Below, piece by piece: positions 1-43,027 of a DNA stretch of 43,027 bases. Under the pieces are notes generated by a model. It was not told where the DNA came from, ran no database searches, and worked only from the letters and a program-made list of their open reading frames with translations. The stretch's first letter is position 1; each line of letters opens with the position of its first letter. The translations under genes and the position numbers were made by a program. The stretch is from a filamentous cyanobacterium CCT1. GTDB taxonomy: Bacteria; Cyanobacteriota; Cyanobacteriia; Phormidesmidales; Phormidesmidaceae. Where the stretch lies: NCBI GenBank assembly GCA_003017855.1, contig PYER01000022.1:1-43027 (forward strand). The letters run 5' to 3'.

Positions 1-1808
1 CTCCCCGCCCGCAGCTGCACCGTCGCAAAACGGGGGTCGTCTTTCAGCGCCTCTTGCATCGCTAAACCCGCCTCGTTGGTGGCCGCTAGAGACGACCCTG
101 GATATAGCAGCATTGCATTTACCAGCGATGGCTCCTGAAACTCGGGTAAAAACACCCGCCCCAGACTCGAAAACACCACCAGCGACGCCACCAAAGCCGC
201 CATCGCAATAGCCAACACCAGTTTGGCGCGGGCCATGACAAACCGCAACGCCGGTCGATACAGCCGCTGAGAAGACCTGCTAACCCAGGTTTCATCACTT
301 GGCAGCGGGCAGCGGGCCAGCAAGATGGCGCATAGCGCTGGAGAGAGCGTCATGGCCACCAGGGTAGAGGCAAAAATCGATACCAGGTAGGCCACCCCCA
401 TGGGGGCAAAAATTCGGCCCTCTACTCCGGTTAGGCTAAAAATAGGGGCAAACACCACCGCAATAATGACGGTGGAAAAAATAACGCTTACCCGCACCTC
501 GACCGATGTGTCGTAGACCACCTTAAACGGGTGTTCTGGGGTGCCTGCCAGCTGGTTTTTGCGCAGCCCGCGATAGGCGTTCTCCATATCCACAATCGAG
601 TCATCGACCACTGAGCCAATGGCGACCGCCAACCCGCCCAGGGTCATGGTGTTGATGCCCTGGCCAAAGGCATTGAGAATGATCATGCCCACCAAAATCG
701 ACAGCGGAATGGCGCTCAGCGTAATCACCGCCGTGCGCCAGTTCATCAAGAACAGCAGCAAAATAACCGAGACGATAATAATGCCGTCTCGCAGGGAACC
801 CAGCACGTTTTCGACCGAGGCCTCAATGAAGTTCTCCTGCCGAAAGGTTTCGGTGACAACAACATCCTCAGGTAGAGCTGCTTTGAGTTCTTCCATGGCG
901 GCTTCTACCGCCCGCGTGACGGTGGGGGTATCGTTGAGGGGTTGCTTGTTGACCACCATCACCACCGCCCGCTGGCCCCCCACACTGCCGTCGCCCCGCT
1001 GAAGCGCGGCTCCAATGCGCACATCAGCGACATCTTGCAGCTTGACGGGGCGGCCATCTCGGGCGGCTACCACCGACTCTTGCAGTTGCTCAAGCGAGTC
1101 GAGACGACCTACACCGCGAATAATCAGCTCCTGGTCGGGAGTGTTGAGGAATCCACCTGCGGCATTGACGTTGGCCGCCTCAGCGGCTTCGGCCACCTCT
1201 TGCAGCGAAACGTCAAAGGCCACCAGCCGCTCTGGGTCAACCAGCACCTGGTACTGCCGCACGTCGCCGCCGTAGGCAATCACCTGAGAAATACCGGGCA
1301 CCGCCAGCAGCCGGTTAATCACATCGCGATCCACCAGTCGCCGCACCTCCATCAGGGGGGTGGTTTCCGCCGTAAAGGCGTACATTAAAATCGTGCCGAT
1401 GGGTGACGAAATCGGCGAAATTTGGGGAATGCCTACCCCCTCCGGGAGCCTCTCCTGCACCTGCTGAAGGCGCTCTGTGACCAGCTGCCGCGCCTGGTAA
1501 ACGTCGGTACCCCACCGAAAAATCACCCTTACGACCGAAATGCTGACTGCTGAAGACGATCGCACCGTTTCAACTCCAGGGGTGCCGTTGACGGCACTCT
1601 CAATCGGTAAGGTAATGAGTGACTCAACCTCTTCGGGGGCGAGTCCGGGCGCTTCGGTTTGAATTTCTACCTGGGGCGGCGCAAAGTCAGGAAACACGTC
1701 CAGCGGCATTTGGGTGAGGTTGTAGATCCCCAGAAACGTCACCACGATCGCCCCGATAACCACCAGCCACCGCTGGGCGATCGACCACTTGAGAATGTTA
1801 TCTAGCAT
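1..1808 (-). CDS. CzcA/CusA-type heavy-metal RND efflux pump, N-terminal part (runs off the window)
   Basis: Inner-membrane proton-driven pump subunit that exports metal ions through a tripartite complex with the HlyD-type adaptor next door and a TolC-like channel. The frame opens with ATG at 1808 (MLDNILKWSIAQRWLVV, the usual first transmembrane segment) and stays open for about 602 codons to the left edge; full proteins of this family are about 1,030-1,060 residues, so the C-terminal 40% is missing. Visible family marks are MPLDVFPDFAPPQVEI, the pore-domain segment, and TM4 with AVAIGSVVDDSIVDMENAYRG, whose acidic residues carry the proton relay. The adaptor gene lies 102 bp upstream on the same strand, so both are probably one operon. 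Metal specificity cannot be read with certainty; the surrounding DUF305 and multicopper oxidase genes favour copper or silver. Confidence 0.93.
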   Translation of the reverse strand, partial: MLDNILKWSIAQRWLVVIGAIVVTFLGIYNLTQMPLDVFPDFAPPQVEIQTEAPGLAPEEVESLITLPIESAVNGTPGVETVRSSSAVSISVVRVIFRWGTDVYQARQLVTERLQQVQERLPEGVGIPQISPISSPIGTILMYAFTAETTPLMEVRRLVDRDVINRLLAVPGISQVIAYGGDVRQYQVLVDPERLVAFDVSLQEVAEAAEAANVNAAGGFLNTPDQELIIRGVGRLDSLEQLQESVVAARDGRPVKLQDVADVRIGAALQRGDGSVGGQRAVVMVVNKQPLNDTPTVTRAVEAAMEELKAALPEDVVVTETFRQENFIEASVENVLGSLRDGIIIVSVILLLFLMNWRTAVITLSAIPLSILVGMIILNAFGQGINTMTLGGLAVAIGSVVDDSIVDMENAYRGLRKNQLAGTPEHPFKVVYDTSVEVRVSVIFSTVIIAVVFAPIFSLTGVEGRIFAPMGVAYLVSIFASTLVAMTLSPALCAILLARCPLPSDETWVSRSSQRLYRPALRFVMARAKLVLAIAMAALVASLVVFSSLGRVFLPEFQEPSLVNAMLLYPGSSLAATNEAGLAMQEALKDDPRFATVQLRAG

Positions 1809-1910
1809 TGTTGTTGTTCAAAAGTTGGCAGAGTAGGTTAGCTCACCATAACCGTCGTAGGGTGGGCAATGCCCGCCATCTGGAAAGCGTCTTTCCAGAC
1901 ATCCTCATAG

Positions 1911-3557
1911 CTACTTATGTGAGGGCTCTCCCTCTTCGACCAAAGGAGCAGCAAGGGATGGTCCAGTGCCATAGCGAGGATGCCCTTGTGATGAGGGCGA
2001 AACCGCCTCGTCACCGATCGTCAGAGCGTAGGCCGGGCGCTGTCGCCTGGCCCACCAAATTCCGGCAGCAAAGGTGGTCATGGCGATCGCACCACTACCC
2101 AACCCCATCGCCCACCAGGGAACGCTTGGAGCTGCGACCGCCTCAACGGGTGCGGCAGTTTCCTCTGTTGCCTCAGCACTCCCGCCCCGCAACGACTGAG
2201 CATAGAGCTGATTAGCCCGCTGGGTGACAATTTCATCGCCCTCAAATAGGCCGCTCAGCACTTCGACCTGATCGCCCGCCGTTCGCCCCAGGGTGACATC
2301 AACCGGCTCAAAGGCGTTGCCGTTGCGCACAAACACCAGGGTTTGGCTGCTGGCTTCGACCACTGCCGATTGAGGAATGGCCATCACCGCTTCTGAAGTG
2401 CTCTCGGTTAAGACTTCTAGGGACGCAAACATACCAGGCTTGAGGGTGCCTTGAGCATTGTCGAGTTCTGCCTGTACGGGCACGACCCGCGTTTCACCAT
2501 CGACCACCGAACCTATCGTGGTAATTTGGCCCTCAAAAATTTGATCGGGCAGGCTGGCCACGGTAATTCGCACCCGCTGGCCGGGGGAGACCTGAGGGAG
2601 GTCTTTTTCAAAAATGTTGGCGGTGGCTAGCACCGTGCGGTTGTCCACAATGGTCATCAGCACGGCTCCGGCATCCTGGGCAGATTCCCCCAGGGTTACA
2701 TCGCGATCGGCAATGGTGCCTGCGATCGGCGCTTTGATGGTGATAGTGCCGTCTGGGTTAGCCGTGGCCCCGAGCTGCTGTAGCCGGGTTTGGTAGGTCT
2801 GTGAGCTGAGCTGAGAGCGGGAGCGGGCAACGTTGAGGGCGGTCTGGGCCTGCGCCACTCCTGTGCGAGCACTGAGAACCTCTAACTGGCTTTCGGCCTC
2901 TGCCAAAGCCCGCTTGGCATCCGCCAAACCCGCCTCAGAGGCCAGCAGTTCGCGGCGGGCGATCGCCCCTTCCGCCGCCAGTTCTGCGTCGCGATCGTAC
3001 TGCTCTTGGGCTACTCGAACATCCGTCCGGGCCGCTTCAATGGCCCTCAGGGCAATCTGCTGCTGTTGCTGGTAGCTCTGTCGGGCTAGCTGCAAATCGG
3101 CCTCGGCCTGCTGTACGTCTCCCTGGCGCTCAGCAGAGTTTTCGAGGGCGGTCACCCGCAATTCGGCCAGCTCGCCGCTGGTAATCACCGCTAGCGCCTG
3201 ACCTGCCTCTACCTGCTGCCCCGGCTCCACTAGCAGCTTGGTTACCGTACCGCCGACTGGGTTCGTTACAGTCACCTGTCGCCCCGGCGAGGCTTCAATT
3301 TGCCCCGTTGCCTTCACCCCAAAGGCCAAAACCTGACGCTTGACCGGCTCTACGATCAAACCAATACGGTCAGCGACTTCTGCATCGACGGCAATGCCCG
3401 CTGGGTGCGTTCCCGCTCCGCCCCCTTGAAACTCATCTCCGTGACCGCCATGGGCCAAGGCAGCGCCCGCAGGAGTTAGTAACAGTATCAGCAAAGCAAG
3501 CCGGGGGAGCGATCGCCCCCTGGCCACAATACACAAGCGATCGGAGATAGCTGTCAT
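1911..3557 (-). CDS. HlyD/CzcB-type periplasmic adaptor of the RND pump
   Basis: Membrane-fusion protein (548 residues) linking the RND pump to the outer-membrane channel. It has an N-terminal signal/anchor (about residues 16-36), then a His-rich stretch AHGGHGDEFQGG that may bind metal, a lipoyl-like half (VTNPVGGTVTKLLVEPGQQVEAG), a long Ala/Gln-rich coiled coil (about 130-250), the second lipoyl half (IKAPIAGTIADRDVTLGE) and beta-barrel domains. A C-terminal transmembrane helix (about 478-500, VPWWAMGLGSG onward) is an unusual addition for this family. The start at 3557 puts a plausible signal peptide first. Upstream at 3633-3650 lies the direct-repeat operator shared by the copper units. 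Confidence 0.92.
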   Translation of the reverse strand: MTAISDRLCIVARGRSLPRLALLILLLTPAGAALAHGGHGDEFQGGGAGTHPAGIAVDAEVADRIGLIVEPVKRQVLAFGVKATGQIEASPGRQVTVTNPVGGTVTKLLVEPGQQVEAGQALAVITSGELAELRVTALENSAERQGDVQQAEADLQLARQSYQQQQQIALRAIEAARTDVRVAQEQYDRDAELAAEGAIARRELLASEAGLADAKRALAEAESQLEVLSARTGVAQAQTALNVARSRSQLSSQTYQTRLQQLGATANPDGTITIKAPIAGTIADRDVTLGESAQDAGAVLMTIVDNRTVLATANIFEKDLPQVSPGQRVRITVASLPDQIFEGQITTIGSVVDGETRVVPVQAELDNAQGTLKPGMFASLEVLTESTSEAVMAIPQSAVVEASSQTLVFVRNGNAFEPVDVTLGRTAGDQVEVLSGLFEGDEIVTQRANQLYAQSLRGGSAEATEETAAPVEAVAAPSVPWWAMGLGSGAIAMTTFAAGIWWARRQRPAYALTIGDEAVSPSSQGHPRYGTGPSLAAPLVEEGEPSHK

Positions 3558-3947
3558 AGGCGTGCCCTTGAACCACTCAGTTACAGTCTACGGAGAAAAA
3601 TGCCATCAGCCCCCCAAACATCCCACAGAAAAATGAAATCGGGATGAAATTGGTTAGCTTTAATTGAGAAATCAATAATTCGCCCAGAAAAAATCCCCCA
3701 TAAGGCTGAGCTGAATTGCGCTAAGCATTACATCTAACAAAAACTATTTGGAATAAAAATCGGGCTGCTGAATTCACTCAAAAAGCTAAAGATTTCGCAA
3801 AATTTCTAGGTGATAAAATGCACTCTAATTTTTCTAATGAAAATTTCATTCTTAGCTTAGGCAACTATCAGGAAATAGCCCGATCATCAAGCTACTATAG
3901 TGAAAGATCCGCAACCAAGCGCGGATGTAATGGTACTCATGGAGAAA
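3558..3947. other. 390-bp intergenic region between divergent units
   Basis: No convincing gene here. It carries the promoter of the RND operon (leftward), the direct-repeat operator at 3633-3650 and, at its right end, the ribosome binding site (GGAG) of the small EF-hand gene. The region 3660-3900 is AT-rich. A short open frame from 3818 has no ribosome binding site and no recognisable product. Confidence 0.6.
3633..3650 (+). promoter_or_regulatory. Direct-repeat operator A (ATGAAAT ... ATGAAAT, 11-bp period)
   Basis: Heptamers at 3633 and 3644, exactly one helical turn apart, 76-93 bp upstream of the adaptor start at 3557. The same layout recurs at 6650, 7691, 8728 and 8774, always next to a copper-type unit. 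OmpR-family regulators bind direct repeats of this period; assignment to such a regulator is inference. Confidence 0.65.
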
Positions 3948-4127
3948 ATGATGAAGAAGTACTTTCTTTCTATGCTTGCGATCGCACTGGGCTCAATGGT
4001 TTTAGCTCCTGTAGCTAGCGCTTCAGGGCAGACTAACTTTAACGACTTGTCTGCCGATCTGAACGGCGATGGCGTTGTCACCCTCGTCGAGCTTAAGCAA
4101 CACAACGCTGACTATAGACAAAGCTAA
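3948..4127 (+). CDS. Small secreted protein with one EF-hand-like loop
   Basis: Fifty-nine residues from ATG 3948 (MMKKYFLSMLAIALGSMVL). The start is chosen because GGAG sits four bases upstream and the signal peptide then begins correctly. After cleavage near ASA-SG the mature part is about 35 residues with DLNGDGVVTLVEL, a DxNxDGxVxxxE calcium-loop pattern. It is a stand-alone single EF loop; real EF-hands work in pairs, so it may dimerise or be a remnant of a larger dockerin-like protein. It is followed by a strong terminator. Role unknown; the setting between copper genes makes a periplasmic metal-binding role possible. Confidence 0.6.
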   Translation: MMKKYFLSMLAIALGSMVLAPVASASGQTNFNDLSADLNGDGVVTLVELKQHNADYRQS

Positions 4128-4205
4128 TCAGCAAGTACCTCTGGAGGGATTAAACCTCTTCAGAGGTAACTAATGCATATCTTAACCTCGCTCTGATACA
4201 CTTCA

Positions 4206-4240
4206 AACCCTACTACGAACTAGTTCGTGGTGGGGTTTTA
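4206..4240 (+). terminator. Rho-independent terminator after the EF-hand gene
   Basis: Stem CCCTACTACGAAC / GTTCGTGGTGGGG (two G-T pairs) around a TA loop, followed by TTTTATT. The preceding AAA on the other strand makes it possibly bidirectional, also serving the convergent tolC-like gene. Confidence 0.85.
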
Positions 4241-4312
4241 TTATTGGCTTAGCCTGACAAAAAATAGTCAAACCATCGACATAGTCTACAAAGACGCTCT
4301 ATTCATTCTACT

Positions 4313-5734
4313 TTAATTGGGTTGTGCAGTGAATTGCTCGGTTGCTCTATTAATTGCTGCTAACGACCGATTGTAGTCTATGATTGCGTTTGCCAAATTG
4401 CCTTCTGCTTCAGCTAAATCTCCAATGGCACTTAATACATCTAGTTGAGTGCCTACACCTGCATTAAACCTTAAGTTGGCCAATCTAAGTGCCTCCTGCG
4501 CCTGCTGTACCGCTACAGTAGCCGTAGTGATATTTTCTTGATTAGCCGTCAAATTAAAATAAGCATCTTCAACTTCCAAACGAATACTGTTGCGAGTTTG
4601 GGAGAACTGAGTTTCTGCAATTTCCGATTCCTTATCTTGCTGAGCCGCCGATGCTGAAGCAGCACCCCCATCAAAGAGTTGCCACTGTAATCTAGCGCCC
4701 ACGCTGAACCCATCATTCAGCGCGGTTGAATTGCCACTTAAAGCCTGCTGAAGGCCATAGTTGGCGACTAAGCTAAGGTTAGGTCTTACCGCTGCCAGGG
4801 CAATTTGTCTCTGGCGTTGGGCAATTGTGCGCTGGGCCAAAACCTGCGATAGCTCAACGCGACTTTGATAGGCCAGTATAATACTCTCCTCTAAGGTTAG
4901 CGGCCAGCCTCCAGCAATTTCTACAGGCAACGTATCAACATTTACTGAAGCTGGTAAATTCAGCCTGCGTGATAGTTGTCTCTGCGCAATTTGTCGCTGG
5001 CTTTGCACCTGCGTCAAGTCTTGGCGGGCATTGGCCACCTGCACCTCCGCCCGGAGCACGTCAAACTGAGTGCCCACGCCAGCACGTTCTCTTAAAATTG
5101 TGTCCTGTAGATTTCGCTCCGCTTCATCTAGAAAGGCCTGGCTAATACGAATTTGCTCAACAGCTAGCTGTAAGGCGTAATAATCATTGGCGGTATCGAG
5201 CAGAAGTTGCGCCCTACGCCGATTGATGTCTAGTTCAGCAATTCGAACTTGCTCTTCGGCTACTTGTATTCTGGCCTGTCTACCTCCTGACAAGCCCAAG
5301 TCATAAAGAGCCTCAAGGTCTCCTCTTAAAGTTGTTTGGTTGTCATTCTCTTCGCTATTACTTTGCAATGTTGATGCCAAGCCAACAGTTGGATACAGTT
5401 CTGCTCTAGCTTCTCTAAGCGCAAACTGACTGCGTTCTAGCTCTAGTAAGGCAATCTGAAGATCTTCGTTGTTGCGCAATGCTAGCTCAAAAGCTTCTTC
5501 TATAGAGAGAGTCTTTGTCGTAGTAATTTCAACAGCTTCTGGCTGAGTTGGCAAAAGCAGTAGATTAGGCTCCGGAGAAAGACGGTCAGGTCGTGAGGTA
5601 TCTTCTTTTGACTGAGGCAAAGATTGAGCAAGGGCTCTAGATGCAGTCAGGGGAGCAACGTCTAACACAATAGCCATGGCCAAACTGACTAGGACAGATG
5701 TAGAAAGTCGGAAATTTTGGCGCATATTTAACAA
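4313..5734 (-). CDS. TolC-family outer-membrane efflux channel
   Basis: Outer-membrane component (473 residues) of a tripartite pump, most likely partner of the RND/HlyD pair 0.8 kb away. It has a signal peptide ending RALAQ (about residue 37), then two homologous halves typical of the OEP family: IEEAFELALRNNEDLQIALLEL in the first and LEESIILAYQSRVELSQVLA in the second, each starting a long helical hairpin, with the conserved VGTQFDVLRAEVQVANA and VGTQLDVLSAIGDLAEAEG motifs. Length is normal. It lies 39 bp after the response-regulator gene, so the two are probably co-transcribed from the promoter near operator B. Confidence 0.92.
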   Translation of the reverse strand: MLNMRQNFRLSTSVLVSLAMAIVLDVAPLTASRALAQSLPQSKEDTSRPDRLSPEPNLLLLPTQPEAVEITTTKTLSIEEAFELALRNNEDLQIALLELERSQFALREARAELYPTVGLASTLQSNSEENDNQTTLRGDLEALYDLGLSGGRQARIQVAEEQVRIAELDINRRRAQLLLDTANDYYALQLAVEQIRISQAFLDEAERNLQDTILRERAGVGTQFDVLRAEVQVANARQDLTQVQSQRQIAQRQLSRRLNLPASVNVDTLPVEIAGGWPLTLEESIILAYQSRVELSQVLAQRTIAQRQRQIALAAVRPNLSLVANYGLQQALSGNSTALNDGFSVGARLQWQLFDGGAASASAAQQDKESEIAETQFSQTRNSIRLEVEDAYFNLTANQENITTATVAVQQAQEALRLANLRFNAGVGTQLDVLSAIGDLAEAEGNLANAIIDYNRSLAAINRATEQFTAQPN

Positions 5735-5773
5735 AAAAATGAGTACTCTTGACCGATTAAATCAACAGACAAA

Positions 5774-6502
5774 CTAGGCCAAGGCTAGAGATAAGGAATT
5801 TCTGGATCGGCCCCTAGCAGCAGTCTTGAGAATATATCCAAATCCTCGGATGGTGTGAATTAGCCGTTCTCTTTGGCCGTATTCCATCTTTTTTCTCAGA
5901 GAGCAAATATAAAACTGAAGTACGTTGCTTTCATGACCAAGATCGCAGTCATAGCTCCAAATGGCATCAATAATCTGCGACTTCTTGAGCGCTTCTTTAG
6001 GATGCTCAAGAAAGTAAGCCAGCAAATCAAACTCCTTAGCTGTTAGAGCTAATTCATGACCGCCTCGATATACCGTCCGGCTGTAGTGGCTGAGTGTCAC
6101 ATCAGAGAAAACAAGTATTCTCGATGCATCTTCGCTATCGTTTCTTCTTAGAAAAACTTTGATGTGCGCCAAAATTAAATCTAGGCTTATAGGTGTAGTG
6201 ATGTAGGCATCAGCCCCTGCTTCTAGAGCAGCCGCTTGCTTTTGAGGAGTAGTGTCTTTATCGATATACAAAATGGGGACTGGATTGCCTGTAGTCCTGA
6301 GCCTTCTGCATATATCAATAGCTGTTAAATCAGAAATAGACGAGCTAATAATTAGTGCGTCTGGCTCAATTTGGCGAATGTTGACAAGCCCGCTGAAGCC
6401 ATCTTCAAAGACGCTAACTAGGTAGCTCTCCTGAACTAGTTCTGACTCGATTAAACGAGCCAAGCTAGACTCATTCTCTATTACAAGAATATGTTTTGCC
6501 AT
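5774..6502 (-). CDS. OmpR-type DNA-binding protein with a degenerate receiver domain
   Basis: Winged-helix transcription factor, 242 residues from the ATG at 6502 (MAKHILVIENESSL); the frame also allows 6517. The receiver (1-120) keeps the fold but not the chemistry: the acidic pair is EN, the phospho-acceptor Asp is Ser (ALIISSSISD where families read LIILDLMLPD), and the conserved Lys is Thr (AYITTPIS for YLTKPF). The output domain (about 135-230) is intact, with LTAKEFDLLAYFLEHP and HTIRGFGYIL. It should therefore act without classical phosphorylation, or be controlled by another input. No histidine kinase gene is in the window. First gene of an apparent operon with the tolC-like gene; operator B lies about 135 bp upstream. 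Confidence 0.88.
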   Translation of the reverse strand: MAKHILVIENESSLARLIESELVQESYLVSVFEDGFSGLVNIRQIEPDALIISSSISDLTAIDICRRLRTTGNPVPILYIDKDTTPQKQAAALEAGADAYITTPISLDLILAHIKVFLRRNDSEDASRILVFSDVTLSHYSRTVYRGGHELALTAKEFDLLAYFLEHPKEALKKSQIIDAIWSYDCDLGHESNVLQFYICSLRKKMEYGQRERLIHTIRGFGYILKTAARGRSRNSLSLALA

Positions 6503-6517
6503 ACAAACCCACCTCAC

Positions 6518-6925
6518 TCTCTAAACTGAAAGCACCAAAAACAGAGCAGAGCCTATTCTAACTGCCAGAAAATAGGCTTCTCACTAGCATGTTAGGTACT
6601 AGGCTTTTTTCGCCTTTCAGTGTTTGTCGCTACAGTATGGCAAGCAAAAATGAAATGAACGTGAAAACTCTACCCAATTTAGAACGTATTTTTAGGTGGC
6701 TTGTCCAGTCATTATCATTAAGGCCGTCGCGTACCAAGCTTAGTATTGTTGGCCAGATGGTATCTAGACAAGGTACTGCGATAGGTTTCCCGCCTATAAT
6801 CATTTAGTCACATCGATAGATTTTTATGCTTGCTGAGTTCTAAAAATTAAGGCTAGAAAATATTCCATGCAAGACAGGCCCCAGCTCTTGGAGTGAGACC
6901 TGCCGAACTTTATTCGCTAATGAAA
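6518..6925. other. 408-bp intergenic region with operator B
   Basis: No supported gene. It holds the promoter region of the regulator/tolC unit and the direct repeat at 6650-6667. A 72-codon open frame (6589-6807, rightward) has no ribosome binding site and resembles nothing I know. Confidence 0.5.
6650..6667 (+). promoter_or_regulatory. Direct-repeat operator B (ATGAAAT ... GTGAAAA)
   Basis: Heptamers at 6650 and 6661, again 11 bp apart, upstream of the divergently placed regulator/tolC unit. One base of each heptamer differs from operator A. Confidence 0.6.
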
Positions 6926-7591
6926 TTACTGGCCGTACCAGTCTTTTCGCCACTGCTCCATTTGATCAATTTCGACCTGCTGGGTTGATAAAATATCTTG
7001 GGCGAGTTGTTGAACGTCTGGTCGGCTACTTTTCTCTAGGGCGTCTTGCGCCATAGCTAATGCCCCCTCATGGTGGGGAATCATGCCATTGATAAAACGT
7101 AGGTCAAATTCATTATCGGCAGCGCCCAAGTCGCCACTCATCATCATGGTGGCCTGCATATCAGGCGTCATGGCCATGGAATGTCCCATGGCTGAATGAT
7201 ACATGACGGGCTCTTCGCTGGCATTTGGGTACCACGCTTGCCGCCACTGCTGCATACGGTCAATCTCGACCTGCTGGGCAGCGATAATCTCCTCTGCCAA
7301 CTGCTTTACTTCATCGCGCTGCGAGTTTTGCAAAGCCGATTCAGCCATGGCGATCGCACCCTGGTGATGCAAAATCATGCCGTCAATAAACCGTAAGTCG
7401 AACTCCTCGTCACTAGGGCCGAGATCCATCATCATGGAATGGTCGCCCATTGGTTCATCTCCCATGGGCATAGCGGCAGAGTCTGATTCTTTAGGGGCCG
7501 AGGATGACGTATTGCAAGCGCTCACCATTAAAGGCAGGGACACCAGTCCACCCACTACTATCCACGAAGCCAATATTTTTCTCAAAGTCAT
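6926..7591 (-). CDS. Tandem DUF305 periplasmic protein, CopM-like copper binder
   Basis: Secreted protein, 221 residues, with a lipobox-like signal (LMVSAC around 22-26, so possibly a lipoprotein). Two tandem DUF305 units follow, about 58-120 and 150-220, each with EFDLRFI(D/N)GMIxHHxGAxAMA and a closing QQVEID(R/Q)MxQWR. The linkers are Met- and His-rich (MPMGDEPMGDHSMMMD; MYHSAMGHSMAMTPDM). DUF305 proteins with these Met/His motifs include cyanobacterial CopM, a periplasmic copper-binding protein. The internal duplication suggests higher metal capacity. Operator C lies 100 bp upstream. Identity as a copper protein is inference from family and context. Confidence 0.88.
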   Translation of the reverse strand: MTLRKILASWIVVGGLVSLPLMVSACNTSSSAPKESDSAAMPMGDEPMGDHSMMMDLGPSDEEFDLRFIDGMILHHQGAIAMAESALQNSQRDEVKQLAEEIIAAQQVEIDRMQQWRQAWYPNASEEPVMYHSAMGHSMAMTPDMQATMMMSGDLGAADNEFDLRFINGMIPHHEGALAMAQDALEKSSRPDVQQLAQDILSTQQVEIDQMEQWRKDWYGQ

Positions 7592-7690
7592 CGGATGTCA
7601 AACCTCTTTTCCATCACAAAGGCGGTTGCTCGCTTTCAAACGCGCTGACGCGCTCGGCACAACTGTCGGTTCTAAGCTTGACACTCAAAA

Positions 7691-7708
7691 ATGAAATGCG
7701 AGTGAAAT
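7691..7708 (+). promoter_or_regulatory. Direct-repeat operator C (ATGAAAT ... GTGAAAT)
   Basis: Heptamers at 7691 and 7702, 11 bp apart, 100-117 bp upstream of the DUF305 gene start at 7591. Confidence 0.62.
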
Positions 7709-7867
7709 GGAAGAGGTCTGATCACCCTGGCAAGGTTCTGCGATCAGCAATGGATTCTGGGATTGGCTGTGCCGAGGCGCGTCGAGCAGGTCTATCCGCT
7801 CGTGATAGCGAATGGTAGAAGCTGGCACCTCGGCTTGGCGACTCAGGTCATGAATTAACATCTGTGC

Positions 7868-8146
7868 CTATTTTGACCGCCCAACCCCTGCGGCTGCCAG
7901 AGCGTCGCGGGAAATCGGCTGCTGTTGACGGCAACAGTCCACCAATGCGCCATCGACCACCACGGCGGGAAGCCGATGGATGCCGTAGTCCTCCAGTTTT
8001 TGGCGAGCGGTGGCCGTGATTTGCTCACTGCGTACATCCCACACTTGAATCTGGCAAGCTGTACAGCTCATCTGCTGCACCAGAGCCACGGCCTCGTCGC
8101 ACCGAGGGCACCCGGCTACAAAAATTTCAACTTGTCGTTGAGTCAT
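7868..8146 (-). CDS. Small thioredoxin-fold protein with a CPRC motif
   Basis: Ninety-two residues, cytoplasmic (no signal peptide). EIFVAGCPRCDEAV gives a CxxC active-site motif at the start of helix 1, and YGIHRLPAVVVDG supplies the cis-Pro segment of a glutaredoxin/thioredoxin fold. Two extra Cys pairs (SCTAC; DCC) could bind metal. Small proteins of this type often accompany mercury or heavy-metal loci; the substrate is not evident. Its promoter has the MerR-type 19-bp spacer at 8172-8202, so it is likely a target of the MerR regulator at 11455. Confidence 0.82.
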   Translation of the reverse strand: MTQRQVEIFVAGCPRCDEAVALVQQMSCTACQIQVWDVRSEQITATARQKLEDYGIHRLPAVVVDGALVDCCRQQQPISRDALAAAGVGRSK

Positions 8147-8171
8147 TTCATTACCTTGGAAGTTGTGTTCA

Positions 8172-8202
8172 CTCTAAACCTTGAACCTAGCTTCAAGGTC
8201 AA
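8172..8202 (-). promoter_or_regulatory. MerR-type promoter of the thioredoxin-like gene
   Basis: Leftward -35 TTGACC (8197-8202) and -10 TTAGAG (8172-8177) are separated by 19 bp, the stretched spacing that MerR regulators untwist. The spacer sits within a perfect dyad, ACCTTGAA - CCTAGC - TTCAAGGT, at 8178-8199. The promoter lies 26 bp upstream of the start codon. Confidence 0.82.
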
Positions 8203-8320
8203 GGGGGAGGCTAAACTCCGATTCGGTATGACAATTTACCAAACGCCCTTGACTCTCTAACGACTTTAGGGTTTAGCCTGAGATGACGGTTAATGCAGCA
8301 ACTGATGCGAGGCCTCTATT

Positions 8321-8680
8321 GTGGATCCTTTGGATATAAACCCTTCAGATCTTAGAATCTCAGCAGACCTGGCTCCAGAAGTGTTGGCGCTGGCAGCGCG
8401 ACTACAGGCTGAGCAGCAAAGCAGCTACTCTCTGGAGGAATTAGTTGACGCAGGAGCTGAGGCTAACATTGAGCCGGAGTATATTCGTCAGGCAGCGCAA
8501 CAGATTCAATCACAACAGATTCAGGCGACATCGCGCCCCGCCAGCTTCTCTTGGCTAGCTAAGGGCGGTGCGATGGCGGCAGTAATTGTGGTCGCGCTAT
8601 TCGGTACGACGCTAATTGGCGGCTCCGCCGGTATAGGTTGCCATGCCAGGATGGATGCGGTAGAAAGCCATCGCCGATGA
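8321..8680 (+). CDS. Hypothetical protein, possibly truncated, GTG start
   Basis: I do not recognise the family. From GTG 8321 (GAGG nine bases upstream) it gives 119 residues: an acidic helical N-terminal half (APEVLALAARLQAEQQSSYSLEELVDAGAEANI, and so on to about 75), then one hydrophobic segment (KGGAMAAVIVVALFGTTLIGG, about 85-107), and a short tail that looks out of character (CHARMDAVESHRR). The N-terminal pattern resembles cyanobacterial proteins that continue past the membrane segment, so a frameshift near 8630 may have cut it. Confidence 0.5.
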   Translation: MDPLDINPSDLRISADLAPEVLALAARLQAEQQSSYSLEELVDAGAEANIEPEYIRQAAQQIQSQQIQATSRPASFSWLAKGGAMAAVIVVALFGTTLIGGSAGIGCHARMDAVESHRR

Positions 8681-8727
8681 CCCAAAGCTAGCCGCAGACC
8701 TAACTTAGCGACTGCGGCGTCTCAATT

Positions 8728-8745
8728 ATGAAATAAATATGAAAG
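8728..8745 (+). promoter_or_regulatory. Direct-repeat operator D (ATGAAAT ... ATGAAAG)
   Basis: Heptamers at 8728 and 8739, 11 bp apart, 50-67 bp upstream of the multicopper oxidase start. Confidence 0.6.
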
Positions 8746-8773
8746 TGCCTCGCTATCCACTATGCTTTTGATT

Positions 8774-8791
8774 ATGAAACAATTATGAAAA
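8774..8791 (+). promoter_or_regulatory. Direct-repeat operator E (ATGAAAC ... ATGAAAA)
   Basis: A second copy 46 bp from operator D, ending three bases before the oxidase ATG. If used it would overlap the ribosome binding region, so it might repress rather than activate; it may also be chance in AT-rich DNA. Confidence 0.42.
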
Positions 8792-8794
8792 GTA

Positions 8795-9862
8795 ATGGAT
8801 TGGCATGTACAACGGCGATCGCTCCTTGGAGCCGGGCTTCTGGGGGCTGGCACCTGGCTGAGTAGCCGGTTTAACCAACCGGCGTTGGCTCAGGAGCGTG
8901 CCCCGACTGCTCCGGATCTTCATCACCAGGGCATGACTACGCTAGGCGAGGTTGATCACCTTAGAAATGGCTTTGACCCTCACGTACTGCTGAGCCAGTG
9001 GAATGGAGGACGTGTCTCAATGCTGCCTACTGGGCAGCGCCTGCGAGAGTACGATATCGCCGCCGTTGAGCGAGAGATTGAGGTGGCTCCGGGGGTGTTT
9101 TACCCCGCCTGGACGTACAACGGCCAGGTGCCGGGGCCAACCATTCGGGTCACGGAGGGCGATCGCATTCGCATTCGCTTTACCAATCAGGGTACGCACC
9201 CACACACCCTGCACTTTCACGGTATTCATGGAGCCAGGCAGGATGGCATTCCAGGGGTGATGGAAGCTGCGCCGGGGCAAACGGTGACCTACGAGTTTGA
9301 TGCAAAACCCTTTGGCTGCCACCTCTACCACTGTCATTCTGTGCCGTTTAAGCGCCATCTCCACAAAGGGCTCTACGGAGCGTTCATTGTTGATCCTGAC
9401 CCACAGCGGCACCCTGACCAAGTAGATGTTGCCCGATCGCGCCTGCTGGGTTCTTCAGAAAACCAGCGCTGGCAGGAGTTGTTGATGGTGATGAATGCTT
9501 TTGATACCAACTTTGACGAGGAGAACGAAGTCTACGCGGTTAACTCCATTTCCCATGCCTACATGAAGCAGCCGATTCGCATTGAGCGCGATCGCCCAGT
9601 GCGTGTCTATTTGATTAACGTAACCGAGTTTGACCCGATCAACTCCTTTCACCTGCACGCCAATTTCTTCAATTACTACGACCATGGGACGACGCTGACG
9701 CCGACTTCCCGTACTGTCGATACGGTGATGCTCTGCCAGGGGCAGCGGGGCATCATCGAATGCTCCTTTGCTGACTTTGAGCCAGGGCTCTATATGTTCC
9801 ACGCCCATCAGGCTGAATTTGCCGAACTGGGCTGGATGAGTGCTTTTGAGGTGGTGGCATGA
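8795..9862 (+). CDS. Tat-exported two-domain multicopper oxidase
   Basis: Periplasmic cupredoxin-fold oxidase, 355 residues. The N-terminus MDWHVQRRSLLGAG...ALAQ is a twin-arginine signal, as expected for an enzyme exported folded with copper. Domain 1 (about 90-205) has HPHTLHFHGIHG and the YHCHSVPFKRHLHKGLYG motif giving the Cys and His of a type 1 copper site; the position of the usual axial Met is Leu. Domain 2 (about 225-352) has SFHLHANFF and MFHAHQAEF. The layout resembles two-domain nitrite-reductase-like oxidases. In this setting it may oxidise Cu(I) or metal complexes; that is inference. The stop overlaps the start of the ZIP gene (ATGA). Confidence 0.88.
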   Translation: MDWHVQRRSLLGAGLLGAGTWLSSRFNQPALAQERAPTAPDLHHQGMTTLGEVDHLRNGFDPHVLLSQWNGGRVSMLPTGQRLREYDIAAVEREIEVAPGVFYPAWTYNGQVPGPTIRVTEGDRIRIRFTNQGTHPHTLHFHGIHGARQDGIPGVMEAAPGQTVTYEFDAKPFGCHLYHCHSVPFKRHLHKGLYGAFIVDPDPQRHPDQVDVARSRLLGSSENQRWQELLMVMNAFDTNFDEENEVYAVNSISHAYMKQPIRIERDRPVRVYLINVTEFDPINSFHLHANFFNYYDHGTTLTPTSRTVDTVMLCQGQRGIIECSFADFEPGLYMFHAHQAEFAELGWMSAFEVVA

Positions 9863-11016
9863 AGGCTTTGCCCTGGCGCTGGGTGTTGCCGCCCCTCCTG
9901 TTGGCCGGGCTGGCTGCCCTGCTGCTGACCCTGAGCCCGGCTCGGTTGCTCAACTTAAATGCACCGCCGCTGGAGTCCCTGATTGTGGAGCGTACCGTGC
10001 TAAATGATCAGGGCATCACCCTCAAGGTGCGGGCAGAGGGTTCAGCTCCCATGACCATTGCCCAGGTTCAGGTGGATGGTGCCTATTGGGCGTTTACCCA
10101 GCAACCCCCTGACCCCATCCGACGGCTGGCGACGGCGACGGTTCAAATTCCATACCCCTGGGTAGAGGGCGAAGCGCATCACGTTCAGTTCTTGACCAAC
10201 ACGGGTGTTGTCGTTGCCCACCCCATTGACGTTGCTCTACCTACACCCGCTCTGTCTCTGGCAACGCTGCTGGGCTACGGCTGGCTGGGGCTCTATGTGG
10301 GGCTGGTGCCGGTGGGGTTAGGCATGTTGTGCTACCCCTATTTAAAGGTGCTGGGCCAGCGGGGACTGACCTTTGTTTTAACGCTGACCTTAGGCATGCT
10401 GGCCTTTTTGCTGGTAGACACCTTGCAGGAAGGGTTGGAGCTAGCTGGAAAGGCAGCAGCTGCGTTTCAAGGCCAGGCCTTGGTCTGGTTTGCAGCTACA
10501 GTGGCGTGTCTGGCCCTATTTGCCGTGGGCCGACGCCAGGGCAAACCGCCCGAAGGCACTGCGCTCTCTACCTATATGGCTTTGGGTATTGGCCTGCACA
10601 ATCTGGGCGAAGGGCTGGCGATCGGCACCGCCTTTGCCCTGGGGGAAATTGCCTTGGGCTCATTTCTGGTGATTGGCTTTACCCTTCACAACTTGACCGA
10701 AGGGCTGGGCATTGTCGCACCGCTGCTGCGTAAGCAAAAACTGCGCTGGCAAACCTGTGTGGCGCTGGCCGCCCTGGCTGGACTCCCCGCAGTGATAGGG
10801 CTATGGGTGGGGGCTTTCGCTTTTTCTCCCCACTGGGCGGCCTTATTCTTGGGCATTGGTGCAGGGGCAATTTTGCAGGTGATTATAGAACTCGGCACCT
10901 ACCTACAGCGGCAACTGCACCTGTCAAGGCTCTCCGGCTTGGCGGGGCTGAGTTTAGCTGGCTTTACGACCGGGCTACTCGTGATGTACAGCACAGCGCT
11001 GCTGGTGAAATTTTAG
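9859..11016 (+). CDS. ZIP-family metal transporter with an N-terminal periplasmic domain
   Basis: Integral membrane transporter (385 residues), coupled to the oxidase by a four-base overlap. Residues about 9-28 form a first membrane segment, 35-130 a beta-rich extracytoplasmic domain (VERTVLNDQGITLKVRAEG onward), and 135-385 an eight-helix ZIP core. The signature helices are LGIGLHNLGEGLAIG and IGFTLHNLTEGLGIV, each with the HNxxEG metal-binding motif. ZIP proteins move divalent ions such as zinc or iron into the cytoplasm. Coupling to a secreted oxidase, with a large outer domain, suggests that oxidation and transport act on the same metal, but the ion is unknown. Confidence 0.85.
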   Translation: MKALPWRWVLPPLLLAGLAALLLTLSPARLLNLNAPPLESLIVERTVLNDQGITLKVRAEGSAPMTIAQVQVDGAYWAFTQQPPDPIRRLATATVQIPYPWVEGEAHHVQFLTNTGVVVAHPIDVALPTPALSLATLLGYGWLGLYVGLVPVGLGMLCYPYLKVLGQRGLTFVLTLTLGMLAFLLVDTLQEGLELAGKAAAAFQGQALVWFAATVACLALFAVGRRQGKPPEGTALSTYMALGIGLHNLGEGLAIGTAFALGEIALGSFLVIGFTLHNLTEGLGIVAPLLRKQKLRWQTCVALAALAGLPAVIGLWVGAFAFSPHWAALFLGIGAGAILQVIIELGTYLQRQLHLSRLSGLAGLSLAGFTTGLLVMYSTALLVKF

Positions 11017-11133
11017 CCAGACAACCTAGCCATCACCTGGTTTGAGCGCTATGAGCGTATTAGACCTGATGTGGGCTAGGTTGCGTCTAGAGGGGTGAGT
11101 CCGTTCTCTTAAACAGATTTGTCGCGCCCCAGC

Positions 11134-11274
11134 TTAGTCGCAGTTAGAGGGGGGGCAATCAGGGGTGGGGAACAGGCAGGGGGCGGCAGCGGCAACGCCA
11201 GCCACGGCAGTGGTCAGAACAAGGGCAGAAACAGCTGCCAAGGAGAGCTTCTTGATCTGAAAAGCTTTGAGCAT
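11134..11274 (-). CDS. 46-residue secreted Cys-containing peptide
   Basis: Starts at ATG 11274 (GAGGT nine bases upstream) and stops at 11134. It has a clear signal peptide (MLKAFQIKKLSLAAVSALVL, cleavage after about AVAGVAAA) and a mature tail of about 16 residues, APCLFPTPDCPPSNCD, with three Cys. It is driven by the MerR-type promoter at 11336-11366 and divergent from the MerR gene. A periplasmic metal-chelating peptide is the natural reading; no family is recognised. Confidence 0.68.
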   Translation of the reverse strand: MLKAFQIKKLSLAAVSALVLTTAVAGVAAAAPCLFPTPDCPPSNCD

Positions 11275-11335
11275 TGGAAGTGACCTCTTTGATAAGGATG
11301 GTGAACCAAACAGCCTCTAGACGAGACTTTCCATA

Positions 11336-11366
11336 AGGTAAACCCTGAGGTTGGCTTGAGAGTCAC
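11336..11366 (-). promoter_or_regulatory. MerR-type promoter of the 46-residue peptide
   Basis: Leftward -35 GTGACT (11361-11366) and -10 TTACCT (11336-11341) are separated by 19 bp. The spacer lies in an imperfect dyad (ACCCTGAG ... TTGAGAGT, 11342-11363). It is located between the peptide gene and the divergent MerR gene, where MerR regulators usually act. Confidence 0.7.
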
Positions 11367-11454
11367 CCCCCCAAATTTGCACTAAGCTAGCTCTAGCGAC
11401 GATGGTTGCGCATCCCCAATCGGTCTTTTTTTAGAAGGATGGCCTACTCAGACA

Positions 11455-11895
11455 ATGAAGAAACTCCTCAAAATAGGCGAGCTGGCCAAACAGGCCCACG
11501 TGACGGTAGCCACCATCCGCTACTACGAGTCGCTGCACCTACTAGAGCCGATGAGCAAGGCTGAGAATGGCTATCGCTATTATGATGACGAAGCCGTTAC
11601 TCGTCTGCTATTCATTAAGCAGGCCCAGACATTACAGTTTTCCCTGGCCGAAATTCAGCAGGTGTTTGATGTGCGCAAGCAAGGGGAGCCGGTCTGCACC
11701 CTGGTTAAAACGCTAATCGACTGCAAAATTGCAGCCCTGGAGCAGGAAATTCAGCAGGCTACTGCCCGTAAAACCATGCTAGAAACCTACCGCACGAGTT
11801 GGGCCGCCCGCCCCCTAGATAATCCATCCGACGTTAAGGTTTGCAGTCTTATTGAAGAAGTAAGACTAACCCTGAATCGTTTAGAGGCTATTTGA
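11455..11895 (+). CDS. MerR-family metal-responsive regulator
   Basis: Dimeric transcription factor, 146 residues. The N-terminal winged helix IGELAKQAHVTVATIRYYESLHLL (7-30) and ENGYRYYDDEAVTRLLFIKQAQTLQFSL (37-64) are classic MerR. The dimer helix spans about 80-115. Cys81 sits where MerR and ZntR place the first metal ligand; Cys90 and Cys130 are the other candidates, while the usual Cys pair near 114-117 is missing, so the metal site is not a standard CueR or ZntR loop. Likely targets are the two 19-bp-spacer promoters at 8172 and 11336. Metal specificity is unclear. Confidence 0.88.
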   Translation: MKKLLKIGELAKQAHVTVATIRYYESLHLLEPMSKAENGYRYYDDEAVTRLLFIKQAQTLQFSLAEIQQVFDVRKQGEPVCTLVKTLIDCKIAALEQEIQQATARKTMLETYRTSWAARPLDNPSDVKVCSLIEEVRLTLNRLEAI

Positions 11896-11941
11896 AAAAC
11901 TGTCAAAATAGGTCTGATTTATTCTGAATGCGGCTAACACC

Positions 11942-12406
11942 ATGAACCGCCATAGTCCCTTGAATTGGCTAAATTTGCCTGAGTTCAACATAGTTATATT
12001 TTCGTTTTTGCTGTCTTTCTTTTGGGAAATTCAGCAAATGTGGTTTTACCAAATTCCGGCTGGATACTCCCACTTCGATATAGTCAGAAATTGCACCCTC
12101 GCTACAGTCGGAGATGTCGTAATTATATTGATTGCATTTTGGGCCGTTGCAGCTCTATCGAAGTCTCGTCAATGGTTACGTTACCCAAACCGTAGCCGAA
12201 TGGGTGTTTTTATCCTTGTAGGAGTGGTAATCACCGTTGTTATCGAAGCCTTGGCTACTGGCCCCCTCAATCGGTGGACTTATGCCGAGTCCATGCCAAC
12301 AATTCCGATTTTAGGCACTGGGTTAGTGCCATTGTCAATGTGGTTTCTAGTGCCTCCGCTCACCATTTGGTTTACCAGGCGTCAAATTCAGCCTGTAAGG
12401 TCATAA
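11942..12406 (+). CDS. Unknown four-helix membrane protein
   Basis: 154 residues with about four transmembrane segments (NIVIFSFLLSFFWEI, VGDVVIILIAFWAVAAL, GVFILVGVVITVVIEALA, VPLSMWFLVPPLTIWF). Polar and aromatic residues near the membrane (W28, E29, H44, D46, E103) could matter, but no family motif is recognised. It starts 46 bp after the MerR gene on the same strand and may be co-transcribed with it. More AT-rich than its neighbours. Confidence 0.65.
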   Translation: MNRHSPLNWLNLPEFNIVIFSFLLSFFWEIQQMWFYQIPAGYSHFDIVRNCTLATVGDVVIILIAFWAVAALSKSRQWLRYPNRSRMGVFILVGVVITVVIEALATGPLNRWTYAESMPTIPILGTGLVPLSMWFLVPPLTIWFTRRQIQPVRS

Positions 12407-12707
12407 CATTCAGATCCAATCGTTCGAGATTTGACCAGAGTGAAGGATAACTAATACTGTCCCAGATTCATAGTGAAATACATAGTTGCTAACCTTTCTG
12501 GAAGAGAATCGCTGAGAATATTACAAGGCTCATGATAATGAGGTATACAGGTTTCTTTGCTATGGTGAATCTTACGCGTTATGGTGAGACTCCTGTACAT
12601 GAGATAGTTTGGTCTGAGTGTTGCGATGACCCCACGGGAGAAATGCAGGAGTCACTGCGGCATAATCACTAATCGACCGCAAAATTGCAACCACAGATAC
12701 CCTAACC
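12407..12707. other. 301-bp intergenic region with a short relic of a merR-like gene
   Basis: No gene is visible. At 12669-12692 the sequence repeats, with about two changes, a 24-base stretch of the MerR coding region (11713-11736, around TAATCGACTGCAAAATTGCA). It looks like the leftover of a second merR-like copy before the permease gene. Confidence 0.4.
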
Positions 12708-13658
12708 ATGACCTGGTTTGAGCGATCGCAGCCCCTGCTAATTCTGCTTTCGGTGCTACTGGGGCTAGGTTTGGCGCAGATTGACGATGTTGCTGCCCTG
12801 GCAGACCATCTCATCACACCGCTGTTGATGGGGATGCTGTACGCGGCGTTTCTACCGATTCCGCTGCGGCACCTGGGTAGAGCCTTTGGCAACTACCGCG
12901 TGACTGTTGCCAGCTTAGTGATGAACTTTGTCTGGACACCCCTGCTGGCCTGGGCGTTGGGGGCGCTGTTTCTGCGTGATGCGCCCGATTTGCGGGTGGG
13001 CTTGCTGATGCTGATGGTGACCCCCTGTACCGATTGGTATCTGGTGTTTACCGGCATCGCTAAGGGCAATGTGAGCCTAGCAACGGCTTTGCTACCGCTA
13101 AATTTTGTCTTGCAGATGGTGTTGTTGCCTGTCTATCTGGCCGTTTTTGCCCAGTCGCTGGTCACGCTTGATCTTTGGGTGTTGGGAGGCAAAATAGTCA
13201 CTGTTTTATTCATTCCACTGGCCTTAGCGGTGTTGTCTCGCTACAGCATTAATTGGCTTAAGGGGCCAACCTGGCTACATGAAAAGCTGCCGCAGGTGGC
13301 GATGATTCAACTCCTCTGTTTGAATCTGGCCATTGTGGCCATTTTTGCGGCTAAGAGTGAGGCGTTACTGCAACGTCTGGAATTGTTGCTGCTACCCATT
13401 GGTTCGTTTTTTGTGATTAATTTTGTGCTGGCTCAGTGGCTGGGGCAGCGGTTGCGACTGGCGTATCCAGAGGTAGTCTGCCTGACTTGCACGACCCTGG
13501 CGCGGAACTCTCCGGTAGCGCTGGCGGTGGCAGCAGCGGCCTTTGGCGATCGCCCCCTGATTGCCCTCACCCTGGTAATTGGCCCTCTGCTAGAGCTGCC
13601 GATTCTCGCTCTGGTAGCTCAGATCCTCTTAAGACTCAGTTACCGAACTTCGCCGTAA
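12708..13658 (+). CDS. ACR3/SBF-family permease, probable arsenite or metal(loid) exporter
   Basis: Integral membrane protein of 316 residues with about ten hydrophobic segments, the size and pattern of the ACR3 branch of the bile acid/arsenite superfamily. The central motif LMVTPCTDWYLVFTGIAKGN carries the conserved Cys of ACR3 proteins, and TTLARNSPVALAVAAAAFGD is the second discontinuous helix. ACR3 proteins export arsenite; close relatives are annotated only as SBF-like transporters, so the substrate is a family-level guess. No arsC gene is nearby. Confidence 0.75.
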   Translation: MTWFERSQPLLILLSVLLGLGLAQIDDVAALADHLITPLLMGMLYAAFLPIPLRHLGRAFGNYRVTVASLVMNFVWTPLLAWALGALFLRDAPDLRVGLLMLMVTPCTDWYLVFTGIAKGNVSLATALLPLNFVLQMVLLPVYLAVFAQSLVTLDLWVLGGKIVTVLFIPLALAVLSRYSINWLKGPTWLHEKLPQVAMIQLLCLNLAIVAIFAAKSEALLQRLELLLLPIGSFFVINFVLAQWLGQRLRLAYPEVVCLTCTTLARNSPVALAVAAAAFGDRPLIALTLVIGPLLELPILALVAQILLRLSYRTSP

Positions 13659-13858
13659 TCATTCGAGAAATCAGCAATGAGCGCTGATGCTTTGACAGCG
13701 TATTCCGCAATGAATCAGCGAAAGAGGCCTGAAGAGCCAACCTTCCGCGTGATGGATGTCTCCTGGCAGGATGTCGGTGAAAATTAATTTTTCCGAAAGG
13801 GCCTGAAAGTAGACTTAGCTTTCAACCCGCCGCAGATTTTCCTTGGAACCAGGACGTA

Positions 13859-14593
13859 ATGAATAGTCAGCTTATCAGGGTAATTGGCTTGGCGATTCTG
13901 CCAGCACTGGGAAACTTTAGTGGTGGGGTGCTAGCCGAATGGCTACGTCCCTCTAAAAGAACGTTGAACCATGCCCTTCATGCCGCTGCCGGGATAATCA
14001 TCGCGGTGATTGCTGTAGAGGTAATGCCAGAGGCTTTGCAAGGGGCCTCTGCCTGGTTGCTGGCCCTGGCGTTTTTACTGGGCGGGTTCGCCTATCTGAC
14101 AGTCAAAAGCCGAATTGAGCGGTGGCAGCACAAACAACCTAAAGGAGCTGGTACCGGTGCCTGGATGGTCTATGTAGCCGTAGCCACTGACTTGGTGGGA
14201 GATGGCCTGCTAGTTGGCAGCGGATCTGCGGTATCCAGCAGTTTGGCGCTGGTCCTGGCCCTAGGGCAGGTGCTGGCTGATATCCCCGAAGGATTTGCGG
14301 TCAACGCCAGTTTTCGCAACAAGGGAGTCGGTCGGGCCAGGCGGATGCTGATATCGGCCTCCTTTGTCATTCCAGTAGTAGGCACTGCTCTAATTGCCTA
14401 TTTCGCCCTGCGGGAACGCTCGGAGGCGTTGAAAATGGCCGCATTAGTCTTTGTGGCAGGGCTTTATAACCTGGCGGCAGTCGAGGATATGCTGGAGGAG
14501 GCACATGAGTCTAACGAAGACACCCAGTGGTCGGCGATTAGTTTTCTGGCGGGGTTTGCCCTCTTTTTGTTGATATCAGGAGGAGTGAATTAG
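13859..14593 (+). CDS. ZIP-family (ZupT-like) metal transporter
   Basis: Second ZIP protein of the window, 244 residues, no extra domain. About seven to eight membrane segments; the metal-binding helices contain HAAAGIIIAVIAVEVMPEAL and GQVLADIPEGFAVNASF, with the conserved Glu/His-type ligands partly replaced (D-I-P-E-G in place of H-N-x-x-E-G). The stretch DLVGDGLLVGSG is the preceding half-signature. AGGA lies six bases before the ATG. It stands alone on the + strand, tail to tail with the amidase gene. Ion specificity unknown. Confidence 0.82.
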   Translation: MNSQLIRVIGLAILPALGNFSGGVLAEWLRPSKRTLNHALHAAAGIIIAVIAVEVMPEALQGASAWLLALAFLLGGFAYLTVKSRIERWQHKQPKGAGTGAWMVYVAVATDLVGDGLLVGSGSAVSSSLALVLALGQVLADIPEGFAVNASFRNKGVGRARRMLISASFVIPVVGTALIAYFALRERSEALKMAALVFVAGLYNLAAVEDMLEEAHESNEDTQWSAISFLAGFALFLLISGGVN

Positions 14594-14610
14594 CTGAGTT
14601 GAAATCTTTA

Positions 14611-16098
14611 TTAAAGCGATCGCTGGGCGTACTGCAAAATGCCAGCGGCAATGCCCTGGGCCATGCGGCTGCGCCAGGCTGGGTCGTTGAAATTACGGGC
14701 ATCTTGAGCCCCGGTGACAAACCCGGTCTCGACCAAAACCGACGGCATAGAGGTGTTTACAAGAACGTGAAAACGAGCCTGGCGCACCCCGCGATCGGGC
14801 ATGGCCACCAGACTCAAAACAGACTGATGAATCACCTGGGCGAGACGATTCCCTGAACTGTGGTAGTAGGTCTCAAGCCCGTTTACCTCGGGCCTGCTCA
14901 GGCTGATGGAGTTGGCGTGAATGCTAACAAAGAGATCGGCATTGGCCTGCTCGGCAACTTGCACCCGAGGCTCTAGGCCGATTTCTCGATCATCGGAGCG
15001 AGTCAGAATCACCTGCGCACCGCTTTGTTCTAAAATTCTGGCGACTTCGTAGGCGATCGCAGAGGTCACATCTTTTTCTCGCAGGCCACCCACGCCGATC
15101 GCCCCCGGATCGCGACCGCCATGGCCTGGGTCGATTACAATCGTGACGGCCTGCTTGGGAATGCTGCTGCCCGGTGGTGGCACCGCTGGAGTAGCCGGGA
15201 TTGCGGGCTCAGGCTGGGGTGGCACCACCGGAGCTTGAGGCGGTGGCTGTACGGCAATGGGGGGCGAAGCTGCAGTCGGTGCCTGAGCCGGTGCCACGGC
15301 TGGGCTGGCTGGAACGGCGGCGATGGCGACTCCCCGAGGGGGCAAAATTACGATGCCGCTGCCGTTGCTCACCGAAGCCTGCCAGTCAGCGCTGTTGGCG
15401 GGCACCGTCAGGGTAATTTGTAGGGTCGGTACCGCTGCGCTTACTGGCTGAATATCCCAGGCGGTGACCCCGAACCTATTGGCAGGTAGTGTTTCGCCGG
15501 TTAGAGCCGCTGCCACGGTGGCATTTTCGATCTGGAGCACCACCTGAGTATCACTGACTCGCTCTACCGTCAGGTTAGGGCTCACTCCAGACGTGCGAAT
15601 GAAAAAGCCGTCGGGGGTGGTGCGCACCCCTTCGACCTGGGTGGCGGCCCCAGCGACTGGGGTGGCATTGACTCGGCTGGGGGTGGCCTGAGGGGGCGTT
15701 CCACCCTGAGGCGGGGGCAATTGCACCACCCACTGCTGCGGCGTTTCCCCCCGTACCACGACCTGGTCTGGATTTAGGGTGTAGCCAGGGGCTAGCTCAA
15801 TGACCAGCCGGGTAGTTTGGGCATCGAACTGCCCGATGCGAATGGCTTGAACAGCGCCGCCAACGGCCTGGTTAATCGTCCGCTGCTCTAGGGTGGTGTC
15901 GGGCAAATCCACCACAATGCGGGTGGGGTTAAACAAAAGCTGCGCCCTGGGCAGCACGGCGGCATCGGTCGAAAACTCTAGCCGGTTTTGCTGAGGGTCA
16001 AAGCGCCAAGTCCTAAACTGAGCTGCTTCGACTGGAAGCGCCAGCAGTAGCCCACCTACCATGCCGATTAGGCTCACCAGAGGTCGGTATTGTTTCAT
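14611..16098 (-). CDS. N-acetylmuramoyl-L-alanine amidase with AMIN domain (AmiC-like)
   Basis: Periplasmic zinc enzyme that cuts the amide bond between peptidoglycan stem peptide and sugar during septum splitting. Start taken at ATG 16098 (MKQYRPLVSLIGMVGG); an upstream GTG at 16110 is possible. It has a signal peptide to about residue 25, an AMIN domain (about 27-115), a Pro/Ala-rich linker (about 230-310) and an Amidase_3 catalytic domain (about 318-490). Zn ligands are seen in IDPGHGGRDPGAIG, the E of LREKDV and SIHANS, and the catalytic Glu in PSVLVETGFVT. About 495 residues, normal for cyanobacterial AmiC. Confidence 0.92.
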   Translation of the reverse strand: MKQYRPLVSLIGMVGGLLLALPVEAAQFRTWRFDPQQNRLEFSTDAAVLPRAQLLFNPTRIVVDLPDTTLEQRTINQAVGGAVQAIRIGQFDAQTTRLVIELAPGYTLNPDQVVVRGETPQQWVVQLPPPQGGTPPQATPSRVNATPVAGAATQVEGVRTTPDGFFIRTSGVSPNLTVERVSDTQVVLQIENATVAAALTGETLPANRFGVTAWDIQPVSAAVPTLQITLTVPANSADWQASVSNGSGIVILPPRGVAIAAVPASPAVAPAQAPTAASPPIAVQPPPQAPVVPPQPEPAIPATPAVPPPGSSIPKQAVTIVIDPGHGGRDPGAIGVGGLREKDVTSAIAYEVARILEQSGAQVILTRSDDREIGLEPRVQVAEQANADLFVSIHANSISLSRPEVNGLETYYHSSGNRLAQVIHQSVLSLVAMPDRGVRQARFHVLVNTSMPSVLVETGFVTGAQDARNFNDPAWRSRMAQGIAAGILQYAQRSL

Positions 16099-16397
16099 GC
16101 AGCATCTCACAGTGCGCTGGGTCGGCCTTTGATTTTGCCTGATTTTACGGCATCGAGATCGCCTCTTTCATCTTGTTTCAGAGAAAATCTCATCCTCAAA
16201 ACGGTCGCTACACTGGAGGGGGGCCAGGCTCTACCCCAAGCGTGAAGGCTCGCCTCAGAAACGCCACAGGCTCGGTTCAGGGGGTTAGCTCAGCTTGTAA
16301 AGCGTCACAGGGCGCTGGTATTAAGTTGTGCCTGGGGCTTACGGTACAGGCTCACGGTTCAGACCCATAGCTCAGTCGTGCGGTTAGGAGAGAAGCC

Positions 16398-17186
16398 ATG
16401 CAGATCCAGAGAACGTTAGCGATCGCCCTAGGAATGGCCGTTGTGGTAGCTCCTGGAAGTGCAGTGGGGATGCGGCCTGCCCATGCGGTGGAGCAAGCTG
16501 CCGTCAATCTCCTAAATCAGGGCCGCCAGCAGGCGGAGCAGGGGCAGCTAGAGGCGGCGATCGCCACCTACAGCCAGGTGATTCAAGCCGATGCCACCAG
16601 TGCCGAAGCCTATTTCTATCGCGGCATTGCCTACCACGACCTGGGCGATTATCAGCTCGCCATCGCTGACTTTTCGCGAGCGCTTCAGCTTCGCCCCGAC
16701 CATCCAGAAACCCTATACAACCGGGGTGAGGCCCACGCTCACATGACCAATGCCGAGGCGGCGATCGCCGATCTGACCCAGGCCATTGCGCTCGCCCCTG
16801 ACGTTGTCCAGCCCTATCTAGATCGCGGCCTTGTCTTCGCGGCCACTGGCAACTTACCCCAGGCTCTCAGCGACCTAGACTCCGCAATTGCCCTGGACCC
16901 CGACAACGCCGATGCCCACTACAACCGAGGCAAAATTTATACCGAACTGGGCAATGGCGCAGCCGCCCTCTCAGACTTCAACACAGCGCTCCGCCTCAAT
17001 CCTGAGCTGGCTGAAGCCTACGGCAATCGCGGTGTCTTGCAGTACCAGCTCGGCGACCCTCAAGCTGCTATGGTCGATTTGCGCCAGGCGGCGGCGCTAT
17101 TTCAGGCCCAGGGTGATCGCCAAGGCTATCAGCAAACCCTGTACTTCATGCAGCAGGTGCAGCAGGGAAGCGGGCCAACCCCGTGA
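16398..17186 (+). CDS. Secreted TPR-repeat protein
   Basis: 262 residues: signal peptide (MQIQRTLAIALGMAVVVAPG, cleavage near AHA), then about six TPR units from residue 35 on, with the pattern (A)YFYRGIAYHDLGDYQLAIADFSRAL and (A)HYNRGKIYTELGNGAAALSDFNTAL. TPR arrays bind protein partners; none can be named. GGAG lies eight bases before the ATG. It lies 83 bp before the ArsR-type gene, with that gene's operator in between. Confidence 0.85.
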   Translation: MQIQRTLAIALGMAVVVAPGSAVGMRPAHAVEQAAVNLLNQGRQQAEQGQLEAAIATYSQVIQADATSAEAYFYRGIAYHDLGDYQLAIADFSRALQLRPDHPETLYNRGEAHAHMTNAEAAIADLTQAIALAPDVVQPYLDRGLVFAATGNLPQALSDLDSAIALDPDNADAHYNRGKIYTELGNGAAALSDFNTALRLNPELAEAYGNRGVLQYQLGDPQAAMVDLRQAAALFQAQGDRQGYQQTLYFMQQVQQGSGPTP

Positions 17187-17205
17187 GGCCAACGCCCTCA
17201 ATCCT

Positions 17206-17221
17206 CTGAACAGATGTTCAG
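17206..17221. promoter_or_regulatory. ArsR/SmtB-type dyad operator before ziaR
   Basis: Perfect 7-2-7 palindrome CTGAACA-GA-TGTTCAG, the core expected for SmtB/ZiaR repressors (TGAACA...TGTTCA), 49 bp before the repressor start. Suggests autoregulation. Confidence 0.8.
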
Positions 17222-17269
17222 TGGTAACGATTCTCAGTATCATAGAGAAAAAGCCAAGGAACCTAATCG

Positions 17270-17662
17270 ATGGCTAATTCTCGCTCTACAGAGAACTCTA
17301 CAATTCAAGCCGTTGATGCCCCCAGTTGTGACGAGTCGCTGGTGCATTTAGACAACGTGCGCCAGGTGCAGCCCGAGGTGCTAAGCACCGAGAAGGCCCA
17401 GCGAATGGCGGAGTTTTTTAGCGCTCTCTCTGACCCCCACCGGCTCAAGCTGCTGTCGGCCCTAGCCCAGCAAGAACTCTGCGTGTGCGATCTGGCCGCT
17501 GCGGTGAAGATGGGTGAATCGGCGGTGTCGCACCAGCTGCGGGTGCTGCGATCGCAGCGTCTAGTCACCTACCGTCGTCAAGGCCGCAACGTCTACTATG
17601 GCCTGGCTGACGATCATATTATGACTCTCTATCGGGAAGTGGCCCAACACCTGGATGAGTAG
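17270..17662 (+). CDS. ziaR: ArsR/SmtB-family zinc-sensing repressor (ZiaR-type)
   Basis: 130 residues, winged-helix repressor released from DNA by metal. Recognition helix region: MGESAVSHQLRVLRSQRLV. Both known metal sites are visible: ELCVCDLA in helix alpha3, with an N-terminal Cys (SCDES), makes an alpha3N site; at the C-terminus D-x-H...H-x-x-E (DDHIMTLYREVAQHLDE) reproduces exactly the SmtB alpha5 zinc ligand spacing. Having both sites is the ZiaR pattern. Palindromic operators lie before this gene and before the P-type ATPase 1.7 kb away, its probable target. Confidence 0.88.
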   Translation: MANSRSTENSTIQAVDAPSCDESLVHLDNVRQVQPEVLSTEKAQRMAEFFSALSDPHRLKLLSALAQQELCVCDLAAAVKMGESAVSHQLRVLRSQRLVTYRRQGRNVYYGLADDHIMTLYREVAQHLDE

Positions 17663-17695
17663 CATGATGCGTTGCCGCTCCATAGCCAGGTTCTT

Positions 17696-18538
17696 TCACT
17701 TGTAGTCAGCACTCCGATCAAACGCCTTAGGCCAGTACCGTAGGCCCATGGCAATAAGAGATAGAAACAAGACGCCCATTGCTCCGGCTAGCGGGTTTTG
17801 GTTCAGACCCGTCACCCATTCCGGCACTCGCTCGGTGTAGATCGCCAAATCGCCCACATCGATCAAGTAATAGCCCGCCACCAGCCCCCCATGCAGCCCA
17901 AGGGCCAACCCCAGGCGTCCGGCAGTGCGCTGGCGTGCCCAGCCCAGAGTCAGCCCCAACAGCAGTAGCCCCGGAAAGCTAGGCAGCTCTTTCACAATGG
18001 CCTCCCAGGGTTTGATAAAGTGCAGCGCCGCATAGATCGTGCCGCTGGCCCACAGTGCCGGGGTAAAGCCCCAGTCGTAGCGCAGTTCATCCAGCAGCCA
18101 GCCGCGAAAGAGCAGTTCTTCGGCCAGGCCAACGCCTAGGCCCACCAGCAATCCCTCCAGGGCAATTCGCCCTAGGGTGGGCGGTGCCGGTTGCCAGGTG
18201 AGCCAACCGAGCCAGCCCTCTAGGGTAAACAGCAGCCCCAGGCTCACCAGACCCACGCCTACCCCAATCGCCAGCTCTCGCCCATAGCGGGCCGATGCCT
18301 CCAGACCGTGGGCGCGTAGCGGTTGAGTTTGCCCATGCACACGGTGACCCCATGGCACCAGCCCAACCATAAACAAGACGTAGAGCAAAACTAACGGAAT
18401 AACGCTCAGAGAGCCATCGGTGCCCAGCCACGCGTAGAGAGGCAAGGCGATCGGTACCCAAACCAGCGCTAGCAATAGCAGAAAGCAGAAAATCCTCACC
18501 GGGGCAGGATAGCGAACTAGCTGATGCAGTTGAATCAT
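17696..18538 (-). CDS. CPBP-family intramembrane metalloprotease
   Basis: 280 residues, about eight membrane segments. The ABI/CPBP signature is clear: motif 1 GLAEELLFRGWLLDEL (EExxxR), motif 2 TIYAALHFIKPWE (FxxxH-like), and a following helix with Gly/Leu-rich GLLLLGLTLGWARQR. Members include Rce1-type CAAX proteases and bacteriocin-immunity proteins; the natural substrate here is unknown. It follows the M23 gene by 15 bp on the same strand, so the two are probably co-transcribed. Confidence 0.85.
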   Translation of the reverse strand: MIQLHQLVRYPAPVRIFCFLLLLALVWVPIALPLYAWLGTDGSLSVIPLVLLYVLFMVGLVPWGHRVHGQTQPLRAHGLEASARYGRELAIGVGVGLVSLGLLFTLEGWLGWLTWQPAPPTLGRIALEGLLVGLGVGLAEELLFRGWLLDELRYDWGFTPALWASGTIYAALHFIKPWEAIVKELPSFPGLLLLGLTLGWARQRTAGRLGLALGLHGGLVAGYYLIDVGDLAIYTERVPEWVTGLNQNPLAGAMGVLFLSLIAMGLRYWPKAFDRSADYK

Positions 18539-18553
18539 GCCAAAGGTGCCTGT

Positions 18554-19186
18554 TTAACCTGCTTGCTGAGCGTCATACATGGCCCTTAGCACCAACCCAG
18601 GGTCAACCCAGTTGCCGTCGTATTTCAGCATCCAGTGGAGGTGAGGGCCAGTGGTGCGCCCCGTCATGCCGACGCGGCCCAGCCGTACCCCAGTGGGCAA
18701 GTCTTGTCCCTGCTCATAGCGAATGCCCCCGTCTGAATCGACCAAATAGCGCTTGCCGTTTGAAACTTCGACTCGACCGCTCATGTGGCAATAGCGGTGC
18801 TCCCACTGGCCCGACCGAATGACGGCAGAGGTGCCACAGGTGGTGTGGTCTGATACCTCGATCACCTTACCGCTCCACCAGTTGCGCACAAAGCTGCCCT
18901 GGGGCGCGGCCAAGTCTAACCCGTAGTGAAACTGAGAGCCCCCGCCGCCAGTGGGAGAGGTTCTGTAGCCAAAGGCAGAGGTGTAAGCCTGAAAATTTTC
19001 GACGGGGAAGGACGCCTGCCGCCAAAACGTAACCGTGTCTTGGGCGAGGGCCGGAGCCGATGAACTAGGCCAGTGCAGGGTAAGAAAGAGCCCCAGGCCA
19101 AGACAAAACGCTACCTTCAAAAACCTGAGGCGACGCCGGGGATGGTTTAGGTTTCTCAGTGGTGTCACAACACATCTTCTCTCCAT
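18554..19186 (-). CDS. Secreted M23 (LytM-type) zinc peptidase
   Basis: Peptidoglycan endopeptidase. Several starts are in frame (TTG 19228, ATG 19225, 19210, 19186); ATG 19186 is preferred because the signal peptide then has a short basic n-region before FLKVAFCLGLGLFLTL and ends near ALAQ. The catalytic domain (last 150 residues) keeps all ligands: FHYGLDLAAP (HxxxD), EHRYCHMSG and GPHLHWML (HxH). Extra Cys (TTCGTS, RYCHM) may form a disulphide. It is divergent from the zinc ATPase gene. It may digest peptidoglycan cross-links or act in cell separation. Confidence 0.85.
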   Translation of the reverse strand: MERRCVVTPLRNLNHPRRRLRFLKVAFCLGLGLFLTLHWPSSSAPALAQDTVTFWRQASFPVENFQAYTSAFGYRTSPTGGGGSQFHYGLDLAAPQGSFVRNWWSGKVIEVSDHTTCGTSAVIRSGQWEHRYCHMSGRVEVSNGKRYLVDSDGGIRYEQGQDLPTGVRLGRVGMTGRTTGPHLHWMLKYDGNWVDPGLVLRAMYDAQQAG

Positions 19187-19300
19187 AGGGTTCGTCAGCA
19201 GCCTATTCATCGCCCAATTATGCATCAATGATGAGTCGGTGTCTCAGACCTTCCGACTGCTGCAAGCAGCAAGTGTGGTTTGATGGAGCATATCATGTAT

Positions 19301-19322
19301 CATCTGAATAACACTTCAGATG
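19301..19322. promoter_or_regulatory. ZiaR-type dyad operator before the zinc ATPase
   Basis: Perfect inverted repeat CATCTGAA - TAACAC - TTCAGATG, between the divergent M23 gene and the ATPase. It lies 28 bp before the preferred ATPase start (19350), a natural repressor position. It overlaps the alternative ATG at 19320, which argues against that start. Confidence 0.78.
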
Positions 19323-19349
19323 TTCATTAGGCGCTTGCCAGGTACCCCT

Positions 19350-21335
19350 ATGGCAGACTCTCACTCCCATGCTTGTTGCGATAGCTCCGGCCCGATCCCT
19401 AAGGATGAGGTGGCCGCCCATGACGGCTGCTGCGGGTCTGACCACGGCCACAGCCACGATTCAGCAGAGTTTAACCTGCGGCAAGAGCTAACCCCGATCG
19501 CGATCGCCGCCATTCTCTTCCTCATTGGGCTAATTTTCAATGAGCGGCTGCACAACACCCCCTTCGCTGTTGCCGAGTACGCGGTGTTGATTCCGGCTTA
19601 TCTCATCAGCGGCTGGACTGTGCTGACTACGGCGGGGCGCAACATTCTGCGGGGGCGCATCTTTGACGAAAACTTTCTGATGACGATCGCAACTCTGGGA
19701 GCGATCGCTATCCACGAAATTCCCGAAGCCGTGGCGGTAATGCTGTTCTTTCAGGTGGGGGAACTGTTTCAGGGCTACTCGGTAGGGCGATCGCGCCGCT
19801 CGATCAAAGCTCTGCTAGAGGTACGGCCCGACACCGCTAACCTCAGCGTTGACGGCGACATTCGCGCGGTTGCCCCCGAGACCGTGCGGGTTGGGGATGT
19901 GATTGTGGTGCGCCCCGGCGAAAAGGTGCCCCTGGATGGCAACATTCTGGAGGGCAAATCCCTGGTCGATACCTCCGCCCTGACGGGTGAATCGTTGCCC
20001 CGCACCGTTGCCCCTGGCGAAACCGTGCTGGCCGGGATGATCAACCAGTCGGGGCTGCTGACGGTGCAGGTGACCAAACCCTTTGGCGAGTCGTCAATCG
20101 CCAGAATTTTAGAACTAGTCGAAAACGCTAGCAGCAAAAAAGCCGACACCGAAAAATTCATCACCCGCTTTGCCCGGTATTACACCCCGGTGGTGGTGTT
20201 TCTCTCCCTGGCGGTGGCGATTTTGCCACCCTTGTTCATTGAGGGGGCTACCCAGGCCCAGTGGGTCTATCGCGCCCTGGTGCTGCTGGTGATCTCCTGC
20301 CCCTGTGGGTTAGTGATTAGCATTCCCCTCGGCTACTTTGGCGGCGTGGGCGGTGCGGCCAAGCGCGGCATTTTAGTCAAAGGCTCCACCTATTTAGACA
20401 CCCTGGCCCAGGTGAAAACGGTTGTGTTCGACAAAACCGGCACCCTCACCCAGGGCAACTTTCGCGTGACGAATGTGGTGACCCACAACGGCCTGAAGAA
20501 GCACCAGCTACTGGAGTTAGCCGCCCAGGTCGAGTCGCAGTCCACCCATCCGGTGGCCCAGTCAATTCGTCAAGCCTACGGGCAGACCGTCGATATCTCC
20601 GGCGTACAAGACTACGAAGAAATTGCCGGTCATGGCATTCGGGCACAAGTCAATGGCCGGACGGTACTAGCCGGAAATGATCGCCTGTTGCACCGAGAAA
20701 ACATTCCCCATGATGTTTGCACCGTAGACGGCACCGTGGCCCACCTGGCTGTGGATGGCGAATATAGTGGCCGCATTATCATTGCCGATGAGCTGAAAAA
20801 AGACGCCGTCGAGGCCATTCAGGCGCTTCATGCTCAAGGTATTCAGACAGCGATGTTGACTGGCGATAGTCAGTCGGTGGCCGATAGCATCGCCAAGAAG
20901 CTGGGCCTCGACCAGTATCGAGCCGAACTGCTGCCCGAAGACAAGGTAAATGCCTTAGAAGAATTCTTGCAGCGTGCCAGCCAAACTAAGAGCAAAGTGG
21001 CCTTTGTGGGCGACGGCATCAACGATGCCCCAGTCATCGCTCGGGCTGATGTGGGCATTGCTATGGGCGGGCTTGGCTCCGATGCGGCGATAGAAACCGC
21101 TGACGTGGTGATAATGACCGATGCGCCCTCAAAGGTGGCCGTAGCAATTCAAATCGCCCACAAAACCCGGCGCATTGTTTGGCAGAACATTAGTCTTGCC
21201 ATGGCCGTCAAAGCCCTCTTTATTGCCCTGGGGGCGATCGGCTTGGCCACCCTTTGGGAAGCCGTGTTTGCCGATGTGGGCGTGGCTCTGCTCGCCATCC
21301 TAAATGCGGGTCGAATTATTCGGCACCCTCAATAA
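19350..21335 (+). CDS. ziaA: P1B-type Zn/Cd/Co-exporting ATPase (ZiaA/CadA-type)
   Basis: Inner-membrane pump exporting zinc (or cadmium, cobalt) to the periplasm at the cost of ATP. Start taken at ATG 19350 (MADSHSHACCDSSG), since 19320 falls in the operator. The usual N-terminal CxxC domain is replaced by a short His/Cys-rich tail (SHSHACC, GCCGSDHGHSHD). Core motifs: TGES actuator loop (LTGESLP), CPC in ISCPCGLVIS, DKTGTLT phosphorylation site, STHPVA nucleotide-binding HP locus, GDGINDAP, and the last helix FADVGVALLAILNAGRI, with the Asp of zinc P1B-2 ATPases. About 661 residues. Regulated by the ArsR-type repressor at 17270 by inference from the shared operator. Confidence 0.93.
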   Translation: MADSHSHACCDSSGPIPKDEVAAHDGCCGSDHGHSHDSAEFNLRQELTPIAIAAILFLIGLIFNERLHNTPFAVAEYAVLIPAYLISGWTVLTTAGRNILRGRIFDENFLMTIATLGAIAIHEIPEAVAVMLFFQVGELFQGYSVGRSRRSIKALLEVRPDTANLSVDGDIRAVAPETVRVGDVIVVRPGEKVPLDGNILEGKSLVDTSALTGESLPRTVAPGETVLAGMINQSGLLTVQVTKPFGESSIARILELVENASSKKADTEKFITRFARYYTPVVVFLSLAVAILPPLFIEGATQAQWVYRALVLLVISCPCGLVISIPLGYFGGVGGAAKRGILVKGSTYLDTLAQVKTVVFDKTGTLTQGNFRVTNVVTHNGLKKHQLLELAAQVESQSTHPVAQSIRQAYGQTVDISGVQDYEEIAGHGIRAQVNGRTVLAGNDRLLHRENIPHDVCTVDGTVAHLAVDGEYSGRIIIADELKKDAVEAIQALHAQGIQTAMLTGDSQSVADSIAKKLGLDQYRAELLPEDKVNALEEFLQRASQTKSKVAFVGDGINDAPVIARADVGIAMGGLGSDAAIETADVVIMTDAPSKVAVAIQIAHKTRRIVWQNISLAMAVKALFIALGAIGLATLWEAVFADVGVALLAILNAGRIIRHPQ

Positions 21336-21379
21336 CGAGTTGAGATGATCATTCTCCAAAGAGTTGCAGCGTTCCCCCC

Positions 21380-21556
21380 TTACCAGCACCCACCGTGGTG
21401 GTGTCCGCCGTGATGGTTGATCATCACCGTATCAGCGATGTCTGAGTAGTTAACCGCAGCAGGATTAACCTCCCCCCAAGCAATAGCTGGTATTGAAAGT
21501 GCGATCGCAGCGGCGACAGCTGCACTAATCGTAGAAGTCCTAGAAGTCCGTGTCAT
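21380..21556 (-). CDS. 58-residue secreted His-rich peptide
   Basis: Too short for most gene callers. ATG 21556 is preceded by AGGAGG at ideal spacing. The signal peptide runs to about AIA-WG (MTRTSRTSTISAAVAAAIAL...), and the mature part of about 32 residues ends HHGGHHHGGCW, five His and one Cys in eleven residues, a strong metal-binding tail. It is convergent with the zinc ATPase gene and divergent from the transporter operon. A periplasmic zinc or nickel buffer is the likely role; no family is known to me. Confidence 0.75.
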   Translation of the reverse strand: MTRTSRTSTISAAVAAAIALSIPAIAWGEVNPAAVNYSDIADTVMINHHGGHHHGGCW

Positions 21557-21590
21557 GGCGTCCTCCTTGTGTGTTGAGTATTTATACTCT

Positions 21591-21613
21591 GATCCTAGCT
21601 CTCAGGTAGGATC
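21591..21613. promoter_or_regulatory. Dyad between the His-rich peptide and the transporter operon
   Basis: Inverted repeat GATCCTA ... TAGGATC with a 9-bp spacer, next to a TATAAA-like -10 for the leftward peptide promoter (21578-21588 region, GAGTATTTATACTC). Likely an operator, regulator unknown. Confidence 0.5.
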
Positions 21614-21686
21614 AAAATCCTCATCTGAGCAATTCGTCATAGGATGTCACCCTAGTTCATGTTCTGACCGAGACCCATCTCTATCC

Positions 21687-22349
21687 ATGTCTGCCTCCCT
21701 TCAAATCGTGCTGGGCACCTTAGCCCTGAGCCTGATTCATCCGCTAATTCCCAGCCACTGGCTACCGTTTGTAGCGTTGGGCAAGGCCGAAGGATGGTCT
21801 CGGCAAGAAACCCTGTGGATTACGGCTCTGACCGGATCGGCCCACACCGTTAGCACGCTCTTGATTGGAGTGACCGTAGGGCTACTAGGCTACCAGTTTG
21901 CCGACTACTACGAGATCGTGACGCACCTGGTCGCTCCGGCGGTGCTGATGGGGTTGGGCTTGGTTTATCTGAGTAAACCGCTGCGTCAACGCTGCGTCCC
22001 ATGCTGCTCTCTGGACGAATCTCACCCTGTTGCGGCCACAGTTAGCCCCTCTGGCCGCAGTAAGGTAACAGCGATCGTGGCCATTGCCAGCGCTATGTTT
22101 TTCTCGCCGTGCCTGGAAATTGGTGCCTTCTACCTATCCGCAGGGGCGCTCGGATGGCGAGGCATTGCCCTGGTCTCGGGGGTGTACCCCATTGTTACAG
22201 TGCTGGGCATGGTGTTGGTCGTGAATTGGAGCTGGCAGCGGGCAAAATCGTTTTCTGCCGCAATCCCTACCTGGAATCTCAGTGGCCATGCCCTAACAGG
22301 TCTAATCCTCGTAGTTCTCGGTTTTTTGACGTTTTTTATTGATATGTAG
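21687..22349 (+). CDS. Six-helix membrane transporter, NicO/HupE-like
   Basis: 220 residues from ATG 21687; the open frame reaches back to 21555, but that part has no coding character and overlaps the divergent peptide promoter. Membrane segments carry LSLIHPLIPSHWLPFVALG and TALTGSAHTVSTLLIG, a paired His pattern seen in NicO/HupE-type nickel-cobalt carriers, and MFFSPCLEIGAFYLSAGALG. A cytoplasmic loop has CVPCC and nearby His, possibly metal-sensing. First gene of an operon with VKOR and a TPR protein (gaps of 4 and 16 bp). Substrate is inferred only at family level. Confidence 0.6.
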   Translation: MSASLQIVLGTLALSLIHPLIPSHWLPFVALGKAEGWSRQETLWITALTGSAHTVSTLLIGVTVGLLGYQFADYYEIVTHLVAPAVLMGLGLVYLSKPLRQRCVPCCSLDESHPVAATVSPSGRSKVTAIVAIASAMFFSPCLEIGAFYLSAGALGWRGIALVSGVYPIVTVLGMVLVVNWSWQRAKSFSAAIPTWNLSGHALTGLILVVLGFLTFFIDM

Positions 22350-22353
22350 GAAG

Positions 22354-23274
22354 ATGCCGCGTAAACAAGCTACTCCCTGGATTCATCGCTATGCCCGCCC
22401 TCTGATGGCGGGGTTAGCGGCGGTTGGCGCTGTCATCACCGCCTACTTAACGATCAACAAGCTCACGGGTAGCGCCACGGCCTGCCCTACTAGGGGCTGT
22501 GACATTGTGCTCTCTAGCCCCTATGCCACGGTGTTTGGCCAGCCGCTGGCCCTGTTTGGGTTTCTGGCTTACGTGGGCATGGCGGTGATCGCGATCGCCC
22601 CGCTGCTGGTCAATGGGGCTGAGCAAAAAGACCTCAGAGATAAACTCACTCGATTGACCCAACCCCTGCTGCTGATCGGCGGCACCGCCATGATGGTCTT
22701 TAGCGGCTACCTCATGTATCTGCTTACCGCAGAAATCAAAGCCGTATGCCTTTACTGCGTCGGCTCAGCTCTCCTCTCCACCAGCCTGTTTTTGCTTGCC
22801 CTCATCGGCCAAAATTGGTCTGATCTATCTCAACCCTTCTTTATTGGCAGCATTACAGCATTCTTGGTGGTAGTGGGCACCCTGGGCGTCTATGCCAATG
22901 TCAACAACCCAGTCGCCGAGGGCGGCTCGGGCGATCAGCTGGGGCCTGCCATTACCACCCAGTCTGGCCCGGCTGAAATGGCCTTGGCCCAGCACCTGGC
23001 CGACACTGGTGCTATTTTCTATGGAGCCTGGTGGTGCCCCCACTGCCACGACCAAAAGCAGTTGTTTGGCCAGGAAGCCAGTCAGGTTATGCCCTACGTT
23101 GAGTGCGCCACCCCCGAGGGGCAAGAGCAAACTCCCGAGTGCCAGGAAGCTGGCATTACCGGCTATCCCACCTGGGAAATTAATGGTGAACGCCTGTCGG
23201 GGACGCAAACCCTGGAGGAACTCGCCCAACTCTCGGGCTATACCGGCTCCACCACCTTTCAAAATTCGATTTAG
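22354..23274 (+). CDS. VKOR-thioredoxin fusion, disulphide-forming enzyme
   Basis: Quinone-linked enzyme that makes disulphide bonds in exported proteins. ATG 22354 is chosen because GGA stands just upstream; 22339 is an in-frame alternative. Five membrane segments of the VKOR domain (about 15-195) have the loop Cys pair CPTRGCDIVLSS, and CLYC as the CxxC redox centre. The thioredoxin-like domain (about 205-306) has WWCPHCHDQ (CPHC), a further Cys pair, and GYPTWEING with the cis-Pro. About 306 residues, the known cyanobacterial architecture. In this operon it may serve the Cys-rich secreted metal proteins. Confidence 0.9.
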   Translation: MPRKQATPWIHRYARPLMAGLAAVGAVITAYLTINKLTGSATACPTRGCDIVLSSPYATVFGQPLALFGFLAYVGMAVIAIAPLLVNGAEQKDLRDKLTRLTQPLLLIGGTAMMVFSGYLMYLLTAEIKAVCLYCVGSALLSTSLFLLALIGQNWSDLSQPFFIGSITAFLVVVGTLGVYANVNNPVAEGGSGDQLGPAITTQSGPAEMALAQHLADTGAIFYGAWWCPHCHDQKQLFGQEASQVMPYVECATPEGQEQTPECQEAGITGYPTWEINGERLSGTQTLEELAQLSGYTGSTTFQNSI

Positions 23275-23290
23275 CGCAGAGGAGAATCCC

Positions 23291-24394
23291 TTGAGACGTA
23301 CAGGTAAACAATTGGGCCTGGTTGGCGTGGCGATGGGAGGTCTGTTGGCCGTAGCCTTTCCGGTAGGTGCCCACAGCCCCGGCCAGGCGTTCAGCGAGCA
23401 GGCCCAGCGCGATGAACTCGCTGACTTGCTAGAGTCGGGGGCAGAGCTGGTCGAAGCCGGGGATTTAGCTGAGGCGCTATCTCGTTATCAGCATGCGGTT
23501 AGCCTGGATGAAGACAATGCCAAAATCTTCTCGGCCATTGGCTACCTTCAGGCTCGCCAGGGCAACTTTCGAGAGTCTATTGCCGCCTTTCAAACCGCCA
23601 TTGGGCTAGAGTCTGACAATCTGGCCTTTTATTTCGGCTTGGCCTATGCCCAAAGCAGCTTAGGCGAGTACGATGCAGCAGGCAACGCCTACCGGCAAAT
23701 CCTACAATTGCAGCCCGATAACCAGCAGGCTCGGTTGGGGCTGGGGGCGGCGCTGTTTCAAACCGCAGCCTTTGAAGAGGCTTTAGCAATTTACCGGACG
23801 GTGTTGCAGCAAGACCCCAACCACCCGCAAGCCGCCGAATCTATCGGCCTGATTTTGCTCCAGCAGGGCAATACCGATGCGGCGATCGCGGCTTTAGAAC
23901 GGGCCGCTGCCCTGGCACCTCAGGCCAGCCAAATACAGATGAACCTGGGCCTGGCCCACCTCAAAGCAGGGGATATGGCGTCTGCTCTCACCTCATTTAA
24001 CACGGCAGCGGCAGAAGACCCCCGCAACGCCGATATTCGCATGCAGATTGGTTACCTACTCTGGCAGCAGGGGAATCTAGATGCCGCCCTAGAAAGCTAT
24101 CAGCAGGCGGCCCGGCTTCAGCCTGACTCGGTAATTGCCCACGATGCGATCGCCGATCTCTACTTCGAGCAGCAAGAGGTGCTGATGACCATCGTCGCCC
24201 ACCGCGAAGTGCTCGAACTAGATCCTGATCATGCCCCTGGTTACTACCATCTGGGCGTTGCGCTAGAGGCGCGGGGCCGTCGAGCAGAGGCGATCGAGGC
24301 GCTGCAACGGGCAAAGACATTACTTCTGGAGCAAGAAAACAGTGAAGATGCCCAGATTGTTGATCAGCTGCTGCAAAAACTCCAATCGTCGTAG
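23291..24394 (+). CDS. Secreted TPR protein with TTG start
   Basis: 367 residues from TTG 23291, with AGGAGA seven bases upstream; the frame is open further upstream, to 22892, but that part is a shadow of the VKOR gene. Signal peptide LRRTGKQLGLVGVAMGGLLAVAFPVGAHS. From about residue 45 there are nine TPR-like units (AKIFSAIGYLQARQGNFRESIAAFQTAI and so on) and a short helical C-terminus. Last gene of the transporter/VKOR operon. Probably a scaffold in the periplasm or at the membrane; partner unknown. Confidence 0.87.
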   Translation: MRRTGKQLGLVGVAMGGLLAVAFPVGAHSPGQAFSEQAQRDELADLLESGAELVEAGDLAEALSRYQHAVSLDEDNAKIFSAIGYLQARQGNFRESIAAFQTAIGLESDNLAFYFGLAYAQSSLGEYDAAGNAYRQILQLQPDNQQARLGLGAALFQTAAFEEALAIYRTVLQQDPNHPQAAESIGLILLQQGNTDAAIAALERAAALAPQASQIQMNLGLAHLKAGDMASALTSFNTAAAEDPRNADIRMQIGYLLWQQGNLDAALESYQQAARLQPDSVIAHDAIADLYFEQQEVLMTIVAHREVLELDPDHAPGYYHLGVALEARGRRAEAIEALQRAKTLLLEQENSEDAQIVDQLLQKLQSS

Positions 24395-24471
24395 CCTGCC
24401 CAAGCTAAATAGACTGCACTTTCCACAAACTCTGCCGATAACGACATTGCTGTACTACGGAACGTTGAACC

Positions 24472-25686
24472 ATGGCGACTGACAGTAGCAAAAGAGAATT
24501 CAACCCGTTCTTGGGGTACAGCTACTCTAGGCGGCTGGTAGAGCTAGGGCGTGTCGTCCTGCTGGTGGGTGGGTTAAACAGCGGGTTGGCGGTTGTACCG
24601 GCCTTGGCCACGACCGACATGAGCCCAGCCCCCCCCATTCCAGCAGAAGCGTTGCTCCCAGCGGCAGCCAGTCCGTCCGGAGTCGAAAGCGTACCTCAAG
24701 CTCCTGCTCCTGCTTCAATACAGGGTTCGGTAGACGTGTTGCCCGGTGCGAGCGTTAGCGCACCTGCTCAAACATCCGAGCAGACCCCACCCAGCCAACT
24801 GCCTGCTAGTGCCCCTGTTCCAGCTGGTTATAACAGCGTCTTTATTGACCCAACTGATTACAGCCTTGGGGCAACAGCGGCTCCAGGAGGGGCTTCTCCT
24901 AATCTCGTGTTTGCAGAACGAGCAACGGGCTGTCAAATCATCGTAGCAGGGTCGCAAATCCCTCCCCAGTCTTCCTGTCAGGCAACCGACCCCGACTCTA
25001 CCAGCCCACCTGCGGATAGTGGCGATAGTATTCAAGTGGGGCCTGTTACTATCAGCTCGCGCGGCGTTAGCTTAGGCGACACCACCATCGTTAGCCGAGC
25101 CCAGCTAAATGAAAAGCTGCGGCCCTTAAACATCCTCCGGCGCGGCAATGAGGAATATGTTTTCCCCCTGTCTATTCCAGCTCCAATCACCTCGCTGTTC
25201 GGCTGGCGGATGCATCCCGTCCATCAAAACTGGCGGTTTCACGCTGGCACCGACTTGGGATCTCCTGCTGGCACCCCGGTTTTAGCAACCCGCTCAGGCA
25301 AGGTTGCAGTAGCCGATCACCTTGGCGGCTATGGTCTAACGGTAATTCTGCGCCACGATGATGGAGATTTGGAGTCTCGCTATGCCCATTTGTCCAAGCT
25401 GGCCGTGCAGGCTGGGGAATGGGTTGAGCAGGGGGAGGTGATTGGTCTGGTGGGCAGCACCGGCACGGCGACTGGCCCAAACCTGCACTTTGAAATTCGC
25501 CAGCTAACTAGTCAGGGCTGGATAGCAGCAGATGCCAAAAATATCTTGGACGACGGCATTGCTGACCTGCTCAACGTTATCAACAACCCCTTGCAGGCAT
25601 TGGGAGTGGATACCGCCGATGAAGCCAGTGGTTCACCGGCTCCCGCCGACTATCCCTTCCGCCCGGCCCAGCCAAACGCCAGCTAG
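24472..25686 (+). CDS. LytM/M23-domain envelope protein with a substituted active-site His
   Basis: 404 residues. A hydrophobic N-terminal segment (about 25-46) ends near PALAT, followed by a long Pro/Ala/Ser-rich linker (50-220) and a LytM domain (about 235-365). FHAGTDLGSP gives the HxxxD zinc ligands and SRYAHLSK the next His, but the HxH motif reads GPNLHFEI, so the first His is Asn. In M23 enzymes that His is the general base; loss suggests low or no activity, as in EnvC/NlpD-type amidase activators. An AmiC-like amidase is encoded 8.4 kb away. Stop and next gene nearly overlap. Confidence 0.85.
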   Translation: MATDSSKREFNPFLGYSYSRRLVELGRVVLLVGGLNSGLAVVPALATTDMSPAPPIPAEALLPAAASPSGVESVPQAPAPASIQGSVDVLPGASVSAPAQTSEQTPPSQLPASAPVPAGYNSVFIDPTDYSLGATAAPGGASPNLVFAERATGCQIIVAGSQIPPQSSCQATDPDSTSPPADSGDSIQVGPVTISSRGVSLGDTTIVSRAQLNEKLRPLNILRRGNEEYVFPLSIPAPITSLFGWRMHPVHQNWRFHAGTDLGSPAGTPVLATRSGKVAVADHLGGYGLTVILRHDDGDLESRYAHLSKLAVQAGEWVEQGEVIGLVGSTGTATGPNLHFEIRQLTSQGWIAADAKNILDDGIADLLNVINNPLQALGVDTADEASGSPAPADYPFRPAQPNAS

Positions 25687-25739
25687 TGCCCTGGCTACAG
25701 CATCTGTCATATCCAAAAGCCCTTTCCCCCTTTGCAGCA

Positions 25740-27503
25740 ATGGCCACCCCTACTCGTGCTTCTGCTCGGCGCAACCAGAGACTAGCTCAGCAACGTCAAC
25801 TGTTGGCCGCCAAAATGCAGGTGGTGGCGTGGCGGCGCGTCGTTGTCGTCTGGCTGCTGTTGATGCTGGCCTTAGTCGGGATTGGCGGGCGGCTAGTCTA
25901 CTTACAACTGCTGCAAGGGGAGACCTTGAGCGCTCTAGCCGAACAGCAGCGATCGCTGCCGACGCTGGTTCGCCAAGCTCGTTACCCAATTGTCGATCGT
26001 TTCGGTAGCGTCCTGGCTACTGACCAGGTTGCTTACACTCTTTATATGCATCCCAAGCTGTTTAAGCAGTCTCTCGTTGAGGTAACCGAGGCATTGGCCC
26101 CTGTGGTGGCTATGCCACAGAATGAACTCCTGACTTTACTTAACCAGCAACCCTCTGGTATTCGCTTTCCGGGTCAACTGTCAGAGGCGGTGGGCGATCG
26201 CATTCGGACATTACGCATTGATGGCCTAGAGTTGGTGCCTCAGCAACAGCGGTTTTACCCCCAGCAAGAACTCTTTGCCCCGATCTTAGGGTTCATCAAT
26301 CTCGATGGGAAACCTCAGGCCGGGTTAGAGATGACCTATGCCGAACAACTTGCGATCGCTGCGCCCCCATCGGTCGATTCGGCGGTGCCGTCATTAGTGC
26401 GTGGGTCATCCCCAAACGCAAGCCTGCGCCTGACGCTTGACAGCCGCCTGCAGCGCATTGCCCAGCAAGAACTAGAGGCGGTGGTTCAAGCCTATGACGC
26501 CCAGCGAGGTACCGTAATGGTGATGGACGCCCCTACTGGAGAAATCTTAACCCTGGCCAGCGTGCCCACCTATGACCCCAATCGCTACTACGAAGCCGAC
26601 ATCAGCGCCTTTCGCACTTGGCCAGTGAGCGACACCTACGAACCTGGCTCGACCTTTAAGCCGATCAATGTTGCGATCGCCCTAGAAGATCAAGTGATTT
26701 CCCCTGATGACGTGATTAACGACAGCGGACGCATACAGTTTGGTAAGTGGTTGATTAAAAACAGCGACTACAGCGAGGTCGGAGCCCGAGGCCCCATTTC
26801 AATTACCGATATCCTCAAATATTCCAGCAATGTGGGCATGGTGCAGATCATGCAAAAAATGGCGGCTTCCAACTACTTTAGCTGGCTAGAACGCCTGACT
26901 TTAGGGCAGCCTACAGAGATTGACTTGCCGTCGGAAGCCTCTGGGCAAATGAAACCCCGAGACAAATTTATCAACAGTCAGGTCGAAACGGCCACTACTT
27001 CATTTGGTCAAGGGTTTGCGCTGACACCGGTAAAAATGCTGCAACTGCTGGCCACCTTAGCCAATGGTGGGAACCTGGTAACTCCTCACATTGTCGAGGG
27101 TATGGTGGCAGAAGACGGTACCTATCTGTGGCAGACCGAACATGCCGCTCCTAAAGCTGTCTTCTCCCTACAAACCACCCAACAGGTGCTCGCCATGATG
27201 GAAGCAGTGGTCGCTGAGGGAACCGGTAAACCTGCCCAAATTGAGGGCTACCGGATTGCTGGAAAAACGGGCACAGCCCAAAAAGTTAACAACTCAACTG
27301 GTTATAGTTCTGCCCGCATCACTAGCTTTGTGGGCATTGCGCCCGTAGAAGCCCCACGCTATGTGGTGTTAGCGGTCATTGACGAGCCCATTGGCGAGAA
27401 CGCCTACGGCTCGACAGTAGCAGCTCCTCTGGTTAAACGGGTGATGGAGTCGCTATTGGTGCTCCAGGGAGTATCTCCGAGTCGCCCTAGCGAAATTCAG
27501 TGA
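25740..27503 (+). CDS. Class B penicillin-binding protein (FtsI/PBP2-like transpeptidase)
   Basis: Periplasmic peptidoglycan transpeptidase anchored by one helix (about 32-52). Start taken at ATG 25740; a GTG at 25686 overlaps the stop of the previous gene. The PBP dimerisation domain spans about 60-215 (IVDRFGSVLATDQVAYTLY) and the transpeptidase domain about 240-580, with the three motifs EPGSTFKP (SxxK), YSSNVGM (SxN) and GKTGTAQ (KTG). 587 residues, normal. It follows the LytM gene in a likely operon. A main ftsI copy is presumably elsewhere, so this may be a second, element-borne copy. Confidence 0.9.
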   Translation: MATPTRASARRNQRLAQQRQLLAAKMQVVAWRRVVVVWLLLMLALVGIGGRLVYLQLLQGETLSALAEQQRSLPTLVRQARYPIVDRFGSVLATDQVAYTLYMHPKLFKQSLVEVTEALAPVVAMPQNELLTLLNQQPSGIRFPGQLSEAVGDRIRTLRIDGLELVPQQQRFYPQQELFAPILGFINLDGKPQAGLEMTYAEQLAIAAPPSVDSAVPSLVRGSSPNASLRLTLDSRLQRIAQQELEAVVQAYDAQRGTVMVMDAPTGEILTLASVPTYDPNRYYEADISAFRTWPVSDTYEPGSTFKPINVAIALEDQVISPDDVINDSGRIQFGKWLIKNSDYSEVGARGPISITDILKYSSNVGMVQIMQKMAASNYFSWLERLTLGQPTEIDLPSEASGQMKPRDKFINSQVETATTSFGQGFALTPVKMLQLLATLANGGNLVTPHIVEGMVAEDGTYLWQTEHAAPKAVFSLQTTQQVLAMMEAVVAEGTGKPAQIEGYRIAGKTGTAQKVNNSTGYSSARITSFVGIAPVEAPRYVVLAVIDEPIGENAYGSTVAAPLVKRVMESLLVLQGVSPSRPSEIQ

Positions 27504-27598
27504 TGACAAGGTTAATCTTAGCTATGCCGGTGCATCCACTTTCCTGAAGGCTTCTGAACAGTCCTGTTCTCAGTACTAAGAAATCTCGTACTGGTTCA

Positions 27599-28144
27599 TC
27601 AGATAGTAAGGGTAGGAACCGCTGATTCTTGCCCCATCCGTAAAATGTCTTTCGCCATCGTTTGAGAGGCAACATATGCGATCGCCTGCCAGTCCTCGGG
27701 AGTAAATATTTGAGCGAGCATAGCGATCGCTTCAGCCCGAATCACCTTCTGTTCGTTGGGTAACGCCTGCTCTCCCTCTGTCAACAGCATCTCAATCCAG
27801 GTCATTTGTTCGGGGGTGAGATGCCGCAGGTGACCATATAAGCATTTCTGCGCCTCCATGTAGACAACCTCTAGACTCCGCCCGAGCTGCCACGACTCTA
27901 ACCACCCCCTCAGCTCCGGTAACAAGATGGATAGTACTTGCACATACCACCGCTGCCGCTGCAGAGCTTCCGGCGAGGCATTCTTGAGTAACTCCACATA
28001 CAGCTGTAGACCCAGACCAGCCTCAACCGTCCCTTCCTCACTGGCGTGATCGGCATCAGTTTCACGGATCCAAGCCTCGTCATTGAGCAGATCCATCAGG
28101 TTGCCCGTTTTTCTCAGTTGCTCAGCCAGGGTTGCATCATTCAT
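27599..28144 (-). CDS. Unknown helical protein, second gene of a pair
   Basis: 181 residues, predicted all-helical, acidic, no signal peptide or membrane segment, and no motif I recognise. Conserved-looking stretches are LKNASPEALQRQRWYVQVL and YGHLRHLTPEQMTWIEMLLTEGEQ. It lies 15 bp after the GNAT-like gene on the same strand, so the two probably act together. Could be a protein whose partner is the acetyltransferase-like neighbour; no function can be given. Confidence 0.65.
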   Translation of the reverse strand: MNDATLAEQLRKTGNLMDLLNDEAWIRETDADHASEEGTVEAGLGLQLYVELLKNASPEALQRQRWYVQVLSILLPELRGWLESWQLGRSLEVVYMEAQKCLYGHLRHLTPEQMTWIEMLLTEGEQALPNEQKVIRAEAIAMLAQIFTPEDWQAIAYVASQTMAKDILRMGQESAVPTLTI

Positions 28145-28159
28145 AAGCGATTGGATGAG

Positions 28160-28711
28160 TTAGAGCGTTAAAGCGGCGTACTCGAAGTATACCAATCCGT
28201 CTTTGTCAGGGTCAGGGCCGTAATCCGGCATATTGTAACGTCGATAGAAAGCTTCCGCGCCCGGCAGTGCATGGAGACCGACGCGACCACCGTAACCTAA
28301 CTCCACACTGCGCTGACGGGCAAAGAGTACGAGTGCCCGTCCGACCCCAATCAGATAGGGAGGATCTTCAAGTAACCGGCGATTCCACGGCGCAGAGGCT
28401 AAGTATTCGACGTAGACCAGAGGAAACCGTTGCGGTAACCAGGAACGGTGCCATTGCGTTTCTAGCAAGATGACGCCTTGAAGTAGCGCCTCAAACTCGA
28501 TGCCGTAAGCCTCATAGCGATCATCATTGACAGCCAGTCGTAACTTATAGGCCCAGTCCCAACTGGCGTCAGACTGCTGTGTCTCCCGCAGAATGCCTGC
28601 CCAGATGTCATCAATTTGCCCGCCTTGCTCCTGAGTTAACAAGCCGATTGTCGCTGTGACGATGTCGTTTGGCGGCTTCATTAATCGAATAGGACGATTC
28701 ATGGGCATCAC
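28160..28711 (-). CDS. GNAT-like N-acetyltransferase-related protein
   Basis: 183 residues. The C-terminal half resembles a GNAT fold: a beta strand with PLVYVEYLASAPWN, then IGVGRALVLFARQRSVELGYGGRVGLHALPGAEAFYRRYNM, matching motif A (GxGxA-type acetyl-CoA loop) and the motif-B helix with the closing YxxxGM-like RYNM. The N-terminal half (about 1-90) is unlike typical GNATs. Substrate unknown. It forms a two-gene unit with the unknown gene downstream and is the last gene before the tRNA fragment. Confidence 0.62.
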   Translation of the reverse strand: MMPMNRPIRLMKPPNDIVTATIGLLTQEQGGQIDDIWAGILRETQQSDASWDWAYKLRLAVNDDRYEAYGIEFEALLQGVILLETQWHRSWLPQRFPLVYVEYLASAPWNRRLLEDPPYLIGVGRALVLFARQRSVELGYGGRVGLHALPGAEAFYRRYNMPDYGPDPDKDGLVYFEYAALTL

Positions 28712-28924
28712 ACAGGAGTGCCCTAAAGCTTATCAGTGACTGTTCTACATGCCATCAGATGGGAAGCGAGATAATCGCAGCCCTCCAGGAGCACCACACA
28801 TCGCTGGCCTATGGTAGAACGACAGCCTTATGGACTGTGTAGCAATCAGCAAACTGAAAACTGGTATAGACTTGGTACAAGTCTGAAAACTCTTGCCTAC
28901 AAGTCTTGTATATCAAGGAAATGT

Positions 28925-28972
28925 GTCAGCTTCCCAAGCTGAATGTCGTCGGTTCGAGTCCGATCACCCGCT
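28925..28972 (+). tRNA. 3' half of a tRNA-Gly(CCC) gene (fragment)
   Basis: Anticodon stem-loop TCAGC-TTCCCAA-GCTGA with anticodon CCC, variable loop, T arm GTCGG-TTCGAGT-CCGAT, and the acceptor strand CACCCGC plus discriminator T. Upstream of 28925 nothing matches a D arm or the expected 5' strand GCGGGTG, so only the 3' half is here and it cannot fold into a tRNA. The break at the edge of the anticodon stem is a usual crossover place for tyrosine integrases. This half-gene is also the target of the CAST homing spacer (34881-34898). Confidence 0.9.
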
Positions 28973-28976
28973 TTCA

Positions 28977-28981
28977 ATTGT
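28977..28981 (+). repeat. Putative CAST target-site duplication, left copy (ATTGT)
   Basis: Five bases just outside the CAST end; the same ATTGT stands at 41621-41625 outside the other candidate end. Five-base duplications are normal for this transposon class. Confidence 0.6.
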
Positions 28982-29119
28982 TGTCCATTAAAGAATTATT
29001 TGTCCAGTTTTAAAGGATTAGTGTCCATTTTTAACGAGAGAATGCGGCGTCCAGCGATTGGGGGCCGTTTTTGCTAGGTTCGGCGAACTTTTTCACCAGT
29101 TTTAAAGAATTATTTGTCC
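28982..29119 (+). repeat. CAST end next to the tRNA, with tandem TnsB-type sites
   Basis: TGTCC at 28982, then ATTAAAGAATTATTTGTCC (28987-29005), a variant at 29006-29026 ending GTGTCC, and a full copy TTTTAAAGAATTATTTGTCC at 29100-29119. This closely follows known V-K ends (TGTAC, then repeats of the form GACAAATTATCTGTC). By gene order it is the right end (far from tnsB). Confidence 0.8.
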
Positions 29120-29211
29120 CTCTCCCCGGGTGACGGCACTCAAATCAATACACTAGATCTAGTCACGGGTAAGCTGTACTATTCTCCCAGTGAACGTTGA
29201 GGGTAAAGCTT

Positions 29212-29379
29212 ATGAGCGTGCCAGTGGCAGAATTAACGACCGAGAAGGTCAACGCAGCCATTGCTATCATCTTTGAGGTTCTAGGAGAGCCCGAGACTGA
29301 CCTCCACCGTCAAGCACTCCAGTCGTTTCAGCAGGGCAATTACCAGACGGTAAAGCGCTTGTCCTTGGAAAACCGGTAG
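29212..29379 (+). CDS. Small unknown cargo protein
   Basis: 55 residues, MSVPVAELTTEKVNAAIAII...LSLENR, probably helical. Weak GAGGG upstream of ATG 29212. No family recognised; first open frame inside the CAST end. It could be a small antitoxin-like or regulatory protein, but nothing shows this. Confidence 0.4.
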   Translation: MSVPVAELTTEKVNAAIAIIFEVLGEPETDLHRQALQSFQQGNYQTVKRLSLENR

Positions 29380-30009
29380 TCCTAAAAAGGTAAGGATGGT
29401 TGTGATCCTCTTTCTGAAAGGGGTTCGACCAATGAAGCTAGCTTCTGAGTGCCGAAGTATCCTGGTTATTCACAGGATTTCAACCCACAATCCACGGGAA
29501 AATCAGTGTTCCAGCCCTCAACAAGCATATATACTTAGCGCCTTCGAGAAGGATGTAAAACTTGATATCCCTTGCTGCATATAGGATTCAGTCATCCTTA
29601 CCTATGGGGCACTACCGGAAAACCTAAGCGATTTCTACTGCAAAGCTCTGGGCTACCTTGGCGGGGCGCTAAAACTTACCCCCAATACAGACACTATTTT
29701 GGCTGAGTCTGCGAGGGTTGCGGCTGACCATGCTCGCCAAAAGACATTAGAGCATTTGGGTGTTCAGATCTCACAAGCCTTAAGCTAGAGGCTTGTAGGG
29801 TTTAGGCGACTTGATTAAACAGCGCCACCTCACGGACTGGCACTGGCTAGCTAAAGTAGGACGGTTTCTAGAACGCCTGCTGCACAAGGGTTCTGAGCAA
29901 CGAGAAATCAAGAATCATACTTTTAGAGACCAGTGCCCAGACTTTTAGAGACCAGTGCCCAGATCTCCCCAGCAGCAATGGCTCGGTATCCAGAGTAGGC
30001 GGCTTTATA
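29380..30009. other. 630-bp cargo stretch with gene remnants
   Basis: No intact gene is supported. At 29591-29788 an open frame with coding-like composition (GALPENLSDFYCKALGYLGG ... ISQALS) lacks a start codon and follows a stop, so it reads like the 3' end of a lost gene. A 45-codon TTG frame at 29811-29948 is doubtful. A perfect tandem repeat lies at 29919-29962. Confidence 0.4.
29919..29962. repeat. Two perfect 22-bp tandem repeats
   Basis: Unit begins ACTTTTAGAGACC and ends GTGCCCAG; copies at 29919-29940 and 29941-29962 are identical and directly adjacent. They lie 48 bp downstream of the pentapeptide gene's stop. Function unknown. Confidence 0.85.
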
Positions 30010-31371
30010 TCAGTGGCCAATATCCTCCCCCGTATCTGGATCGATTCCTAGTTCTTCACAGTCACGGTTCGGGTCAAGGGTAATGCCGTCAGGTAAGGTA
30101 GTACGGCAGATTTTAGAATGCATAAGTTGCATCTTTGTGAGGGATGTTTTACTGAGATCAGCATCATTTAAAATAGTTTTCCTTAAGTTAGTTAAAGTGA
30201 AGTATGAGCCACTGAGTGATGCTCCACTTAAGTTGGCACCTCTTAAGTCAGCTCTAAAAAATTCTGCTTGGTTAAGCTTGGCATTTTTTAGATTCACTTT
30301 TTTGAAGGAAGCATTATGAAAATAAGCATATTCAAGATCAGCATCTTCCAGGTTTACATATCTAAACTTTGCTCCACTAAATTCAAAGTGCCGTAGACTG
30401 AACCCCCTCATGTTAACTCCAGTAAATTTGGCATTGGAAAAGTCAGCATTGCCGCTAGAGTCCAGACTGTCTAAATTACTGTTATCGCTAAAAATGGTAT
30501 TTTCTAGATTAGTTGAAAGCAATTGAGCTTTTTTGAAAATAGCACCTCCTATTTTTGCCCCCTCAAAATTTGCCCAACTTAAATCAGCACCGCTGAAATC
30601 AACATCCCTAAGGTCAGCACCGCTAAAGTCAGTCTTCAAAAGCTTAGCATTGCTAAAGTCAGCACCTCTGAAATCAATGCATTTAAGACTGGTACCGCTC
30701 AAATCAATATTCCTACAGTTTGCACCACTAAGACTAAGCTTTAACTCACTTATGACCTCAGAGTCTATTAGAAACAATATAATGTTTCTTTTTAGATCGC
30801 CGTCTTTTTCAAATTTCCTCAAGATGGATAATGTTCTGGCTCTGATTATATTGACAGTTGCTGACAACTGAGTTTCTTGTTCAGGTGTGAATTTCTGTAT
30901 CGGTGGGTCATCTACTTTCTCTTTGTTCGAAGCAAATAAAATTGTGTCTTTTGCTACTAAATTTTCATTAGCTAAAATCGACGAGAGGCGATCAAAGTAA
31001 ACTTGAAGAAAATCCTCCCTGGCTTCCTTTGCCAATCGTTTTTGTTGCTGTTGCTGAAATATATAGCCTAAAATAACTAATGAAACTGGAATCCCTAACA
31101 ACTCAAGACTGTCCCAAAGTGTTTTTCTCGGTTGTCGAGTTATTTGTGTTGTCTCCACAACGTTCCCGTCCGCATCTCGTTTATGGAGAGTAGTAGAAAC
31201 TGTACTCCCTTCACCTAGCCCTGACCATTCTTTAGCATATAGCCACTTCACTGCGAAGAAACCAATAGCTATTGCTGTGACAGCTACGCCCAAAACAGAA
31301 AATTTAACAAGTATAGAAATAAAGCGATTCTGTGCTTTCTCAAGCTGAGTCAAGGAGAATGATAAAGGCAT
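30010..31371 (-). CDS. Membrane-anchored pentapeptide-repeat protein
   Basis: 453 residues. The N-terminus has two transmembrane segments (about 22-48, FSVLGVAVTAIAIGFFAVKW, and about 88-107, LLGIPVSLVILGYIF), followed by a charged helical region (110-210). From about 215 to 430 there are some 40 pentapeptide repeats of the A(D/N)LxX type (FSGADLRDVDFSGADLSWANF...), which fold into a right-handed quadrilateral beta helix. In the CAST it is cargo. Pentapeptide proteins occur as DNA mimics, in toxin systems and as scaffolds; a membrane-bound version could be a defence or signalling effector, but no direct evidence exists. Confidence 0.87.
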   Translation of the reverse strand: MPLSFSLTQLEKAQNRFISILVKFSVLGVAVTAIAIGFFAVKWLYAKEWSGLGEGSTVSTTLHKRDADGNVVETTQITRQPRKTLWDSLELLGIPVSLVILGYIFQQQQQKRLAKEAREDFLQVYFDRLSSILANENLVAKDTILFASNKEKVDDPPIQKFTPEQETQLSATVNIIRARTLSILRKFEKDGDLKRNIILFLIDSEVISELKLSLSGANCRNIDLSGTSLKCIDFRGADFSNAKLLKTDFSGADLRDVDFSGADLSWANFEGAKIGGAIFKKAQLLSTNLENTIFSDNSNLDSLDSSGNADFSNAKFTGVNMRGFSLRHFEFSGAKFRYVNLEDADLEYAYFHNASFKKVNLKNAKLNQAEFFRADLRGANLSGASLSGSYFTLTNLRKTILNDADLSKTSLTKMQLMHSKICRTTLPDGITLDPNRDCEELGIDPDTGEDIGH

Positions 31372-31594
31372 CGTAAGTTCTTATCTAAAAATAGTCCGGA
31401 CACTTTTTTGGTCAAGCGCTGAAATCCTTAGATTTCTCATTGATCGATCTGCTGTGGAAGAGGCCTTAATCCTTCATTCTACCGTTGGCAATGAAAAACT
31501 GTCTGGAGTATTTTATCTAAAATAAAAGTATTTTTATCATATGTTACCTGCTTCGATTTAATTTAACTCCTGATAATCAACCTCTTGGAATCCT

Positions 31595-31832
31595 TTAATA
31601 ACACCATGGTAATACCGCAAGCTGAACCTCAACCCGATCAACTCGCCCCGTCTTGACAAGGGTCTCCGCCTACTGCAATACCGTCTGAGTCGCCTTCTCC
31701 TACTTGTCGGGCGGGGTAGCCCCTTCTTCAGCACATTACCCACAGCTTCGCCCGCACCGCTTCCCGCTCCGTCCAGTCAGTGGTGACATGCTCCCGAGTC
31801 GCCTTAACCAAATCCTGGGCAATGGTCTTGTA
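31595..31832 (-). pseudogene. Decayed 3' end of a type I restriction gene (hsdR)
   Basis: Read leftward in pieces, it gives KTIAQDLVKATREHVTTDW, then TEREAVRAKLWVM, then after a frameshift PPDK*EKATQTVLQ*AETLV and KTGRVDRVEVQLAVLPWCY, ending at a stop at 31595. This matches my memory of HsdR C-terminal ends; two in-frame stops and the shift show that it is dead. Nothing of hsdM or hsdS is seen. The identification rests on recall of the family and needs alignment. Confidence 0.6.
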
Positions 31833-31978
31833 ACTTTAAAGGCAGGTCATAGTCTTCGGTTGTGTAGGTGCAGTCTTTCTACCAATTCCATGACAGGATA
31901 TTGCCATGGCGCATTCTGGGTTTTAAAACAAAGAAATGTAAACAACCTGGTTTCAATATAAACGTCCGGTTTTGTTTA

Positions 31979-32113
31979 ATGGACTCAGTATTAGAGATTA
32001 GTGAAGTTGCTGAGCGGATGTTGTCTCTAGGTAAGTTTTCGGGAATTTTGATAGAGAGCAGCTTTAGTCTGGCAGCCCCTGCAAAATCGATAAGACTAAT
32101 AGTACTACTTTGA
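31979..32113 (+). CDS. Possible small protein before the glycine-zipper genes
   Basis: 44 residues, MDSVLEISEVAERMLSLGKF onward, ending 17 bases before the next start. No strong ribosome binding site; composition is protein-like. May be a leader gene of the same operon or noise. Confidence 0.35.
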   Translation: MDSVLEISEVAERMLSLGKFSGILIESSFSLAAPAKSIRLIVLL

Positions 32114-32130
32114 AGTTGGAGATGCCCCAT

Positions 32131-32649
32131 ATGACCAGTCCACAACCTTCCAAAGGCCAAGCTAACCTACAAATCGCAATTTGGAATAAACAAGCTGAGT
32201 CTTCGACTAGCGAAGAACTGTATGTCAGAATACAAAAGCTTGGCCTGCCGGAGGAAATAGTGACTAGGCTTCATGACTTACTACTAAAAGTGCAGCAAGT
32301 CGCGGGAAGAGTTATTCATATCGGGAAAATAATTTTGATCAAACTGCTCGAATTTGTCGAGGAGCATTTCTTCCTAGTTGCTGGGGCAGGAATTGGCGCT
32401 GTGCTAGGTGCTGCATTGGCAGGGCTAATAACCTCAACGCCTTTTGTTGGGCAATTTCTGGCACCTATAGCAGCTGCCCTAGGATTAACCGTTACTGCCC
32501 TAGGGGCAATTGCAGGCAACGAATTAGATAAGGTTATCCCTAATTTTGGCAAAAGCCTTATTGATGCAGCAAAAGAATTTTTTAAGCTTTTTGCGAGTAT
32601 TTTGACTGCGATCTTTGGAGATCAGCAATCAATCGTCTCTATTGCCTAA
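32131..32649 (+). CDS. Cargo membrane protein with glycine-zipper hairpin (1)
   Basis: 172 residues from ATG 32131, with GGAG eight bases upstream; an ATG at 32122 and a TTG at 32110 are in frame but poorly placed. A soluble helical N-terminal part (1-60) is followed by two hydrophobic segments rich in Gly and Ala, VAGAGIGAVLGAALAGL and FLAPIAAALGLTVTALG, then an amphipathic C-terminus. Small-residue hairpins of this kind occur in pore formers, holins and lysis-type effectors. It precedes a second, similar gene by 29 bp. No family recognised; an abortive-infection or bacteriocin-like effector is conceivable. Confidence 0.6.
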   Translation: MTSPQPSKGQANLQIAIWNKQAESSTSEELYVRIQKLGLPEEIVTRLHDLLLKVQQVAGRVIHIGKIILIKLLEFVEEHFFLVAGAGIGAVLGAALAGLITSTPFVGQFLAPIAAALGLTVTALGAIAGNELDKVIPNFGKSLIDAAKEFFKLFASILTAIFGDQQSIVSIA

Positions 32650-32678
32650 AATTCATATCATTGTAAGGTGGATCTAGA

Positions 32679-33236
32679 ATGACGAAATTAAAAAAGCCTA
32701 GCAAGAAAGATATTCTTGAAGCCATTGACAAGCTTGAGAAGAATCCCAATGCTCGCACTAAAATTTTAGGAGAGATGGGGGTGGCAGGGATGGGAGCTGC
32801 TGGAGTTGGGGCGTTGGCTGCTTTTTTTGGTGCTAGTGTAGCCCCTATTCCAGTAGTCACTGCACTTACAGGGTTTGGGATGGTTGTCGCGGCTCCGGTA
32901 ACTCTAGTAGCTGGTGCTGCAATTGCTGGAGGTGCTGCTGCATATGGGTTGACAAAATTAGCAACCAGCGGAGCATACGATGAGGGTAAGCAGGAAGAAA
33001 TCAAACAAAAGCTAAAAGACATATTGCAAGAGTTTGAGATAGAAGAGCATAAGGAAAACTTAACTGAAGAAAACAAAAATTCCTTCATTATCTTCCTCAA
33101 AGAACCTCTTCAAATCGATCTAATTACGGCTGAACAAGCTCAAGATTTAATTGAACTTGTCGAAAAGGGCGAAATGTCATTAGAAGAAGCATATAGTCTT
33201 CTTGGCGATATCATAGAAGAAACCAAAGGAAAATAA
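32679..33236 (+). CDS. Cargo membrane protein with glycine-zipper hairpin (2)
   Basis: 185 residues, AAGGTGG before the ATG. A basic N-terminal helix (TKLKKPSKKDILEAIDKLEK), then two Gly/Ala-rich hydrophobic segments (about 36-58 GVAGMGAAGVGALAAFFGAS; about 65-95 GFGMVVAAPVTLVAGAAIAG), then an acidic, Lys/Glu-rich soluble tail (105-185) with repeated helical stretches. The layout mirrors the gene before it, so they may form a two-protein membrane complex. No known family recognised. Confidence 0.62.
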   Translation: MTKLKKPSKKDILEAIDKLEKNPNARTKILGEMGVAGMGAAGVGALAAFFGASVAPIPVVTALTGFGMVVAAPVTLVAGAAIAGGAAAYGLTKLATSGAYDEGKQEEIKQKLKDILQEFEIEEHKENLTEENKNSFIIFLKEPLQIDLITAEQAQDLIELVEKGEMSLEEAYSLLGDIIEETKGK

Positions 33237-33264
33237 ATATTAATAGTGGTTACCTGATCAGCAC

Positions 33265-33468
33265 CTAGTAATCACACTGAACTCTAGTAAAAACAGTTGG
33301 ACCTTCGACTTCTTTAAGCGCTTCTTCACCGAATTTGTTAATAAGGATGTCAAGAGTCTTCTGACTACAAACCGTTGAACGATTGGATTGCGAAATGTTA
33401 TAGTCACTTCCTTCCGTCAGGTCTGCGTCTTGACGAAGGGTTTCAGCGATTTGTTCTTTAGTAATCAT
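33265..33468 (-). CDS. Small unknown cargo protein
   Basis: 67 residues, MITKEQIAETLRQDADLTEG onward; AAGGA seven bases before the ATG at 33468 makes it a likely real gene. Mixed alpha/beta composition, no signal peptide, no recognised family. Convergent with the second glycine-zipper gene, 28 bp apart; it could be an immunity- or antitoxin-like partner, but that is only position. Confidence 0.52.
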   Translation of the reverse strand: MITKEQIAETLRQDADLTEGSDYNISQSNRSTVCSQKTLDILINKFGEEALKEVEGPTVFTRVQCDY

Positions 33469-33741
33469 CTGGTGATCCTTCTGTACGTTAAGGCTTAGGC
33501 ACGAATTGTCAACGGGTCATGATTATTGTGAACAGCAGGGGACTCGGCCCCCTCATCCAGAGGCTTAGGAAGCCAGAACGATGGTAGCGGATTTTAGTCA
33601 AGTCTGGGCGGGCATAGCCGGTGGGATCACCCCCCTAGCCACTTGGAATTCTCCTTCTCAGGATCTATATCGCTAAGTGTAGGCTGTTCAGCATTGGTCT
33701 AAGCGAGACTCTACGGCACTTCCTGACTCAACGTCGCAGCG

Positions 33742-34119
33742 CTAAACATTCTCCTCATCCCACTCCATTTCCCGCTTGATATCATCCCAAAGCTCTGGCC
33801 GAGTATCCCGAAGGGCATCTGTATTGGCCATGAGCTGAGATAAAAACACCGACAGCTGCATTGCCTCAAGCTGTTTGTAGGTTTGCAAAGCCAATGTCCT
33901 TGCCCTGTAAGCACACGCCCCAGAGTGAACCGTATACACCGTAGTCCAGTCCAAGTCAGTGATAGGCACATTATATACCTCTCTCCGAGACTGGATCCTG
34001 ACCGGGTAAAGCGCTACAGCAAGGTCTGAGTCTTCAATGATCCCGCCACAAGAGGAACACCTCAAAAACAGTTTTAGGTTGGCTGCGTCCCCATCCCATT
34101 CAACAAACAATTTCAACAT
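33742..34119 (-). CDS. Unknown protein with a CxxC pair
   Basis: 125 residues from ATG 34119 (MLKLFVEWDGDAANLKLFL); 34137 is an alternative. CSSCGGIIEDSD suggests a small zinc or redox site near residue 23. The rest is mixed alpha/beta with an acidic C-terminus (WDDIKREMEWDEENV). Divergent from the XRE regulator (65 bp between starts), an arrangement typical of a gene and its controller. No family recognised. Confidence 0.55.
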   Translation of the reverse strand: MLKLFVEWDGDAANLKLFLRCSSCGGIIEDSDLAVALYPVRIQSRREVYNVPITDLDWTTVYTVHSGACAYRARTLALQTYKQLEAMQLSVFLSQLMANTDALRDTRPELWDDIKREMEWDEENV

Positions 34120-34184
34120 TGGGCTAAGTCTCCGCAAATATCCGATTTTGGGATATTTTAACAGCTGATTGTAGCTTGCTCGTC

Positions 34185-34424
34185 ATGAGCAGCTCAGTCT
34201 ATTCACTTCGTTACCAACAGTTCCTCGCCCGGCTGAAAGCTGCCCGCCTAGACGCCAACCTCACCCAGCAGCAGGTTGCGGCTCGCCTCAGCGTCCCTCA
34301 GTCCTTCATCTCCAAGTGCGAGTCCGGCGAGCGACGCGTCGACATCATCGAACTCCTTGAGTTTGCCTCAATCTACGACAAGCCTTTAATTTACTTCGTA
34401 GACTTCGAAAGCCCCTCTGAGTAA
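34185..34424 (+). CDS. XRE-family helix-turn-helix regulator
   Basis: 79 residues from ATG 34185 (MSSSVYSLRYQQFLARLKAA); TTG 34176 is in frame. The HTH_3 fold covers about 10-65: LKAARLDANLTQQQVAARLSVPQSFISKCESGERRVDIIELLEFA. It is a compact single-domain repressor, divergent from the CxxC gene and within the cargo close to the CRISPR array. V-K systems often carry a small repressor (CvkR or Arc types); this one is not of those families but could fill that role. Confidence 0.85.
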   Translation: MSSSVYSLRYQQFLARLKAARLDANLTQQQVAARLSVPQSFISKCESGERRVDIIELLEFASIYDKPLIYFVDFESPSE

Positions 34425-34507
34425 GGCTCAAGAAGCTGGGAGAAGATTAACGCTGAACGGCTTCAAGAAAATTGAGTACCCTTGTATCAAGTAGCTAGAG
34501 GTGCCCC

Positions 34508-34813
34508 ATGCTGACAGAAGATCTTGATGACGTTATGAAACGTTTGCTCGGAAAGGTAGCAGAGTTCTGCTTGCAAGGCCAGACTAACGAAGCCAAAGAG
34601 CTCGTTGAGAGCTTTTCGGAGAGGTTGGCTGAAGCTGCTACCACATGGAAGGGAAATGGGATAGGTTATGCCCCAACGCTCTTTGACTGGGAACCTCAGC
34701 CATACATTATGAAACCCGGAGAGCCGGTTGACCCTACTAAGTTAGATGTTCCTCAACTCGAAAGCGTAGGGGAGTCGCGATTGCATCCCGCCTACCGAAA
34801 CGTTGACAAATGA
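34508..34813 (+). CDS. Unknown cargo protein
   Basis: 101 residues. GAGGT stands just before ATG 34508. Helical N-terminal half (DDVMKRLLGKVAEFCLQGQTNEAKELVESFSERL), Pro-rich C-terminal half (YAPTLFDWEPQPYIMKPGEPVD). No family recognised. It lies 83 bp after the XRE gene and may be co-transcribed. It is followed by a long hairpin at 34820-34859. Confidence 0.6.
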   Translation: MLTEDLDDVMKRLLGKVAEFCLQGQTNEAKELVESFSERLAEAATTWKGNGIGYAPTLFDWEPQPYIMKPGEPVDPTKLDVPQLESVGESRLHPAYRNVDK

Positions 34814-34819
34814 CCTCCT

Positions 34820-34859
34820 CGATAGCTTATGCAGGCTTACCACTGCAGAAGAGCTATCG
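34820..34859. terminator. Long stem-loop between cargo and CRISPR transcripts
   Basis: Nested arms CGATAGCT/AGCTATCG (34820-34827, 34852-34859) and TGCAG/CTGCA (34830-34834, 34843-34847). It has no strong T run, so termination is not certain. It separates the rightward cargo gene from the leftward crRNA transcript. Confidence 0.5.
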
Positions 34860-34880
34860 CAGTCAAAAATCATTCCTAAA

Positions 34881-34923
34881 TTTGGGAAGCTGACGTTCCT
34901 TTCAGCCTATCTACCCCTTCGAC
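34881..34923 (-). CRISPR. Delocalised atypical repeat (34899-34923) with tRNA-Gly homing spacer (34881-34898)
   Basis: Read leftward: a shortened repeat starting GTCG and keeping AAGGGG and the terminal GAAAG of the array repeats, followed by GAACGTCAGCTTCCCAAA. Seventeen of these 18 nt equal the D-arm/anticodon segment expected for tRNA-Gly(CCC); 13 (GTCAGCTTCCCAA) are directly seen in the fragment at 28925. Such a split-off crRNA aimed at a tRNA is how V-K CASTs home to their chromosomal site. Confidence 0.88.
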
Positions 34924-34958
34924 TGTGCTCAGAAGTGATTTCAAAGGGCAGCCACCCT

Positions 34959-35141
34959 CTTTCCGCCCCTTGAGAGACGCAAACAGACTTGCGACTTGAT
35001 CTCTTTGTATCGCCTCAGGCACTCCTCGGGCGCCTTTCCGCCCCTTGAGAGCCGCAAATAGACTTGCGACCTCAGTGGAAAAAGGTTCGACGAAACTGCG
35101 ATCGCTTTCCGCCCCTTGAGAGCCGCAAATAGACTTGCGAC
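34959..35141 (-). CRISPR. V-K CRISPR array: three 37-nt repeats, two internal spacers
   Basis: Repeats at 34959-34995, 35034-35070 and 35105-35141. Read leftward they start GTCGCAAGTC and end AAGGGGCGGAAAG, the GAAAG ending of V-K repeats. Spacers: 34996-35033 (38 nt) and 35071-35104 (34 nt); a further spacer-like 35-nt segment (34924-34958) joins the array to the atypical repeat. The repeat at 34959 has two changes against the others, as expected for the terminal repeat. The array is transcribed leftward, like cas12k. Confidence 0.95.
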
Positions 35142-35334
35142 CCCGCACACTTCAATTCCTTGCACAGCCGGCCTTTCAGCTAACGATCTGGCAAACCTCT
35201 GATATTCAAAGGTCTACCCATTCAAAACCAAGTGATTTATCTCACCTAATGCCTTGAAAGTCAGACTGGTTAAGGGATTGAGATTTGGCAAAGGCTCTAG
35301 GCAAATTGCCAGAGCTTAGGTTTGCCAAAAGTGA

Positions 35335-35575
35335 TAGGCCCCCTTGCTCGGGGCTGTTTGGTAGCTGCCACGACACGAACACCTGTATCCTTACAGTTAG
35401 GCCGGAAACCTAACCATAAAAACATTGCCTCCTCGATGCTAGGCGCGCGACCATGCACCATCTATGGCAAGCCATAGAAGAGACGGACAACTACACGGGT
35501 AGGAAAGCAATAAAACTCACCCCTACTTTTTACCTGTTCTTAGAGAACCGGCGCGCATTGAAAACATATTAACTT
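35335..35575 (-). ncRNA. tracrRNA of the V-K CAST
   Basis: Located between cas12k and the array, same direction. Landmarks shared with the Scytonema (ShCAST) tracrRNA, as I recall it: TTAATA near the 5' end, GCGCGCCG, ATTGCTTTCCTACCC, GTGGCAGCTACC, and a final hairpin CCCC-GAGC-AAGGGG (35337-35354). The GCCCC tract can pair with GGGGC of the crRNA repeat. Ends are approximate. It forms the dual guide with the crRNA on Cas12k. Confidence 0.82.
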
Positions 35576-35601
35576 TTCAAGGTGCAAGCTTTTGTATCGA
35601 G

Positions 35602-37695
35602 CTATAGAAAAGCCGAAGCGATCAGCGCCAACGCTTTCTCCTGCTCAGATCCCTGTTTAGGCTGCCTTTCCTGCCGAATCGTCAGCCCATGCTGCCTAGC
35701 GCACTCCTTCAGGTATTTCAGCAATCGGCCATAGCTCCAGCGATGAAACTCCAGACGGTACTGCTTGGCATATTTGTCTTGCAACTCCTTATGTTTGGGA
35801 TAGCGGCGTTCTGCCTCCGCCTGCACACTGCTCTCTACAATCTCGCGAATATTTCCTAGGCTTGGTAGCACGATCGAGCCTGCCTGCCATTTTTGGGCTA
35901 GCTGAATGACCCTAGCCGCTAGCAGACGGTCTAAATAGTCTCCCAAAGCAGACTCAGCATCCTGTTGGCGATAGTTGTCGTGCTTCTGATCCTCGGGACG
36001 TTGGGACAGGTTATAACGCCGCTGGCTACGCCAACGGTTCACTAGCCGGCATTGCTCCTTCTGCCGTTGAAGTAGGCTGCGATTTGGGTATGTCTTTTTG
36101 ATGCTACGGACCTTGAGTAGGGCTTTTGTTCTTTGACAAGCCAAAGCTCGATCGGTTGAGCGATCTAGAACCACCGCCGTCACCGGCTCATGGCGGCTGA
36201 GGCTAATCCCCACAACAATATCCGGATTGCCATGATAGAGATTGGCACTGGGGCGCTCTGGTGGCTGCCGCCGCAAACGTTCTACACTAGTCTTGTTGCT
36301 TTTTAGATTTTTTTGCTGGGTTTTGGTCAGTTCTTTGCCAACAGATGCAGCAACCAATTTCTCTGCTCTGCTGGCTTTCTCGCGCCGAACCTGTTCAGAG
36401 CCCTCTTTTGTAATGAGCCTAGTATCAACCGTGCAGTGCAGATACAAACGATGAGTCTGCCAGGGAGCATCATAGTCAGTAATCTTATCTAACTGAGCCT
36501 TGGCCTTCTGCTTATGTTTTCTGCGCTTCACAGCAGCCTGAGGGTCTTTCTTCCAAACTAAGCAAGCCGAACGCAGGGCAAACAGACTCATGCCAAATTT
36601 ATCTTCCTCGGCTGTACTCTCGTGAGTTATGTAGTCCTCAGCAAATTGCTTGAAGACAGGTAACTGCCTGCGGTCACACTGGATGCTCATGGTGTGCTTG
36701 CCTAAACCATTAAACTGGACTTGAATCTTTTCCTTGGGCCTTTTTGAGGATTTGCGTCTTTTGGATGGCTGACCGTCTGCTTCTGAGTTAGCGATGATAG
36801 ACCAGCGCAAGTCACTAGAACTACCCCACAGAATGGGATAAGGCAATGGATTCAAGAGCGGCAACTGTTTTTGAGCTTTCCACTGTGACCAGTCCTCTTC
36901 ATCGATCGGGCTCAGGTCGACATCAGGAAGAGCGATTGCTGCTCCTAGTGCCTCCAGATATCGCTCGTCGGTGGGATCTCGCCCCTTTGGCAAGCGACTT
37001 TGCAGTTGATCTTGTAGCCGCTCCACTTCAATACGCTTCCGGTCAATCCGAAACTGGATCACTTCCGGGTTTTCATCCTCCTCGACGACCTTGAGGTCAT
37101 TCCTGAGCAGATAACAGATAGCGCGGCGTTCAAGTTCGTCAGAAGCTGCCTCGTAGGCGTCTAGTAGAAAGCCCATCAACGGATTACCCCGTCGTTTACC
37201 CTTCCTTGACAAGAAACTGCTACGGCCCTGCTGAGTGTCTGTAGACTGCTCTGCGTGTTCTAGTACCTGCTGTGCCCTGGCCTGGACGACTTCTAGACTC
37301 AAATCACTAGTAGGCATAGCCTGCAGATCAGCTTCGATCACCTGCAACCAGCGAAGCTTGCCAACCATCTGATGGTGTCGGTGCTTTTGCAGCGCTAGCC
37401 AAGACTTAAAGGCGTAGGTGACCATCAACTCTGCAGACGTGAAGAACCGTCCAGGCAACGCCGCATAAACTGAGTTCTGCTTCAGGGGCCTAAGAATACT
37501 TTTCACTTCATCTCGGGTTATCTTTCCCTGCTGTCGCCAAACCTCAAACTTCGGATGCTGGGAGACTAGTTCAAGCAATTCGTTGACCAAGGCCGTGTAG
37601 GTGACCATGGCATTCCAAAGGAAACGACGAGTCTCAACCTTGACGCACAGACAACACAGAATTGTCTTCATATAACCTGGTATGACCTGGTCCAT
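35602..37695 (-). CDS. cas12k: Cas12k, nuclease-dead RNA-guided targeting protein
   Basis: Pseudonuclease effector that binds the crRNA/tracrRNA pair and an NGTN PAM, then recruits TniQ and TnsC. ATG 37695 is chosen for the GAGG eight bases upstream; homologues align best from the Met at 37671. About 697 residues, near the usual 640-690. The N-terminal segment LWNAMVTYTALVNELLELVSQHPKFEVW and GRFFTSAELMVTYAFKSWLALQKHR is characteristic. The RuvC-I strand reads IVVGISLSRHEPVTAVVLD, with Ser where active Cas12 enzymes have Asp, as in all Cas12k. It follows tniQ directly, with no cargo in between. Confidence 0.94.
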   Translation of the reverse strand: MDQVIPGYMKTILCCLCVKVETRRFLWNAMVTYTALVNELLELVSQHPKFEVWRQQGKITRDEVKSILRPLKQNSVYAALPGRFFTSAELMVTYAFKSWLALQKHRHHQMVGKLRWLQVIEADLQAMPTSDLSLEVVQARAQQVLEHAEQSTDTQQGRSSFLSRKGKRRGNPLMGFLLDAYEAASDELERRAICYLLRNDLKVVEEDENPEVIQFRIDRKRIEVERLQDQLQSRLPKGRDPTDERYLEALGAAIALPDVDLSPIDEEDWSQWKAQKQLPLLNPLPYPILWGSSSDLRWSIIANSEADGQPSKRRKSSKRPKEKIQVQFNGLGKHTMSIQCDRRQLPVFKQFAEDYITHESTAEEDKFGMSLFALRSACLVWKKDPQAAVKRRKHKQKAKAQLDKITDYDAPWQTHRLYLHCTVDTRLITKEGSEQVRREKASRAEKLVAASVGKELTKTQQKNLKSNKTSVERLRRQPPERPSANLYHGNPDIVVGISLSRHEPVTAVVLDRSTDRALACQRTKALLKVRSIKKTYPNRSLLQRQKEQCRLVNRWRSQRRYNLSQRPEDQKHDNYRQQDAESALGDYLDRLLAARVIQLAQKWQAGSIVLPSLGNIREIVESSVQAEAERRYPKHKELQDKYAKQYRLEFHRWSYGRLLKYLKECARQHGLTIRQERQPKQGSEQEKALALIASAFL

Positions 37696-37705
37696 CGCTT
37701 TCGCC

Positions 37706-38239
37706 TCAGTAACGCTTCTGCCGCTTTGCCATTGACTCAAACTTCATGCCACACCGCTTACAAGCACCTTCTACCCACTCAACCGGCAGTGCAAGCTTCT
37801 GATCACAGGCTGGACAGCGGGAAATTAGCCTCAGCCGATGCTCCTCGCATCCTTCTACCGATTCGTATTGCCAATGAATCCGGTGGTGCGGGCTATCCCT
37901 ATAACAGGCCCCACAGAGCCGCATGGAACGCATTACCAGATGCTCTCCTTTAGCAGGCAACATTGCTTGCAGCTGCTCCACGTCCAATCTCACCACTCTT
38001 CCCACAGCAGCCAGCTCCTGCTGACTTGGAAATGGGTTAAACCGAAACTTCTCCCACCTTGATAGCGCAGGCCCAATTCCTGCCACCTCGCTTAATGTTG
38101 TTGGTGCTGAGATACTGTTTGCCTCTTTGCGCCGTAAACGCCCAAAATAATGGCTTATACTCTCCCCTTCGTAGGGCTCAACATACTCCAGCCATGGATC
38201 CAGACTATCCAATTCACTTAGTTTATTGAACTTTGGCAT
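37706..38239 (-). CDS. tniQ: TniQ, target-complex adaptor
   Basis: 177 residues, the short V-K type. PYEGESISHYFGRLRRKEANS is the TniQ N-terminal motif. Zinc ribbons follow: LCGACYRDSP...GCEEHRLRLISRCPACD and ACKRCGMKF. TniQ bridges Cas12k, tracrRNA and the TnsC filament. Starts three bases after the tnsC stop; its own stop lies 10 bp before the cas12k start. Looks intact. Confidence 0.93.
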   Translation of the reverse strand: MPKFNKLSELDSLDPWLEYVEPYEGESISHYFGRLRRKEANSISAPTTLSEVAGIGPALSRWEKFRFNPFPSQQELAAVGRVVRLDVEQLQAMLPAKGEHLVMRSMRLCGACYRDSPHHRIHWQYESVEGCEEHRLRLISRCPACDQKLALPVEWVEGACKRCGMKFESMAKRQKRY

Positions 38240-38242
38240 TCC

Positions 38243-39112
38243 TCATTCCTTTTCTTCGCTTTGAAAAATACGAGGTATATTGCGGTTATTCAGCACTGAC
38301 ATAACTATTTCCTTAGTGATTTTGTAGGTTCCCTTCTCCAGAGCTAAGATCGCAGCTTTTTTCAGAATTTCGAAGAGAGGAACCTTCAAACCTCCAGTTT
38401 TTTTGAATAATTCTTCAGCAGTACTTTGATTCAGGAGCTCAGATTCCGCAGGCCACTTCAGGAACTCTTTTTCCCAAGATTCGATCACATCCACCATTTC
38501 ATCCCTTGTCATAGGAGGGTAGTTATGGAAATCCAAAAATGAATTTCCGACTCGCTCCCGATTACCTTTCTGCAAGATTTGGTGTAGACAGTAATTTCCA
38601 GACAAAATAGTTGGGATCTTGAGTATGCTGTAAACCTGAACTAGTTCGCAGAATGCTTCGTAAGTTAGAAACTCAGCATCATCAACAATGAGCAACTGAG
38701 TGCCAAATTTCCTTAACTGGCCATAAGTCCTTGGTCGCTTATCTCTAAGCTTGCCTGTTGTTATTTGGTGATTCAGTGCCTGCAGCAGCACCATATAGAG
38801 ATTGCTAGGGCTGCAATTAGAATGCAGTTGAATGTAAACTACTAGCACTGGCAGTTGGATTATTGTTCCTCTACGCTTTACATGCTGCATTCGATAGTAC
38901 TGACAAGAGTCCGAGATTCCCGAACCTTGAGCAGATAAGATATATCCAGAGTTGCCTGATTGACGTTGATTGTCTAACCACCTATGAAGTGATATATCTC
39001 TGTCTGTTAATAATAGCGGCCCGCCGTCGCGAATTCGCTTAATTTCTGCTTCATGATCAAGCGCTGGACTCGACGGTATTTGTTGCTCTATAACACGCTG
39101 AAGTTGTCCCAT
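38243..39112 (-). CDS. tnsC: TnsC, AAA+ regulator with degenerate ATP site
   Basis: 289 residues; normally an ATP-dependent filament that carries the transposase to the Cas12k complex. The fold and order of V-K TnsC are kept: YILSAQGSGISDSCQYYRM, LPVLVVYIQL, TQLLIVDDAEFLTYEAFCELV, IPTILSGNYCL. But Walker A (GxxxxGKT/S) reads SAQGSGIS, with Ile66 (codon ATC at 38915-38917) for Lys and Ser60 for the first Gly. Walker B reads DD (144-145) for DE, and sensor I is GNYCL for GTDRL. The frame is intact and tightly spaced in the operon (6 bp from tnsB, 3 bp to tniQ), so it is translated but may not hydrolyse or even bind ATP in the usual way. Confidence 0.92.
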   Translation of the reverse strand: MGQLQRVIEQQIPSSPALDHEAEIKRIRDGGPLLLTDRDISLHRWLDNQRQSGNSGYILSAQGSGISDSCQYYRMQHVKRRGTIIQLPVLVVYIQLHSNCSPSNLYMVLLQALNHQITTGKLRDKRPRTYGQLRKFGTQLLIVDDAEFLTYEAFCELVQVYSILKIPTILSGNYCLHQILQKGNRERVGNSFLDFHNYPPMTRDEMVDVIESWEKEFLKWPAESELLNQSTAEELFKKTGGLKVPLFEILKKAAILALEKGTYKITKEIVMSVLNNRNIPRIFQSEEKE

Positions 39113-39118
39113 AATTGC

Positions 39119-41020
39119 TTACCAATTATCGGTTAAGTGTTGAACCCAATTGGTTACAGCGACTATGGCTGATCGTTTTGGCTTCAGCCGCTTCTCCGGT
39201 TCTTGAGCTACAGGAGTAGAGTTTGCATTGACGCCTGCTTGCTTCGACTCCTGACGCTTCATATCAATCACGTTAGAGAGGCCTTCAGAACAGCCAGCCC
39301 TATCGTGTTCCTTGTTCCGTCTTTGCTTACGTCCTTCCCGAACTTTATTCTCTGCGAATTCATTGCGATCTAAGACATCTCTGAGAATTGAAGACTGATC
39401 AATTGCTTTTCCAGCTTTACGAATTAGCTGATGCCAAAATCTTAACGTCTTTAAAGATAGCTTCTCTTCCTTACGATCCCTCATCTTGAGAACGCCTATA
39501 TATTTAGAGGCAATACCAGCTTTCTCCTCTGTATAAGCCAAAATCTGGACGATATTACTTGGATCGTATCGAAGGCTAATCTTCTCAGTTTCACGACCTA
39601 AAAGGCAGTCACCTTGATAAATTTCGTTCAAGAACTGCACAGTTCCGAATTTCTGTACTTTAGAGCTTCCGTGTCGTTTGAGTAAACACAAATCTAGCTT
39701 TCTTTCATCAGGTACATTCGGTGGTTCAATTAATCTATCTTGCCATCTCTGAGATCGGGTCTGATTTGGTACTCGTGGATAAAGGTGCCAGTTATAGTGG
39801 TTGACAAAATACCGAACAAGCTCTCTTTCCAGTTCTTCCACCGTAATACAAGCATACTTTTGAGCATTCTTAGGGCGATTTTGGACATTTGATCCTTTGT
39901 ATCCTGGTAGCGCACGTAGAACTTCTTTATTGATTCTATCGAATACTGCTTCAACCAATCCTCCTTGAGATGGATAAGCTCGGTATCGCAATTGAAAACC
40001 TAGTTCAGCAGCAATTTGTTTCAAATGCTGGGACTTAAATTCTTTGGCACGGTCTGTCATTAAATACTTTGGAATACCTTGACAGTTCCATTCGTGCTCT
40101 AAACCGTATTCAGGACCGTATTTCTTTGGCAAAATTGCTTGACGAAATGCCAAAGCAACCTCATGAGAGCCGGGCTGACTAAACCCCAAATAAAACCCAA
40201 CTATGCAACCGGACGTACACTCGATAATAACCGTTAGAAATGGGTAGCCAATCTCATTCCCATCCTTGTCTATTAAAAGTATATCGAGTCCTGTATGATC
40301 TGCTTGAAAAAGATCGTTGGTATACGGAAAGTATAAAATTCCGTCAGTAGTCATCACGAATTGTTCAGGCCCTTGCCCCGGATGCCTGGCTTTACGCTTC
40401 TTCTGTTCTAAGTAGGCATTGATTGTGTCGTAGACTGAGACATGGGATCTAGGGGGCTTTACAATTCCTGCCTCTAGCTCTTTTTTTATTGCGCCTAAAA
40501 GTACGTTAATTTTACTCTTTTTGTTTTCTTCAGCAGCGCCTAGCTTTTGAGCATAATAGCTAAACAATTCGTTTAGCTTATCAGGGTCTTGCCACTCAAT
40601 TGATTCAAGCCTGTCGGTGATGCCACGAATTAGCACCCAGGTTTGAGCTCGGCTATTTTGTCTGCCTTCTTTTTGTAATCGCTTGTAAATCTGTAACGTT
40701 AAAGATCGCCAATGCTTAGAAATATGACGAGCTTTGCCTTTATCAGAACGTTCAGAGCGGGTTAATCCATCAATCCCGTCTCTCCTAAAAGCACGTAAAC
40801 GGCGTCTGACAGTTCTTTTACAAACACCTAGTTCCTTGACAGCAATTTCGATACGCTTCCGCTTTGTTAAACCATCTTCAGCATTTAGAATAGCTTGGAT
40901 GAGTTCTAGTTCTCTTCTTTGTTCAGGAGAAAGATCATCATACAAGACACTTTTCTGCTCAGCCTCAGCAGTATTCTCAGCATTTTTGTCAAATGCCTGA
41001 TCAGAAGTCGATCCGTCCAT
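39119..41020 (-). CDS. tnsB: TnsB, DDE transposase
   Basis: 633 residues, the strand-transfer enzyme that binds the end repeats and joins the ends to target DNA. The N-terminal helix-turn-helix domains span about 30-190 (KRKRIEIAVKELGVCKRTVRRRLRAF). The catalytic core has Asp241 (QADHTGLD), Asp323 (LMTDRAKEF) and Glu357 (GGLVEAVFDRI), 34 residues from the second Asp, the RNase-H-fold DDE triad of V-K TnsB. The C-terminal tail (about 560-633) is charged, fitting the TnsC-interacting hook. All catalytic residues are present, in contrast to TnsC. Confidence 0.95.
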   Translation of the reverse strand: MDGSTSDQAFDKNAENTAEAEQKSVLYDDLSPEQRRELELIQAILNAEDGLTKRKRIEIAVKELGVCKRTVRRRLRAFRRDGIDGLTRSERSDKGKARHISKHWRSLTLQIYKRLQKEGRQNSRAQTWVLIRGITDRLESIEWQDPDKLNELFSYYAQKLGAAEENKKSKINVLLGAIKKELEAGIVKPPRSHVSVYDTINAYLEQKKRKARHPGQGPEQFVMTTDGILYFPYTNDLFQADHTGLDILLIDKDGNEIGYPFLTVIIECTSGCIVGFYLGFSQPGSHEVALAFRQAILPKKYGPEYGLEHEWNCQGIPKYLMTDRAKEFKSQHLKQIAAELGFQLRYRAYPSQGGLVEAVFDRINKEVLRALPGYKGSNVQNRPKNAQKYACITVEELERELVRYFVNHYNWHLYPRVPNQTRSQRWQDRLIEPPNVPDERKLDLCLLKRHGSSKVQKFGTVQFLNEIYQGDCLLGRETEKISLRYDPSNIVQILAYTEEKAGIASKYIGVLKMRDRKEEKLSLKTLRFWHQLIRKAGKAIDQSSILRDVLDRNEFAENKVREGRKQRRNKEHDRAGCSEGLSNVIDMKRQESKQAGVNANSTPVAQEPEKRLKPKRSAIVAVTNWVQHLTDNW

Positions 41021-41477
41021 GATTTATTTAGCCCCTTTGTTTTTCCAAAATCGCCACTAGAGAAAAACACGTCTTTGAAAAACAAGACATGCGACTTCTC
41101 CAGACTTCAAGGCCCAAAGCCCCTTTCAGGAGGGATTGCTAGGGATACTATCTGATCTAATGGGAGTTGTAAATAGCCATCTTATGATTTTCCTCAGTAT
41201 AAATTGCCAGTCATTGAGAGGCTTGTGTGCGGATAAAATAACTGGGCATTGCAGACCTCACTCTTGGTTTTTAGATACTTTCGTTATTCTGATATCAGAA
41301 TAATGAAAGTATTTATCTCAAAGGCTTTTGGATAAGTTTCCAGATAAAGAATTTCTTGGTTCTGATCTAGTCAATTTCAAAGCCGTGATTCACAAGCAAG
41401 ACGGCTGAAAGGCTTGCCTATCAAAACTTTCAGCACTCTCTCGCTTGTGAGTAACGTTATGATAAAGACTTAAAAAC
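41021..41477. promoter_or_regulatory. Upstream region of the tns operon
   Basis: No gene. It contains a near-perfect palindrome at 41275-41312 whose arms carry the same ATTATTCTGA core as the end repeats, about 255 bp upstream of tnsB; probably a TnsB site pair or an operator for the operon. The promoter itself was not located with confidence. Confidence 0.5.
41275..41312. repeat. 38-bp near-perfect palindrome
   Basis: Arms ATACTTTCGTTATTCTGAT / ATCAGAATAATGAAAGTAT, one mismatched pair, no spacer. It shares the ATTCTG core with the end repeats. Confidence 0.85.
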
Positions 41478-41620
41478 CTTCTATTATTCTGAAAGACGAC
41501 TTCCATCACTCTTCTAGAGAGCTTCCATTCCTTTAGAAGAGGAATTCCATCATTCTGTGAAGGGTCTTCCATTATTCTGGAAGTCTTCTTTCAGAATAAT
41601 GGAAGCAGAATAATGGAAGA
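41478..41620. repeat. CAST tnsB-side end: 18-bp repeats phased every 22 bp
   Basis: Copies of a site close to CTTCCATTATTCTGAAAG begin at 41478, 41500, 41522, 41544 and 41566 (same strand), then inverted copies (CTTTCAGAATAATGGAAG) at 41588 and, overlapping, 41602-41619. The first six starts are exactly 22 bp apart. By position these should be TnsB binding sites of the left end; the motif differs from that at 28982. Confidence 0.78.
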
Positions 41621-41625
41621 ATTGT
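41621..41625 (+). repeat. Putative CAST target-site duplication, right copy (ATTGT)
   Basis: Identical to 28977-28981 and directly adjacent to the last end repeat. Confidence 0.55.
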
Positions 41626-41804
41626 AAGAAGAGATTTGCTAAGATTCGTAAATATGGGAAGCCTTGGTAGTCAAGGAAAGCGCTGGAGAGCTTTTAAGGT
41701 ATAGCAGAACTCATTTGAGTAAAGTACATCACCAAGATTTGAACCCGTGGCAACCTCTGCCTCTGCTCTGTAGGGTGACCAGGTTAATGAACTTGGCGAT
41801 TAGT

Positions 41805-42308
41805 TCATCGCCTCATCTGCTTGAAGCCTTGCAAAACAGTAGTTTGACAAGCCTTTGAACCTTGCCTTCTGGTTGACTCCTCAACCAATGCAATAAAGCC
41901 GCTAGCTAGGCTTTCTCTTTCGTATCTGACTAGATAGGACAAGGCATTTGAGGTCAGTGACTTTGTCTCTGGATGTGCAGCGATTGCCTCAAGGGTTAAA
42001 AAACGCAGTTCGTACGCCCAATCTTCCCATTGGCTAGGGTCTAGGACTCCGAAGTAGGTATCGGCCTCGACGGCGCAGCCAACAACCCAGTTGACGAAGA
42101 AATGGCTATAGGCACGCTCCCAGGTGTGCTTCAGGCGCAAGTCGCCAAACAAGCTACGCACTTCTGGCAAAAAATTCTCTTCCTGCACTACAGCCATTCG
42201 CGATCGGTGGGCCATTGCCCAGTAGCGATGCACGTACCGCTTCAGCGCCTGGATGGTGATCAGGCCTTTGGTCAGATTGAGCGTTGGCCTGGGGCTAAAC
42301 GTTTCCAT
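41805..42308 (-). CDS. Unknown protein outside the CAST
   Basis: 167 residues, ATG 42308. Largely helical, aromatic-rich (YVHRYWAMAHRSRM; WERAYSHFFVNWVVGCAVEADTYFG), no signal peptide, no family recognised. Divergent from the tyrosine recombinase (about 55-120 bp between starts), so it may be an excision or control protein of the integrative element, but nothing in the sequence proves this. Confidence 0.55.
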   Translation of the reverse strand: METFSPRPTLNLTKGLITIQALKRYVHRYWAMAHRSRMAVVQEENFLPEVRSLFGDLRLKHTWERAYSHFFVNWVVGCAVEADTYFGVLDPSQWEDWAYELRFLTLEAIAAHPETKSLTSNALSYLVRYERESLASGFIALVEESTRRQGSKACQTTVLQGFKQMRR

Positions 42309-42362
42309 ATACAGAGTCTAGATGATTCCTTCTACACATGAACAACAATGTAACGACCCCAA

Positions 42363-43027
42363 GTGGCTAATAACTACAACCATTTTGACTCCAAGTTGCA
42401 AAAATACAAGCCTGAGGAGCCGCTGCCAATGGTTGCGGCTGGCTCTGGGATATCTCAGACCTATACCGATGTCTTTCAGCAGCACTGGGATGAGTTTGTA
42501 GACGATAAGGGGCAGCGGCTAGAGAGCCCCTTCATCATCGTGAGCATGTACAACCCGATTCCCAAGAAAGTGCGCAATTTTGGGCGCAAGATCATTGGCC
42601 GCCGGGAAGCTCAAGAGTTCGTCACGTTTATGCTGCAAAGTGCTTCTCCTGCCACCATCAAGAAACAGGTGATCATCCTGAATGACTTTGGCAACTGGGT
42701 ACAGCAGAATAAGCTGGTGGACGCAGGCTGGGAGAACCCCTTTACTGGGCTGACGGAGATGTGCCACCCGGTGCCGCCGCTCAAAGTTCCGCCCTTTAGT
42801 GAGGCGGAAATTAAGCAGATTATCGGTACCTTTCGCGACGATCGCTACTACGCCCACTACACCGACTATGTTCGGTTCTTGTTTATGACGGGCTGTAGAA
42901 CCAGTGAGGCCATCGGTCTCCAGTGGAAGCATATCCGTCGCGACTGTACTGGGATTACGTTTAACGAAACCCTGGTGCGTAAGGGCACCGGCACGGCTCG
43001 CCTGCGAAAAGCCACCAAAACGAATCG
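42363..43027 (+). CDS. Tyrosine recombinase / phage-type integrase, N-terminal part (runs off the window)
   Basis: Partial. Starts are GTG 42363 or ATG 42429. After an N-terminal segment (about 1-70) comes a SAM-like core-binding domain (ATIKKQVIILNDFGNWVQQN onward), then the start of the catalytic domain with PFSEAEIKQIIGTF and YVRFLFMTGCRTSEAIGLQWKHI, where the Arg is the first of the R-H-R-Y residues. The rest lies beyond the edge. It probably belongs to an integrative element that uses the tRNA-Gly as its attachment site, given the tRNA 3' half 13 kb away across the CAST (about 0.8 kb without it). Confidence 0.88.
   Translation, partial: MANNYNHFDSKLQKYKPEEPLPMVAAGSGISQTYTDVFQQHWDEFVDDKGQRLESPFIIVSMYNPIPKKVRNFGRKIIGRREAQEFVTFMLQSASPATIKKQVIILNDFGNWVQQNKLVDAGWENPFTGLTEMCHPVPPLKVPPFSEAEIKQIIGTFRDDRYYAHYTDYVRFLFMTGCRTSEAIGLQWKHIRRDCTGITFNETLVRKGTGTARLRKATKTN

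Follow-up and report, generated by a model that had tools for sequence, protein, structure and literature searches.

How a V-K CAST selects its insertion site when the AAA+ protein between its guide complex and its transposase has lost the key residues of the ATP site is the question raised by a tnsC gene in the window, the whole 43,027-nucleotide stretch of cyanobacterial DNA analysed here. In ShCAST, ATP-bound TnsC filaments are trimmed by TnsB-stimulated hydrolysis, which is held to decide the insertion site, and a non-hydrolysable analogue leads to untargeted insertion; in addition, residues Q185 and R189 of ShTnsC reportedly sense the nucleotide-bound state, and the DNA contacts are K103, T121, K119, and R182 (excerpts of PMC9876797). 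The earlier note on this locus offered two alternatives, (i) a dead transposon whose complex is kept for another use, and (ii) an ATP-independent TnsC lineage, and leaned towards lineage evolution over a sporadic mutation. Throughout the text, residues are numbered after ShTnsC, and a TnsC without the Walker A lysine is called K-less.

The phenomenon itself is already in print, since V-K TnsCs that have no typical Walker A are the subject of one sentence in a review of 2024; in the excerpt of that review, these proteins, which represent the same phenomenon, appear without lineage, counts, selection, mobility evidence, or mechanism (PMC11406308). Among the literature matches listed, there was no account of a K-less lineage, of its mobility or activity, or of its mechanism; subscription papers lie mostly outside that coverage, and an account elsewhere is possible.

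The window element and its TnsC

The window tnsC is a single open frame of 289 amino acids on the minus strand (complement of 38243-39112), full length as the earlier note had it, and codes for a V-K homologue without the Walker A lysine, the Walker B glutamate, and the trans sensor arginine. The PADLOC model TnsC_0_V-K matches the protein at E 7e-42, a profile of seven TnsCs that includes it matches ShTnsC at E 4e-45, and the Pfam models AAA_22 and TniB both score above cut-off, with homology present over the AAA domain. The degenerate Walker A, or P-loop, comprises residues 60-68, S-A-Q-G-S-G-I-S-D (38909-38935, minus strand; placed by alignment and codon), in which Ile66, encoded by ATC at 38915-38917, aligns with K66 of ShTnsC, and residue 60 is Ser, as against Gly in ShTnsC. 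The degenerate Walker B comprises residues 140-149, LLIVDDAEFL (38666-38695, minus strand; placed by alignment), compared with MLIIDEADRL in ShTnsC, Asp145 standing in place of the catalytic Glu, and the trans nucleotide sensors Q185 and R189 are replaced by Arg and Ser. The alignment with ShTnsC agrees with the first description of the site, namely Ile66 (ATC), Ser for the first P-loop Gly, and Asp-Asp in Walker B; no other GK[ST] occurs in the full 289-residue sequence. The AlphaFold model of the window TnsC, made with one homologue, was set aside, at a mean pLDDT of 52.6.

The neighbouring genes comprise (i) tnsB (39119-41020, minus strand), coding for a DDE transposase matched by the PADLOC model TnsB_0_V-K and by ShTnsB at E 1e-97, in which D, D, and E, which we take to be the catalytic residues, all align, and the C terminus of which carries a hook-like motif discerned by eye, TNWVQHLTDNW; (ii) tniQ (37706-38239, minus strand), coding for a protein of 177 aa with a Pfam TniQ match and a ShTniQ match at E 6e-53; and (iii) cas12k (35602-37686, minus strand), coding for 694 aa matched by NCBIfam V_Cas12k at E 2.5e-226 and by ShCas12k at E 6e-103. 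PADLOC V-K models match all four proteins, and the order tnsB-tnsC-tniQ-cas12k, with all genes on the minus strand, is like that of ShCAST, as for the V-K systems in an excerpt of PMC9938897. According to the same excerpt, the tracrRNA gene adjoins the CRISPR array in V-K systems, and V-K elements have a truncated repeat with an anchor spacer of 17 nt, whose protospacer is situated immediately beyond the left end, in most cases within a tRNA.

In the window, the CRISPR array contains three repeats of ~38 nt (34959-35142, minus strand), and a search of positions 28000-43027 against Rfam gave no match. The anchor guide (34882-34907, minus strand) consists of the truncated repeat GGCTGAAAG at 34899-34907 and the 17-nt spacer GAACGTCAGCTTCCCAA at 34882-34898. 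The left end (28982-29118, plus strand; TGTCCATTAAAGAATTATTTGTC, with a second repeat at 29101), which in the naming of PMC9938897 is the CRISPR/tRNA side, shares its first 23 nt without a difference with the end of a TnsB+TnsC element of Trichormus variabilis. Next to it, on the side of the anchor protospacer, lie the 3' half of a tRNA-Gly(CCC) and its 3' flank (28925-28978, plus strand), recognised by a 54-bp identity to an intact copy, the 5' half being replaced by other sequence. Contig C465 of this genome carries the intact tRNA-Gly(CCC), which the anchor spacer matches in 17/17 positions, with GGTA adjoining, as against only 13/17 in the window flank, because only the 3' 54 bp of the tRNA region are left there. 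The simplest reading would be that another element, as if an integrase island, entered the tRNA-Gly after the arrival of the CAST; G026 carries a spacer identical to that of the window, beside a similarly altered target.

The end motif has no match upstream of tnsB up to the contig end at 43027, so the tnsB-side end probably lies beyond that point. The description of the locus as an otherwise intact V-K CAST holds for the TnsB triad, TniQ, and Cas12k, with two qualifications: a search up to the end of the contig gave no tnsB-side end, and the tRNA at the left end is without its 5' half. Upstream of tnsB, at 41278-41628, imperfect palindromes of the TTCCATTATTCTGGAAG type recur with 22-bp spacing; they do not match the transposon end and are perhaps operators of a regulator. 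The 22-bp repeat array at 41478-41628 was also considered as a transposon end and rejected, since nothing like it occurs at the opposite end and the actual end motif differs. At 42363-43025, upstream of tnsB in the presumed element, an open frame that is cut off by the contig end looks by eye like a tyrosine recombinase. The anchor spacer occurs once more, together with end-like repeats, on another contig of the window genome (L193, G000:C332), which may represent one more related CAST or a piece of one.

Extent and ancestry of the K-less TnsCs

The Walker A lysine is absent from the closest homologues of the window TnsC as well (60%, 46%, and 42% identity). A profile of seven K-less TnsCs, run against 388 genomes of the class, scored above 230 bits at 20 places, spread over 16 genomes, everything else staying at or below 186 bits, and the lysine is missing in all 20; a search of 217 genomes of the family of G181 found 30 places in 26 genomes at E ≤1e-60, the two samples, one of a class and the other of a single family, not being independent draws. 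The search of plasmid records brought in Gloeothece verrucosa PCC 7822 and T. variabilis, four of the five matching records being K-less and the fifth, from Calothrix sp. NIES-4105, reading GKT. A contig scan with the window TnsC alone found no relative; the scan with four sequences gave one locus, in Pantanalinema sp. GBBB05, taken as the same as that of G130, and viral contigs gave two weak relatives. The counts below refer to 45 K-less TnsCs from 38 cyanobacterial genomes, leaving out six partial or broken copies (G320, the second G364 copy, G517, G580, G495, and G555) and retaining G435 despite its broken frame (140 aa).

Across this set, position 66 is occupied by Leu in 41 rows, Ile in 2, and Val in 2, and by Lys in none of the 45. 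Position 145 is Asn in 31, Lys in 5, Asp in 4, Tyr in 4, and a gap in 1, with Glu in 0/44 readable rows, and position 189 is Ser in 25, Thr in 16, Ala in 2, Asn in 1, and a gap in 1, that is, Ser or Thr in 41/44 readable rows and Arg in 0/44. Gln185 is kept in just 2/44 rows, and Gly65 is Asp in 15/45. Among the DNA-contact positions, K103 and K119 are lost in 45/45, T121 is Thr in 12/45, and the count for R182 varies with the alignment, Arg being found in 34/45 in one and in 7/40 in the other. Compared with ShTnsC, which has GKT, DEAD, Q185, R189, K103, K119, and T121, every readable K-less row has lost Lys66, Glu145, R189, K103, and K119.

Maximum-likelihood analysis of 78 TnsCs placed all 40 K-less rows on one side of a branch with support of 100/98, and the K-less clade is recovered again, with an SH-aLRT of 99, in a quick tree of 86 rows built without the motif columns (Walker A, Walker B, and sensor). 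The trees omit G435, the identical copies of G579 and G450, and three poor rows (L061, L019, and L023). The earlier lean towards lineage evolution is supported by these results, 45/45 homologues being K-less and belonging to one clade; as for homologues with a normal GKT at position 66, the close ones are K-less too, and GK[ST] rows fall in other clades.

The 86-row tree comprises (i) a canonical group of 37 rows, with K66 in 37/37, Glu in 36/37, and R189 in 37/37; (ii) the K-less group of 40 rows, with none of K66, Glu, and R189; and (iii) a clade of nine rows, here clade S (L027, L028, L030, L031, L172, L173, L174, L175, and L179), with K66 in 9/9 in the form GKS, Asn for Glu in 9/9, and R189 in 0/9. 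Clade S and the K-less group stand together against the canonical rows with an SH-aLRT of 94, on a branch that is not starred, in a tree without an outgroup root for which the program warns of long branches, so that the position of clade S is tentative. Clade S is predicted to bind ATP without hydrolysing it and is possibly intermediate to the K-less clade; because it keeps the lysine without the glutamate and the arginine, it suggests that hydrolysis and the trans arginine were lost before the Walker A lysine, i.e., before binding. Close relatives within the K-less clade are under purifying selection, with a median pairwise dN/dS of 0.108 (range 0.055-0.302; 193 pairs with dS 0.02-1.2) among 31 sequences, nearly all of one family; synonymous sites are saturated for the window and its nearest relative, G026.

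Guides, spacing, and copies of the K-less elements

Anchor guides were sought at 18 Cas12k-side loci taken as K-less-linked, the K-less TnsC lying on the same contig in 17 (5 to 55 kb off where both are complete) and on another contig in G550, by comparing GAAAG or three variants plus 16 nt with the downstream opposite strand at ≤1 mismatch. A guide was found in 15/18 loci, 14 of which adjoin an end of the K-less-clade type, and the PAM GGTA stands beside the protospacer in 15/15; the PAM of ShCAST is GTN. With GAAAG alone, 468 sites gave 16 matches (the 15 and one judged to be chance), the reversed control giving 1 and the complemented control 0; a guide match in Gloeothece 7822, with the PAM AGTG, was taken as chance and left uncounted. 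G026 and G550 gave no anchor guide at ≤1 mismatch in 16; at ≤3 mismatches in 17, G550 shows one with a GGTA PAM at a distance of 54, and G026 shows the spacer of the window beside its altered target. ARAGORN, run on the 14 loci that adjoin a K-less-type end, placed a tRNA at the protospacer in 14/14 (11 Ala and 3 Gly).

In the 14 loci adjoining a K-less-type end, 53-62 bp separate the element end, TGT, from the first base of the protospacer, and the figure for the window is 61 bp; for comparison, two canonical loci gave 59 and 61 bp and one clade S locus 60 bp, these being the three distances read among five comparator loci scanned. The distance is 54-55 bp in 8 of the 14, all from the family of G181. 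In the cluster of that family (L152-L159), an end standing 54-55 bp from the protospacer start is about half a helical turn below most other members. Twelve elements were examined for their second end, 7 giving a recognisable tnsB-side end and 5 giving none, and identical 5-bp flanks occur in 6/7 elements with both ends (G431, G577, G500, G207, G008, and G364), the one exception being G508, with unequal 5-bp flanks; for G431 and G008, a second end-motif match lies farther out, and the nearer one was used. The K-less elements look mobile, and they are like ShCAST in having a CRISPR array, a tRNA anchor guide, a similar distance to the end, and a 5-bp duplication.

The G364 locus is counted among the duplications and excluded from the spacing counts: the end that suits its guide, at 54 bp, is a canonical-like one, whereas the end belonging to the K-less element is 147 bp away from the protospacer, and ACAAT is duplicated at both ends of the K-less element. 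This element sits 93 bp inside the canonical-like CAST end beside the tRNA (L160, 3531-3700), one CAST in the end of another.

As for the partner proteins, the TnsB C-terminal motif is kept in K-less elements (DWNQ...DNW type), compared by eye with DYDQLRDDYGW-type endings in three canonical rows. The K-less-linked Cas12k proteins do not group as a single clade in the best tree (2 changes; 1 change in 0% of bootstrap trees; starred branches force only 1), and Cas12k is broken, by a split or an interruption, in 4/20 genes taken as K-less-linked (G026, G008, G238, and Gloeothece 7822, at L164, L165, L033, and L080). A larger Cas12k was considered as a trait of the partnership and dropped, the lengths overlapping at 655-808 aa for the unbroken K-less-linked proteins and 625-677 aa for the others.

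A much smaller element of 4.0 kb, found in T. variabilis and a relative (L034, L035, L036, L132-L134, L137, and L138), carries tnsB, a K-less tnsC, and small genes; no match to tniQ or cas12k was found in it, and its 180-aa gene has no Pfam match. The T. variabilis records contain five copies of 4,005 bp, base-for-base identical, at three sites with the perfect duplications TCAAC, CCAGG, and AATGC. G450 contains three copies, two of which show no difference over 3,975 bp, whereas the third has its tnsB split; a perfect duplication, ACTTG, flanks one of the three, the other two, the split-tnsB copy among them, having unequal flanks. The TnsB+TnsC derivative has multiplied, with perfect duplications at four sites in all (three in T. 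variabilis and one in G450). Likened by description, it is comparable with Tn5469, a small cyanobacterial Tn7-like element with no evident target specificity and one TniQ (excerpt of PMC11406308), but differs from it in having no TniQ match.

Proposed guided insertion without ATP

The K-less clade is probably a lineage of ATP-independent TnsCs with which guided insertion still takes place, the ATP independence being read from the residues of the site. This corresponds to the second alternative of the earlier note, which gains from the single clade, the purifying selection, the guides, the duplications, and the multi-copy derivatives. The first alternative, a dead transposon kept for another use, is disfavoured because the same clade and selection, guides at the right distance, 5-bp duplications, and multiplied copies all speak against it.

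Mechanistically, the whole nucleotide site appears to have been rebuilt, with a branched aliphatic residue for the P-loop lysine, the catalytic glutamate gone, and the trans residues Q185 and R189 mostly or wholly gone; because Lys, Glu, and R189 are missing, we infer that no ATP is bound. The K-less TnsC would still stand between Cas12k-TniQ and TnsB and set the distance to the insertion site, a bridging role suggested by the spacing and by the TnsB C-terminal motif, both of which are kept. The assembly would form and stop without ATP binding or hydrolysis, probably as a short oligomer for which TniQ/Cas12k or TnsB serves as the nucleus and not as a long filament trimmed by hydrolysis; with length control no longer exerted by TnsB-stimulated hydrolysis, it would have to come from limited assembly. 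In the minimal TnsB+TnsC element, the same pair would insert without any recognised target selector. IS21 IstB, MuB, and other AAA+ transposition regulators are partners that recruit a DDE transposase and are known as ATP-dependent, and the K-less TnsC, likened to them by general description, would do the same job. We lean, if only narrowly, towards a wider account, in which a nucleotide-free AAA+ fold would act as ruler or adaptor between CRISPR effector and transposase across the whole lineage, would have arisen stepwise, first by loss of hydrolysis and of the trans arginine, as in clade S, and then by loss of ATP binding, and would have given rise to minimal transposons of two proteins, which spread with no known target selector.

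The main rival to an ATP-independent lineage supposes that the K-less clade still binds nucleotide, without hydrolysing it, at a non-canonical site formed, for instance, by Lys68 or by new contacts such as an Arg-Asp pair at 38-39, and that a nucleotide-dependent filament is kept. Lys68, a possible substitute ligand, occurs in 35/40 tree rows, R38 in 39/40 and D39 in 40/40 K-less tree rows, where canonical rows mostly differ, and clade S keeps GKS without Glu and Arg. However, position 68 is Asp in the window and G026 and Glu in G130 and G183, Lys is absent throughout 60-68 in 4/40 rows (the window, G130, G183, and G008), R189 is gone from 44/44 and Q185 from 42/44 readable rows, and the Asp at Gly65 in a third of the set also counts against such a site; we regard this reading as unlikely. 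The single draft contig could raise the suspicion of an error in sequencing or assembly, or of a sporadic mutation confined to one strain; this explanation is rejected, with next to no probability left to it, because the loss is common to 45/45 homologues in 38 genomes. Much the same low standing, though not quite so low, falls to a TnsB that works without TnsC in this lineage, TnsC being dispensable or a mere regulator: V-K TnsB reportedly performs TnsC-independent, untargeted insertion in vitro, yet TnsC is under purifying selection among close relatives, is present even in the smallest element, and the guided spacing is kept, so we give this explanation very little weight.

An inactive K-less TnsC, with insertions that either predate the loss or were carried out in trans by a canonical TnsC, and with the gene retained for RNA-guided binding, inhibition, or the like, has to be judged against the other TnsCs of the same genomes, 37 of which were searched with a profile of canonical TnsCs at E ≤1e-20. 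A further TnsC match occurs in 21/37, including the window genome, which contains canonical TnsCs on contigs C290 and C76, so that help in trans is possible for the window copy. By contrast, the K-less TnsC is the only one found in 15/37 (G008, G050, G151, G238, G267, G464, G435, G405, G406, G431, G458, G508, G472, G550, and G450), among them G431 and G008, whose elements have the same 5 bp on both sides, and the three-copy genome G450; nothing at all was found in G320. These K-less-only genomes comprise assemblies of 2 (G008), 3 (G450), and 5 (G464) contigs, several others being drafts. The profile did find S-type proteins elsewhere but failed to pick up the divergent K-less genes of G172 and G320 and one of those in G262, which means that it could overlook a very divergent second TnsC in other genomes too; in G008, G151, and G435, there is a second Cas12k for which no separate TnsC was detected. 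Inactivity is further opposed by the age and diversity of the clade, in which the gene is still in frame, and by the recent T. variabilis copies, which hold tnsB, the K-less tnsC, and small genes, with no tniQ or cas12k match; altogether, we consider it quite improbable.

If the preferred reading of an ATP-independent lineage is true, simpler insertion tools may be possible from K-less systems. The role of ATP becomes testable by comparing natural systems, the canonical, clade S, and K-less TnsCs forming a ready series of proteins. A natural lineage that guides insertion without an ATP site would mean that target choice and spacing need no ATP.
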